Shown here: positions 1 through 64,000 of the stretch, piece after piece
How positions within the stretch are numbered: the first letter of the stretch is position 1
How the letters are laid out: every line of letters begins with the position of its first letter
Source of the DNA: Straminergon stramineum
Taxonomy: Eukaryota; Streptophyta; Bryopsida; Hypnales; Calliergonaceae
Reading direction: 5' to 3'
NCBI GenBank assembly: GCA_963920665.1
Contig: OY987269.1
Span: 22,012,501 to 22,076,500, forward strand
DNA: 64,000 nt
Position numbers and translations under genes: made by a program
The notes under the pieces: generated by a model
What the model was told of the DNA's origin: nothing
The model's database searches: none
Seen by the model: only the letters and a program-made list of their open reading frames with translations

Positions 1-1
1 A

Positions 2-73
2 TATGTAATTACACTAGCATCAAGGGACATTTCAATTGGAGATGAATTGTATGCACACTATTATGTCAATTGA
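2..73 (+). CDS. C-terminal end of SET-domain gene of element A (partial)
   Basis: The last 23 codons and TGA stop of a gene that begins before the window. The frame reads through ASRDISIGDELYAHYYVN, which aligns with the C-terminus of the SET gene of element B (39122-39193, ending ALRDILVGEELYACYNVN). In SET domains this is the end of the fold, where a GEEL-x-x-x-Y motif supplies the late tyrosine of the active site. The stop is at the same place in both copies and is followed by related DNA, so it is a true gene end. The partial sequence alone would not be recognisable; the call rests on the alignment with element B. Confidence 0.8.
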   Translation, partial: YVITLASRDISIGDELYAHYYVN

Positions 74-419
74 AAAGTATATTGTCATATGAGTCCGTGT
101 AGTCACTTTTTTGAGTAACTGGGGTAAGTCATATTCTGTGAGATATGATGAGAAGGTGTCACTTACAATCAACAATTGTCATGTTTTTTCCTAGAAGTTC
201 CAACATTACATACACTTTCATTTTTTAAATGAAAGGTTGGAATGTGAATTATTTTTATGAAAAGGAAGCCAGAATCATTTCCATAAGGGACTCAATTCAT
301 TTCAAGGATGATCAAACAATATAGAGCATATGAAAATAATATGGTAACTTGCAATGATTTTGCATGATGAAGTTGACAAGTATTGTGTATGTGTACATGC
401 CACAAATGGGTCATTACAG
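74..419. other. Spacer between SET gene and tnpD of element A
   Basis: AT-rich, non-coding. It contains scattered TGACT/AGTCA words like the element's subterminal repeats. It ends in a good splice acceptor (TCATTACAG, AG at 418-419) directly before the transposase reading frame, so at least its right part behaves as an intron of the transposase transcript. Confidence 0.6.
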
Positions 420-3400
420 GATGACTACGCTCCAGTGGATCTCCATTCCCGAAGACAACGGAGTTTTCAAAGGAAGGCAACACCTGTAGGGCCTTCTCAA
501 AATGTTGGAGAAGTAGAGGTGCTTCGCATGGTGACAGATTGCTTCAACAAGTATGACAACATGAATGTCAGTGAGGGAGGAGTAGAAAATGTTGTAACAT
601 ACTCTACAGAGGTTGCACCAGTTGAAGATGTTGGTTCCGGGCATATTTTCTCCATAGAAGACAATGACAACAACGATGAAGAAGTGCATGGCAACAATGA
701 TCAAATGGAAAGAGAAGGGAGAACTTACAACATGAAGGACCCTACTGGTGTGGACAAGGAGGTCCTTTTGCGAGAAGCGCAGACTCCACTTTATGCAGGA
801 AGCAGTTCCAACCGTCTTACATCTACTCTCATGCTACTTGTTAGTTGCACTACTTTTGGCGTTCCAAATAGCTTCGTTGATGAATTGTTGAAGTTGTTGA
901 AGGAGACTATATTACCCAAGGACAACTCACTTCCCAAATCATTTTACGAAGCCAAAACTTTGTTGATGAAGTTGGGGTTGTCTTACAACTCCATACATGC
1001 ATGCAAAGATGGATGTTGTTTGTTCCGAAATGAACTGCAGGATGCAACGGAGTGCCCAACTTGCCACAAATCTCGATATGTTGAGAACTCAAAGACCATA
1101 CCAGTTAAAGTTCTAAGACACTTCCCGTTGATTCCCCGTTTGAGAAGAATGTACACTTGCCTGCAACTAGCAGAGCTCATGAAGTGGCACATAGGCGGGA
1201 AAAGCAAAGACAAGGTGATGAGATCAGTAGTGGATTCAAGGGCTTGGAATCACGTGAATAACAAGTGGCCATGGTTTGCAAAAGAGGAGCGGAACGTTAG
1301 GTTGGGACTTGCACTGGATGGTGTGAATCCATTTCAAAATCAGAGTCTTAGCCACTCTACTTGGCCAGTGGTGATGGTAAACTACAATCTTCCCCCATGG
1401 TTGTTGACCAAAAATTTCTTTCTGATGCTCACACTCATCATACCAGGAAAAGAAAGTGTAAGCGATAAAAACATAGATGTTTACCTTGCACCCTTAATTG
1501 AGGAGCTACAAATGCTATGGGAAGGGGTGGATTGTTTGGACGGATCGTGTAAGAATTCTGAAGACGCTGCATTCCAGTTACATGGCATTCTCATGTGGAC
1601 AGTGAATGACTTTCCGGCCTATGGATTGATTTCCGGACAAGTGACAAAAGGATATAGGGCATGCCCTATTTGTGGACCGAATTTAGTGACTCGACGTTCA
1701 AAAGCACTAAAGAAGAATGTTTACCTTGGGCATAGACGATACTTACCAATGACCCATGAGTGGAGATGGCAAAAGGCCAGATTTGATGGACAAGTGGAAT
1801 TGAGACCTCCACCAAGAAGGATGACTGGTCGAGAACAACTTCGTTACGCAGAAGAGCGAGAAGAGTGGATGAAAAATCGTAGTGTAAGTGAAGCAGAACA
1901 GACGGAAGATCCAATACACCAACATGGAGTGAAGAGGAGGACATGTCTATATGACTTGCCTTACTGGAAAGTAAGCCTAAATCAACGAATTGGTTGTTGT
2001 AGGTAGTTTGAATTGCCCAGTTATTCATATACAAAAACGAAAGGCACTCTACATGTGTAGTCTTTAAAGTGAAGGTATGGTGACTTTATGTAGTCATGTA
2101 TATGAGATGACCCACTAGAGTCATAATCTCTCAAGTGATGTACAATTCCTAACAAGCGGAAGTCATTTTTCAGGATCTTCTTATTCGGCACACATTGGAT
2201 GTCATGCATTGTGAGAAAAATATGGCCGATAGTATTTTGAGAACCTTATGTGGAGAGAAGGACACCCTCGAGGTCCGTCTTGACATGAAGGAGGCGGGCA
2301 TACGTAAACATCTGTGGCCTTTACCTGGGAAGAAACCGGGCAGTGCCGTATTACCTTGGTCATCTTACACTCTAAGCAAAGAAGAGCGTCAAGTCTTTGT
2401 AGGCGAAATCCGTTCATTGTGAACCCCCACCCAGTATGTGGGTCAACTAAAAAAGCGTGTAAATATGAATGGGAGCATAAAGGGCTTGAAATCGCATGAT
2501 TACCATGTCCTTATGCAACAAGTGTTACCACTATGTGTTCGTACAGTGCTAGCAAAGGAAGTTCGTACAGCAGTAATCATGCTTAGCCGTGTATTCAAGA
2601 GGATATGTGCTAAGGCCATTGATGCCAATTCTATAGCAGAGCTAAGGTCAGATATGGCAACAACATTATGCATGTTAGAAAAAGAGTTTCCCCCATCTTT
2701 TTTTGACATCATGAGCCACTTGCTTGTCCACCTTGTAGAAGAAGTTGAAATTTGTGGACCAGTGCACACACGATGGATGTATCCCATTGAACGTTATTTG
2801 AAGACATTGAAAGGGTACGTCCGAAACCGTGCTTGACCGGAGGGGAGCATGGCTGAAGGCTACACTGTAGTTGAAGCACAAGGATTTTGCACAGAGTACA
2901 TGCAAGAGTTCAAAGGGAGCACAAGAAGAGTGTGGGATGACAAAGAAGATCCTACAATGTATGACGAAATCTTAGAAGGTAGCGGACGAGTACGCCACCT
3001 CTCATTTGAGCTTCGACAATGGATCCATGAGTTTGTGGTGAACAATGCATCCCCATTGGAGAATTGGAGGAGGTAAGGTCATATGAGAAGAGTATAGCTT
3101 CTATTATTTTGCCACAATTATAGTCAATTGCCTTTCCTACAATTACTAGTATATGCAATTGTGACTACATTGAGTGTTGGCATTATTTTTATGGCTCTTG
3201 TTATTGGTGTAATTAAATTTATGACTGCTTGTAGTGATATAATAGCATATATGATTGAGTCCATTGATGTAAAAGCACCTCAAAATGAAGTGAGACATGT
3301 AATTGTTGTATGATGTAGGAGACATGAAGATGACATGTCATGTCGTGAACTTCAACGCCAACAATATAGGTTTAAAAAACGAAAGAGCCGGATAGTGTAT

Positions 3401-4195
3401 CCAACAGAGATGTGTGATGAAGAGTTTCACGTGTGGTTTCCCAAGGCAGTGGTACATGCAATGGAAGTTGGGAATGAAGAAGTAGACGAAGACGTGAGGG
3501 CTCTAATATTACCTCCATCAGATCGAGCCAAATCATATCGTTCCATGTATGCATTTGGGAACCACATTCGTGTTCGAAGCTCCGAGAAGCAGTTAACAAC
3601 AATGGACTCAGGAGTAGCCACAACCTTTCGACAACTTTGTCGAGCGGGTGTCAAGGATAGAAACATGAAGGCCTCAGAGTTAGAGTACGTTGGGTGGGTG
3701 GAGGAAATCATATCTGTAGACTATGGCCAATTTGAGGTAGTGGTCCTCTATTGCAATTGGGTGGTAGCCAATACAAAGGGTGATGGAGCCACCATGAAGC
3801 GCGATGAGTATGGATTCACCAGTGTGAACTTTGAAAGATTGATCCCATACTTAGCACAGTCATTTGCCTTTCCACTTCACATTGAACAAGTATTTTTTAC
3901 GCCAGACAAGACAGAGCAAGGATGGGAAGTTGTACTCCGAAAGGAACCAAGAGGTGTTCGATTATTCTCCGAACATCATGGACCACTTGAAGTGGAATGC
4001 ATATCTTTGGGGAAGACAACAAATTTTGATGGACTACAAGCCACAGGCCTATTTGAAGACCTCATACCAAAGGCACCCATTTTGTGTGATGCAGTGGAAG
4101 TACAACCCGATGTAGTTGCAGTTGCATTGCAACATCTTAGAGAAGACAACATAGAGGTAGATGACCTACAATGCTCAAATGAAGAGAGTGAGTGA
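420..4195 (+). pseudogene. tnpD: tnpD-type CACTA transposase of element A, three exons, two premature stops
   Basis: DDE-type transposase that would cut and join the element's ends in the nucleus. Exons are 420-1970, 2174-3072 and 3319-4195, joined by GTAAGC..CAG and GTAAGG..TAG introns; 1108 residues if read through. The transposase core (tnp2, Transposase_21) fills roughly residues 160-540 and shows LALDGVNPFQ (a conserved acidic-site motif of the family), LPPWL near 323, and DLPYWK joined across intron 1 to a LDVMHCEKN motif. DUF4218 lies around 690-750 (GPVHTRWMYPIERYLKTLKG) and DUF4216 around 950-1030 (VVLYCNWV, EQVFF, KEPRG). In-frame TGA codons at 2420-2422 and 2834-2836 break exon 2; the second is CGA in element B. 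Exon 1 opens at a splice acceptor, so an upstream exon is implied, probably the CxC finger exon seen in element B. The family call is firm; the two breaks make this copy probably inactive. Confidence 0.9.
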
Positions 4196-4899
4196 TTCCT
4201 CGGCTATCAAGAACTGTATGGTATATGAAACTGTCTTTCACAATCCCAATTCTCTATATAGTACAATATTGTCTTAGACATATAATACGCAAACAAACAG
4301 TATAAGCATCTTTGTCCTACGAAGTAGATGTTATTGAACTAGATAGTGCTCGTCGTATAGTACAAGAGGCACTCAATCAGTGCATGCGGAAAATAGATAT
4401 TTGATTATGTCCTCCCAACCTAATTTGTTTGTTATAAAATTACCCTCTATATTATTACAAAAATTGATAGTATGTATGTTAGAACCAATATTTTGTATAA
4501 TAGTTTTTTTTATAGAATACATATATCTACCTCAAAAGAAAACCACCATTAGGAATTAGAACACATTCAAAAGAGTGAAAGACATTTTGAAACCCTTATC
4601 TCATCCCTTCAAATATGATAGGCCAGGAAAGAACCCAACTATTGTCTTCTATGGTCAATTGCTTTATTTTTTCTACTTCCTTTGTAAACCCCAAGAAAAA
4701 TTGGAATTGGACAATTAAAATATTTAAATATGCCACCTCAAATTAGTGGATGCCATGCCAATCCTATATATAGTATATAAAGTATAAATAAAAAAAATCT
4801 TCTCTTAATAGTCTTCAAAAGAATTCACAATGACCTCCAAAGGAATGGCCTATATGGACAAAATAGAAGAGGGCCATTTAAGATTTCCCACCTTCTCAT
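4196..4899. other. 3' non-coding DNA of element A
   Basis: AT-rich sequence after the transposase stop. No reading frame, RNA gene or repeat array recognised; it grades into the subterminal repeats to the right. Confidence 0.5.
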
Positions 4900-5543
4900 T
4901 GGCCTACTCCCAAAAAAAATGACTACCAAAAAAGAAGTGATAGGAAAATATGATTGCCCCAAAAAATGACTTCAAAATATGACTCAAGCAAAAATATGAT
5001 TGCCAAACAAAATGACTGCAAAATATAACTCAAGCAAAAATATGACTACCAAAAAAATTGACTACAAAATATAATTTAGGCATAAATATGACTGCCAAAA
5101 AAAAATGACTACAAAGTATAACTCAGGCAAAAATATGACTGCCAAAAAAATTGACTACAAAGTATAACTAAAGCAAAAATATGACTGCCAAATATAACTC
5201 AAGCTAAAATATGACTATGTACTCTCCAAACATGTTCCCCGCCCAAATTTTCCTTGAGCTGCCCCCCCAAAAAAAAACTAACAATCATGAAAATATGATT
5301 GCAAAATATGACTGAAATAAAAATATGACTACAAATATGACTAGACGTTCCTTGAGGATGTTCTCAACTATTCCCTATGAAGTATTTTGGTGTTCCCAAT
5401 GGGCGTATACTATACGCTTGTGAAGTATAAATGCAAAATATGACTGTCAGTCATATTTGTAGTCATTTTTTTTTCCCACCATATTGGCCTCCCAAAATAT
5501 CACTGGAATGAGTCACCAGTCATCCCCATTCATATTTTCTGAG
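4900..5543. repeat. Right subterminal repeats of element A
   Basis: Dense, roughly 25-45 bp spaced repeats of the type AAATATGACT(G/A)CC and ACTACAAAATATGACT, mostly in direct orientation. In CACTA elements such subterminal motifs are the binding sites of the TNPA-type protein. The same word dominates both ends of element B. Confidence 0.8.
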
Positions 5544-5570
5544 TCATAAAATACTTGTTTTCTTGTAGTG
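5543..5570. repeat. Right terminal inverted repeat of element A
   Basis: The 28 bp inward from 5570, read on the minus strand, begin CACTACAAGAAAAC and end TTTTATGAC. They differ from the element B ends at only two positions. Confidence 0.9.
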
Positions 5571-5978
5571 CAAATTGGCTTTGGAGGTGGAAGAGGGAGT
5601 TATGACACCACGCAATATAGTGGGTCTAGTGGCTATGGTTCGTATTATACCACGCCTACTCAAATGGACTTTGAAGGTAGTGGAGGAAGCCATGCAACCC
5701 CGCAATACGGTGGGTCCACTCATGGTAGTGCCCAATACTATCCGGGATCGACTGGAAGTGATCCATACGGGCATCGTGGGGGCTCTTCTTACAGTGGTGC
5801 AAATGTCTCTGCATCGCCATCTAGTGCTTCAATTCCTCCTCCCACTTTTGGAAATACATACTATGGACAAGGAGGTGCACCAAGCAGTTACCACGAATAC
5901 TACGGAGGTGGTCCATTTATAGGAGTGCAACCGAGAGGCCCCGTTGAAAAAGATGAGACCGATTCAAATTCGGAGTGA
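5571..5978 (+). pseudogene. G/S/Y-rich C-terminal tail of a gene interrupted by element A
   Basis: An open frame runs from the very end of element A to a TGA at 5976-5978. It is rich in Gly, Ser, Tyr, Thr and Gln (repeats like QYGGSTHGS and SSGYGSYY) and ends in an acidic tail, DETDSNSE. No start codon of its own is visible: the frame begins at the insertion junction. It is therefore most simply the 3' end of a larger gene into which the CACTA element jumped, the rest lying left of the window. Such tails occur at the end of plant hAT-type transposases and RNA-binding proteins, but there is no diagnostic motif here, so the function is not assigned. Confidence 0.55.
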
Positions 5979-7654
5979 AAAAAACATGCATGTATATAGT
6001 GATCATGTTTTTGCTCCGTCTTTGAGCTATATTATCTACGGCAAGTATAGAATATCAGAGTGATAGAAATAGTATAGACTCTATAATGAATAGAACAACA
6101 TTGAACATCAATGTTCTTCAATTTTCATAAAAGTATTGTGTAGTAGTCTATGCCAAATATGTACGTAGATAAGTAGATTTTTTAATACATCATTGCATTA
6201 TTTTGTAATATCTTTCATGTGTAAGTGTCATTCTTGAAATCACCACTCGAAGTTTAATGTGTAATTGCCTATTTGTCTGTTGCTTATTTTTAAATCATTG
6301 TTGCATATTTATTACATTTGAGAACTTATAAATGGTCTAAATGCATTTATAATTGAATTATTAACAGTTGAATATTATAAATTTACAAGTGCATATTATT
6401 TTAATTGAAGAATGTAGAACTGTAGAAGTGAGTGCATGCAAAAATTGCATTCATTTGATTTCAAAACTTGATTCTTGAAAATGAGATTATAGATGTAAAG
6501 AGCTTAAGAATTTCAAGAAATCACCATATGAACGAATCTCATTTCAAATCCATTTCAAGATGTTTTATGGAAAACAAAATATTATTTTACGAGCAATTAA
6601 TTGTAGAGGAAATTTTAAAATTTCTCTTTTAAAATTTATATAAATATTTTGGTCTTGGCACTAGTGAATTGAATTGAACTTGTTGAATCTCAAATTTCAT
6701 GAGTTTATTTTTTTATTCATATATCAATTCCCAATGAAGATTCCAAACAAGACTTTATAACATTTTTCTCTTGATCTCCAATTTAGAAAATGGATCCACA
6801 TGTTTAACGGTAACCCTTTACATGCTAACATACCCGAAGCATCACATTCTTGTGTTTGCTGAATTTTGAAGTTAAATAAAATTAACTGAATTGGTATTTT
6901 CTACACTTTGTATTTTTGGAAAGTTCATTGTGAAGTCTAGGTTGACTAGCAAAAATCCAAATTTCATAGTAAATGATAATTATTTCTTTATACAAGGTTT
7001 TGTCCTAGAGTATCTAAGGCAATCTTTACCTTTGATGAATTGTACAAGGTGGATGGTTATGACCTTTAGGTGGGACAAGATGGTCACAAGGTGTACATAT
7101 TTGATATTTTGATTTGAAGAGGCTGAAAAAGCAGAAACGGCAATTTTGAGTGGCTTTTGACCAAAAAATGGCCTTGGGAATTTAGAGGTACATATGTATT
7201 TTCAATTCAAATGAAAAAATTTTGTTTCTCAATCCACTCTTTATTTATAATATAAATTATAGATGATTCTAACACATATTGTAGTGAAGATGATTCATGA
7301 TTGTATTTAAAAAATCACAATATTTTAATTTTTTCTTCAAAATATTTGGAAAAGAAAAAATGAAAAATTATTTTTCTACTACCCAAAAATATAAAATTTT
7401 GGTACATCAATTAAATTAAAGGATAAATTTGGTTTCATAATTGAATTTGACTTCTTGATCTTTGATGTGACTATTCTAGATGTAAAAAACTAATTGGAAG
7501 GCATAACGAAATTTTCTTTTTAAGTCTACTCTTTATCATTGCTTTTATTTTTTCATAAAATTTCAATTCATTTTGATAGATTTTGCTATTTTTACTCAGG
7601 TATATTGTTTTTTTGCACCAAAAATTTGAAGAATATGAAAGTTTTGAAGCCTAA
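5979..7654. other. AT-rich intergenic DNA
   Basis: No coding region, RNA gene or clear repeat seen. Long A/T runs and scattered stops in all frames. Confidence 0.6.
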
Positions 7655-7990
7655 ACCACCCGATGTCCCGATACGGTCCGCTCGATCTCGTCCGCTCGAT
7701 CCGTCCGCCCCATCTGTCCACGCGATCCCGTCCGCTCGATCCCGTCCGCCCCATCTGTCCGCCCGATCCCGTCCGCCCGATCGCGTTGGCGGGTTAGGGT
7801 TTAGGGTTTGGCGGACAGCCTCGGTGCGTCTGCGGCACCTTGACCGTCCGATCGGGTGGACGCTGTGGGGCCGTCCGATGAGCCCGTCCGCCCGTCCGCC
7901 GCGTATAAGAGGGGCGGACGGGCCGTCCGCTTCTCACTCTTGCCTTGCCCCTTGTGAATTCAAGGTGGAGCGGAGAGCTTGGTGGTTTAT
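7655..7990. repeat. CpG-rich array of GTCCGCC words (left)
   Basis: A sharply GC-rich island in AT-rich DNA, built from irregular repeats of GTCCGCTCG, GTCCGCCCC and GTCCGCCCG. It contains a telo-box-like stretch (GGGTTAGGGTTTAGGG, about 7792-7807) and a 17-bp perfect palindrome around a central base, GCGGACGGGCCGTCCGC, at 7914-7930. The reverse complement of the same word family forms the array at 11808-12056. The island lies directly upstream of the kinase-like gene and contains its likely core promoter. Confidence 0.8.
7903..7909 (+). promoter_or_regulatory. Probable TATA box of the kinase-like gene
   Basis: TATAAGA sits at the right edge of the GC-rich island, about 240 bp before the first ATG of the kinase-like frame, followed by the 7914-7930 palindrome. 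Position and sequence fit a core promoter; there is no direct evidence of transcription. Confidence 0.4.
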
Positions 7991-8143
7991 CCTCCATTGG
8001 CTCTTTTCCGAGGGAAGGCGGGAGTGATACATTGAGGGCCCCTTATTGCCAAATTTTTTGTGACTTGTGTGTAAAATTTGAATTCAAATTTATTGTTTAT
8101 TAACAATTACATTTTACGGATTTGTTTCATCACACTAATCACA

Positions 8144-9638
8144 ATGACGAAGGGGAAGGGCAAAAAGGTTGCGAAGTTGAAGCATAAAGGGGGGCCATTG
8201 AGCTTGGAGATAGCTCGAGAAAGTCCATCGGAAGAATGCAAAAAGTTCATGATCAAATGTATCGTTGCATTTTATGAGTCAGAAACAACATTGTCTTTAG
8301 ACAGTAAATACATCCGGTATCAGGAGGAGTGTGTGCCTAAATTCAAGATAGATATGAGGCAGATGTTGTTGAATGCATTGAACGTTCCGGATTGGTGGGA
8401 AGAGACAGACAAGAACGGTTTCAACAAATGCTTGGACAACAAGGTGCATGACGCGTTGTGGAATTCAAAGGTTATCTAGAAAAATATGGTAGGGAATATA
8501 GACCAAACGACGCTGGATTTGAGGAAGTGGTTTTGAAGGCGGACTTGTTTAGGAGTCGGTGTGCTTCATTCGCTAAGAATCACAATCGAATCGGTTCAAT
8601 TGCTTGGTGGAAAAGCAATGATGGAGTTGTAGAAGCGCAGAGGAACAGATGCCATCTGATAGCACTTCCAGATACGGCACAAGTGATTTCCGTTGACAAC
8701 AAGACAATGCAAGGTGGATATGCAACGATTCAAAAGGTTCGGATCGAAGGATGTCCAGGAATACTTCCCTATTGGGAGTTTGCAGCGAAGAAGTCCAATC
8801 ACTACCGCTCTCGACCCGAACTGGCAAAGTTGGAACATCAAAACGAGTCAATGGCCGTTCGAATTCCACATGCGGGAGTGATACGATTTGTTGCGGTGCA
8901 CGCAAGGTTGTATGAAGGCTATGCGTATTGGTGGAACGGTGGAACTTTGCGTCAAATGTTGAACATGGATAATGATTATCCAGACAACATACAAATTCGA
9001 TTGATGCACTCGAATCCACCGAGGAGGAGGTTGTAAAAGCTCACCATCTAGGGCGATTTTGAAAGAAGCGTATAGAGCTTGCATGGGCGTTGGTGCATAT
9101 AATGAATGCAGTGCATATTGCTGGGCATTTGCACAATGATCTTTCTCCGAACAACATTATGTTTCATTTTCCGGAGGACGAGTCACGTGTGTACATTGGA
9201 GTTTGCGATTGGGGAATGACCACCTTAGCTACTGAACCAATGAAATCCTTGTACACGTTTACATCCGAAAAAGAGAAGACAGAGGCTTTGCAAAAAAGAT
9301 GGTGGGTGGATCCAGAGATTGCATATGTGTATAAAGCAGGTGCAGACGTGGGAATCATTCCGATGTATTCACGGAAATCGGAAGCATATGCGGTTGGAAA
9401 ACTTGCTCAAAAGATCAATGCGGAGTGCATGACACAGGCGTATTTCGAGTTGCAACGTGAAACACCTCATATGACCAAATTCCAGTTTCACGAATTCGGA
9501 AGGGTGTTTGATCTTTACCTGAACCGCCTCTGTTTACCGGGTGATAATGAACATTGTAGTTTGGCCCATGTTGTACATCGGTTTTGTGGTACATACCATT
9601 GGCCAATTCCAGATGAACATTTTCGTCATTCATATTAG
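8144..9638 (+). pseudogene. Protein-kinase-like gene, broken by two frameshifts and a stop
   Basis: Three overlapping frames together spell one kinase-like protein of about 490 residues. The first frame starts at ATG 8144 with a basic N-terminus (MTKGKGKKVAKLKHKGG). It passes near 8457 into a second frame carrying the N-lobe: a glycine-loop-like GGYATIQKVRI, an AAK lysine candidate, and a GYAYWWNGGTLRQML hinge segment. Near 8995 it passes into a third frame carrying HNDLSPNNIMF (the HRDLKPxN catalytic loop), CDWGM (for DFG) and a PEIA segment after it. The third frame also has a TGA at 9060-9062. The arginine of HRD is Asn and DFG is DWG, so this is a divergent kinase or pseudokinase lineage. 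It lies between the two GTCCGCC arrays and may be cargo of a mobile element. Kinase relationship is clear; specificity is unknown. Confidence 0.7.
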
Positions 9639-10456
9639 ATGATTATTATAGTAATATTAGTATTTCAATAGGCTATATAGACATGTAGAATTACTTGAGG
9701 AATATAGAGTTGAACTTAAATGTAATGATGTGTGCAATTAGCCAAGTGTGCACACCATATAGTATATTGCAAGTTTTGAATCAACAGTGTATGGCAATAT
9801 ATATGTAATTGAATACATTTTGAATTGTTTGTTATGTTTGTATTTGTATTGATTGAGACATTTTTAAATAGAAAATATAAACAATTTTATTTATTTATTT
9901 AAGTTTTGATGATGTACATATTCATATTTCAAAAAATGTGGATAAGGATGCGAAAATTGAAGGTACAAAAATATTTCGTAAGAAATTTTAAATTAGAAAA
10001 AGGATAGCAAATTAGCAATGAAACACAAATGAAATCTTGTTGGTCAAACTCTAAATGAGATCAAAATTTATTCAAACATGCAAGAAAATTAAATAAAAAA
10101 ACAATGCCTATCAGGCTATGAATAATATATTTTCATAGAATTTTTCTTCAAAACTGTCGGAGAAAATTAGGAAAATGTTTACAAATATGTGGTGTGGACA
10201 ATTGAACATAAAAAGAAATCTTCTTAAAATTTGTAGAAGCATAAACAAAATTAGTATAATATTATAATTTATACACATTAAGTTTTTTACAATCCTCATT
10301 TCATTTTTATGGATGGGAAATTTAAAATAACTTGAAGATTAAGGGCAAACAAGATGGTCGATTGACCAAGGAATATTTATTTACTTATTTTTTATTGAAT
10401 GTCATAGAGCTTCAAAATTGACAATTTTCCTCCGTTAATGATAAAAATTGTTTTAA
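9639..10456. other. AT-rich intergenic DNA
   Basis: Nothing recognised apart from short A/T runs; ends at the TTAA (10453-10456) flanking the next MITE. Confidence 0.6.
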
Positions 10457-11387
10457 CCCCTAAAGTTCCTTGACTATACTCTCACCAAAAATGCTCTAAA
10501 ACTACCATTTCTACTACAAGCACCAAATTTTAGAAAAATATCATTTTTTGACACATGTAACTATAGGATCTTGTAGTACTCTAGTTTGATAATATGTGGA
10601 AAAAATTTCAGAAATTTCCACCATGTAGATTGCAAGATATTAGCGTTTGAAATGGTGAAGATCTTTTTTTTGGCCCCGCAAAAACCAAGCAACTCCACTT
10701 CACAAGGTCAAATTATTATTAGAAAATGTCCAAAATGGTTGTGCTTCTTTGGAATCATTCTTCAAGGCAAGTTGGCTACATACATGAAAATTTTCAAATC
10801 ATTTGGAGTTGTACAACATATAGGAAAAAAATAGTAAGTAGAAAGAAATAGAGAATGATTCAAAATACTAAATTGTTAATAAATTAATTAAAAAATTAAA
10901 AAATTTCAATACAAATGGTGGAATTGTTGTTATAAACAATCTACATCCAATCACATTATTTTTTTTCAAACTACTAAAATCTCAATAACTTAAAGGACTT
11001 CAAAGTTATTTTTGGTGTAGGGATTCCATAACTACCTACAAACTAAAAAGCCTCATAACTTTCATCTCAACTATTGAAATGCAATGCTTCAAAGCTTTTT
11101 GAGTGCATCTAAATCCAAAGAACAAATTTTAAATTTTTATTTTAAAAAAAGTAAATTTTCGAATGTGCCTAGATTGCCCGAGTTGAGAAACAAACAACAT
11201 ATTATGCAATAACTTTTGACTCATATTTTCAATTGTCATGAAATTTGTGCATATGAAAGATATTCCTTGTCCCCACATTGTATTAAAATTTCAGCCCAAA
11301 ATATGGAAATCTCCACTCACATGCATGCACGGATGCACCTGCCCAAAATCAATCCGTTGCCAAAATCAACATTTGGTCCTTTAGGGG
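10457..11387 (+). mobile_element. TTAA-flanked MITE-like element, copy 1
   Basis: A 931-bp non-coding element between TTAA at 10453-10456 and TTAA at 11388-11391. It starts CCCCTAAAGTTCC and its other end, read inward, is CCCCTAAAGGACC (11 of 13 matching). The left ~200 bp (CACCAAAAATGCTC, then GATCTTGTAGTAC, then GTAGATTGCAAGATATTAG) recurs in the copies at 14483-15434 and, inverted, 16730-17648. It has no coding capacity. TTAA plus CCC..GGG ends resemble piggyBac-type elements, but TTAA is a palindrome and may belong to the inverted repeat itself. Confidence 0.75.
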
Positions 11388-11807
11388 TTAAACTTATAGT
11401 AAATTAGTAATATTTCCAATTTTGACATTCATGCACATATAGGATATGTAATGCCACATTAACACATTACACATATGACATATTCATGATTTTGTTTTCA
11501 TGTAATCTTTGACAATTTCCTTCAATAAATTGCCATAATTGGAAAATTTTGAGCAATTTCGTCTTCAAATTTTACTTTTGTTTTAGCTTCTAATAGCATC
11601 CTTTGTAAGGGACTAAGGGCAATCCCTATCTCTGTGTCCATGAATTTCATTTGAATAGGAAAAAGAACTCCCCATCAAGGTTCTCTGTCACTAAATTTTT
11701 AAGAAATGAATGCCCAATTCTAAATTCTCTATTGAGGGTTTGGAGGTGAAATTTATGCGTTTTTCTTACTTTTTTTTTACTTACAAAGACATGGAGACAA
11801 TTTGTGA
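11388..11807. other. AT-rich intergenic DNA
   Basis: No coding or repeat structure recognised. Confidence 0.5.
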
Positions 11808-12056
11808 ATGTGGTCCGGGCGGTCGGGGCAGCGGACAGGGAGGACATGGCGGTTGAGGGAGACCAGTCGGTCGCGCCGGACAAGCAACGGCGGACAGTCA
11901 GTGGCGGACGGGCGGGGGTTTCGGCGGATGGGCGGACGGGCAGCGGCGGACGGCGGGAACGTCCACACGTCCGCTTGTCATCGGACGTTGTGGACCCGCG
12001 TCCGGATGTCCGGACGTCCGGGACGTCTGAACGTCGTGTCAACCTTGCAACATTAA
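11808..12056. repeat. CpG-rich array of GGCGGAC words (right)
   Basis: GC-rich island with at least five GGCGGAC/GGCGGAT words (GGCGGACAGT, GGCGGACGGG, GGCGGACGGC) and overlapping CGGACGTCCGG-type palindromes near 12000. It is the opposite-strand counterpart of the array at 7655-7990. The pair could mark the two ends of an element of about 4.4 kb that holds the kinase-like gene, later invaded by MITE copy 1. Confidence 0.75.
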
Positions 12057-12222
12057 GACAAGATATCATGAAAATCTCTCAAATTGATTCGATTTACATT
12101 GTTTGGTTCAAAACTACTTCAATGTTGATATAATATGTGCACCAAAAAAATTCAGAACTTGGAAGTCAATGAAGGTTTGATAATGTCCCAGTATCATAAG
12201 AAAGATTTGGTAATGTATTTAA

Positions 12223-13167
12223 CCCCTAAAGGACAATTGTTTGTTGAACAAACAATTGAAAATCCGAGTAGGTTCCTATGAAGCCAATTTTGGTTGGATG
12301 TTCACAAAATTTTGACAAAAAGTGTGAACATGTATACTCTTAGTGAGAATCTAATTTTTTTTCTAATCGGGTTCCTAAATCAAAAGTTATGTTGTCCTAA
12401 ACGTTTTGGCAGCCCTAGCAATTTGGACATCTTTTGGTCATCTTTTGTAAAAATGCTCATCAAGTTTTGAAGTTTGGTAAACATGTAATTAATAAAATAC
12501 GGCATAAAATTTTCCTCCAAAAAAGAAATTTTAGTCCTCAAATCACATTCTAAGAAGAGCAAAACTTTGATAGCTATGTTGGGGGCAATTTCAAGAATAA
12601 ACATTTTCTTCTAACTTCAAGACCTATTATCCTGCAATTTGTGAAATCAAAGTTCTTGAAATATTTCCTACATATTACAAAGGTTTTTCTCTAACTTTTT
12701 ACTATTTGGATTTCATATAGAAAATTTCCTCATAGCACAAGAAATCATCCCAAAATGACTAGTGCATTGCCAATACACTCAATGTACTTGCATAGCAAGG
12801 TGATTTAGAGTAAGCTAGACTCCATATTTGCTTCAAATTTTTTTCATGAGTGAACCTAACATCATATACTTATAAATGGTCAAAATCCTCATTTTCATGT
12901 AGAGCAAAAATTTTACTCCAAAAGGGCTTGATGTTTGCTGACTTTATTTCCCAAGACTAAAAAAAAGTTTTTTTTCTCACTTCAAACATTATAATATTTC
13001 AATTTGCCAGGTCAAATGGGCTGAAATGTTTTGTACACATTGCCTTACTTTTTTATCAAAAAAATTATGGTTGGGATTTTTTTTTAAATTTCATTTTTTT
13101 AACAAAGCATAAAAAAGTGGCAATTTTTGACTTTCTCTCTTGGAAAACACCCTCCGGGCTCTAGGGG
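12223..13167. mobile_element. TTAA-type MITE-like element, divergent copy
   Basis: 945 bp. The left end is TTAA (12219-12222) then CCCCTAAAGGAC; the right end, read inward, is CCCCTAGAGCCC, followed outside by TTAT instead of TTAA. The internal sequence is different from copies 1-3, so this is another subfamily or a degraded copy. A short hairpin (TTGTTTGTTGAACAAACAA) lies just inside the left end. No coding capacity. Confidence 0.55.
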
Positions 13168-14482
13168 TTATTGTAAATGCAACACTCAATTTTGAACATT
13201 GAAAATAATTCAAACCATTGGAACTATTGAGATGTAGTTTGGTTGCAAAGAATACTAAAATTAATTGAGACAAAATGATTTGGAAGAATGCGATTAAAGG
13301 TATTCCAATTGCCATCTAAGGATCCAACCTCTACTAGACTTTAATGTAGTAAATATAGTCTGTAAATGAATGATTTCATAATACAGATGAAGTCATGAGT
13401 TTGCATTTCAAGTTTCAAATCCACCTCCCCTCCACCAAGCTAAAAAAATCTTAGGTCAAGCTTCAAAAGAGCATTTGAAAGAATGAATTGTGCAATAAGA
13501 TTATCCATATATATCAAAGTTGTAATACTAGCTCATGATGTTCAATGTAAATTTCATAGGTATGTTAAAGCTACAATGCTAGCTCATAAAATTCAATATG
13601 AATCTCTCTATGAAAGTTGGGAGTGTCAAAAATATGGTCCACGTTGTCAAAATCATCATTCAATTGAATGATGAAAAGTCATTGCATATATGGCAAGTTG
13701 CATATAAACGCACCTTTATTGCCTTCATCATATTCACCTCTTTATCCATGTCCAATGGATTAAGTTTCATTCCTAGCATGGCACACTCAAGCTACATGTA
13801 CAAACATATAATATATCAAGTATGGAAAATTCAAACAATTATCCATCACAAAAGTCTCAAACTACATTCACAAATGTCTAACACAAATAATCATTAAAAA
13901 TTATATGTATTGTCAAAGTAATTACAAGCTTAGATTTATTGTACTTTTTCCCTTAGAGCACTCAAGATATTGCTCCTTGTATAGCATTTGAGCCATAAGG
14001 GTCAATCAATCCATCTTCAAGAACACAAATTCTCCATTTTGTCAATGCTTTTTATTCTTACTACAAAGGATTATACAAGCTCGCTAATCTCATTTCTCAA
14101 AGAAAGAACACAATCAATCCTCACAATTCCAAACAAACATCTTACCACTCCAACAAAATAAAAGTAAGCAAAAGTCTTACTGCTCTCTTGTTTCTACACT
14201 GAAACTTTTTTATAACACCACAACAATTATCAAACTTTGTTCTCTCTAGATTGATCACTACAAACCAATGAGTATATTAAGCTTACAAGACACTTTTGGA
14301 ACTAGCCCTTGAAGGAGCGTGTTCGGGTAGCACTAGAGGATAACTTCATATTTGTGCAGACAAGTAGGGAAACACAAGGGACATTTGTGAATCAAACAGT
14401 CATTGTAAGCGAGATGCATCGGCTCAAGCCCGCAGGTAAATCCTTTCATAGACATGTGCGCTAAAAACAAGAGAAAATTTAA
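13168..14482. other. AT-rich intergenic DNA
   Basis: No gene or repeat family recognised. A short direct repeat (about 13510-13600, GTAATACTAGCTCATG and CTACAATGCTAGCTCAT) is the only local structure noticed. Confidence 0.5.
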
Positions 14483-15434
14483 CGCCAAAAGGTTTTCATT
14501 GTGTTTTCACCAAAAATGCTCCAAAACTGCTACTTGTATTACAAGTACCGAATTTGGAAAAAAACCCATTATTGGGGCACATGTAACCATAGGATCTTGT
14601 AGTACGCTGGTTTGAGAAGTTGTGGAAAAAATTTCAGAAATTTTCACCTTGTAGATTGCAAGATATTAGTTTTTGAAGTGTCAAGAATCCCTATTTTTGC
14701 CTTGCGAAAATCTGGGCAGCTGCACTTCACAAAGTCGGATCATTAAGAAAAAATGTCCAAAATGGTTGTAACTCATTGGATTCATTCTTCAAGGCAAGTT
14801 GGCTACATTGAGAAAAAAAATTTAGATCATTTGGAATTGTACAACACATAGGAAAAAATTAGTAAGTAGAAAGAAGTGGAGAGAATGATTCAAAATACTA
14901 AATTGTTAAAAATTTCTTTATGAGATTAAAAAATGCCAATCCCAATGGTTGAAATGTTGTAATGAACAATCTACGCCTAATATTTTTATTTTTTTCCAAA
15001 AATATTTAAAACTGAATTAAATAAAGGTCTTTAAAGTTTATTATAGAGTGGAGATTCTATAATTACGCACACACTACCCACAACTAAAACTCCTCTTAAC
15101 GTTCATCTCATAAATCAAAATCGAATGATTCAAAGCTTTACACATATACATACATACATATAATTTCAAGTTTTTAAAAAAAAAAATGTGATTTTTTAAT
15201 AATTTGTTTTGTTGCCTCACTTGCCTGGTCTACCTATCGAGCAATGAAAACTAGATATCATACAATAACTTTTTAACCATGTATTCAAAAGTTCTGAAAA
15301 TTATTGGGTCTTAAAGCTACTCCTCAAGCACATGTTTTGTGAAATTTTCAAAGAAAAAAAATAAAAATTTGATTTGTAGTGAGCTTCCCTCAAAACACTA
15401 TGTTGCCAAAAAACGTTGTTTGGTCCTTTGGGAG
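14483..15434 (+). mobile_element. TTAA-flanked MITE-like element, copy 2
   Basis: 952 bp between TTAA 14479-14482 and TTAA 15435-15438. Same orientation and internal landmarks as copy 1 (CACCAAAAATGCTCC, ATAGGATCTTGTAGTAC, GTAGATTGCAAGATATTAG, ACAACACATAGG). The ends have drifted (CGCCAAAAGG and, read inward, CTCCCAAAGGACC). No coding capacity. Confidence 0.7.
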
Positions 15435-16729
15435 TTAAAAATCAATTGGTAGGAAACTTAAGGTGTAGATTAAGAAGCTAGTATAGTATAGTAGTATGCT
15501 CTTATTACAACCATCTTCTTCAAACAAACCTATAGGGACCTTTGAAATGGATAGTAAGTGGATCTAAAATAGACTGCCAACAATATGAGAGTATAATTAA
15601 GATTTGATAGGTATTGGTTCATACTTTGCCAATGGATGGAAGAAGAGCCCAGGAGGGGACATTTCAAAGCTAGGGTGTGTCTACTTAATTTTTCTAAATG
15701 AAAATTGATTGCCCAATTGCCTTCTTACAAATGTTTAAAGAATTTAGGGTCCATTTAAGTTTAGTAATGGTGACATTTATGAACCTTGTGTATTAATTTT
15801 TGAATGCCGCAATGCTTGTTTTTGTTCAAGCAATATCTATTTTCAGAATGCATGTGTGTGGCTTTTGGAAGGCCTATGATCAAGAATAGGTGCCTACCAC
15901 ATAATTCTTTGGAAATTCTTAAGTAATTCATAAATGCTCCAAAATATAAGATACCACTTGTGTTAGATTCTGCATCAATTTTTCTTCCAGTGAAAAATAA
16001 GGGGAAATTATTTTGGGGCATTTAAAAACCATAAAAAAGGCCCAACAGCCCTTAAAGGGACGGTTTATGAGCACACTACCTTACATTTTCTAAAATCTGT
16101 TCTCTCAATTTTTCACAAATTTTTTCTCTTAAGTTAGAACATTGTGCTTCAAAATCAGAACCTGTGGGTCACTCTTGCATTGTGGGTTGTTGCAAATACA
16201 CTAGCTTTGAGATTAAGGTGTCTGTTTAATTAGTAAATTTTCTTTTGTTATTTTTTCAGATTTTTCTTGTAGAATTGGTTTCTAGTTGTGTCTGCAACCT
16301 TGTGATGTCCAGGACAGTGTATTGAAGTTGCTCCCCTTTGAAATTGTTTGAATTCCTTCCTGACTCATGAAGATGATTGATGAGTGTCTTAGATGGCTAC
16401 TGAGCCGGTGTATGACACATTGGAAGCAACTTTCACCATCGTATCTCTGGTCATAGTCAGAAAAGAAAAAAAAAATCATGATTGATGAGGTGCATTAGAC
16501 ATCCATGATCACCACTTTTGGCATTATGGTCACCACTTTATGCATATTTCGGTCAAATTGTTTATGTTTTTGTTAGCAAAAAATAGAGGATTCTAATGCA
16601 TCAAGTGTTGCATTATTTGGATACAATATGCTAGATGTTGTTTGCAAGAAACACTTGTCCTTTTTTATGTCACACGTAGCATGATGGACTTGTGATTCAC
16701 TAGAACTTTTGAATCATGAACTTGATTAA
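15435..16729. other. AT-rich intergenic DNA
   Basis: No coding region or repeat array recognised. Confidence 0.5.
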
Positions 16730-17648
16730 CCCCTAAAGGACCATCATGCATTTTTTGGCTATATAGCAATTTTGAACAAGTACATGTGCTTAGAGAATTG
16801 CATATCTTGGCCCAAATTTTAATAGAAGGTGGGGATTTGGAATATCTTTCATGTGCACTAAATTTCATGACATTTGGAAATATGAGTTGAAAGTTATGAC
16901 CTAATATGTTACTTTTTTCCCTAAATGGGCAGTTCGGGCAGATTAGAAAAAAATTATTTAAAAAAATAAATAAATTGAAATTGATTTTCTTGAGTTATAT
17001 ATACTTGGAAAGCTCTGAATCATTCCATTTTTATCAATGAGTCAAAAGTTATGAGGATTTTTTGTTTATGGGCAATTCTGGATTCTATACTCTAAAATAA
17101 ACTTTGAAGTCCTTTATCTTACTCAATTCTTAATATTTTGGTAAAAAAAATCTTATGATGGAGATAGTTTATTACAACATTTCAACCATAGGGGTTGGCA
17201 TTTTTCAATTCCATTATTAAATTTTTAACTATTTAATATTTTGAAACATTCTCTACTCCTATCTACTTACTAATTTTTTCCTATATGTTGTACAATTCCA
17301 AATGATTTGAAAATTTTTAAGCATGTGTCCAACTTGTCTAGGAAAAATAATCCAAAGAAGCACCACTATTTTGGACATTTTTCATAGAAAAGTGAGCTTG
17401 TGAAGTGCAACCGCCCTGTTTTTCACAGGGCCCAAAAAATGATTTCATTGAATTTGAATGCTTACATCTTGCAATCCATGTGGTGGAAATTTCTGAAATT
17501 TTTACCATATGTTCTCAAGTCAGAATTCTAAAAGATTCTATGGTTATATGTGTCAAAAAAGTTTTTTTTTGTAAAAATTTGGTACTTGTACTAAAAATGG
17601 CAGTTTGGGAGCATTTTTGGTGAAAACATAATCATGGAACTTTAGGGG
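16730..17648 (-). mobile_element. TTAA-flanked MITE-like element, copy 3 (inverted)
   Basis: 919 bp between TTAA 16726-16729 and TTAA 17649-17652, in the opposite orientation to copies 1 and 2. Ends read inward: CCCCTAAAGGACC on the left, CCCCTAAAGTTCC on the right. It shares the CACCAAAAATGCTC start (here at the right end) and the same TTGTACAATTCC landmark. No coding capacity. Confidence 0.75.
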
Positions 17649-18366
17649 TTAACTTGAATTTTTTTATATTGGAGATGGATGCTTTTGTTGTAATCATATC
17701 CCTTCTTTTTCAAAAAATTCAAAAAATTCTATTATATTTAAAAGTCTATTTTGTTAATTTATCACACTTTTAGGTTTTGTGGATTTAGGGAATGTCAAGT
17801 ACCCAAAATTAATGATCTAGAGCTAAGACTTTTATGGTCTTTTTCTATAGTATTCAATCATGTTCCATATTAGGAGCATCTAAAAATAGATTATTATATG
17901 TCTTCCACATTTGATAAATAGGGCTCCCTAGGGAACAACTTCTTAGACACTTGAAGATACTTTTTTTCTTATATTTATAGAAGAATCTAATCTCTACAAA
18001 GTTTTTACAAATGGTCAATTTTTTCTTCATTTTTTTCAATGTTTTTCTTATTTTCCAATAATTTAAATATCAAAGTGTCTATTTTCTTAAAAAAATTGTC
18101 CTTCTATTTTGTGAATAAATTTTGACCTATGAATTTTTTAGGTCTCAAATTTTGGTGATATGATATTTTTTAATTATACCAATTATCCACATTTAATATA
18201 TATAATTATTTCAAAAGGTCATAGTATCTAAAAGGCCCCAAATGCTACAAAATCAACCAGTCTTTCTTACAATCACCCTAACAATATGTTGGTTTTAAAG
18301 TTCTTTCGCTATCTTAAGCATGCTCTTTATGAAATGCTACAAACATTTTGGGCTTAATTTGGACTT
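17649..18366. other. AT-rich intergenic DNA
   Basis: No feature recognised. Confidence 0.5.
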
Positions 18367-18712
18367 TACATATCTGGATCTTCAAGCAGCACACACAAAC
18401 TTTTTGTTCTCATTTGAGGCTTTTGTATCAGTATATTCAAGTAGTACACATGCTATTGTTTGAAGATTTGAAGCTTTTGTTTCAGATTTGATACTTTTGT
18501 ATCCAGATATTCAAATAGCACACATGCTTCTGCTTTTGATTTGAAGCTTTTGTATCTGAATGTTCAAGCAGGATATGTCATGCTTTTGTTTCTGATTTGA
18601 AGCTTTGTTTGTTTGGATATTCAAGCTACACACATACTTTTGCTTGTGATTTGAAGCTTCTATATCTAAATATTCAACCAGAGTACATGCTTGTGTTTAT
18701 GATGTGAAGTTG
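18367..18712. repeat. Degenerate ~55-bp tandem repeat
   Basis: Six to seven imperfect units built around GATTTGAAGCTTTTGTATCT, then ATATTCAAGCAG, then CACACATGCTTTTG. Anchor words recur at about 18415, 18467, 18540, 18595, 18646 and 18700. Not coding in any consistent frame. Confidence 0.75.
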
Positions 18713-19032
18713 GCCTGAAGCCTTGCTCTATCGCTTCTCTATCTCTATTCTCCAATCTCTTATACACCAAACCCTAATCAAATAGCATCCCCACCCCAAT
18801 GCTGAGGCCCTTAGAATTTCCTAAATGAGAACCACACAATGAAGTGAGACCCCTGGTGTGTTGCGTTCCTACACCTCGGCTATGATGTAGGATTACTCTC
18901 CCTCTCCCTCATCTCTTTTCCCAAAATTGGCAATTGCAGCATAGAGAGAAGGTGAGATTATAACAAGTCCCAACCTAAATTTTATGAGCTTGAGAATTCC
19001 AGCAGTGTGAAGCTCTTGATATTTGCTAAGGC
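18713..19032. other. Leader-like intergenic DNA
   Basis: Pyrimidine-rich and less AT-rich than its surroundings (CTCTCCCTCTCCCTCATCTC near 18895), with an ACCAAACCCTAATC telo-box-like word near 18768. This resembles a plant 5' leader and precedes the small FKBP-like fragment, but no intact gene follows. Confidence 0.3.
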
Positions 19033-19161
19033 ATGGGATCATCCCTCAAAGATGAAGAAAAAGTGAAGGTTCATTACAATAATTGCTTGGCTGTAAAGCA
19101 AGGGTGGAAGTTCGACTCTACCTATGATTATAAGGACTTGTTCAATTATTTGGAGCTGTAG
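19033..19161 (+). pseudogene. Possible FKBP-type isomerase fragment
   Basis: A 42-residue open frame, MGSSLKDEEKVKVHYNNCLA then GWKFDSTYDYKDLFNYLEL, ending at TAG. The arrangement KVKVHY-x3-LA-x(n)-KFDST-x-D resembles the first strand and loop of FKBP-type peptidyl-prolyl isomerases (VxVHYTGxLxDGxKFDSSxDR). Everything after this segment is missing, so it would be a fragment or the first exon of a decayed gene. A chance resemblance is possible. Confidence 0.3.
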
Positions 19162-20679
19162 TTATTTTTGGAGGTGATTGAAGTGTGAGATTCTAGGAAT
19201 AAATTCAAGTAAGCAAAATATAAAGGAGGGAGAGATGAGGAAGTTGGTTATTCTGCCATTGCAAGGGTACTAGGATGCAAGTCAAGGGCTTGTTCCATCA
19301 AATTACTTTGATAGGCAAAGATTGTATACCATGATTTTTAATCAACGGACAAGGAAGGGGAAATGCTAGGGACACTCATTTTTTATATTGAATTGATGAA
19401 GGTTTGAAATATGGAGTTGCAATGAGGTGAAGGGCAGACGGGGCCGGTGCACTGGATTTGGAATTTTGGAGTGTTGGTGTGGTTTAACTGTGTTCTGGTA
19501 TAATTGGAGTTTTGTTTATGAAAAATGGAGTTTGCCTTTGATTAGGCATGTAATTGAGAGAGTATTGTAGGGGCTTCCATACAAATTTGAGGTGCAATTT
19601 GAAAAATTAGTGTTATAAATTTCTAACATACTTTCATTTAGAGTTTTTGACATTGAATTGTTTAAACTTCAAAAGTTGCTAGCTCGAAAATGCAGAGGGT
19701 GCATGTTTGCATTGTTGGCTAGCATGTCTTGTGTATGCCATATTTGAGTGTTCATTGTGCTTTACTTTTTGTCTCTTGATAATCATAAAGTAAATTTGTT
19801 TTAGGGTTAGCTTTGGGATTGAACCAATACTCAAGTATCTTGTTTATACTTTGGACAAAATAGTCTCAATATGTGTAGGTAGGGTTATAAGTTTGTCACA
19901 TACTCTCATTTTTGGCATTAAATTGTCTATACTTTGGAAGTTGCTACTTCTGTGACGTAGAGGGCACTTGATTGAATTGCTAGCTAGTGTGTCTTGTTTA
20001 TGTTGACTTTTCAATTATTGTTGTCTATGTTTTGCTTTCTATCTTTGAATAAATAATAAGTGTTTTGTTTTGTTTTGGATTCAACCTTGCCATTGAGCTA
20101 GTATTGTTATAGCTCCTTCATTGTATACAAATTTGAGTTTCAATCCATGCAATTAGAGATTACAAATTTGTAACCTTTTCTCATTTTTCACAATGAATTG
20201 TTGAAACTTTAAAAGCCACATCTTCCACAATGTGATGTCAAGAAGAGAGGGTTTGCCTTGGAAAAACATTGGATTTCTAGCTACAATTAGAATTGACCTA
20301 GAATATAAAGAAGTTCATGATTAAGTGAAAAATAAACCCCATAAAATACTCCCAATCATGTTTATACTTGAATGACCCTTATAGGAAAAAAATTCCATAA
20401 AGTTGTATAGAGATAATAAGAGTTGTATATGAACCTCAAAAGTCCTTTGAAGAAGTTTTCCATATTAAATTGAATGCCAAATTTTCTCTAAAACTCTAAA
20501 TGAAGAGTGTATTGTCTTTTTAAAAAGCTATTACTAAAATTTATAGGCACTTCAAATTTCAAGTCAAAATCTCATATTGTTTGACTTTCATAGTTGTTCA
20601 AGATTTTCTTTCTCCAATTCAAAAGCAATTCTTCATTATTCTACCTTCAAGTCCATATCTCTCTCACCAACTTCAAAGT
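19162..20679. other. AT-rich intergenic DNA left of element B
   Basis: No coding region recognised. Two loosely similar blocks near 19640 and 19905 (ACATACTCTCATTT and TTTCATTTAGAG, each followed by TGACATT/TGGCATT and a GAATTGT(T)(T)A word) suggest an old duplication. Confidence 0.4.
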
Positions 20680-20682
20680 AAA
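20680..20682. repeat. Left target-site duplication (AAA) of element B
   Basis: AAA directly before the left end; AAA directly follows the right end at 44406-44408. Three bp is the normal CACTA duplication length, but an A-rich flank makes the match weak evidence on its own. Confidence 0.7.
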
Positions 20683-20710
20683 CACTACAAGAAAACTAGT
20701 GTTTTATGAC
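20683..20710. repeat. Left terminal inverted repeat of element B
   Basis: 28 bp starting CACTACAAGAAAACTAGTG and ending TTTTATGAC; one mismatch to the right end (44378-44405). Confidence 0.92.
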
Positions 20711-21500
20711 TGCAAAAAGTGATTGCAATGAGTCAAAAAATATGAAAATATGACTCACACAGAAATTACTGTAGATGACGTGCAACATGACTGGGTCTAG
20801 TCATTACTAACTAGTCGCTTTGGACATGAGTCATATTTGTAGTCATCGTATTTGGGGGGTATAATTAGCCATATTTTGCCAATGTGGCGTATATGTTGAC
20901 TACTTTTGGAGACTTGACTTTCTCTTGAGCTGCCTGGGCAAAGAAAAAAAATCTACGTGGCATATGACTGCTTGTAGTCATATTTTTTGATGATGTGGCA
21001 TATGACTACATTGAGTCATTTTTCCTTAGATGTGGTATATGACTATGTGTAGTCATATTTTAAGGGTGACGTGGATTGTGACTGCATTGTGTCATTTTTC
21101 TTTTGACATGGTATATGACTATGTGTAGTCATATTTTCAGATGGTGTAGAATGTGACCGTATTGAGTCATTTTTCCTTTGACGTGGTATATGACTATGTG
21201 TGGTCATATTTTTAGATGATGTGGAATGTGACTATTATGAGTCATGTTTTTGACGTGGCAAACGACTATATGTAGTCATATTTTTGGATGACATGAAATG
21301 TGACTAGAATGAGCCATCTTATCCTTCACGAGACATATGACTATGTGCACTCATTTTTTAATAGATGACAAAAATGACTTCCGTGAGTCATTTTTTGAGG
21401 TACAATGGAAAAAGACTCTTCATAGTCATATTCCTTGTTCCTCTAAAGAATGACAACCACTAGTCATTTTGTAGTTCATGTGGGACATGACTACTAAGAG
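20703..21500. repeat. Left subterminal array of ATGACT-N6-AGTCAT palindromes
   Basis: About fifteen copies of an inverted pair with a 6-bp spacer, for example ATGACTATGTGTAGTCAT, spaced some 30-60 bp apart, with variants in which one arm has drifted. Strong copies (TATGACTATGTGTAGTCATA) alternate with weaker ones (TGTGACTGCATTGTGTCA). These are the expected binding sites of a TNPA-type protein. Confidence 0.85.
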
Positions 21501-22020
21501 TCATTTATTTCAAATGATGAGACCCTGCCCAACGAATGTCATTTTAAAATTTCATAATTGAATGCAGTTAGATTATTCTAAGCGTTGTTAGCACACTATC
21601 ACGTTTCTGATGTTTCTGTAATCACCATGTTACTTCAAGTAGTCATATTCATGTTCATTTGTATTTTACACTAGAACTCAATCAAATGATATTTCACATG
21701 ACTATACCTAGTCACACTCTTCTCATTTTCATGTGCCATTTGTGACTACCATAAGTGACACGTACAATATCTTCAATTACAAATACCTAGTACCTTCTCC
21801 ATGCATTTCAAATATATATGACAATTTGCTAACATATTCTACATATGATTTTTTGGCTCCTAAAATCACCCACATGTACATGACTTCCAAGATGCAATTT
21901 CATGGCATGTATTACTCAAATTAAAAACAAGCTTGAAATTCACTCACTTAGTAAATACATATATGCACACATCTAACCTTATAATGGATTGTGCACTTCA
22001 CTACTTCATGGCTTCATTCA
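21501..22020. other. Transition between subterminal array and TNPA-like gene
   Basis: AT-rich with a few isolated TGACT/AGTCA words; would be the 3' flank of the minus-strand gene. No other feature seen. Confidence 0.5.
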
Positions 22021-25000
22021 TTACATTGAAGGAGCCAATGCCTCCATGGGCCACTTCGTCACAGACTTCAAGGCATTGCCCAAGCGCACTACTAGAGGGT
22101 CATCATTGTTGTTGCCTTCATATAAAAGAACCCCTTCCGATCCTGCAATGACGGAGGTTATTGTGATGGACACGTTGCCTTCCTCAATGAGCCGCCCATG
22201 AAGTGTACCTCCTGCAAGATTGACTATCTCTCCATATGCAAGTACATTTTCTTCAGCCTTCTTGTCATCATCCATGTCAAATACTTTTACCTTTGTTCCT
22301 ATGGCCAAAGGTAGAGCGCTTCCTTTCATCAAGATGCTAATACCCTCAACCATCTTCGTTCTACCTTTTGCAACCTGCATATATAGTTTCAACATTGATA
22401 TTGAATGAACAAGTAATGAGGCTTTGCCTTAAAAAATTCATAGCAATATAAACCATGTGTTCAAATACGTACCAACTATGATGCATTCAATGCTTGACCG
22501 ATCCTCTTGTCCAAAAGTGTCACACAATACTCAATATCAGAAGGGTTGCGGCTTAAAGCTTGAAAAGGTTCTATAACACTTTTCAAAAAATTATCATTCA
22601 CCACAACCGGATCCCATGGGGCAATGTTCAACACGTTCATGATTGGTGATTGAGTAGTTGCACCCGAATCACAGTCTACTTGAAGAACACGGCCTAGGCC
22701 ATGGCTTGGATTTGGAATCATACTAAACAAATCATGGAGATCTCTGATAGCTCCACCAGCCTCCCTCCCCCACAAAAAACACCACTTCATACGTGTTCCA
22801 ACAACAAGGAATTTAGCCACTACTTGGAGAAGGGCCTCTTCAAGTGGAGCCCATATCCCGACATCAAAATGAGCATTCAACATGGTTAAAAATGCCTCAC
22901 AATGAGCCCTTTTCTTGATTTTTACCTTAAATTCTTTGTCATAATGGGTTGTGGCATCTGGCCCCCACTCCTAATTGTCTTGCAATGGACGAATGTCACA
23001 AACAAGACCTAGAACATTTAACACAAGGATCTTCGTCCGTAAATCATCTAAAACCTTCACTGGTGGGAACTTCAAGCTCCCTGAAGACTTCTTCTTCTTC
23101 TTCAAAGAATTGCCTCCTTTAGCGACCCTATTTGTCCCCTTCCTTCTTGTTGGTTCTTCCTCTATGACTTTTGAGTCTAATTGCCTTTGTTGTTCCTCAA
23201 ACCTTGCAGATCTACTCTACAAGCACATCAACAATTGACCATTAATTGGTACAGGATTTAACCATTGCTTAGGTTAACAAATGCAGAACAACTACATCCA
23301 TGATAAAATTCGTACGTGCACATGCCTTAGGGATGACTATGCTGGCTTATACATACATTTTTAGAGTAATTGTATATGCATTTTTTAGAATATGAGTTCC
23401 CCTATGTACAAGTTTCCAAATACAATATCCCATTGTCATATAAAACAAAATATGACTAGGCCTTGTTATGTACATTTAAATGTGACTAACTCCAATTATG
23501 TATTGTTACATACAACTTATGACTACATCTAGTTCTAGACAATGAAATATGACCAATCCTAGTTATATACAATGATATATGATTAGTCCTAGTTATGTAC
23601 AATGAAATATGACTAGTCCTAGTAATATACAATGAAATATGACTAGTCCTAGTTATATACTATGAAATATGACTAGTCCTAGTTACATACAATGAAATAT
23701 GACTAGTCCAACTTGTATACAATGAAATATCACTAGTCCTAGTTACATACAATGAAATATGACTAGTCCAACTTGTATACAATGAAATATCACTAGTCCT
23801 AGTTACATACAATGAAATATGACTAGTCCAACTTGTATATAATGAAATATCACTAGTCCTAGTTACATACAATGAAATATGACTAGTCCAACTTGTATAC
23901 AATGAAATATCACTAGTCCTAGTTACATACAATGAAATATGACTAGTCCAACTTGTATACAATGAAATATCACTAGTCCTAGTTACATACAATGAAATAT
24001 GACTAGTCCAACTTGTATACAATGAAATATCACTAGTCCTAGTTACATACAATGAAATATGACTAGTCCAACTTGTATACAATGAAATATCACTAGTCCT
24101 AGTTACATACAATGAAATATGACTAGTCCAACTTGTATACAATGAAATATCACTAGTCCTAGTTACATACAATGAAATATGACTAGTCCAACTTGTATAT
24201 AATGAAATATCACTAGTCCTAGTTACATACAATGAAATATGACTAGTCCAACTTGTATACAATGAAATATCACTAGTCCTAGTTACATACAATGAAATAT
24301 GACTAGTCCAACTTGTATACAATGAAATATCACTAGTCCTAGTTACATACAATGAAATATGACTAGTCCAACTTGTATAGAATGAAATATCACTAGTCCT
24401 AGTTACATACAATGAAATATGACTAGTCCTACTTGTATACAATGAAATATCACTAGTCCAACTTACATATAAGAAAATATGATTAGTCTTTGTAATATAC
24501 AATGACATAAAACTAGTCCTACTTATACACAACAAATTATGACTAGTCTCAATAATATACAATGAAATAAAACTAGCCTATATTACATACAAATAAAAAT
24601 GACTATGTGCACTTGACTTTCCAACATTCACAATGGACAATAGTCATTTTTGTAAACAAACAAGTCAATTACATCATACAATACTTAACAAACTGTAATT
24701 TGAAGCATTTCACTACCACACAACCTTTCAATAATACAAGCCCTGAGTATACTTATTCATGGCGAACACACCTTTGGGTCAGTCTTCCCTTTCTTCGTCT
24801 TCTCATAGACCTTCCCTATTATCGATACAACACGTTTGGATTGAGGGATTTGTTCTGCCAATAGTTTCTCTGCCTCCCCCTTTCTCTTCTTTGCACGTTC
24901 TCCATCCTTCCTTCCTTCGACTACAATTACTTCTTCTGCATTTGTTTGGGTTGTTGCTATTGTTTCTTTGCTCTGTTGCACATTCTCCAACTTCTTGGTG

Positions 25001-27878
25001 GCCCCTTGCTCCTATGAAGTTACAACAACATCTCATGATTGATTGTTGTGAAAATGTGTCAATCTCTTTCAATGGACTTGTCATTCAAAAGAAATGTAAT
25101 GGAAAGGAACATGCTATTATTCTACCAACAAATATATAAAAAACATCACTTAGTACAAACCTTTGCTGTTGCTTCCTCCATCATGACTGTTGATGCATTG
25201 AGTGAATGTTGTTGAGCAACAACTTCTTCTTGTACTCGTTCCAAGTCGCGGGTGTTCAGAATTGCCAATCCCTCCATCATTTCTTCACCAACCGCATCTT
25301 CAGGTCTCGTGTTGCCTACTTGAGAACTTGATGGGTGTCTCCCTCTTCCATTTCCCTTGCGTACCTTACACAAAAGCTCCTTCACTAGGGCACTCATGTC
25401 ACTTAATTGCCCCTTTACAAAGTCCTGAAAAGTATACAATTCATTCCTCACCTCTTCTAGGCCTTGGTTGCCTGTCCTTGAATTCTTCACTACCCTTCTT
25501 GAACTTGATCCGCGATTGTGACCAGACTTCTCTGGAAGTGTAAGCTCTGCTTCCACTTTTAATTGTGTTGGAGGTCTAGCCAAATGTGCAGCTTGCAAAA
25601 ACAAATTGCATCTTGTCATTTTCAAAGACGAAAGGTTCTGCCTTCACACTCACAAGTGACAACAACAAGTCATTCAACGGGTCATATACAATTTCAATGA
25701 CTTGATACTGACTACAACTAGTCACATAAGTAACCACACATGACTGCAACTAGTTGCAAAATTATCCAAATATGACTACATTTAGTCATATGACTGTGTT
25801 CCAGTTGTCCTTATGACAATAAGGACTCTTACACTTTTCTTCATTATAATAGCAAGTTCTCATTTCCTTGTCTACATTATGACTATCAATTGTTCCATCA
25901 TAAGAAACTTGTAGTTCATATTGCCACTTCTCTGGTCACACATGTAAGTCTTTAATGTCCTTGGAAACCATCCCCATTCCACTTTCACTAAGGATTGGCA
26001 TCTATAATGGCATGAGTAAAAAATTTAAAAGTGGATGGAAAGACACTTACAAGATGCGATTTCACTTCCCCCTCAGAGCACCCACTATGCGACACATTCT
26101 GCACAGTCTGTCTTGCAGCCTTCATCCGTTCGGACTCTGCTATCTTATCCATCCTCTTGATCAAGTTCTTGAAATTCTCTAGATGGTGTTTTTTTACATA
26201 CGTGGGGATGGGTCCATTGGACTCTATCAATTTCTTCATGTTTGACCTCCTCGTGTGCATTTGTGACCATAGTATTTGAAAGAAGACATCCTCCGGAACA
26301 TCACCTAGCCCACCACGATATTCGAATTGTGATGCCAATTTCTCCTTGATTGCTAGTAGGAGACTTCGAGGATGAGAATTGAAATCATCCACGCTCCAAT
26401 CCAAGTCACGAGAGTATCCATGGAGCTTTGTCAACCAATTAGACCTATGTACACTTGTAGGAGTATCTGAATGGTTGACTTCAACCCAATCTCTTTGATC
26501 AATTTTTTGTAGATTCCTTCTCAAATGCTTCAAGTTCAACTATCTTTGACAACCGGGATTGTCGTCAAGATTGTTGACCTCCTTCTCCACTATTTGGCCA
26601 ATCTTCCGCATCTTCTCCTGTAATTGCAATGGGTCCGTGCCTTTTTTGGCCATGCACTTCAATATGCCCAACTCTCGTAACTCCAACTCATCTAGTACAT
26701 CATTGCAAGGCTCTAACCTTGCTTCATCTTCATCCTCCTCTAAATTGAAGTGGGTGTCGCTATCCTCTTCCAATTCCTCCCCGACTATTGTATCCTCCAT
26801 TTCTTGGAAGACAACATTATCTTCTTCCAAGTTTGTTGTGACCATCACATCCCTTGCTGAACTCATCTTCCTCTTACTATTGGGTTTTTGGGGCCACAGC
26901 CTTGGTTGATTAGGTATTTAGGTTGATGTTCAATCCTCTGAGAACACCAAGTTATAAAATTTTATATATTAATCTATATTGCCAATCATTCAATCCCCTC
27001 TCTATCTACAAGTATTGCAATTGAATAGATTTTCCAACAAATGCATGTCTCATACTAAACCAACTCACAAATTTAATTTCCCAACCAAAAAAACTAAAAC
27101 ATGACCTTTTGTAACTAGGCATAATCAACAAACCTCATTTGTAACTACAATTAATCACAATTTACCATTACTACACAAGATGGGTCAAAAAATAGCATTT
27201 GCAACTACAACTAGTCATCAATAATTTTTTGTCATTGCACTGAGTCAAAATTTCTAAATTATGACTGTTGTTTGGCATAAATCATCCTTCATGACTAAAA
27301 GAATTGAAAAATTATGAAGCATGAATTCGTGAGATTTCATTTCCTCTTTCTTCAATAACATGAAATTCGACAATTATGCTGCCCTTGACAAACACTCTCC
27401 TAGACATTCATACATCATGTAGGCACTACTTCCAACATTGACAATGAAGATGTTTGTCCTCTTTGTCTATAGAGACCTCTAGCATTGTCACTTGCAACTA
27501 GATGGGATGTGTATAGACCTTTACCTTAGACCAATTGTGTTCAAATGCCTCTTCTTCTACTTCTTTGTCGCTGCCATCTGTGTCGTTGCCACTATCCACT
27601 GGAGATGCTACGCTTTTCTGTGCTGCTCGTATGTGCCTTTTGACTATTGAATTCACAACACCGAAGCGTTGTCCTCCTCCTACTTCTTTATTTGTACGTG
27701 GCTTCTCAAGGGGCACACTGCAGCTGCTCTCGAAAACCCCCGCAAGCACATTAGAAGTCAATTCTAATATTGGAAATGTAATTGCCGGAAATTGAGCAAT
27801 AATGTGAAACAACTCTACTTGCACATCATCTGGCAAATTAGCAATCTCTCTAGTCATTTTTGTCAACGAATTCTCCAT
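22021..27878 (-). pseudogene. tnpA: TNPA-like (TNP1/EN/SPM-type) gene of element B, multi-exon with stops
   Basis: Would bind the subterminal repeats and bring the ends together for the transposase. Exons inferred from GT/AG borders and frame: 27525-27878, 26051-26866, 25161 to about 25637, 24772-25011, 22473-23216 and 22021-22374. Donors include GTAAGT (26050) and GTACGT (22472). The second exon has an acidic start, then a conserved block with EDVFFQILWSQMHTRRS like plant En/Spm accessory proteins. The fourth is lysine-rich and probably coiled. The last exon shows the C-terminal TNP1 pattern: GGTLHGRLIEEGNVSITITS, then LGNALKSVTKWP. In-frame TAG codons stand at 26537-26539, 22971-22973 and 22476-22478, each explainable by CAG to TAG. 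Whether the 27525-27878 exon belongs to the same gene is uncertain. Opposite strand to tnpD, unlike classical En/Spm. Confidence 0.7.
23440..24560. repeat. 30/60-bp minisatellite inside an intron of the TNPA-like gene
   Basis: A 30-bp monomer (AATGAAATATGACTAGTCC plus 11 bp) forms degenerate single units at the edges. In the centre (about 23690-24450) it is a highly uniform 60-bp dimer repeated about 12 times, alternating a TATGACTAGTCCAACTTG half and a TATCACTAGTCCTAGTTAC half. Two units that carry TATAT in place of TATAC (23821 and 24181 lines) are exactly 360 bp apart, suggesting duplication of a six-unit block. The monomer contains the element's ATGACT word. A 300-codon frame through it on the minus strand is only a by-product of the period being a multiple of three. 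Confidence 0.93.
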
Positions 27879-28295
27879 ATTCTAATGATTGGCGTTGCCA
27901 CTAAAACAACGTTTGTCAAAGCTGTTGATGGAGGAGCCGCTAGAATTGAATCATGATGATGTTGATTTCGTTGCATGCATACGCTCTGTCATGTGTTGTC
28001 ATTTCCTATTTTGCATTGAGTGAATTGAAAAAATCATTGAACTATTAGTACAACAAGACATGGAAAATGCAAATCTATGGAAAAAATACAATATGACTGA
28101 GTTGAGTCACAATGCCTTCCAATGACTGCACTAAGTTAGAAAACAAGTATGTTAAGGTTGTAGAACATGACAACAAGTAATCCCATTGCTACAATGTCGA
28201 CTTGAATGAATAACACATCCACAATGCTACATGACATTAGTTCTACCTACAATTCATCTTGCTACTATTTGATGCCTTAAATTAATGCTAGTATG
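27879..28295. other. Upstream region of the TNPA-like gene
   Basis: AT-rich, with some GACT words; the 3.5 kb nested element is inserted at its right edge, 418 bp before the first TNPA-like ATG, so it could separate the gene from upstream control DNA. Confidence 0.5.
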
Positions 28296-31200
28296 TGTCG
28301 CGAGCCGTAATCTTAGAAGTCACCATGTTAGTACTAAAAGAAGTATAAGTATATAGAATTTTTCAAAATTCTTAACAGGCAAAAAGGGTTAGAACCCTCT
28401 TAGCCTAAACATCTCACTAACACTGAACGGATGCTCCAGGTAATCCGTAACGGTACTCGAGACGGATCTGGATTCCGGAAACCCGGATAGCGACAGCCTA
28501 GTACCTAGACTTCCGGTCTAGAAATAGGGACCCGTTACGGGTGAACGGTCTGCTTTACGAACGGTCGGTATTTTGACGGGTACTTAACACCGCCACTGCC
28601 ATTTCCTCTTCCTCTTTTCCCACAACTGTTTTGTGCGCGCATAGCTGAGTGAAAGAGTGGTGAGTTAGTGCTCGCGTGAGAGGTAATAGTATCTTCAGAT
28701 TCCTGGATAGTTGAGATGGCGGAGGGAGATATCCGGAAGACTTTGGTCACCGGCCGGATGGTTTGTCCAACCATTCCGGAAAGGCTGAGAGACAGATCCC
28801 AGCTAGAGGATGACCTCAGTGAGATAGGGTGTGTCGGTTTGTTCATGTGGCCGTGGACCGTAAAGAACGACCGGATGATCCAAGAGTTGATAGTAGGTGC
28901 TTCCAACCAGTATGAGTTGACCGTGAGAGGAAGGCCTCAAACCTGGACTGATGACGTCTGGGCTAGAGTTTACGGATTTCCAAAGAAGGGATCTGGTTTA
29001 GCGTCACGGATAGACAAGTTTGCAGTCGGGAAGTTCAAGAATGCTGCCCATTCTAAGGAAGGGTATGCAATTAGTGACTGCCTGGACGCAAGGCAGAGGC
29101 ATGTACTAGAGTTCTTGATTCCCATCCTGTATCCGGAAAAGCCTACCCGGGTTACGGTTACGGTAGCAAACACCATATTTGGTGCATTTGAGGTAGACCA
29201 GTCAGTTGGGGCAAGGTGATTGGATCCGTAGTCGCCAAGCTTGCCGCCAACGTGGGAAAGGGGAAGACGAGCCCCATAGGGCCGTATCTTTTCCATTTGT
29301 ACCATCACACAGAACTTCTCAGCGATGCGGAGATGGTGGAGTACAACACTGGAGCGACGATCCTTCAATACAGATTGACGGAAGAAGTGACGGCAATGCA
29401 GCCGCCGTTGGAAGAGGAGGAGGATCCGGAGGAAGACAAGCAACCCCTGGAGCAGAGGCACCGAAAGTCCACGGATCCGACATCGCGGGGAAAACTTCCG
29501 GCTCAACAGAGGATCACGGAAGAAGAGGAAGGAAGCATATCCGGGTTCTTCAAAACCGGATTCAATTGGGTACTCCAAGCGCAAAAGTACCACGAGAGCC
29601 TCACGGATCTTCTCAGGAGGATAGGCCGCGAGCTAAAGACGGAACCGGAAGACATCCTCAACGCGCTGAAGAAACTTCCAAATCTGGAAGTCCTCGAGCG
29701 GAAGGATAAGCAGATCGTAGCCCTGGAGAAGGAGAAAGCGGATCTTCAGGCGAGACTCAGCTGGGCGCAAGGCGAGATGGTTGAAGTGAAGCAAAGGGAG
29801 AAGGAAGCCCTCCAGCTGTTGAAGAATTTATCCGGCTTGGTAGACAAGCCGGCCGATATGGTGATGAAGGCGGCTCTAACCCAGAGCCGGTTGACTGAGG
29901 AAGGGCACCTCACCAGATCCAAGGTCATCCGGATACTCGTGGACTTCTCCTCCTGGATGGAGCTCACACTTAAGGAGATGAGGCAACTGCTTGGACGGAT
30001 CGACCCCGACCGGGTAATGGACTTCTCCAACTTTTCGGAGATACATTTTGACACGGAGACACCCGTCAAGCTTAGCGCCTCGATGCCACTACCTTCGAAA
30101 CCAAAAGTTCCGCGGGAGAGTCTCCGGTACTCCACGGAACCTTTCTCCAAACAACTGGAGAAGACAATCCGGGGGAGCGTGAAGTCAGCACCCGAGTCTA
30201 GCAAGCAGCCGGATACAAGACGGGAGTTGGCGCCTCCAAAGGTTACGGTGTCTCCACCCGTCCCAATCTTCAACCATCCGGAAAAGGAGCCGCTGCCGAC
30301 ACCTCACACCCAGGCCCGTGGCCAGCTGATAGAGCGGATCGGGGGGTTGTTGAATCCGGCCCGCTCTCATCCGGAGGAGTTCGAACATATGGTGGAGGAG
30401 CAGCAACAACCAAGGAAGGAGATCGAGCCCATCGTGCTGGATGAGACATCTCCAGGCGAGGAGATTGAAAGGGGGATCACTCAGATTGAGAAATCTGAGG
30501 AGGAGGAATACCGGACCGGATCGGAGGATGAGGACGAGGAAGAAGCCGACTACTCTCCTCCGGAAATCCGGAAGATACAAACCCGAGCGGCATTACGGTC
30601 GACCCCCATGAAGGCGACCCCGAAGGCAACACCAAGGGCATCCCTGCGAACCCCAACGAGTCAAGGCAGGAGCAGCTAGAAGAAAGTGCGGAAGGCGAAG
30701 TAGTTAGGACTTTTCTTAGGCAGATAGGATCTTTGATTTTGAACCGGATCCGGATTTCCAAGTGTGGGACTGGGTTCCAGAATTGTAGGATCACACCTTT
30801 TCCGGATTTTTCGGGAAGGTTGTGAGTGGTCATCTGGATTTCCGGGTGGCCTTTTTGCCTTTTCGGCTTTGAGTTGTTTTGTGTTTTTAAGTGTGAGGCA
30901 GGTTGTTTGCCTCTCATTCCATCCTAGCATTATAGTTTGTATCTTGGCATCCTTTCTTTTAATCTGAGCCACCAAGTGGACCCTCAGGGATTGATCTGTT
31001 GTATATCCAACTTTCTTGTGTTTCCGTGTGAGTGAGTGAAGTGTGAGAGAGGAGGAGAAAAGGAGGAATCCGGATCTGAGGGGACTTGGGTTTGATTTGT
31101 GGGGAATGTTTGTGATAGAATCTAGACTAGTGACTTTGGTATTGAGCACGTGCCTTTAAACTACTGTAACGGGAATCCGATTAGGAGTGGTAGGGGCGCG

Positions 31201-31784
31201 AGTCCGGATTACCAAGGAGGGTTCCGTGTGGAGATAAGCAACCGCCAGTGGAAGAAAACCCCATACCACTTACCGGAAGGTTAGCCAAACCCTAGGATCA
31301 GTGTAGTAAATAAACTTACAACCCCCGGATTCGTTCCGGTCTGTGTTGGTTTGTCGTTGTAGTGGAAAAGACTTGTTACGGATCTGAGTGACCTACCTCC
31401 CAGGTTGGCCATCCGGAAGGTTGTGAGAGTGTTTCCGGTCTGATCTAGTGCAACATTTGGTCTAAGTGTGTGTTTGTAGTTTTGAGAGAGAAGAGAGACT
31501 GAGAAATACGAGTGGTGAGTCCCTACCCCTCTATACAATCAAAGGTGGACCCTCTGAGGGTAAAACAGAGGTATCAAAAACCAGTAATTGTGAGTGCAGT
31601 GGCGGATCCGGAATCCGGAAATAGAGTGAATCCGGATTGGATTCCGGAAAGAGAGAGCTTAAGTTGGTAGAACGGATAACCTAGGCTTGCAACAACATAT
31701 TAGAATCCCCTAGGACGATATTTCGAGTTAGTTTACACGTTTGGGTGTTGTAAATGGTATTTACCGCACGCTACGCGTACGACA
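28296..31784 (+). mobile_element. 3.5 kb element with LTR-type ends and one large frame, copy 1
   Basis: 3489 bp, starting TGTCGCGAGCCGTAATC and ending GCGTACGACA. It is flanked by perfect 5-bp duplications GTATG (28291-28295 and 31785-31789). TGTCG..CGACA ends with a 5-bp duplication are the hallmark of integrase-inserted LTR DNA, but no internal long repeats are seen: the start sequence does not recur near the right end. It therefore looks like a single very long LTR (solo LTR) carrying a gene, or an unknown element with that chemistry. One large gene (28716-30703) and many CCGGA words (ATCCGGA, TTCCGG) throughout. A second, inverted copy is at 48721-52207. It is inserted inside CACTA element B, hence younger than B's insertion or carried with it. 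Confidence 0.85.
28716..30703 (+). pseudogene. Gag-like/plant-mobile-type protein of the 3.5 kb element, copy 1 (frameshifted)
   Basis: Starts MAEGDIRKTLVTGRMV. A globular N-terminal half (about residues 1-220) with VGLFMWPWTVKND, RGRPQTWTDD and KTSPIGPYLFHLYHH motifs resembles the plant retroelement-associated domains often called putative plant transposon protein; there is no recognised catalytic motif. A coiled-coil-like, Lys/Glu-rich segment follows (about 320-380), then a proline-rich, acidic C-terminal part ending in basic KATPKATPRASLRTP repeats. Total about 662 residues. Relative to copy 2 (49798-51786), one G is missing at about 29192, shifting the frame, and a TAG at 30677-30679 cuts the last codons. 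Function unknown; a structural (Gag-like) or DNA/RNA-binding role is inference. Confidence 0.65.
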
Positions 31785-31789
31785 GTATG

Positions 31790-33399
31790 TGTACCTTAAT
31801 TTTATGAGTTACTATTCAAGCACATCATACCATTATACTAATGTTTGAATTGTAAGATTCCATCACATTTTTATTACACTCCAAAAAGAAAGAGGAAAGA
31901 GGATAGGTCAATAACTTACCTCGTTTGTCCTGGGCCTGTCAATTGTGCCGCAAGCTCCAGCAAGCCTAGATCACTCAATTTCTGTGAGTTCCTTTCAATG
32001 TTTTGATTTCTCAGTGTCTCGTATTCAGTGACCTCGAAAGCCATGCTACACCTTTCATGGCAGGAAATCAAGTGGGATAGGTGAGGCTGTAGCACTCAAG
32101 GATTATGTAAACACATCAATATGGAAAACCACATTCATTTCACTTACCCTAGAAATGTGACACTATTTACATAGCTTTGCAAGTTTGCAATGTCTTTTGA
32201 CTCATACTAATTATTCTTCCCATTTCTTAGTGCAAACATTATAAGATCTTTAAGAAATGTTCTCATATTCCAATAGCTTTGCATTTGTCACATTTAAATA
32301 TGAAAGTACAAATCAAAAGTGTAGCACTACAATTAATTTAGCAATTCCTAGTAGGTCACATGGACATTTGTCTATGTTCAATTGTATTAATTTGTGGACC
32401 AACACATACAATATTATTTGTTGCTATTCAATTTATCAAATGTGACACGTCTAATTTATTTTTTTATCATAGTACATTCACTTCCGAAGTAGGGACCCTT
32501 TAAACTTTGTGTAGGGGTTCAAGGAACATGTCCAAGATAAACTACCTTGGATTCCAAAGAATATCATGTATCCCAAATTTTCTTCTTCAATTCATTCTTA
32601 TTAGTTTACTAGTGTTTTTCTATATATACTTCACATTACTAGCAAAAATCGCAATTTCAAAAATTAAGTATCCAACACATATGAAAAACTTTTGTTTTTG
32701 TTTCCATGAATGAGTCCTCTTATAAAAAAACCATTTGAATTCTCTATTCTAGTTTATATGGTTAAATTGACCTAAGACTCTACAATGTTCAATTTTCTCC
32801 AAGAGACTTCCAAAATTGTGGGATTGAATTTCATTTCACCTCCTATCATTTGTGGGGATGAAACAATGAGTGTTGGTATTCCTTTCATGCAACTGTTGTG
32901 AAGAATAAATTTTTTCCTATAGCATTATTCTTGACGTCCATTTATTTTGGTGAATTTCTCATGTTGATCCAAGTACATTTAAAAGTGCAAAAATTAATTT
33001 TAGTTCAAGATTTGAATATTCCTAAAGAAATTGCACTTTTGGCCCCTATTTCTTCTTGACACTATGTAAGGTTCCAATAATAATAGAAGACAGGATGACT
33101 GCAATACGTAGGGTAGTTCCACAGGATATTATCATAATACTTCACATGAAGCCCAAAATTTATGAAGTTGTAAGAAGATTTTCCATAGAAGTGATTCCAA
33201 ACTCGAATGTTCTCTTGGGGATTAGTTTCAAAACCCTAAAATTTGTACAATACTAATGGATTACATTGATTTGGCATTGCTTCCTCTCATTCAATCTTAC
33301 CCTACACCACTTTCACTTTCAAAGAATTTTGAGATTGAAGAAAATGAAATGAATTCTGACTCTAACACTTCAATCATTGCAGATTGTATACTCTAAAAT
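31790..33399. other. Non-coding interior of element B
   Basis: AT-rich. Continues the element B sequence interrupted by the nested 3.5 kb insertion. No gene or array recognised. Confidence 0.5.
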
Positions 33400-34321
33400 A
33401 CAGTACTTGTGCAATTGAAATGTACACCTCCTACGTGATGTGTGTACACGTACCTGCAAGGATGATAGATGCACCAAATTGCCCAAAATCTAATTAATCA
33501 ACCCCCACTTCCTGCAGCAATTGAATGCACTCAACTGTCGCACCCTCCGTCTCCTTTACACCCGAAAGCAACCACCTTCCGGTCAGAAAAAAACGAACCC
33601 GTCCACTAGCTCCAGACAGTCCAGCTCTAGGACCGTGATTGTTGTGGATTAGGGTAATTATTCCCTTTTTCACTGGGGTGCTCGATGCATTCAACCTTAC
33701 TGTACCCTTGCAATTGTTCCCGAATCCTAAAAGGAGGAGAACACGGAACTTGAAGATAATGAAGGAGGTAGTCTAACTGACCTACTGTAGCTAGCTTGAA
33801 TTTGAGCCACTGATTCAAGCTCCCAGTAGAGTGCATAATTAATAGTCAGCTTCCATCATTGCTAAAAAACTTAAGCAACTATAAGTTTCAGTTGAGTTCG
33901 GAAGCACTAGGAACGTGTAAATCAACAGTATACAGAGAAATAGAGGCGTATCCAAATGCACGAACAGGCTTCACCGTCCACCACCAGGCTTGAAGAAAAG
34001 GCCAATACTTGTACAGAAAAGGGATGGGGCATCCACTTTCCAAGCTGTGGAAAAGTGGGTAGACACACTTCTGGCCTCTTAAGAGGCCACTTACAAGTTG
34101 AAAATGCCTTAATAGTTACCGCGAGGCCAACTACGTACTTCTCATGCACTAATTTCTGGTTGTTTTCTTTCTGAATTAACAATTCTCAATTACACATTCT
34201 CGTGCACATGATCACTTGAGCGGCTCCACCTGCATCTTGGTAGTGCCGCAGTTTCATAGCCACTTCTTAGCACGTTGAGGCGAAATTCAGACAAGCGACA
34301 ATGCTCAGGAGTTGTGATGAG

Positions 34322-34322
<1 letters not shown>

Positions 34323-34356
<34 letters not shown>
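34323..34356. repeat. (TA)n microsatellite
   Basis: About 17 uninterrupted TA dinucleotides. Confidence 0.95.
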
Positions 34357-34360
<4 letters not shown>

Positions 34361-35765
34361 CTATTGAATGAATCTAAGCACCATGCTACAACGAAAGGTT
34401 GAATATTCCAGGTTCTATTTCGCTATTAACTAGTACGGAGTATTATGTTTTTGGCAATGCTTCTTTGAAAGTTTAAGCGGTATAATTCTCAATCTGTAAC
34501 CTTATTGAAACGTTCAAATATCTGCTAAGGTAGAAAGCCAAAATCATGTGCAGCCTATAGCTCCGTGTTTGTGTACCCCAATGTACTGCCAGAGTCCCTC
34601 AATGCGTAAAGAAGTTGAGTGATTTCTACAATTTGGACATCTTCACCCATGTTGATCTACCTTAGATTTTTTTTTGTTTAACTTAGAGACCCAGTTCAAT
34701 GTTTCAGCTGAACGTTTGGCTAACTTATTCAATTGCAAATCTCTCTATATTAGCTGCTACATATCTGACTTGAGTAGGCAATTATATATTGTCAGTACTG
34801 CGGATTTTACAGAAGTTGTTTAATTTGGATATCTATGTGTTACAAGGTAAGATTTCTCAGATGGACTCTGCTTGTTTTTTTGTCGATGATTTGGAGATTT
34901 TGCCCACTATTTGAATGGACCAGGGCTGCCAACTTCAAATAATACACAGAAGTTGCTTCTGTTGAGTTGAAACTACTACTCTGAAATATGTGAATCCAGA
35001 ACTACAACTTGGAATTAATGCACGCTAATCTCCTAGTTTTCAGTCTGGTGTATTAGGGTTATTTCTGTCTCTATCTCTTGTACCGCTAATTTCCTCTTCG
35101 ATTTGCTGTTCCAATGAAATTAAATTTTCGTTCCTCTCCCAAACAACAGAGCCTGAGGTAGTGATAGTCTGACAGAGTCTTCACTTGGATTTGCTATTCA
35201 AATGAGAACTGCCAAATATCTCAATGACGACACATTATTCTTTAGAACTATGATTAAAGTCAAGCATTATCAGATATTGACTCACAAGGACTTTGTTTCC
35301 TTGTTGGGGCTGGGTGAATCAGGTTGAACTAGAATGTTGAGAACTTCAGATCAGAGTTTACTGATTTTAAATGTCATAATGTGATGTGTAATTGAAAGTT
35401 TGATGCATGAACTAGATTCAACTATTTTCAGAGAATGGGATTAACTATTGCTTCAAATGAAGATTAGATTCCGTTCTCAAGTCATTGCTTCAACTCAACT
35501 GTTTCTTTCAAAACAAAAAACGATTACTCTAATCCAAAACAATCAAATTGCATCAAAACAGAAAACGATTGCATTTGTTTCTTTCAAAACAAAAAACGAT
35601 TGCCTCTATCGCAATTAATAGAACTACCAATAACAAACACATTAAAGTAGGAAGATATAAAATCTTTACCTGACGCACATTGCCTAGAAGATAGGTCTCA
35701 GAAAGTTAGTCGATGCGCACTAATTCTCAGTCGGAAGTGGTTTTGTCGTTTGCCTGTCTCTACAG

Positions 35766-35953
35766 AAGTATGTACGTATATAGGTTTCGCCGTTTCGGTG
35801 ATGTACCTCTTCTTGAACAGAAGTTCAGTCTTCAAGATCTACAACGCAGAGACTGAAGATTCACTCAAGCAATTGCAGTACTCGCAATTGCAAAAGAGAG
35901 ATGACCGCCTTGACCACCTCAGCAAGTGCAATTCCTATAAGAATCTAGTGCAG
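35766..35953 (+). other. Exon-like fragment with a membrane segment
   Basis: 188 bp bounded by an acceptor (GTCTCTACAG) and a donor (CAG then GTAAGG), open in one frame. It encodes one hydrophobic span (IGFAVSVMYLFL) followed by a charged, probably helical stretch (AETEDSLKQLQ, QKRDDRLDHL). This has the composition of real coding DNA. I do not recognise the source protein. Together with its surroundings it suggests a captured host exon. Confidence 0.35.
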
Positions 35954-37200
35954 GTAAGGGTTGTCGATGTGCGTGGTGCAGGTACCTCATGTTTGCAGGC
36001 GCTGCCATGAATTGCATGAAGTCATCAATTCTAGTAGGACCCACTCAACTCCAAAAGCAGTTCTTGGACTGGAATTCTATAAAACGAAACACCTTGTTAA
36101 TAGAAGTGACTGACAATAAGCTCATACATCACATATTGTAATTTTAGATGGGAATCTAAAAATGGATAATGTGCATTGATGGTGTGCAGTCGAGTTGCTC
36201 TCCACCGTTGGCCTCCGCAACTTCATGACGCTGTCGTCTACGATGCTGTGCAGTCTTGCGTAGTGAGGTTTCTCTCCACTGCTAGCCTTCGAAGCTTCAT
36301 CACGCCAGCGTCTATGATTTCGAAGTTGTGAGCTTCGCCAATTCAAATTCCGCCTGTTTTGTAGAGCATTTCGAAATTGCTAACGCTACAAGGTTGGTTC
36401 ATCTCAGACAGATACTTTAAATTTGGCATGTTCAGTTAGTTGCATTGCTTCCCGAAACTACTTTCAGGAAAAAAAATTGCATTACAACCTTGACAGGTGG
36501 AATTCACATGTGTGTTCATTCACGATATACTATACCTTAGAAGATGCAGCATGCATCCAATGGATCTAAATTCTCTTTGGAGTACTTAGTCACATTGCAA
36601 TGAAGTGATAACATATTTATTGACGAAGTAGGAGGAAGGCTTAAATCGTCCACTTGGAAAAATTGGATTGCCAAATTTGCATTCATCGTGACATTAGAAT
36701 GCACTAGGTCAATAGTGTAAGCAAAAAATGAAGTTGGCAGTCCTTGAAATTTTTAACAAGATGAGACATGAATGAAGGAATCCACAAGCAGTAGTATATT
36801 AGATTTTGACAACCATCATCACGCTATTGAAATTCTAAACAGGTTGCATGTGCAAATGTTGGTTCAACTGAAACGTGCAAACTTTGTCTCATGTTTGTCG
36901 ACTATTGGTTATTTTTTCATCCTCACATACTAAGGTTCATTGATCTTAGCTTCTCGTTACACTTTCCACTTGTAATCAAGGTTTTTGCTTTTCGTCCTAT
37001 GTTGTATTATGTTCTAATAATTGCATGGGTGAGTGTACAGTACTATGTGGCGACGGGTCTGTTACAAAATGCTCTTTCATGGTTAATTGTTAATTTCAGT
37101 TGGATTATTCTTTAATCTCTTCCTACTACTTTGCAACTAATTTTTTCATGGTTTAGTAGTAGTGATTTAATGTTTCACTTCACTTTGCAGGTGGTTGATT

Positions 37201-38301
37201 AGTACGATAACACTTTTGGAGTGGGAAGGGATTTCAGAAACAAAGGTGACACTAAATCATTATTCTCCAAGGACGAATTTCTCTTGAATCTGTAAGGAAC
37301 ATCCCAGATCATGGAAAGTGTCTGCTTAAGCTTTGTGGTCCGGGGTTCATGTACTCATGCAATTGTTCATGAAGGAACAATAGGAATAAGCGAGAGAGTA
37401 TGGAACTATAGTAAATGCCAAATAACTTGTTGCCCTCTATTTTGTCCAATCTAGATTGATCATATGCATCTCCATTTGTAGATGAAGACCGTGTAAAGTA
37501 GAGTAATTTTCATAGTGACAAATGAGATTTAGCAACTGATGATTTAAAAATGATACGTAATCTTTCTAAATAACATGGAAGAGCTCGTGAAATGATTAAG
37601 TCAAGCTTCCTTCTCTCATGGACTTGTGGCACACATTATGGAACATTATTCAAATACTAGGCTTCTAAAGTAGTTTACTTTTCAATATGAGAGATTGAAT
37701 GAATAGATCTTCCAAACTGTATTGAAAGAAAGTGTGCATTTGTTCCCCCCTTTCAAAACCCTTTTAACAACGAATAGAAAAGTTAGTTTGTAATAGTTGG
37801 AAAATATTAGTAGCCTTTTCTAGCTCTTGTCATGGATATCTTCTATTATCAAAGAATTTGCCTAGGGAGGACCATAGGAATCACTTAGGCAATCACTTAC
37901 TAGTTGTGGCAATTATACTACATTTATATTATGAAGAAAGCATAGACAATCTGTATGAACCATAGGTCATTCAATATGTTGAAGATGAAGAATGTTTTCA
38001 TTTATTTACCCCTTGCAATTTGACAATGGGGAAGGCATGTTGTGTCTAGCATATCACTTCCATTTGTTAAGTCACCTTGGTCATGTGACTTCACGTAGTC
38101 ATGTGACCCAAATGAGATGACTTAGTGTAGTCATAAGACCAACAATAGTCATTTCAATGATAGAACAAAACTACCCTGAGGTCATTTTTTTAGGTTTTCA
38201 AGGATTTCAGTTTGATGTACAATGGGACTACCTGGAGGAAGTGAATGACGTATTCTAACTTTCAATATTGATGCACAATGGATCCTAGTGAAGTATGAAA
38301 C
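37201..38301. other. Upstream region of the finger/SET gene
   Basis: AT-rich, non-coding. From about 38070 to 38200 it again contains TGACT/AGTCAT words (CATGTGACTTCACGTAGTCATGTG region), as do the introns of the element's genes. Confidence 0.5.
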
Positions 38302-39193
38302 ATGTCTGAAGGGGAGTTGCAGAGTCTACAACATTTACGGTTATGGTAGGAAGAGGAGATTCAAGCAGATACCATGCGTCTAACAAAGTATCCATGTCTA
38401 TGCATGGAGTGTGCACGAGGGAAAGTACTCGATAGATGCACTATTCGAAAGCACCTTAGAAGTAGAAGAAGGGACCCAGTTTTTACAGCCTCTATCCTGG
38501 TAAGAAATTCGGAAGAACCACTTCTTGATTCTGGTAGTAATCCGCATTTGCGTTTAGATAGCCTCACTCTTCATATGAATATTTGGATGATATGTGTAGG
38601 CTTTGTGGAGACCCTATGTAGAAGCCGCATGTATGGCATCGCTACAGAAATTTTTAAGAGAGAAACCATCTTCAGCACATGACACGTTGAAAGGAGTATG
38701 TAGAAGAGTTTTAGCTTTGGAAAAGTGGAGGTCAAACGTGTTTGATGGACAATGGTGTCATGGGCCTATTCCAAAGCTCACACATTTTTCCTATTGGAAT
38801 AGAATGTGGGAAGTGAGGGTATCAAACTTTCCTTTCATGGGTTGGGGTCTTTTTTCACTCCAATCCGCAAGGAAGGGTGAGGAATTAATTCCCTTTGTAG
38901 GACTGCAATATACGTTTGCGGAATATAAAACTTTGAAGACAAAACGGCCTCGCATGAAGTCATATGTGATGCAAGTTGAGCTAGACATGTACATAGATGG
39001 AGATGTAGTGAAGGGAAATGTTGCCGGCTCTATTAATAGTTCCATAGGTCGTGAGGAAGTAGGGAATGTGTTGTGGGAGTTCCGCATGTTGCCTAAACCA
39101 TGGAACACTTTGGAATGGGGATATGTAATGACACTAGCATTAAGGGACATTTTGGTTGGAGAAGAATTGTATGCATGCTACAATGTCAATTGA
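38302..39193 (+). CDS. CxC-finger and SET-domain protein carried by CACTA element B
   Basis: Predicted lysine methyltransferase-like protein. ATG 38302 (or 38374; a TAG at 38347-38349 lies between) opens a first exon to 38499; GTAAGA donor at 38500 and GTGTAG acceptor at 38598-38599 join it in frame to 38600-39193. Counted from 38374 the product is 239 residues. Residues 8-33 have cysteines in a C-x-C-x2-C arrangement and a TIRKHL histidine, a finger like the N-terminus of CACTA transposases. Residues about 114-237 form a SET domain: GWGLF (the GxG motif), KGEELIPFVG, then GNVAGSINSS in place of the GNxARFINHSC motif, and ALRDILVGEELYACYN at the end. The NHSC core is altered (INSSIG), so activity is doubtful. 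Element A retains the same C-terminus, so the gene is a stable family component. No post-SET cysteines follow. Confidence 0.75.
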
Positions 39194-39625
39194 AAAAGAT
39201 GTTGTAATATGACTCCAAGAAGTCACTTTTTTACATTACTTTGTTAGTCATCTTTTGTCAAATATGATGATATGGTGTCATGCAAGAAATTTTCATCATG
39301 GTCATATTTTTCCACACAAGTTCAAAGTTTACACTGATGTTCCCTTATAAAACTCCAAACCAGAATGTAAAATATGTACAAGAGGTCCTTAGTAAGGAAT
39401 GACATATATGAAGTTGAGATTGGTGCCACTTTAGAAGTGGAGCTAGAAATTGTATAGTACATGTGATGGAAATCATTGGGAGAAGTAGTCTCCAAATGAA
39501 GATGATGAACCACTAATACAAAGTGCGGTATAGTAGTATGTGAAGGCACAAGATATTGACAAGTTTGAATGATGCATATTACACTTACTGTGTATTTGTG
39601 TACACTAACAAATTGACCATTGTTG
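39194..39625. other. Spacer between SET gene and tnpD of element B
   Basis: AT-rich with TATGACT/AGTCA words, collinear with 74-419 in element A. The splice acceptor AG seen in A (418-419) is TTG here (39623-39625), so the junction has probably been lost. Confidence 0.55.
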
Positions 39626-42600
39626 GATGACTATACTCCTCTTAACCTCCATTCTCGTTAACAAAGAAGAGTTTGAGAAGAGACTCCAGAACGACAACCT
39701 TCTCCATATACTAGAGAAGTGGAGGTGCTTCGTATGGTGGCAGAGTGCTTCAACAGATATGACAATATAAATATCAATGGGCAAGGAATAGAGAATATTG
39801 AAATTGGACCAATTGAGGATGCACCAATTGAAGATCTTGGCATGGTGGATCTTTCATCAGAGCAAGGACATGGCAATAGTGATGCGGCAATGGATGAAAG
39901 GCATGATTCAATGGAAAGAGAAGGGTCTTCTACAAACATAGAGGACCCTATGGGTGTAGACGTGGACCTCCTCTTACAAGAAGCTCAAACCCCACTTTAT
40001 GCAAGAAGTACTTCCAACCGTTTGACCTCCACCCTCATGCTACTAGTCAATTGTACTACATTTGGTGTTTCAAACACCTTTGTTGACGAGTTGTTGAAGT
40101 TGTTGAAGGAGACAATATTACCGAAGGACAACTCACTTCCCAAATCATTTTATGAAGCCAAAAGTATGTTGATGAAGTTGGGGTTGTCCTATAATTCCAT
40201 ACACGCTTGTAGAGATGGATGTTGCTTGTTTCGAAAAGAATTGGAGGATGCAACTGAGTGTTCGGTTTGCCACAAATCTTGGTATGTATAAAACTCCACC
40301 ACTATAGCAGTGAAAGTATTGAGGCACTTTCCATTGATTCCCCATTTGAAAAGAATGTATAGTTGCACACAACTGGCGAAGCTCATGAAGTGGTATGTAG
40401 GCGGGAAAAGCAAAGACAAGGTCAAGAGATCCGTAGTGGATTCAAGGGCCTGGGATCATGTTAATAACAAATGGACATTGTTTGCAAAAGAGGAGCACAA
40501 TGTTAGACTAGGCCTTGCATTGGATGGTGTGAATCCATTTCAAAACCAAAGTTTGAGCCATTCTATGTGGCCAGTGGTGATGCTGAACTACAATCTCCCT
40601 CCATGGTTGGTGACCAAATTTTTTTTTATGATGCTCACACTAATCATACCAGGAAAAAAAAGTGTGACAGATAAGAACATCAATGTGTACCTTGCACCAT
40701 TAATTGAAGAGCTGCAGATGCTATGTGAAGGGGTTGATTGCTTGGATGGTTCACGCAAAAATTGTGAAGATGAAGCATTCAAGCTTCAAGGCATTCTAAT
40801 GTGGACAGTGAATGATTTTCCTGCATATGGATTAATTTCTGGCCAAGTGAAAAAAGGATATAGGGCATGCCCTATATGTGGACCTAATATAGTGACTCGT
40901 CGCTCAAAAGCATTGAAGAAAAATGTTTACCTTGGGCATAGACGGTACTTACCAATGACCCACCAGTGGAGACAACAAAGGGGCACATTTGATGGTCAAG
41001 TGGATTTAAGACCTCCACCAAGAAGAATGAGTGGTTGAGAGCAACTTCGTTATGCTGAAGACCGAGAATAGTGGATGAAGAAGGCTTCTATAAATGAAGT
41101 AGAACAAGTTGCAGATCTTGTGCACGAGCATGGAGTGAAGAGGAGGACATGTCTATATGACTTGCCTTATTGGAAAGTGAGTGTATATGTGGTTTGGATG
41201 TTGTAGGCATCTTAAAGGGTTTGGTGGTCATATACGGAAATGAAAGACACTATATGTACAAGTATAGACATGGAAACTAGAAAACAATGACTAGACATAG
41301 TCATATAAGCTGCAATATAGTGACTGTGTTCAGTTGTATGCATAGAATGACTCCATGTAGTCATAATTCCATGTGTGATACATGATTTCTAACAAGCCAA
41401 AGTGATTGTGCAGGATCTTTTGATTAGACATACATTGGACGTTATGCATTGTGAGAAGAATATTGCTGACAATATTTTGAAAACGTTAAGTAGAGAGAAG
41501 GACACGCTTGAGGTCCGCTTGGACATGAAGGAGGTTGTTATATGCAAACATCTGTGGCCCGTACCTGGGAAAAAACCTGGCAGTGCCATATTACCTCATT
41601 CATCATATGCTTTGACCAAAGAGGAGCGAAAAGTCTTTGCAAACGAAATCCAATCATTGCAAACCCCCACCCAATATGTGGGTCAACTAAAAAAACGTGT
41701 ACACATGAATGGGAGCATGAAGGGCTTAAAATCGCATGACTTTCATGTCCTCATGCAACAAGTATTGCCACTATGTGTTCGCACTGTGCTAACGAAGGAA
41801 GTGCACACCGCAATAATCATGCTGAGTCGTGTATTCAGGAGGATATGCGGTAAGACCATTGATCCCAATGGTATAGTAGAGCTAAGGTCGGACATGGCAA
41901 TAGCATTGTACATGCTAGAAAAAGAATTCCCACCATCCTTCTTTGACATCATGAGCCATCTAGTTGTCCACCTTGTAGAAGAGGTAGAAATTTGTGGACC
42001 TGTGCACACATGTTGGATGTATCCAATTGAAAGGTATTTGAAAACACTTAAAGGATATGTCTGCAATCGTGCTCGACCGGAGGGGAGCATGGAAGTAGGC
42101 TACACTATAGTTGAAGCACTGGGATTTTCCACTGAGTATATGCAAGAATACATGGTGACCACCCGAAGAGTGTGGGATGACAAAGAAGATCCTTCAATGT
42201 ATGACAAGATTTTAGAAGGTAGTAGACGCAAAAGGCATCTCTCAGTCGAGCTTAGACAATGGATCCATGAGTTCGTGGTGAACAACGCAGCACCGTTAGA
42301 AGATTGGAGGAGGTAAGGTCCTCTGATAAAGCGGAGTATTGTTTGTAGTACCTCGCCACCACAACAACCTAAGCCATACCGGATGAGTATTGGTGTATTC
42401 AATGATGATTGCATTTAGTAATGTCTTTGCATTCATGACTGTGATTGGTAGTGAAATTCCTTCTATGACTACAACTAGTGATGTAGTTGCATGGATGAGA
42501 GAAGGAAGTCATGGAGTTGCATCTTGAAAAGAATTGACACATTCAAGTATTGTATGATGTAGGAGACACGAGGAGGACATGTCCTCTCGAGAATGAGAGC

Positions 42601-43439
42601 GTCAACAATATAGGCGTAAAAAACGAAAGAGTCGAATAGTGTACCCAACAGAGATGTGCCAAGAAGAGTTTCACGCTTGGTTTCCTAAAGCAATGGTACA
42701 TGCCATAGAAGTTGGGACTGAACAAGTGGATGAAGACATGAGGACTCTAATGTTACCTCCATCAGATAGAGCCAAGTCATATCGTTCCATGTATGCATTT
42801 GGAAACCACTGGCGTGCTCGCAGCTCTGAAAAACAATTGACGACAATGGACTCTGGAGTAGCTACAACCTTTCAACAACTCTGTCGAGCAAGCATCAAGG
42901 ATAGGAACTTGAAGGCCTCAGAGTTGGAGTATGTGGGATGGGTGGAGGAAATCTTATCTATAGACTATGGGCACTTTGAAGTAGTGGTGCTCTACTGCAA
43001 TTGGGTGGTTGCAAACATGAAGAGTGATGGGGTCACTATGAAGCGTGATGAGTATGGATTCACTAGTGTCAATTTTGACAAATTGATTCCATATTTTGCA
43101 CAATCGTTTGCCCTCCCTCTCCACGTTGAACAAGTCTTTTTTACATCCGACAAGGCCAAGCATGGATGGGAAGTTGTACTCCGCAAAGAACCCAGGGGTG
43201 TTCGATCATTCTCCAAACATGAAGCATCATTTGAAGTAGAGTGCATATCCCTGGGTAAGACAACTGATTTTCATGGACTTGAAGCCATGGGCTTGCATGA
43301 AGACCTCATACCGAAAGCACCCATCTTATATGATGTAGTGGAAGTTGAGCCCAATGTAGTTGTGACTGCATTGCAACGTCTGAGACAAGAAGACATAGAA
43401 GCAAATGACGTACAATACTCTAATGAAGATTATAATTGA
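39626..43439 (+). pseudogene. tnpD: tnpD-type CACTA transposase of element B, six premature stops
   Basis: Same gene as 420-4195, with exons of exactly the same lengths: 39626-41176, 41414-42312 and 42563-43439 (1551, 899 and 877 bp). The introns have donors GTGAGT and GTAAGG. tnp2 core with LALDGVNPFQ and LPPWL, DLPYWK joined to LDVMHCEKN, DUF4218 with GPVHTCWMYPIERY, and DUF4216 with VVLYCNWV and EQVFF. In-frame stops at 39659, 39674, 40289, 41036, 41069 and 42594 (first bases); the one at 41036 is CGA in element A, a C-to-T change. Exon 2 is intact here but broken in A. Inactive as it stands; if the element moved recently it must have used transposase from another copy. Confidence 0.9.
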
Positions 43440-44149
43440 GTCCCCAATCATGGCTACAAGTAGTGTAAATGAAATTGTCTTTCATATTTGAATTTGAATT
43501 TTGAATATAGCATTATCTTTAGTACATCACATAGAAACACACCATGTAACCATGTTGGTCTTTGTAGGAAAAGATATTTTGAAATGGATAGCATTCATCA
43601 TACAACATATTAAGCACTGACTCTACCACTGCACTCTCTTACAAGATTGACCATTTGTTCTTGACCTAATATTTATGTGAAAGAATAAATCCTTTATGTA
43701 ATGAAAACAAAGTCTATGTTTGAAACACTACTTTGGAAGACTGTCTCTATAACCAAAAGTGTATGTGACCCTCAAAACCAAAGCACTATAAGAAATCAAA
43801 AAATGTTTCACATTCATTTGGAGACCCTTCACCAATCCCTTCTTACAAGATGATCCTAATATGAACCCATCTATTGTCTCCTACCATTAATTGATTTTTT
43901 TTTTAATTCACTTGTTACCCCTATGAGTAATGTAAGTTAATGAATTGAAATATGAACATGTGCCACTTAAATGTATTGGACACCAGTTTTGTTATAAGCA
44001 AAACATACAATAGAAAAAAAAAACCTTCTGTTGATAGAAAGAAAAGAAAGTGATGCATACACCCCAAGGGATGGTCCCTATGGCCTGAATACAAGAAGGC
44101 CATTATAGATTGCCCACCTTTTCTATGGTTTGCCTACAAAAAAAAGAGA
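43440..44149. other. 3' non-coding DNA of element B
   Basis: AT-rich flank after the transposase stop; nothing recognised. Confidence 0.5.
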
Positions 44150-44345
44150 CAATTAAAAAGATGTGACTACAGAATATGACTGAAGCAAAAATATGACTAC
44201 AAAATATGACTGAAGCATAAGTATAGCTACAAAATATGAGTGAAGCATAAATATGACTACAAAATATGACTGAAGCATAAATATGACTGAAGCATAAATA
44301 TGACTGAAGCATAAATATGACTGAAGCATAAATATGACTGTGAGT
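44150..44345. repeat. Right subterminal repeats of element B
   Basis: Direct repeats of AAATATGACTGAAGCAT and AAATATGACTAC, about 10 ATGACT words in 190 bp, spaced 18-30 bp. All in one orientation, in contrast to the inverted pairs at the left end. Confidence 0.88.
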
Positions 44346-44377
44346 AGTTGCCAGTCATCTCTAGTCATATTTTCATA

Positions 44378-44405
44378 GTCATAAAACACTGGTTTTCTTG
44401 TAGTG
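44378..44405. repeat. Right terminal inverted repeat of element B
   Basis: 28 bp that, read on the minus strand, begin CACTACAAGAAAACCAGTG; followed by the AAA duplication at 44406-44408. Confidence 0.92.
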
Positions 44406-44408
44406 AAA

Positions 44409-47011
44409 AGTGTGAAGATTCTTCAGAAAGTTAATATAAATATCAACAAACTCTCCAAATTTGAACCCACAAGATTATACTCTTCCACTTTCATAGCCAT
44501 TCAAAGTTCTCTCTTCAATTCATAGACAACTCATCACTACATTACTTCCTTGCCCATAATTTTTACATCTTAATTCCAAACTATGAGAGTGCTAGCTCCT
44601 TGGAAAGCTAAAAAATCAATATATAGTCATACTAAATCTCAAAAGTAATTATTTTTTCACCAAACATTATGATGCTAAAAAATTTTGCCTTCAAACTTTA
44701 TGACAAGGAACCCTCTCGATTTCCATCAAGAAATCATCCCATTAAAATCACACTACAAAAAAAGGCTTTGATAAAGGATTTTTGAGAAAAAGAAATCATG
44801 CAACTAGCACCAAAGATGAAATTGAAATCAATTCCTAATTTTAGATTTCAATATTCCTTTGTATCAAGGGAGAAAATCTTCATCTTAATCATGTGTAGCA
44901 TATGATATGGCAAGTGATTTCTATCTTGCAACTTTTAAAGGTTCTATTTTGCTCCCATGGAATTAGTATCTATAAAAATAATTAGATGATGAAATTAGAG
45001 AATGGTAAGGACATGCAAATTCTATAAGGAGAGAGGGGAATTTTTGTTCTGTGTACATCCCTTAAAGATTAAATTTCTTGTGGTTTGTGTAAGTAAACTC
45101 TCAATTTTAAAATAATTATTTATACTTACATGAGTTATCTTTTAAATTTTTCTTTAGCCCATAAGGTTGAAATTTACACCACACCTTTTCTTCATCCTAG
45201 GCAAGAATGTACTCAAAAGTTAGATGAAAGAATATAATGTGTAATACATGAAGATTTAGTATTTAAAATATTTAGATATGCAATATCTTTGATGAGAGCT
45301 AGGTGATAGGTGACAAGGGGTATACTTAACCTTGTAAGGACACTAAGGCCAAAATGTGTTTGATGGATGATTTTCTAGATCATTGTAGAAATGAAGAATG
45401 CACCTATTGGTCCAATAGTTGTATCATTTTTGACAAGTTACCTTAGTAATAGGTCTCATACTTTTAGGATTAATCCCTTAACCTTGGAATGATGCAACAA
45501 CCTAAAAGTATTTGATGGATGACAAAGAATTTTATTAAGTAAGATAGAAGTGTAGATGTTCATCCTTAGAATTTGATATGAAAAGGGGAGGTCTTGCACA
45601 ATATTTTGACCTTTAACAATTGTTTTTGGGTGTTTTTAACCCCTCATTGTTGGAGGGGACGAAAAGTGTCCTCACATTGTTTGGTAGTCAAATTGAAAGT
45701 TTTGTTACTTTTGCATCTAATGTCCAAATTCAATAAACCTATTGGAAAAGTTGTGCATATTAGTTTAGTTTCACTGGTAAAATTTCAAATCAATCTTAGA
45801 TGTATTGAGTTTTTGAGAGCGCTTCGAAGTTCATAGGTTCTATTTGACTGCACCACATTGCATTCCAATGGTTGCAACTTCGGGGGCTTGTAACTTTTTC
45901 ATAAAATGTTTTTTTTCAATGAAATTAGTTGGGTTTTGTTTCTCTTCATATCTAGTTATTGTGGTAAAGTTTTCATGTCAATCAAAGTTGTTTTGAATGT
46001 TTGGGAGCAATTCAAAGTTCAAAATCTAGACATTTTTGTATTACAATGAACTTCCACGGTTTATATCTTTTTCATACTTGGTCTGTTTTCAATCATTTTT
46101 GTAGGAAACGTTTCACATACTAGTCTAGTTTGTATGGTTAAAATTTCATATCAATCCAAGAGGTAATGAGTGATTGAGAAATATTTTAGTAGAGGGAGGT
46201 TCAGCCATAGATGTGATTTTTTGCTACTTTTTCCATTGTTTTTTGACCTTTCCAAACAATTTTTCAGACACAATAAGTCAATTGAACGATATTTTTTTCC
46301 ACCAAAGGGTTTGTCTTTGGGTTTTGAATCCCTTTGTGGTTTAAAGTTTTTTCATTTGAGTAGGTTTGGAAATTAAATTCACGTCCGAATGTGTTTTTAA
46401 GAAAATTTCAACATCTTTTTTCAACACTAAAACATTATAATCATTCAATCTATACTCTCAAATGACCCCAAATTTGTTTAACACCATCTACAACATGCAC
46501 ACTACAAAATTGTATGGTTGAGATTTTCATACTTCACTCAAATTTAGACTTATAGCACTTGAAAAGCAAGGACGCTATTACATATGCTTGGACTTTAGGC
46601 GATGAGCGGTTAAGCAAATGATTCACATAGTTAAAAATAGGCTTATTTCCAAAATGACCAACTCGGCATTCTACATTTAGTATCCTTAACGATGAAGGAG
46701 TTCAAATTTCTCCAATCATGTGTTATAAATGCATGTTTTTTAGGATTTGTGTTGCTTTATCAAGTAGAAAAAGATTGCATTTTCCTATGCTATGAGACAA
46801 ATTTGGATTTATTTTTCAAGGGAGTTGTTCTTTACTCTTTGGTGTCACTAAATGCATTGTGACATAAAAATACACAAACCATAGTATACAAACCTCCATT
46901 GTATCTGCATTTAATATTAGATGTAGCTTTAACAACATTTGGAGTGATGTACAATACCCTCCAATAAGTATTGGTCATTTTTTGAAATTGTTGGACTGTA
47001 AGAGAAAACAA
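44409..47011. other. AT-rich intergenic DNA right of element B
   Basis: No coding region. A CACTACAAAAAAAGGC word at about 44753 resembles a CACTA end but has no partner. Nothing else recognised. Confidence 0.5.
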
Positions 47012-48164
47012 TGTCAACTTCTAGGATGTTGTTGCCCTAGTAATTACCTTATAGCTCCAATCAAACTTCAAGAGCCCTTCACAGCTTTTAGAACTCACCA
47101 CACTTCAATACCGATATGACTTCGGCCCAACTAACTAATACTGCACATGCCACGCACTCACAACATTAGTTCCCATTTCCAACTCACATTACTAAGTCCT
47201 AGTGCTCGGGACTTCTAGCACGTACTCCACTCGTGACACTTGGCATGTCACTTGGTGACATGGGGCGGAACTTCCATCTTACTGTGCTAGGACTCATGGT
47301 GGCACTACTCACTACGGTCCTAACCACCCTTGGTTGTCACCCACTTCATACTAGGCTTGTTGTGTACTTTCTACTCTCACACCAATACTAATCGGGACTC
47401 ACAACTTAATACACATCACCAAAGGCCTAGCAAAGAGTAGGACTCCAACCAACTGGTGCCCCGAGATACACACACAAGTGTTACAAAGAGTCTGGAAGCT
47501 AGTAGTGAAGTTACATCACCACCCATAAGCCACCGGGACTCACCAAGGCCCCAAGAGGGAGTGAGGAGGGAGACCAACCCCTCCTATAGTACTCTTTGTA
47601 GGATTCGATAGACCCCCCCCCTTGTAGATCAAAGGGAATTCCCAAACCCCCTTCGGTTTTAGAAGACCACCCGTTTCCAACCGAAATCCCCAAGTTCCCA
47701 CTCCATTTGGACTCCCGAACTTCCAAACATCGTAACTTTATTGTCAGGGCTTCAAATCTCACGTGCAAGATCATTTTGGATATCTAAGTGATGATCAGGT
47801 GTCGATGAACTTCTCACTTGTCCCATTTGGACAAGTTCTCACAAAGTTATGGCCCTCCAAAGATTTGGGTCCACCGGGAGTTCGGCGCCACTAGAATATC
47901 CTCAACTTTGAATGGCCATAACTTCTAACCTACTAGTCCAAATCATGGGTTCTTTGTACAGTTATAAGCGTATTCTCAAGAGCTTTCCAAGAATGTATGA
48001 CATGCCACTATGCCCTTTTTGACCAAGGCACTACTGCACCCTATTTGCTCGGAAGTCTCTCCTTTCTCTCTTCTTAGCCTATTGCAAGGCTTGGGAAGTC
48101 ACCCCCAAGGTCAACCTTGCTCACTAAGGTGCTTTGGGCACCCCAAGGAGATAGGAGCGTGACA
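47012..48164 (-). mobile_element. LTR-like segment (possible solo LTR)
   Basis: 1153 bp, more GC-rich than its surroundings, bounded by TGTCAACTTC on the left and GGAGCGTGACA on the right; on the minus strand it runs TGTCACGCTCC to TTGACA, i.e. TGTCA..TGACA ends. The text near the right end (AAAGCTCTTG-like, TTGGTCAAAAAGGGC on the minus strand) is of the kind seen in plant Gypsy LTRs. The flanking pentamers (AACAA and AAGGA) do not match, so a clean solo-LTR insertion is not shown. No coding frame of note. Confidence 0.45.
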
Positions 48165-48499
48165 AAGGAGATCATGTATGCACATATAACGAGATATTGA
48201 TCTGAAATTTCTTGAGCTATAAATAGATTAAAAGTTGGCACCATGGGAGTAATGCAATCTATAACATCATATTCATTACAATGGGAGATTGGGGACCTTC
48301 CAAAATAATAATACCAATTTGGAGGCCCCAAAATTGAAGTAGAATTGAATTAAATTTAAGTCCAGGGGAACTCAATTCAATAGTTTTAAGATGGAATTTC
48401 TATTAAAATGAGAGTTTAGGGTCGTCAAAGCGTCTTTAAGAAAATTTTCCTAATAAAGATAATATTGATTTCCCATATAAGTGAATATTGTATTTTTAT
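48165..48499. other. AT-rich intergenic DNA
   Basis: No feature recognised. Confidence 0.4.
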
Positions 48500-48504
48500 T
48501 TAAA

Positions 48505-48700
48505 CACCAAGTCGTGAGCTAAATGGTTGGTTGTAAGTAGCTATTTATCTCATTTAGGTGGTCCGAGTTCGAATCCCACTGAATTCGTATGAGCGGCTAT
48601 GAGATAAACATGACTTGGAGTTGCTAAGTGAGCCTTTCAGGTAGGAAAGTTGTAACAACCAACCAGCCCCATTCTCAAACTGTGACAAGTGCTTCATGCA
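48505..48700 (+). mobile_element. tRNA-derived SINE-like sequence
   Basis: An A-box-like GTGAGCTAAATGGTTGG at about 48512-48528 is followed some 35 bp later by a strong B-box stretch, GGTCCGAGTTCGAATCCCAC (about 48560-48579). This is the internal RNA polymerase III promoter of a tRNA. The head does not fold into a full tRNA and is followed by an unrelated tail, which is how SINEs are built. Ends and duplication not resolved; it runs up to the insertion site of the next element. Confidence 0.55.
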
Positions 48701-48720
48701 TTACCAAAATACAAAGTGCT

Positions 48721-51700
48721 TGTCATATGCGTAGCGTGCGGTAAATACCATTTACAACACCCAAACGTGTAAACTAACTTGAAATATCGTCCCAGGGGAT
48801 TCTAGTATGTTGTTGCAAGCCTAGGTTATCCGTTCTACCAACTTAAGCTCTCACTTTCCGGAATCCAATCCGGATTCACTCTGTTTCCGAATTCCGGATC
48901 CGTTACTTCACTCACCAACACTGGTTTTTGGTACCTCTGTTTTACCCTCAGAGGGTCCGCCTTTGATTGTATAGAGGGGTAGGGACGCACCACTCGTATT
49001 TCTCACTCTTTCTTCTCTCTCAAAACCACAAAACACACACTTAGACCAACTGCTGTGCTGGATTGACTGGAAACACTCTCACAACCTTCCGGATGGCCAA
49101 CCCGGAAAGCAGGTCACACAGATCCGTAACAAGCCTTCTCCACTACAACGACAGACCAACAGAAACCGGAACTTAGATGGGGATTGTAAGTTGTTCACTA
49201 GACAGATCCTAGGGTTTGGCTGACTTTCCGGTAAGTGATATGGGGTTTCTTCCACTGGCGGTTGCTTATCTCCGCACGGAACCCTCCTTGGCATTCCGGA
49301 CTTGCACCCACACCACTCCTAATCAGATTCCCGTTCCAGGAGTTTAAAGGCACGTGCTCAAGACCAAATTCACTAGTCTAGACTACGGAACAAACGTTCC
49401 ACTCAACTTAGCTCCAGTTCTCCTCAGATCCGGATTCCTCCTTTCCTCCTCCTCAATTACACTTCACACATTGACAAGGAAACATAAGAAAGCTAGATAT
49501 ACAACAGATCAATCCCTGAGGGTCCACTTGGTGGCTCAGATTAAAATAAGGATGACAAAATACAAACTATAACGCTAGGATGGAATGAGAGGCAACAAAC
49601 CTGCCTCACACTTAAAACCACAAAACATTCAAAGCCCAAAAGGCCAAAAAGGCACCCGGAAATCCAGGTGACCACTCACAAATTTCCCAAGAAATCCGGG
49701 AAAGGTGAGATCCTACAATTCCGGAACCTGGTCCCACACTTGGAAATCCGGATCCGGTTCAAAATCAAAGATCCTATCTGCCTAAGAAAAGTCCTAACTA
49801 CTTCGCCTTCCGCGCTTTCTTCTGGCTGCTCCCACCTTGACTCGTTGGGGTTCGCAGGGATGCCCTTGGTGTTGCCTTCGGGGTCGCCTTCATGGGGGTC
49901 GACCGTAATGCCACCCGGGTTTGTATCTTCCGGATTTCCGGAGGAGAGTAGTCGGCTTCTTCCTCGTCCTCGTCCTCCGATCCGGTTCGGTATTCTTCCT
50001 CCTCAGATTTCTCAATTTGAGTGATCCCCCTTTCAATCTCCTCGCCTGGAGATGTCTCATCCAACACGATGGGCTCGATCTCCTTCCTTGGTTGCTGTTG
50101 CTCCTCCACCATATATTCGAACTCCTCTGGATGAGAGCGGGCCGGATTCAACAACCCCCCGATCCGCTCTATCAGTTGGCCATGGGCTTGGGTGTGAGGT
50201 GTCAGCAGCGACTCCTTTTCCGGAAGGTTGAAGACTGGGACGAGTGGAAACACCGTAACCTTTGGAGGCGCCAACTCCCGTCTTGTATCCGGCTGCGTGC
50301 TAGACTCGGGTGCTGACTTCACACTCCCCCGGATTGTCTTCTCCAGTTGTTTGGAGAAAGGTTCCGTGGAGTACCAGAGACTCTCCCGCGGAACTTCCGG
50401 TTTTGAAGGTAGCGGCATTGAGGCGCTGAGCTTGACGGGTGTCTCCGCGTCAAAATGTATCTCTCGAAAGTTGGAGAAGTCCATTACCCGGTCGGGGTCG
50501 ATCCGCCCAAGCAGTTGCCTCATCTCCTTCAATGTGAGCTCCATCCTTGAGGAGAAGTCCACGAGTATCCGGATGACCTTGGATCCGGTGAGGTGCCCTT
50601 CCTCGGTCAACCGGCTCTGATCTAGAGCCGCCTTCATCACCATGTCGGCCGGCTTGTCTACCAAGCCGGATAAATTCTTCAACAGTTGGAGGGCTTCCTT
50701 CTCCCTTTGCTTCACTTCAACCATCTCGCCTTGCGCCCAGTTGAGTCTCGCCTGAAGATCCGCTCTCTCTTTCTCTAGGGCTACGATTTGCTTGTCCTTC
50801 CGCTCGAGGACTTCCGGATTTGGAAGTTTCTTCAACGCGTCGAGGATGTCTTCCGGTTCCATCTTTAGCTCGTGGCCTATCCTCCTGAGAAGATCCGTGA
50901 GGCTCTCGTGGTACTCTTGCGCTTGGAGTACCCAGTTGAATCCGGTTTTGAAGAACCCGGATATGCTTCCTTCCTCTTCTTCTGAGATCCTTTGTTGAGC
51001 CGGAAGTTTTCCCCGCGATGTTGGATCCGTCGACTTCCGGTGCCTCCGCTCCAAGGGTTGCTCGTCTTCTTCCGGATCCTCGTCTTCTTCCACCGGCGGC
51101 TGCTCGGCTGTCACTTCTTCCGTCAATCCGTATTAAAGGATCGTCGCTCCAGTGTTGTACTCCACCATCTCCGCATTGCTGAGAAGTTCTGCGTGATGGT
51201 ATAGATGGAAAAGATATGGCCCTATGGGATTGGTCTTTCCCTTTCCCACGTTGGCGGCAAGCTTGGCGACTACGGATCCAATCACCTTGCCCCAACTGAC
51301 TGGTCTACCCTCAAATGCACCAAATATGGTGTTGGCTACCGTAACTATAACCCGGGTAGGCTTTTCTGGATATAGGATGGGAATCAAGAACTCTAATACA
51401 TGCCTCTGCCTTGCATCCAGGCAGTCACTAATTGCATACCCTTCCTTAGAATGCGTAGCGTTCTTGAACTTCCTGACTGTAAACTTGTTTGTCCATGACG
51501 CTAAACCGGATCCCTTCTTTGGAAATCCGTAAACTTTAGCCCAGATGTCATCAGTCCAGGTTTGAGGCCTTCCTCTCACGGTCAACTCATACTAGTTGGA
51601 AGCACCTACTATCAACTCCTGGATCATCCAGTCGTTCTTTACGGTCCACGGCCGCATGAACAGACCGACACACCCTATCTTACTAAGGTCATCCTCTAGT

Positions 51701-52207
51701 TAGGATCTGTCTCTCAGCCTTTCCGGAATGGTTGGACAAACCATCTGGCCGGTGACCAAAGTCTTCCGGATATCTCCCTCCGCCATCTCAACTATTCAGA
51801 AATCTGAAGATACTATCACCTCTCACGCAAGCACTAACTCACCACTCTTTCACTCAGCTATGCGCGCACAAAACAGTTGTGGAAAAAGAGGAAGAGGAAA
51901 TGGCAGTGGCGGGGTTAAGTACCCGTCAAAATACCGACCGTTTGTAAAGCAGACCGTTCACCCGTAACGGGTCCCTATTTCTAGACTGGAAGTCTAGGTA
52001 CTAGGCTGTCGCTATCCGGGTTTCCGGAATCTGGATCCGTCCTGGGTACCGTTACGGATTACCTGGAGCATCCGTTCAGTGTTAGTGAGATGTTTAGGCT
52101 AAGAGGGTTCTAATCCTTTTTGCTTGTTAAGAATTTTGAAAAAATTCTATATACTTATACTCCCTTACATACTAACATGGTTACTTTTAAGATTACGGCT
52201 CGCGACA
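48721..52207 (-). mobile_element. 3.5 kb element with LTR-type ends, copy 2 (inverted)
   Basis: 3487 bp, reverse orientation of 28296-31784 and similar along its whole length. On the minus strand it starts TGTCGCGAGCCGTAATC (at 52207) and ends GCATATGACA (at 48721). It is flanked by perfect 5-bp duplications GTGCT (48716-48720 and 52208-52212), different from those of copy 1, so the two are independent insertions and the ends are certain. Again no long internal repeats, and one gene (49798-51786). Confidence 0.85.
49798..51786 (-). pseudogene. Gag-like/plant-mobile-type protein of the 3.5 kb element, copy 2 (nonsense codons)
   Basis: 1989 bp, 663 codons in a single frame from ATG at 51786 to TAG at 49798, with no frameshift. 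Three stops interrupt it: TAA at about 51704, TAG at about 51590 and TAA at about 51135. Copy 1 has glutamine codons (CAG, CAG, CAA) at these places, so all can be C-to-T changes. Its C-terminal part (49798-51126) is fully open and encodes the coiled-coil, proline-rich, acidic and basic segments described for copy 1. The full-length frame length (662 residues) is best judged from this copy. Confidence 0.65.
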
Positions 52208-52212
52208 GTGCT

Positions 52213-52594
52213 CTTACGCACTACCATTTTCTTTCAATTGTATTATATTTTAAAAAAAATTTACAAAGTCAATAAAAAGAAAAAATGATTTACATATAGA
52301 AACAAGTACATGTATAATGTAATAATCAAAATATTCATTATTGAGTACAAGTGCAATTGCTCCACATGGTACTTCATACTTACAATATAGACAATAGTCC
52401 ATCTAAAAATATATAAAATAAAATCATATTATGCCAATCTATATCATATACTCTACAGTACATGATATAAAATCATATACAATCCTTTATAGTTAAGGCA
52501 AAACAAAACTACAGTAGGGTATAAAGCAACAAACATGAACTATCAAACATAGCTTCAAATACTACATAGTATCTTCAAAGCACCTCATAAATGC
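52213..52594. other. 3' flank of the DUF7869-type gene
   Basis: AT-rich, no feature recognised; the 3.5 kb element is inserted at its left edge. Confidence 0.4.
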
Positions 52595-55429
52595 TCAATT
52601 AGCATTATACGCAGCCAAACTTGCATTGATAACATCGACTTGAGCAAACAGGATTTTTAGAACACACTCTATGGTGTCTTTCTTCACCCTTGACTTCCAT
52701 GCCGTCATCAAAGAATTCGTTTCCTCCCACACCGGATTCTGGGTGTCATTGACTTTCCAACACAATCCTTTGGCGGAATCCCACCCAATATAGGATTCTT
52801 GAATAATCCGCTCTCGTGATGTGGGCCGAAAGTATTGAATGAGCACACAATTAGGATGCTCCGGGTTTGTGAAAGGATCAGACAAGGCTCTGGCAATCCA
52901 TACAAGCTTGGTATCACCATCAACAGGTCGAATGGCGATGAAGTACCCTTCAAAAAGATCACATGCCACTCGAAAAGATGGCAATGGACGATTGCGAAGT
53001 TGCCCCAAGAAGGCATCATCCTCAGCAAACTCCTCACGAACCTCACCATCATCATCAAGTTCATCCTCCTCCGTTGTTTCCACTCGAGAAGAAGGCCAAA
53101 AGCTATCTACCAATGCAACAGAAGGTTCGATGGATTCCTTCAAGACCGCATTCACCGCCCGCCAATAGAACACCAAATGCTCGAATCGTCTCCTATACTC
53201 ACCACTTCCATCTTCATCGCATAATGACTCCCAATACTTGATGAACCCACATATTCCCTTGTAAATATCATCCACGCTCCGCATTGGAAGGTATACAATA
53301 GGAAGTGGCTCCCCATCAGGCCATAGACTCCTCCCTTCGGAGTCCTCTCGCCATAATTTTATCCCTCCTACTTCCTCAGGTAGCCAATCACTATCCGTGC
53401 AGTATTTCTTGTACTTCATGACTGGAACCCCCACAGAGTTGAGATAAAATTTGAAATGTTGTGCCTTGGTATGGCCAACAAGTGCATCTTCCCCTTCCAG
53501 AATCAAGCCTTCTATGAAGGCTTTGAAATCTAGCACTTCTTCAATTAGGTGAGGAATTGTGGGCACTGAATCCACATCCATGAAGGACTTCATAAGAGAT
53601 GGGATGGTGGGGAAGTTCTCTTTTTTCAACTGCATACTCCACCTTCCAAACAGTGCGTTGATGTCATCATGTGTGTGACCAACCAACATGAAACTAACGT
53701 ACACCTCATGAAATATTTTCTTAGCAACAAGAAGGGACCAAAATGCAAACACAAATCTATTCTTATTGTCTCCTGTTGCATTGTCCATTTGAACGTTCAA
53801 CACCGGAGGAAGGATAGTTGCCGGAATTGCGACTTCGGGCGGTGGCCGAAGTGATGATTTGCAAATGTCTGCTCCTTGTAGCACTGCTTGAAAAAGAGGA
53901 GCAAAGCCCGAACTAGCAAACAATTCACGGGATGAGTACTTTGGAGGCAGTTCAACATCCCGTAACAACTTCGCTAATGACCCCACTATGTAGTTTGAGT
54001 CATGAAGAAAGATGTCAAGACCGTAATGTGCATAACGCACATCCCCATGCCCGTGAGCAATCATACCCGTAACTGAAATCGGTAGCTTCATTAGTCCATC
54101 AAGTTGCTTACTCTTGTGTGAGAACACAAGAGAAGCAGTTTTTGCATGATCCATTTTGTCATGCATGATTGTCAAGCATTCGTGAGGGTATGCACTAGAC
54201 CTATACCGGTTTGCATAGTAGTGATCTCGATGTGCTCGAGCTATGGCCAAATGTTTCTCTAAAATGTGGGTCCATTTCTGTTGTAACCCAACAGCTACGA
54301 TTCTTTTTAGAGTTTGCAATCTATCACACTTAGAACAACGTGCAAAATTATCTCCAGGCTTCTTGGCACTATACTCAGGGAAGTTCAATTTCTTGATCTT
54401 GCTTATGCTTGAAGCCGACACTTCTTTCAACTCAAACATAGCATTCACTGCGTTAACCTCAGGAATAGTCTCCTTCCATTTGAAGGTGGCCGGCAAAACC
54501 ATGGAAACCACCTTCTCCCTAGTTGGAAGAGTGTGTGTATGATGTGGCATATGGTCTGCGGACTTTTCAAGCACGCACTTCAATGTCGCGGTCGCTTGTG
54601 ATGTGTGCATTCGAGGCTTCTACATGCCCAAATTATCGTGAGCATGAGCTTGTTCTCCTTTAGCAGCGTACCCTTGAAAACGATGGAAGGTGGATTCCGG
54701 GACCCCTGAAATATGTCTCCACGCGGCCAAACAAACATCAATACCTTCTATAGTGACCACCCTCTTCCCTTAAGAGTCACGATGGACCTGCCTATGAACG
54801 TCCAACTTCATGTGGTATCGGAACTCAAAACTTGAGTTATGGTACATGCATTCACGAAAAGCCCGAATCTTCTCCCTCGAAAAAGGTTGCACATAGTTGT
54901 TCGAGCAACAGACTTTGCTCAATATTGAATTGATGGACTCTTGGGTGAGCAATTCCTTCGACTTCATACAAGCTTGAGGAGGAGGATTCCTAATCGAGCT
55001 TGTGTATGGTTTGGCCCATGAAGAAGATGGTTGCAATAGTCTGACTTGTCGACAGTTGTGGTTGTCACAAAGTTCGTGATCACAGAGGCTAGCCCCGTTC
55101 AAGTACACCTGCTGAATGGGCCATGCACGGAGAGAATACCTCCAATCCTTTAGAACATCTTCGATGTGCAAAGACTTTGAAATCTAGACAGCAACAAAAG
55201 CATCTCCTAAGGGACCATCACAACCTTACACTAAGTCGGAGTTCACGTTGTGAACTATTCCCTCTGCCATTGGTCGACCAATGGCATTTAGGAGGGTGAA
55301 AACCTTTGTGCTCCAAAGACATCATGGGATGCCTTCGTAGTTAGGAATCTCTAGAGTCACTTCAGGAACATCTTCAACGTCCCCTTCATCGGAGGAGTAC
55401 TCCCGTATTGGATCAACTAAAACATCCAT
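52595..55429 (-). pseudogene. DUF7869-type RNase H-fold (transposase-like) gene with five stops
   Basis: A single 945-codon frame from ATG 55429 to 52595, broken by TGA (about 55325), TAA (about 55230), TAG (about 55184), TAA (about 54768) and TAG (about 54625). The frame is otherwise continuous with no indels; the last 671 codons are open. The middle part has a CSKCDRL knuckle, HDKMDHAKT, then VQMDNATGDNKNRFVFAF and VGHTHDDINALFGRW. The D..D-N-x(n)-NKN and GHTHEDID signature is that of the eukaryotic DUF7869 family (name from memory), which has an RNase H-like, transposase-like layout. The part before it (VCLAAWRHISGVPESTFHRF) is also typical of that family. Other members are found in mobile or multi-copy contexts, so this is probably a transposon gene; enzymatic role unproven. 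Confidence 0.7.
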
Positions 55430-55499
55430 GATACCTACACAGCCATTCGAAGACAGTCAGATACCTCAATGGAAATATTCACCAAATCAAATAATAGCT

Positions 55500-56490
55500 A
55501 CGATACACAACAGCATATGATAAGTCAACTCGAGTCGAGTTGATTTCTCATAGAAACATATAACACTGTAGTTGACAATGAAGTGTTCTCATCATCATAA
55601 ATCAGACCAATCGCATCATTCAAAGAGATCAATTCTGAGACATTATATTCCCCCAATTCAGTGTACTGTAAAGGCAGAATCCCGCAAGTACTTTTTTCTG
55701 TTGGGGTCCCTTCAGATGAACCTATCATCTTCAAAATTATTTATACATAGGACATCCTTACGACTCATTAAATTACAGTGATGAAACTCGAATGTCTTTC
55801 TACCTTATAGAGTATAGAACTAATGCAGACGCTGTCATCTCCCAAATCTTATCTAGTAAATTGATCCGCACAATAATCTACTATATCATAGGAATTCGGA
55901 GATAGAATACAGTCTAGTTTATCATCACTTCAACTCGAATCGAGTTAAACCATCACTTCTCCAATCTGAACTCCACATCTGTACAATCCTTCCAATATCA
56001 TAATAAGTCATCTTATTCAACTCGATTCAAGTTGAAAAGGATAAATTCCCCTATCGGTGTCACTATACCTTTTCATCCGGATCTATTATGTAAAAGTCTT
56101 CCCATATTCTCTAACTCATTGTCTTAACTTGAAATCTTACAAATTCTTCAACGTCCACTTCATATCAGTTCAACTTGACTCGAGTTGAACCAGAGACTCT
56201 TTATATCTTCTCAGGAACCCAATTCAGTCGAAGTTAAATTATGATTTAGGTCCAGTATTCAGTCAAATAGTGATTTTCACTACATCTCGCTCGTGTATCA
56301 ATTTTACACTGATACTTTCATCTATCGTCGATGACCTCTTCGATCAGGTCAGGTATTGACTTCTATGATTCAACTCGACTCGAGTTGAACCTCAGTAATG
56401 CAATTATTGAAAATTCTAATCAGTAAGTAGGGATTCATTTTCCTGAAATTCTTCTAATTCAAGTCAAATCGACTTGAATAATGTTTCAGG
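55500..56490. repeat. Field of TTCAAGTCGA-type palindromes (left field)
   Basis: Six inverted repeats of 18-24 bp: at about 55526 (CAACTCGAGTCGAGTTG), 55929, 56014, 56167, 56369 (TTCAACTCGACTCGAGTTGAA) and 56459 (TTCAAGTCAAATCGACTTGAA). The consensus is TTCAA(G/C)TCGA-N(0-3)-TCGA(C/G)TTGAA. They sit directly upstream of the DUF7869-type gene. The same family occurs at 62395-63175. Spacing and form are like subterminal repeats of a transposon. Confidence 0.8.
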
Positions 56491-57645
56491 TTTCGTCCTC
56501 GATATCATCTCCTTTATTGTATATGAATTGAAGTGGAGTCCTGTGGACATGAATTCCGCAAAATTCGGCACAATTTACGGGAATTGTTTTGTTTTCAATT
56601 CACGCACCGAACCAATTGTGGAAGCCAAGCTCTGCAATTGCAATGGAAAGGAACTTCACAGTACTCGGAAAATTTATGTGAATGAATATGTGATACACAT
56701 TCTACTTTCAACTCTACTGATATGAAAAGAATGTTTAGGCAGTTTAGAAAAAACAATCATCTTACAAGGTATTCTTGACGTCCCCGTAGTAGCAAAGAGT
56801 ACTATCATGGTCATGTGCATTTGAAGAACCCCTATGAAGAGATGGCACAGCTTGGAGGACCAAATGTTTAGGACGGACAAGAAAATTATAGAACTACCGA
56901 GTAGCTGATCGTAGGGAAACTGATGACAAGGGCAAACGCAACGGCAAACTTCAATGGCGCACTCCACACTAGCGCAAACACAACGTTTGAAACATAGGAC
57001 GTGAACACAAGAGAGTAGAGAATGATCAAGCAATGAGGAAGAGAATGGTGTAGTCTTTTCCTTAAGAGTGGACACAGCAAAGTCCGTAGGCGGGAGAATC
57101 TCCGCGGGAGAAGTTGGAGGGGCATTCAAACGGTCATCCACGCATGGCCCACAGATATTTTAAGAGACTTGCATTAAATGTGCAGACTTCAGTGATTTCG
57201 ATTAAGGCACATGCGGGACCGCTTGGTTTTCTTGGACAACTTTCCAATAGTTGGCTATAGTCATGGGGTATTTTTATCAGGGAATACTTTGTTTCGAAAA
57301 AGTAGCCAGATTCCTCATTAATGGAAGAGAATACTCTCGTGCTGGAAAGTGGCCGCATTGTTGCTTCAGTTGGCTATCTAAATGCATGCGCATACACGTA
57401 ATGTAGCTATACACTGTTTTCAATTAGCATTTCAAATGCTCCACTTATCTGTCCAAGGATTTCGGAAGGAATTTCAAACCACTTTTTATAGATGTTAAAA
57501 ATAACTTCAGGAGAGACATATGCTCTATCTATGCGAGTGGACTACGTGCGTTGTCAGTTCATGCACTACTATGGCACGAGTTGTTGTTGTAGGGTTTGAG
57601 GAATTTTTGGTTTTTTCTTTCTTAGGGTATATGGTTTAAAATTTT
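56491..57645. other. Intergenic DNA, no recognised gene
   Basis: A moderately GC-richer block at about 56880-57150 has minus-strand open frames but no recognisable protein. Could be a decayed leader or promoter. Confidence 0.4.
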
Positions 57646-57669
57646 AAGGGTTTAGGGTATAGGGTTTAA
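57646..57669. repeat. Short telomere-like stretch
   Basis: AAGGGTTTAGGGTATAGGG, degenerate TTTAGGG units abutting the left end of the next MITE. Confidence 0.5.
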
Positions 57670-58307
57670 CCCCTAAATGCTCAAGGCCTATTTGGAGCTT
57701 CTTGAAAGTTGTTCTAAATTGTACCATAAATCAACATTTTCCTAAGGTATAGCAATTTTTTTGTAATTGTAACCGTACAAATTCAAACTAGACATGTTAG
57801 AGATCACATGGGAAAAGAAAATATAACAATATCACATATGGATTGATATATTATGATGACTAATCATGTGGGTGTTTAAAGTCTGAAAATTTATCAATTC
57901 TCTTTGTGCATGTCAACTCTAAAAAGTTGGACACTCAAAAAATATGAGGTTATAGGGCTTAGCATGCATAATGCCAATCAATTTACGATTGTCCAAAATA
58001 TATTCTACAATTTTCTTAACTATAATTCTCATGTAATTTTTACTCAAACATCTCGTGTATTTGAGGCTCATTTCTAATAGCCCTCAACACTATAGGAGGC
58101 CAAAATTGCAATGGGCATCCTTGCACAAAATCTTGAATAGAAAAATCATAATCCTTCATTTTTAAGATTAGTTTTTTTATCCTAAAAACTAGACTTCAAA
58201 AAGAGTTTTTCACAAGTATAAACTAATAATACTAGCAATTTCGTTGGGCTCTACTTAACTTCAAAGACCCTAAAACACCAAAATCTGGTGCCTTGGGCAT
58301 TTAGGGG
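57670..58307. mobile_element. TTAA-flanked MITE-like element, short family
   Basis: 638 bp between TTAA 57666-57669 and TTAA 58308-58311. Ends read inward are CCCCTAAATGCTCAAGGC and CCCCTAAATGCCCAAGGC, 17 of 18 identical, the best-formed ends of this group in the window. No coding capacity. Confidence 0.75.
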
Positions 58308-58311
58308 TTAA

Positions 58312-59490
58312 GGATAACAAATAAAAAATTTAATTTCATGTTCTTCTACAATTTTTTCGTACCAATGGAATTCAACTTTTGGTTGTCTGAGTGTGCCATA
58401 ACTTTAGCTCCTCAACACCGATTGAAGGAAAATTACATTCACACATAGGTAGTAAGTTTCCATATTATATGAGTAAGTTTCAATAAGTTTCAATCTAGAT
58501 TGTGGTCATACAATGTTTTTGACATGCTATAGTTTTGGGGCATTAATTTCCAATGTCAGTTATAATATTTATGTTCACGTTCTTTTTTTCCATTCAAGAG
58601 TCTATTCAATGATATGGTATGCAATTGTATGCCTAAACAAATCTCAAAAGTATAAATGCTCAAGTACCTAATATGCGGAATTTGGAATTGCATTGAGTAT
58701 GCGCATTTGATGTATACAAATATGTAAAAGTATGTACTTCATTACATACTGAGTAGGGCTACATTTTGGAATTTCCAATTTATATAGAAGATCATGTAAA
58801 ATGAGGTTGATGATTATCTTTCACTTCCAAATTACCTTTATCAATGATGTTTAATCCCCATGCACCACTCCATTATTTCTTATGTGTTACACGGCATTCA
58901 ATGTTGAAAAAAGAAAATAAAAAAAAAATTAAATTTGATTCTTTAAAAAATTGTTAAGTAGAAGTAGATACAAGATAGAAGGAAAATCCAAATTATTAAT
59001 ATCTCTAAGATAGAATTAAAATTCACTAATCCCAATGGTGAGATTGTTCTAGAAGGAAAATGAAATGGTAAGGACCTTTGATTTTGGAATAATTGTGAAA
59101 ATTGCATTCACAAATAAATCCTATAAGTTATTTTTTTAGGAAGATGCTCTAAGTGCCCAAAAAACAAGATTGTCTATAACTTTCTCATAACAAATCCAAA
59201 TGGAATGAATAAAAGCTTTCCATGTAGACCAAAATACAATCTATAAGGGAAAAAAAATAAAAAATAAAAAAATTCAAATTTTTGAAACTTTTTTTTGTTG
59301 CCCCCTCTCCCTTGTTCTGGGCTTATGTGGGCATAACTTTTGTTCTTGGGCACCAAATGAAAAAAGAATTATATTCTCACGAAGTTAATCAATTTTTCTA
59401 TCTTCATAAAAAGTTTCACAAAATCAGGACAGAAATTGAGACCGTAGGTACCTACCCAAAATCTCATTTGTCCCCTGAAGGGAGAATGGT
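58312..59490. other. AT-rich DNA, possibly a truncated TTAA-type element
   Basis: Non-coding. Its right edge has a TTAA-type end (next entry) but no matching left end was found. Confidence 0.4.
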
Positions 59491-59504
59491 CCTTTAGGGG
59501 TTAA
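59484..59504. repeat. Orphan TTAA-type MITE end
   Basis: GGTCCTTTAGGGGTTAA, identical in type to the right ends at 11375-11391 and (inverted) 16726-16742, without a recognised partner. Confidence 0.55.
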
Positions 59505-62394
59505 ATTCAAAATGTTGAAAAACAAGAACAAACTTTACTAAACCTGTTGGGAACATTTCCCAAGGAAATAGATAATGAAAAGACAAATTTCTGGATTTGA
59601 AATGAAGTGAAATAGGCAGATTTTGCTGAACATTGAAAAATGAGATATAATAGTAAGCTTAAGAATCTTCAATTATGGTACATATAGGCCTTTCAAAACC
59701 TCACACAAACTAAATCCTTTACCTTTAGGGAAGAAAGTAAAGAATTTTCTTTTCGTAGTTACCCTTCGAAAGTGCCTTTCAAATTTTTTTAAATCAACAA
59801 ACAAATGTAATTGCCATACTAATACAAATTTCTCTTTTACCCTAAAACTTTGTCTCGCTTACAATAGTTCTTCAAAATTCTAAACACAATCAACCATATG
59901 AAAGTTAATTGTTGTGGAAGTCATAACAAAATTTTTTTAAATTTCCATTTGAATGCGGTCATCTTAAAAAATTCACTCCAACTGATTTCACAACTTCTTT
60001 AATTCCTCAATTTTATTAGGTGGATTGCTTTTTGTTCAAGAACCTTTTACTTGTTCTATTTTCATCAACCCCTTAATCCAAATGTCCCAAGTGTTCCCTT
60101 GGGAGACAACTCAAGGTTTGATTTGGTCCCTATGATCTTAGTTTTGGGCAAGATTTTTGGAAATTTCATTTTATGATGGGAAAAAAATTCCATTCATGGG
60201 AATATAATTAAGATTTTAATCGATGTTTGATTAAGATTTTCAGAATGGTTAAGCTCATGCACATGCATAGAAAAAGCACAAATTAAAGTTTTAAATAATT
60301 TCTTTAATCGATTCCTTATAGAATAAATTTTGGTCAAAATCTAGAGAGATTGGTTAATTATGAAGCATATGTTTCTTTAGGCACTCCAATCATAGTATCT
60401 ATTTATCCTTTTAATAAAGAATAATGTGTATAGGATTCATTTTTTAATTCCATTTTCACAAACTTCCAAGAGAAAAATTGGACAAGATGACAAGGTTTAC
60501 TTTGCTTTTCATAACTCCTAAATGCCCTCGAAAATTGAACAGTCTTCTATATCTTCCTCTTGTCATTCTTCAAGTTCTCTTTCCATACGTGAAAGGAACT
60601 TTTGATTTAGAGGAAAACTATGCCAAAGTCAAACCGTATATGAAATGGTCAATGTGGATAGTGTTTAGGGTTTAGAAATTAAGCCAATCAATATTTAAGG
60701 CCACTGTAAGAAAAAAAAATCTATATATATGCAAGTGGGCAAAGGCAGCAAGGGGCTGAGTGATTTGTTCAAGCATGTAGTGGATGTGCATGGTGAAGTG
60801 AATTTTTTTGTTGAATCTAAATCTTCTAAATATTCAAATGAAACTTTAAAATATTTTTTTGTAGAAGATTGCATTTATGTCCACATGTTAAGCTTTCATT
60901 CATTCCATTTGATGTGAAAGTTAATATGAGTAATGTTCCTTTTTAGGCAATATGAGCATTTTCTTGAAGAAATACTATGCACAATTCATTGATGAATGCA
61001 AATTTCACTATTTTTCAAAATAAATTGTTTGACAACATTAGGTTTGCTAGAACAATCTCACGAGTAAGATTTCTATATTTAGGGACCCATGTTCAAGCCA
61101 TGTATTGATGATTCCGTTCTCCTTGTAATGTTGGACCTACTTCTACTTAAGAATTTTCAAAATGAATGTGTACTTTATACCAGATAAAAGAAATCTTTTT
61201 TCGCAAGAACATTTCCATTTCTATTGAAAAGGTGGATGAAGTAGCCAAATTTGGATGAAAAAGTACATGAAAATGATTGAAAATTATTTTTTGGTCCAAA
61301 AGGTAGATGAATGTTGATTGTAGAAATAAAATACTTCACCAGATTCTAAGTAATCAACATCTTGACCCTTTCTCACAAATAAAAAAAGAAAAGGTGCTTC
61401 AAAGTACTACACGGGTATAGGGTACCCCGCGGGTTTAGGGTTCTACACAAATGCTTCTTCCCGTTTTCTTGGTCATTTCGAGGTCTTGCTTCCTGCTTAT
61501 TGCGACGCGTCCGTTTTAGGGTGTCTGGTTTTTGCGATTCTTTCTCCATGCTGAGAATTTTGTTTGCAAGATTTTTGTGCGCATTGTCGAGGGATTGTGC
61601 GAGTATGGAAGGAAGGTTGTGAGGCAGGCTTCGCGGTGTAGGGTTGCGCGACTTTCGTTCTTGAAGTGGCGCCGCAAAGCTGCTTCAACTGCTTCCTCAT
61701 CGTCATAAGTTTCATTTGTTTCTTTTCTTTCTTGTCATTGTTGTTGGATTTTTTTGTTTGATGATTACTATATGCCAAGCTTTTGTATTATTTGCTTACT
61801 AGTTGTACGATGCATTCCAAGCTTGCGTGTTTCTACATTTGCTAGGGTTTTGGACTTTCGTTTGCCTACCTACAACATGTCCTACTCAGTATCTCTCTGT
61901 GAATTTCTCTGTTTGGTCCAGATCCAAGTTTTGTAGGTGCATTGGAAAAGTTCTGTTTGCGCATTCTTTTTTCTTGCTTTGCATTACTGTATTGTACTTT
62001 CTTTGACTTTTGCACAGATTGTTCTCATGAACCTTGTTGTTTGCGATGTTGCATTTTAGATTGTGGGACGCCGAATCCTCTTACTGAATCAGTACAAGAA
62101 CGTGAAGCCACATCAACGTGACGGAAATTTCAGAATTTCCTCAAAAAGACGATAAGCTCCTTCTTGTGTTTCATATAATTATTGTTTTCATTGTTTCTAA
62201 GTCTTGCAATCCATTGTTCTTCATCTGACCTTGTCATTTAGGGTTGCTTAGAGACACTAAGATCTTTCCTATAGTCCATTTCCTCATGCTTTAGGTGCAT
62301 TTTGTCCCATTTTAGAGATTTAGGACTTCCCCACGTAGATATAGTTCTACCTATTTTGAACATGCAATAGCATTGACTTGAATTCATGGGGGCC
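59505..62394. other. Intergenic DNA, no recognised gene
   Basis: Mostly AT-rich. About 61410-62110 is less AT-rich, with GTTTAGGG words (61431, 60664) and CTAGGGTTTTGG (61843), resembling plant leader DNA, but no gene follows directly. Only short, unconvincing frames. Confidence 0.4.
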
Positions 62395-63175
62395 TTCACG
62401 TCCAGAGAAATTCAAGTCGATGCAGATTCAACTCGACATTAGTTCAACTCGAAGGCACCCTATTATTGTAGAATGGTAGACGGAATCCACATAAATTCAA
62501 GTCGCATCGACTTGAATTTCTATCTCTATTATATGAGGAAAGTACATAGCAACAATAATGCATTACAGATTCAACTCGATTCGACATGAACATTCATCTG
62601 ATTCTCAAATACCCCCAGCAAAAACACACAATTGCAATAGAGAATTCGACGTAACGCAAAAAATTCAAGTCGAATCGACTTGAATTCCTAGGACATTTAT
62701 ATAAAAAGAATAAATAGCGTGAATAATGCATTATAGATTCAAGTCGATTCGACTTGAACACTCATATGATTCTCAAATATCCTAAACCACACACACACAT
62801 ATCTCATAGAAAAGTAGAAGTGACACAAACAAATTCAACTCGTATCGACTTGAAATGTACGATGTTTTGTATCTTAAAAAAAGAGTAGCCCCCTAGATCC
62901 TAGAATCCACACCAAAAAACATATAATCCATCATAAAACCCGATACATAGTGAAACATTGCGACAAGAAATCGACTTAAGAAATTAGAAACTGTCACTCA
63001 TCTGAACATTCAAGTCGATACGACTTGAATCAAGAATACAAAAAACTTCTAGAATATAATTAACAACTCAACTGAATCTAAATCTAAAACCAAACATGAA
63101 TGACGTAAGAAAAAACAATAAGATTTTAAAAATACTAGTTTGAGTGTTGTCAAATTCAACTTGTATCGAGTTAAA
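62395..63175. repeat. Field of TTCAAGTCGA-type palindromes (right field)
   Basis: About eight inverted repeats, for example TTCAAGTCGCATCGACTTGAA (62484), TTCAAGTCGAATCGACTTGAA (62666), TTCAAGTCGATTCGACTTGAA (62736) and TTCAAGTCGATACGACTTGAA (63009), plus drifted ones, spaced about 70-170 bp. They lead directly into the gene at 63207. Arms are better conserved than in the left field. Confidence 0.85.
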
Positions 63176-63206
63176 CTCTAAATAGAGAGTTGATCAATGT
63201 GCAGAA

Positions 63207-64000
63207 ATGGAGGACCAAACTAAAAAGCTGAAAACACACTTCCAAAGATTCATAATAGAAGGCAAAGAGAACCTTGAGGACTACGGAGACGAACTCGTCC
63301 TTGGCGATTGCTGGACGTGGAATGAGCCAGAGCACGTCAAGTGTTGGAGTATCGTCCTGACGCCAGCATTTGGTCATTTGAGCTTCATGACGAAGTACAA
63401 GAACTGTCCAATGACGCTTCTGGTTTCATTATATGAAATTGTGACAGAAGTCAGCACTGGTCCTGTGAATATGTTGATCGTGTCGTGCAAGACGATTAGC
63501 CCTAATCAAGCTTATGAATACGTCTTTTCTTATGTCGTACCTCCAAAGGTCTCCGTCTTCTCGATATCCGCTACATGTCGAAGCCTTGAGGACACAGACT
63601 TCAATGAGCTTTAGAAAAATATTATGAATCACATTGAGGAGAAGAGGTGGATTTCCAAGAATGGAGGGCCCTTACCGCTGAAGACACTGGCGTCACGACT
63701 CAATGCGGTCTTCAAAGCGTTTGAACAACTAAAGCTGAAGAATGTAGAGAGAGCTAAAAATATGAAGCCTCTCTCCATAACGAAGTCTTACAGCGCAGCA
63801 GGAGGGAGCCACAATTCCCTCGTTGTCGAGACGACAGAGATTGGGCGTAGTAAGACGAAGAAGAAAACCACCCAGAGAGACGCTCAAGGTACACCCTCCA
63901 CCAACGCCATTGTGGGCACGGAGACTCAGGGTAAGGCCACTACAGACGCGGTTGCGAAGGTTCTGGAAGAGGACAGCATGGCATCCGCACTCACTATGCT
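63207..64000 (+). pseudogene. Unrecognised gene downstream of the palindrome field (partial)
   Basis: ATG 63207 opens a frame to TAG 63612-63614 (135 codons); the same frame then stays open to the window edge, so the TAG is probably a late nonsense change (CAG or AAG originally) in a longer gene. The N-terminal part has LGDCWTWNEPEHVKCWSIVL and VSLYEIVTEVSTGPVNMLIV, a compact, mixed alpha/beta-looking domain. After the stop it turns hydrophilic and Lys/Thr-rich (SKTKKKTTQRD). No family recognised. Its codon use is GC-richer than the surroundings. The palindromes upstream, shared with the DUF7869-type gene, suggest that it belongs to the same kind of mobile element. Confidence 0.5.

Follow-up and report, generated by a model that had tools for sequence, protein, structure and literature searches.

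In Phytophthora, HarbingerS and MuDR transposons are known that contain SET methyltransferase genes (Kojima and Jurka 2014, as given in the consulted part of PMC12730594). The element described here, a transposon of Straminergon stramineum that we term element B, resembles them in belonging to a DNA transposon family with a SET-domain gene, whereas the transposase superfamilies and the hosts are different. In fungi, DNA transposons, some of them EnSpm, carry TET/JBP genes (same part of PMC12730594); like element B these include CACTA-type elements with an epigenetic cargo, which in their case is proposed to counter silencing, but that cargo is a dioxygenase acting on methylcytosine and not a SET domain. 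Several accessory genes are carried by the giant EnSpm elements of red algae, and in Ectocarpus a ParB-like/DNA-methyltransferase gene forms part of a Sola1 element (PMC12477816, consulted in part). These too are large DNA transposons that carry additional genes, and for some of them a modification of their own DNA is predicted, though the consulted part of PMC12477816 names no SET domain for either. In maize En/Spm the tnpA and tnpD transcripts are alternatively spliced (PMC2613891, consulted in part); the features in common with element B, so far as that part describes them, are the CACTA ends, the TNP2 transposase, a large ORF in the region of intron 1 and alternative splicing, the last being a prediction in B. 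In Spm the transposase ORF lies within the intron, with TNPA as the other product, whereas in B a SET frame precedes the catalytic exon. The anti-silencing proteins of VANDAL (MuDR) are also named in the consulted part of PMC12730594. They parallel what we propose for element B, namely a transposon protein set against the silencing of its own element, but in a different superfamily (MuDR). In Arabidopsis, VANDAL proteins act on the silencing of their own copies; to our knowledge, no SET domain occurs in these anti-silencing proteins.

At the level of titles and abstract openings, the literature yielded no CACTA element carrying SET, a mention in body text or a Repbase entry being possible. The earlier note on this DNA had remarked that it knew of no described CACTA family with such a cargo, but it had overlooked the SET cargo of other DNA-transposon superfamilies. 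What is unusual here is the CACTA layout, the SET frame of element B being flanked by a finger exon of transposase type on one side and the catalytic transposase exon on the other; on balance we favour a reading in which the finger can be spliced to either.

Element B and its companion element A

Element B is a CACTA transposon of 23.7 kb with both ends present (20683-44405) in the window, i.e. the whole stretch of 64,000 nucleotides that was analysed. Its left (20683-20711, plus strand) and right (44377-44405, minus strand) terminal inverted repeats start with CACTA and are identical at 28 of their 29 bases, with one mismatch. An exact 14-base sequence, CACTACAAGAAAAC, is found at 20683 (plus) and 44392-44405 (minus) and again in a second element, A, at 5557-5570 (minus). 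The triplet AAA at 20680-20682 is a candidate target-site duplication with the AAA at 44406-44408 on the right, a 3-bp match that counts for little in an A-rich flank. Both ends contain subterminal repeats. On the left these form an array detected by TRF (20955-21360) with TGACTA/AGTCAT motifs, which number 22 in 20683-21683 against a window mean of 2.2 per kb; on the right the repeats occupy 44164-44340, inside the end of the element, and 13 motif matches fall in 43406-44405.

The transposase of B is spread over a first catalytic exon (Transposase_21; 39626-41178, plus, end estimated), which is interrupted by five in-frame stops and lacks an AG directly upstream, a second exon (DUF4218; 41417-42313, plus, bounds approximate) and a third reading frame (DUF4216; 42597-43439, plus). 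The TNP2 transposase profile PF02992 scores 229 bits in B and 257 bits in A, and Pfam also detects DUF4218 in B and DUF4216 in both elements. A scan of seven frames gave TNP2, DUF4218 and DUF4216 as the transposase domains, none of them of the Harbinger type. No TNPA-type Pfam match was found in six minus-strand frames at 22-28 kb, and a search of Rfam gave no match.

The SET frame of B is open and lies between the element ends, upstream of the TNP2 transposase. The exon (38600-39193, plus, start predicted) runs to a stop codon, and its 38600-39190 stretch matches PF00856 with 31.1 bits (E 3.3e-7; cut-off 22.4). A GT...AG intron of 100 bases (38500-38599, plus), read from the sequence, is predicted to separate it from a predicted 126-base finger exon of CxCxxC...H type (38374-38499, plus) with a phase-0 GT donor; the spliced product of 239 residues (38374-38499 joined to 38600-39193) retains the SET match at 30.6 bits. 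This finger-SET gene model is a prediction from the DNA letters alone. A longer finger frame opens at ATG 38302 (38302-38349, plus), and because an in-frame TAG at 38347-38349 ends it, the intact finger-SET frame begins at ATG 38374. In P0008, P0012 and P0184, the relatives whose SET frame extends upstream, Q precedes R[PH]H in all three, which suggests that the SET acceptor used by the family may be situated 9 bases further downstream than our prediction for B. The proposal of the earlier note that 38374-39193 encodes a SET domain placed between the ends of B and ahead of its transposase is borne out.

It had likewise correctly placed the same SET C-terminus and stop in element A. There, positions 1-73 (plus) retain, in frame, the final 23 codons of the SET exon together with its stop, the remainder lying outside the window; positions 2-70 read YVITLASRDISIGDELYAHYYVN followed by the stop, and the equivalent in B is YVMTLALRDILVGEELYACYNVN, also followed by a stop. 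The stop is about 350 bases upstream of the first catalytic transposase exon of A (420-1970, plus, end estimated), which is free of stops and has TTACAG upstream, and the order from SET to transposase is the same as in B. The second transposase exon of A (2177-3073, plus, bounds approximate) is interrupted by stops at 2420-2422 and 2834-2836, and is followed by the DUF4216 frame (3314-4195, plus) and the right terminal inverted repeat (5542-5570, minus), which is identical at 27 of 29 bases to each end of B. Elements A and B are both decayed, and the argument rests on the family.

Several other features accompany these elements. A repeat of about 3.5 kb is nested inside B (28296-31784) and has a second, inverted copy at 48721-52207; the two consist of blocks that are 83-95% alike, the longest 94-95%, and the short direct repeat agtatgtg borders the nested copy. 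Also inside B is a 60-bp tandem array (23539-24605; 17.8 copies, 94% matches) with TGACTAG motifs that resemble the subterminal repeats. On the minus strand, at 22476-22967, B encodes a phosphatase domain resembling NIF/FCP1 (PF03031; 31.6 bits against a cut-off of 21.8), upstream of which LNVLGLV stands at the expected position of DxDxT, which we take to be the motif expected in such phosphatases; this frame is possibly a second cargo of element B. Elsewhere in the window, an open frame of 674 residues (52595-54619, minus) matches DUF7869 with 154.8 bits.

The SET fold and its altered motif

A protein search with the spliced product retrieved 22 relatives (48-79% identity) from 139 candidates, a SET domain being precomputed for 20, and a 17-row profile search extended this to 82 SET relatives among 2644 candidates. 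A structure model of one relative, P0003 (built from 55 rows, pLDDT 84.7), displays the SET fold, which is that of histone methyltransferases, and matches SETD8, ASH1L, EZH2 and MLL1. Its similarity to many SET enzymes is much the same, and it therefore gives no indication of a substrate. A model built for the exon of B itself (23 rows) was poor, with a pLDDT of 40.8, and was set aside.

The catalytic motif was compared in an alignment of B with 54 of the 82 relatives, the other 28, mostly short, being left out. In all 54 rows that have a residue at the H of the NH motif, this residue is not H but S (51 rows) or N (three rows), and the NHxCxPN signature is absent, no CxPN following the NH position in the rows shown. 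With NS or NN in place of NH in these rows of the family, SET activity is uncertain, and it is quite possible that the domain is a non-catalytic reader or scaffold, that is a pseudo-enzyme and not a methyltransferase. However, other parts of the site speak against such a loss, since each glycine of the GxG motif is present in 47 of 49 rows, the N of the SET core in 53 of 54 and the C-terminal Y in 48 of 49. Furthermore, PR-type SET domains such as that of PRDM9 are active despite lacking the classical NH motif. The changed motif may be older than the association with CACTA elements, as the most distant of the SET relatives, P0202 (32% identity), keeps GNVAGYINSS.

The finger exon and its predicted splicing

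The earlier note had assigned a cysteine finger to the SET gene. The finger is present, but it is of the type found at the N-terminus of the transposase and is not peculiar to the SET part. A search with the first catalytic exon of A returned 3447 matches among 7972 scored candidates, the best 120 of which were compared. A CxCxxC...H finger lies within the first 150 residues in 10 of these 120 listed relatives (of the 3447), and as all ten have a precomputed TNP2 domain, the finger is part of the transposase in these proteins. A profile built from the ten fingers scores 36.7 bits (E 3.5e-10) against the ORF at 38350-38679, the runner-up among 2043 six-frame ORFs reaching 8.8; exon 1 alone, KYPCLCMECARGKVLDRCTIRKHLRSRRRDPVF, scores 35.3 bits and the long form 40.8, against 12.7 for the best of 3000 shuffles. 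When each of the ten was left out in turn, exon 1 stayed at 32.8-37.1 bits. In single alignments the long form matches the N-terminus of P0085 with a score of 72, which none of 2000 shuffles reached, in an alignment that spans the in-frame TAG, and for the short finger exon the score was reached by 10 of 2000 shuffles with P0085 and by 2 of 2000 with P0060. The Pfam model Transpos_assoc (PF13963) gives 14.1-14.8 bits on the finger, below its cut-off of 27.7. A U-box assignment for exon 1 was rejected, as its 18.9 bits fall short of the cut-off of 21.4 and the transposase-finger profile scores higher. On the strength of the ten-finger profile, we regard the finger exon of B as a homologue of the finger at the N-terminus of TNP2 transposases.

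The donor of the finger exon (CTG|GTAAGA) is in phase 0, as are the starts of the SET exon and, after its TTACAG, of the transposase exon of A. In relatives whose catalytic exon starts with D[ED]Y[SAT]P, a Q directly precedes this start in seven of seven cases, while the residues upstream of that Q cannot be aligned across the seven, although P0024 and P0025 are mutually similar. More distant relatives with an SDEEW-type start have Q before the conserved block in 6 of 6 cases under a strict pattern and in 12 of 15 under a looser one; two of the three without it begin just inside the block. Judging from the protein letters, this Q may represent a CAG acceptor that was read through by the gene finder. 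The phases, as predicted from the sequence, would permit a junction of the finger with the SET exon as well as one with the catalytic transposase exon, and it is probable, though by no means assured, that the finger exon is common to SET and transposase by way of alternative splicing.

Alternatively, finger and SET might constitute a separate gene, in which the SET gene duplicated or captured the finger, the transposase starts without one and the two have no exon in common. This arrangement would accord with the stop codon that the SET exon has of its own in both A and B, and with the nearest transposase relatives, which are open upstream to a methionine and might hence start finger-less. We nevertheless consider it unlikely, given that the six frames of the window contain a single finger, no second one having been found in them, that the Q|DEY pattern of the seven relatives resembles an acceptor, and that the donor and both exon starts agree in phase.

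Association of SET with the CACTA lineage and its possible role

Five of the 82 SET relatives pair with listed transposase relatives by having the same source and an identical longest-contig size, on four contigs: P0145 with P0053 (2,846 bases, ena), P0165 with P0039 (23,147, jgi), P0170 with P0051 (3,705, lgn), and both P0167 and P0188 with P0049 (598,999, ena). On the transposase side this involves 4 of the 120 listed, which are 47-66% identical to A. Only the longest contig per cluster is given, so that location on the same contig is deduced from source and length. If the contigs are the same, SET and transposase must be close neighbours on those of 2,846 and 3,705 bases; on the contig of 598,999 bases they need not be. 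Jittering all SET lengths by 0.3-5% gave 0.34 pairs on average; of 5000 draws, 4 reached four pairs and none reached five. Two further coincidences of length were left uncounted: P0011 and P0051 at 3,705 bases, whose sources differ, and P0146 and P0027 at 1,825 bases, whose sources also differ and whose genes cannot both fit on a contig of that size. Across the five linked copies, SET and transposase identities correlate only loosely, with a Pearson coefficient of 0.64 and a Spearman coefficient of 0.44 (p 0.20), the pairs not being independent, and the agreement is worse when P0188 replaces P0167 for the 598,999-base contig. Scans of viral and prokaryote contigs gave 41 and 11 pattern matches, respectively, none of which was confirmed as a relative.

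The comparison of A with B points to an old association. Over three exon stretches of the transposases, dS is 0.72, 0.75 and 0.69 and dN/dS is 0.20, 0.13 and 0.16, with 5, 2 and 1 codons skipped, respectively. With a dS of about 0.7, the SET tail common to both elements predates a long separate evolution. The two are 76% identical over the first 195 aligned bases, which include the SET tail, 57-60% identical after the SET stop, and about 80% identical across much of the transposase exons. The 23 SET codons differ by two synonymous and eight other changes, giving a dN/dS of 1.14 with no constraint visible, although so short a stretch is too small to measure it.

The possibility that one element gained SET by chance, with A and B inheriting it as passive cargo, would fit the decay of B, the 23 codons and the nearest transposases, but it is very improbable in view of the 82 relatives, whose identity to B ranges over 32-87% (79 reach 45% or above, and 51 cover at least 77% of the core), the pairing with transposases so distant from A on four contigs, and the retention of the core N and the C-terminal Y. 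The nearest transposases referred to are P0023-P0031 (67-77% identity, the longest contig measuring 38,979 bases), none of which (0 of 9) is paired with SET by source and length; many copies may accordingly lack SET or have it in a short or broken form. The earlier claim that SET is a built-in part of this CACTA family is thus upheld by the shared tail, the dS and the five pairings, but not in the sense of universal presence. That SET is a long-standing part of the CACTA lineage we regard as highly probable.

Hosts silence transposons via DNA and histone methylation. In the mechanism that we envisage, one transcription unit would yield two proteins, finger-SET and finger-transposase, and the common finger would guide the SET protein to the DNA of the element itself. 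Once there, the SET protein would alter or read histone methylation, and through the methylation so changed or read the element would evade silencing. Such an anti-silencing role of the SET protein is putative and we advance it tentatively. Similarly speculative is the full two-product switch, in which a finger joined to a SET domain with a rewired site might home to the transposon's own ends such that its copies stay expressed.

If this is true, the joining of SET to a transposase finger would represent a chromatin effector that occurs naturally and supplies its own address. It would illustrate how selfish DNA may resist being silenced in its own copies. The proposal of an exon common to SET and transposase is directly testable, and the altered NH motif raises the separate question of the function of the SET domain.
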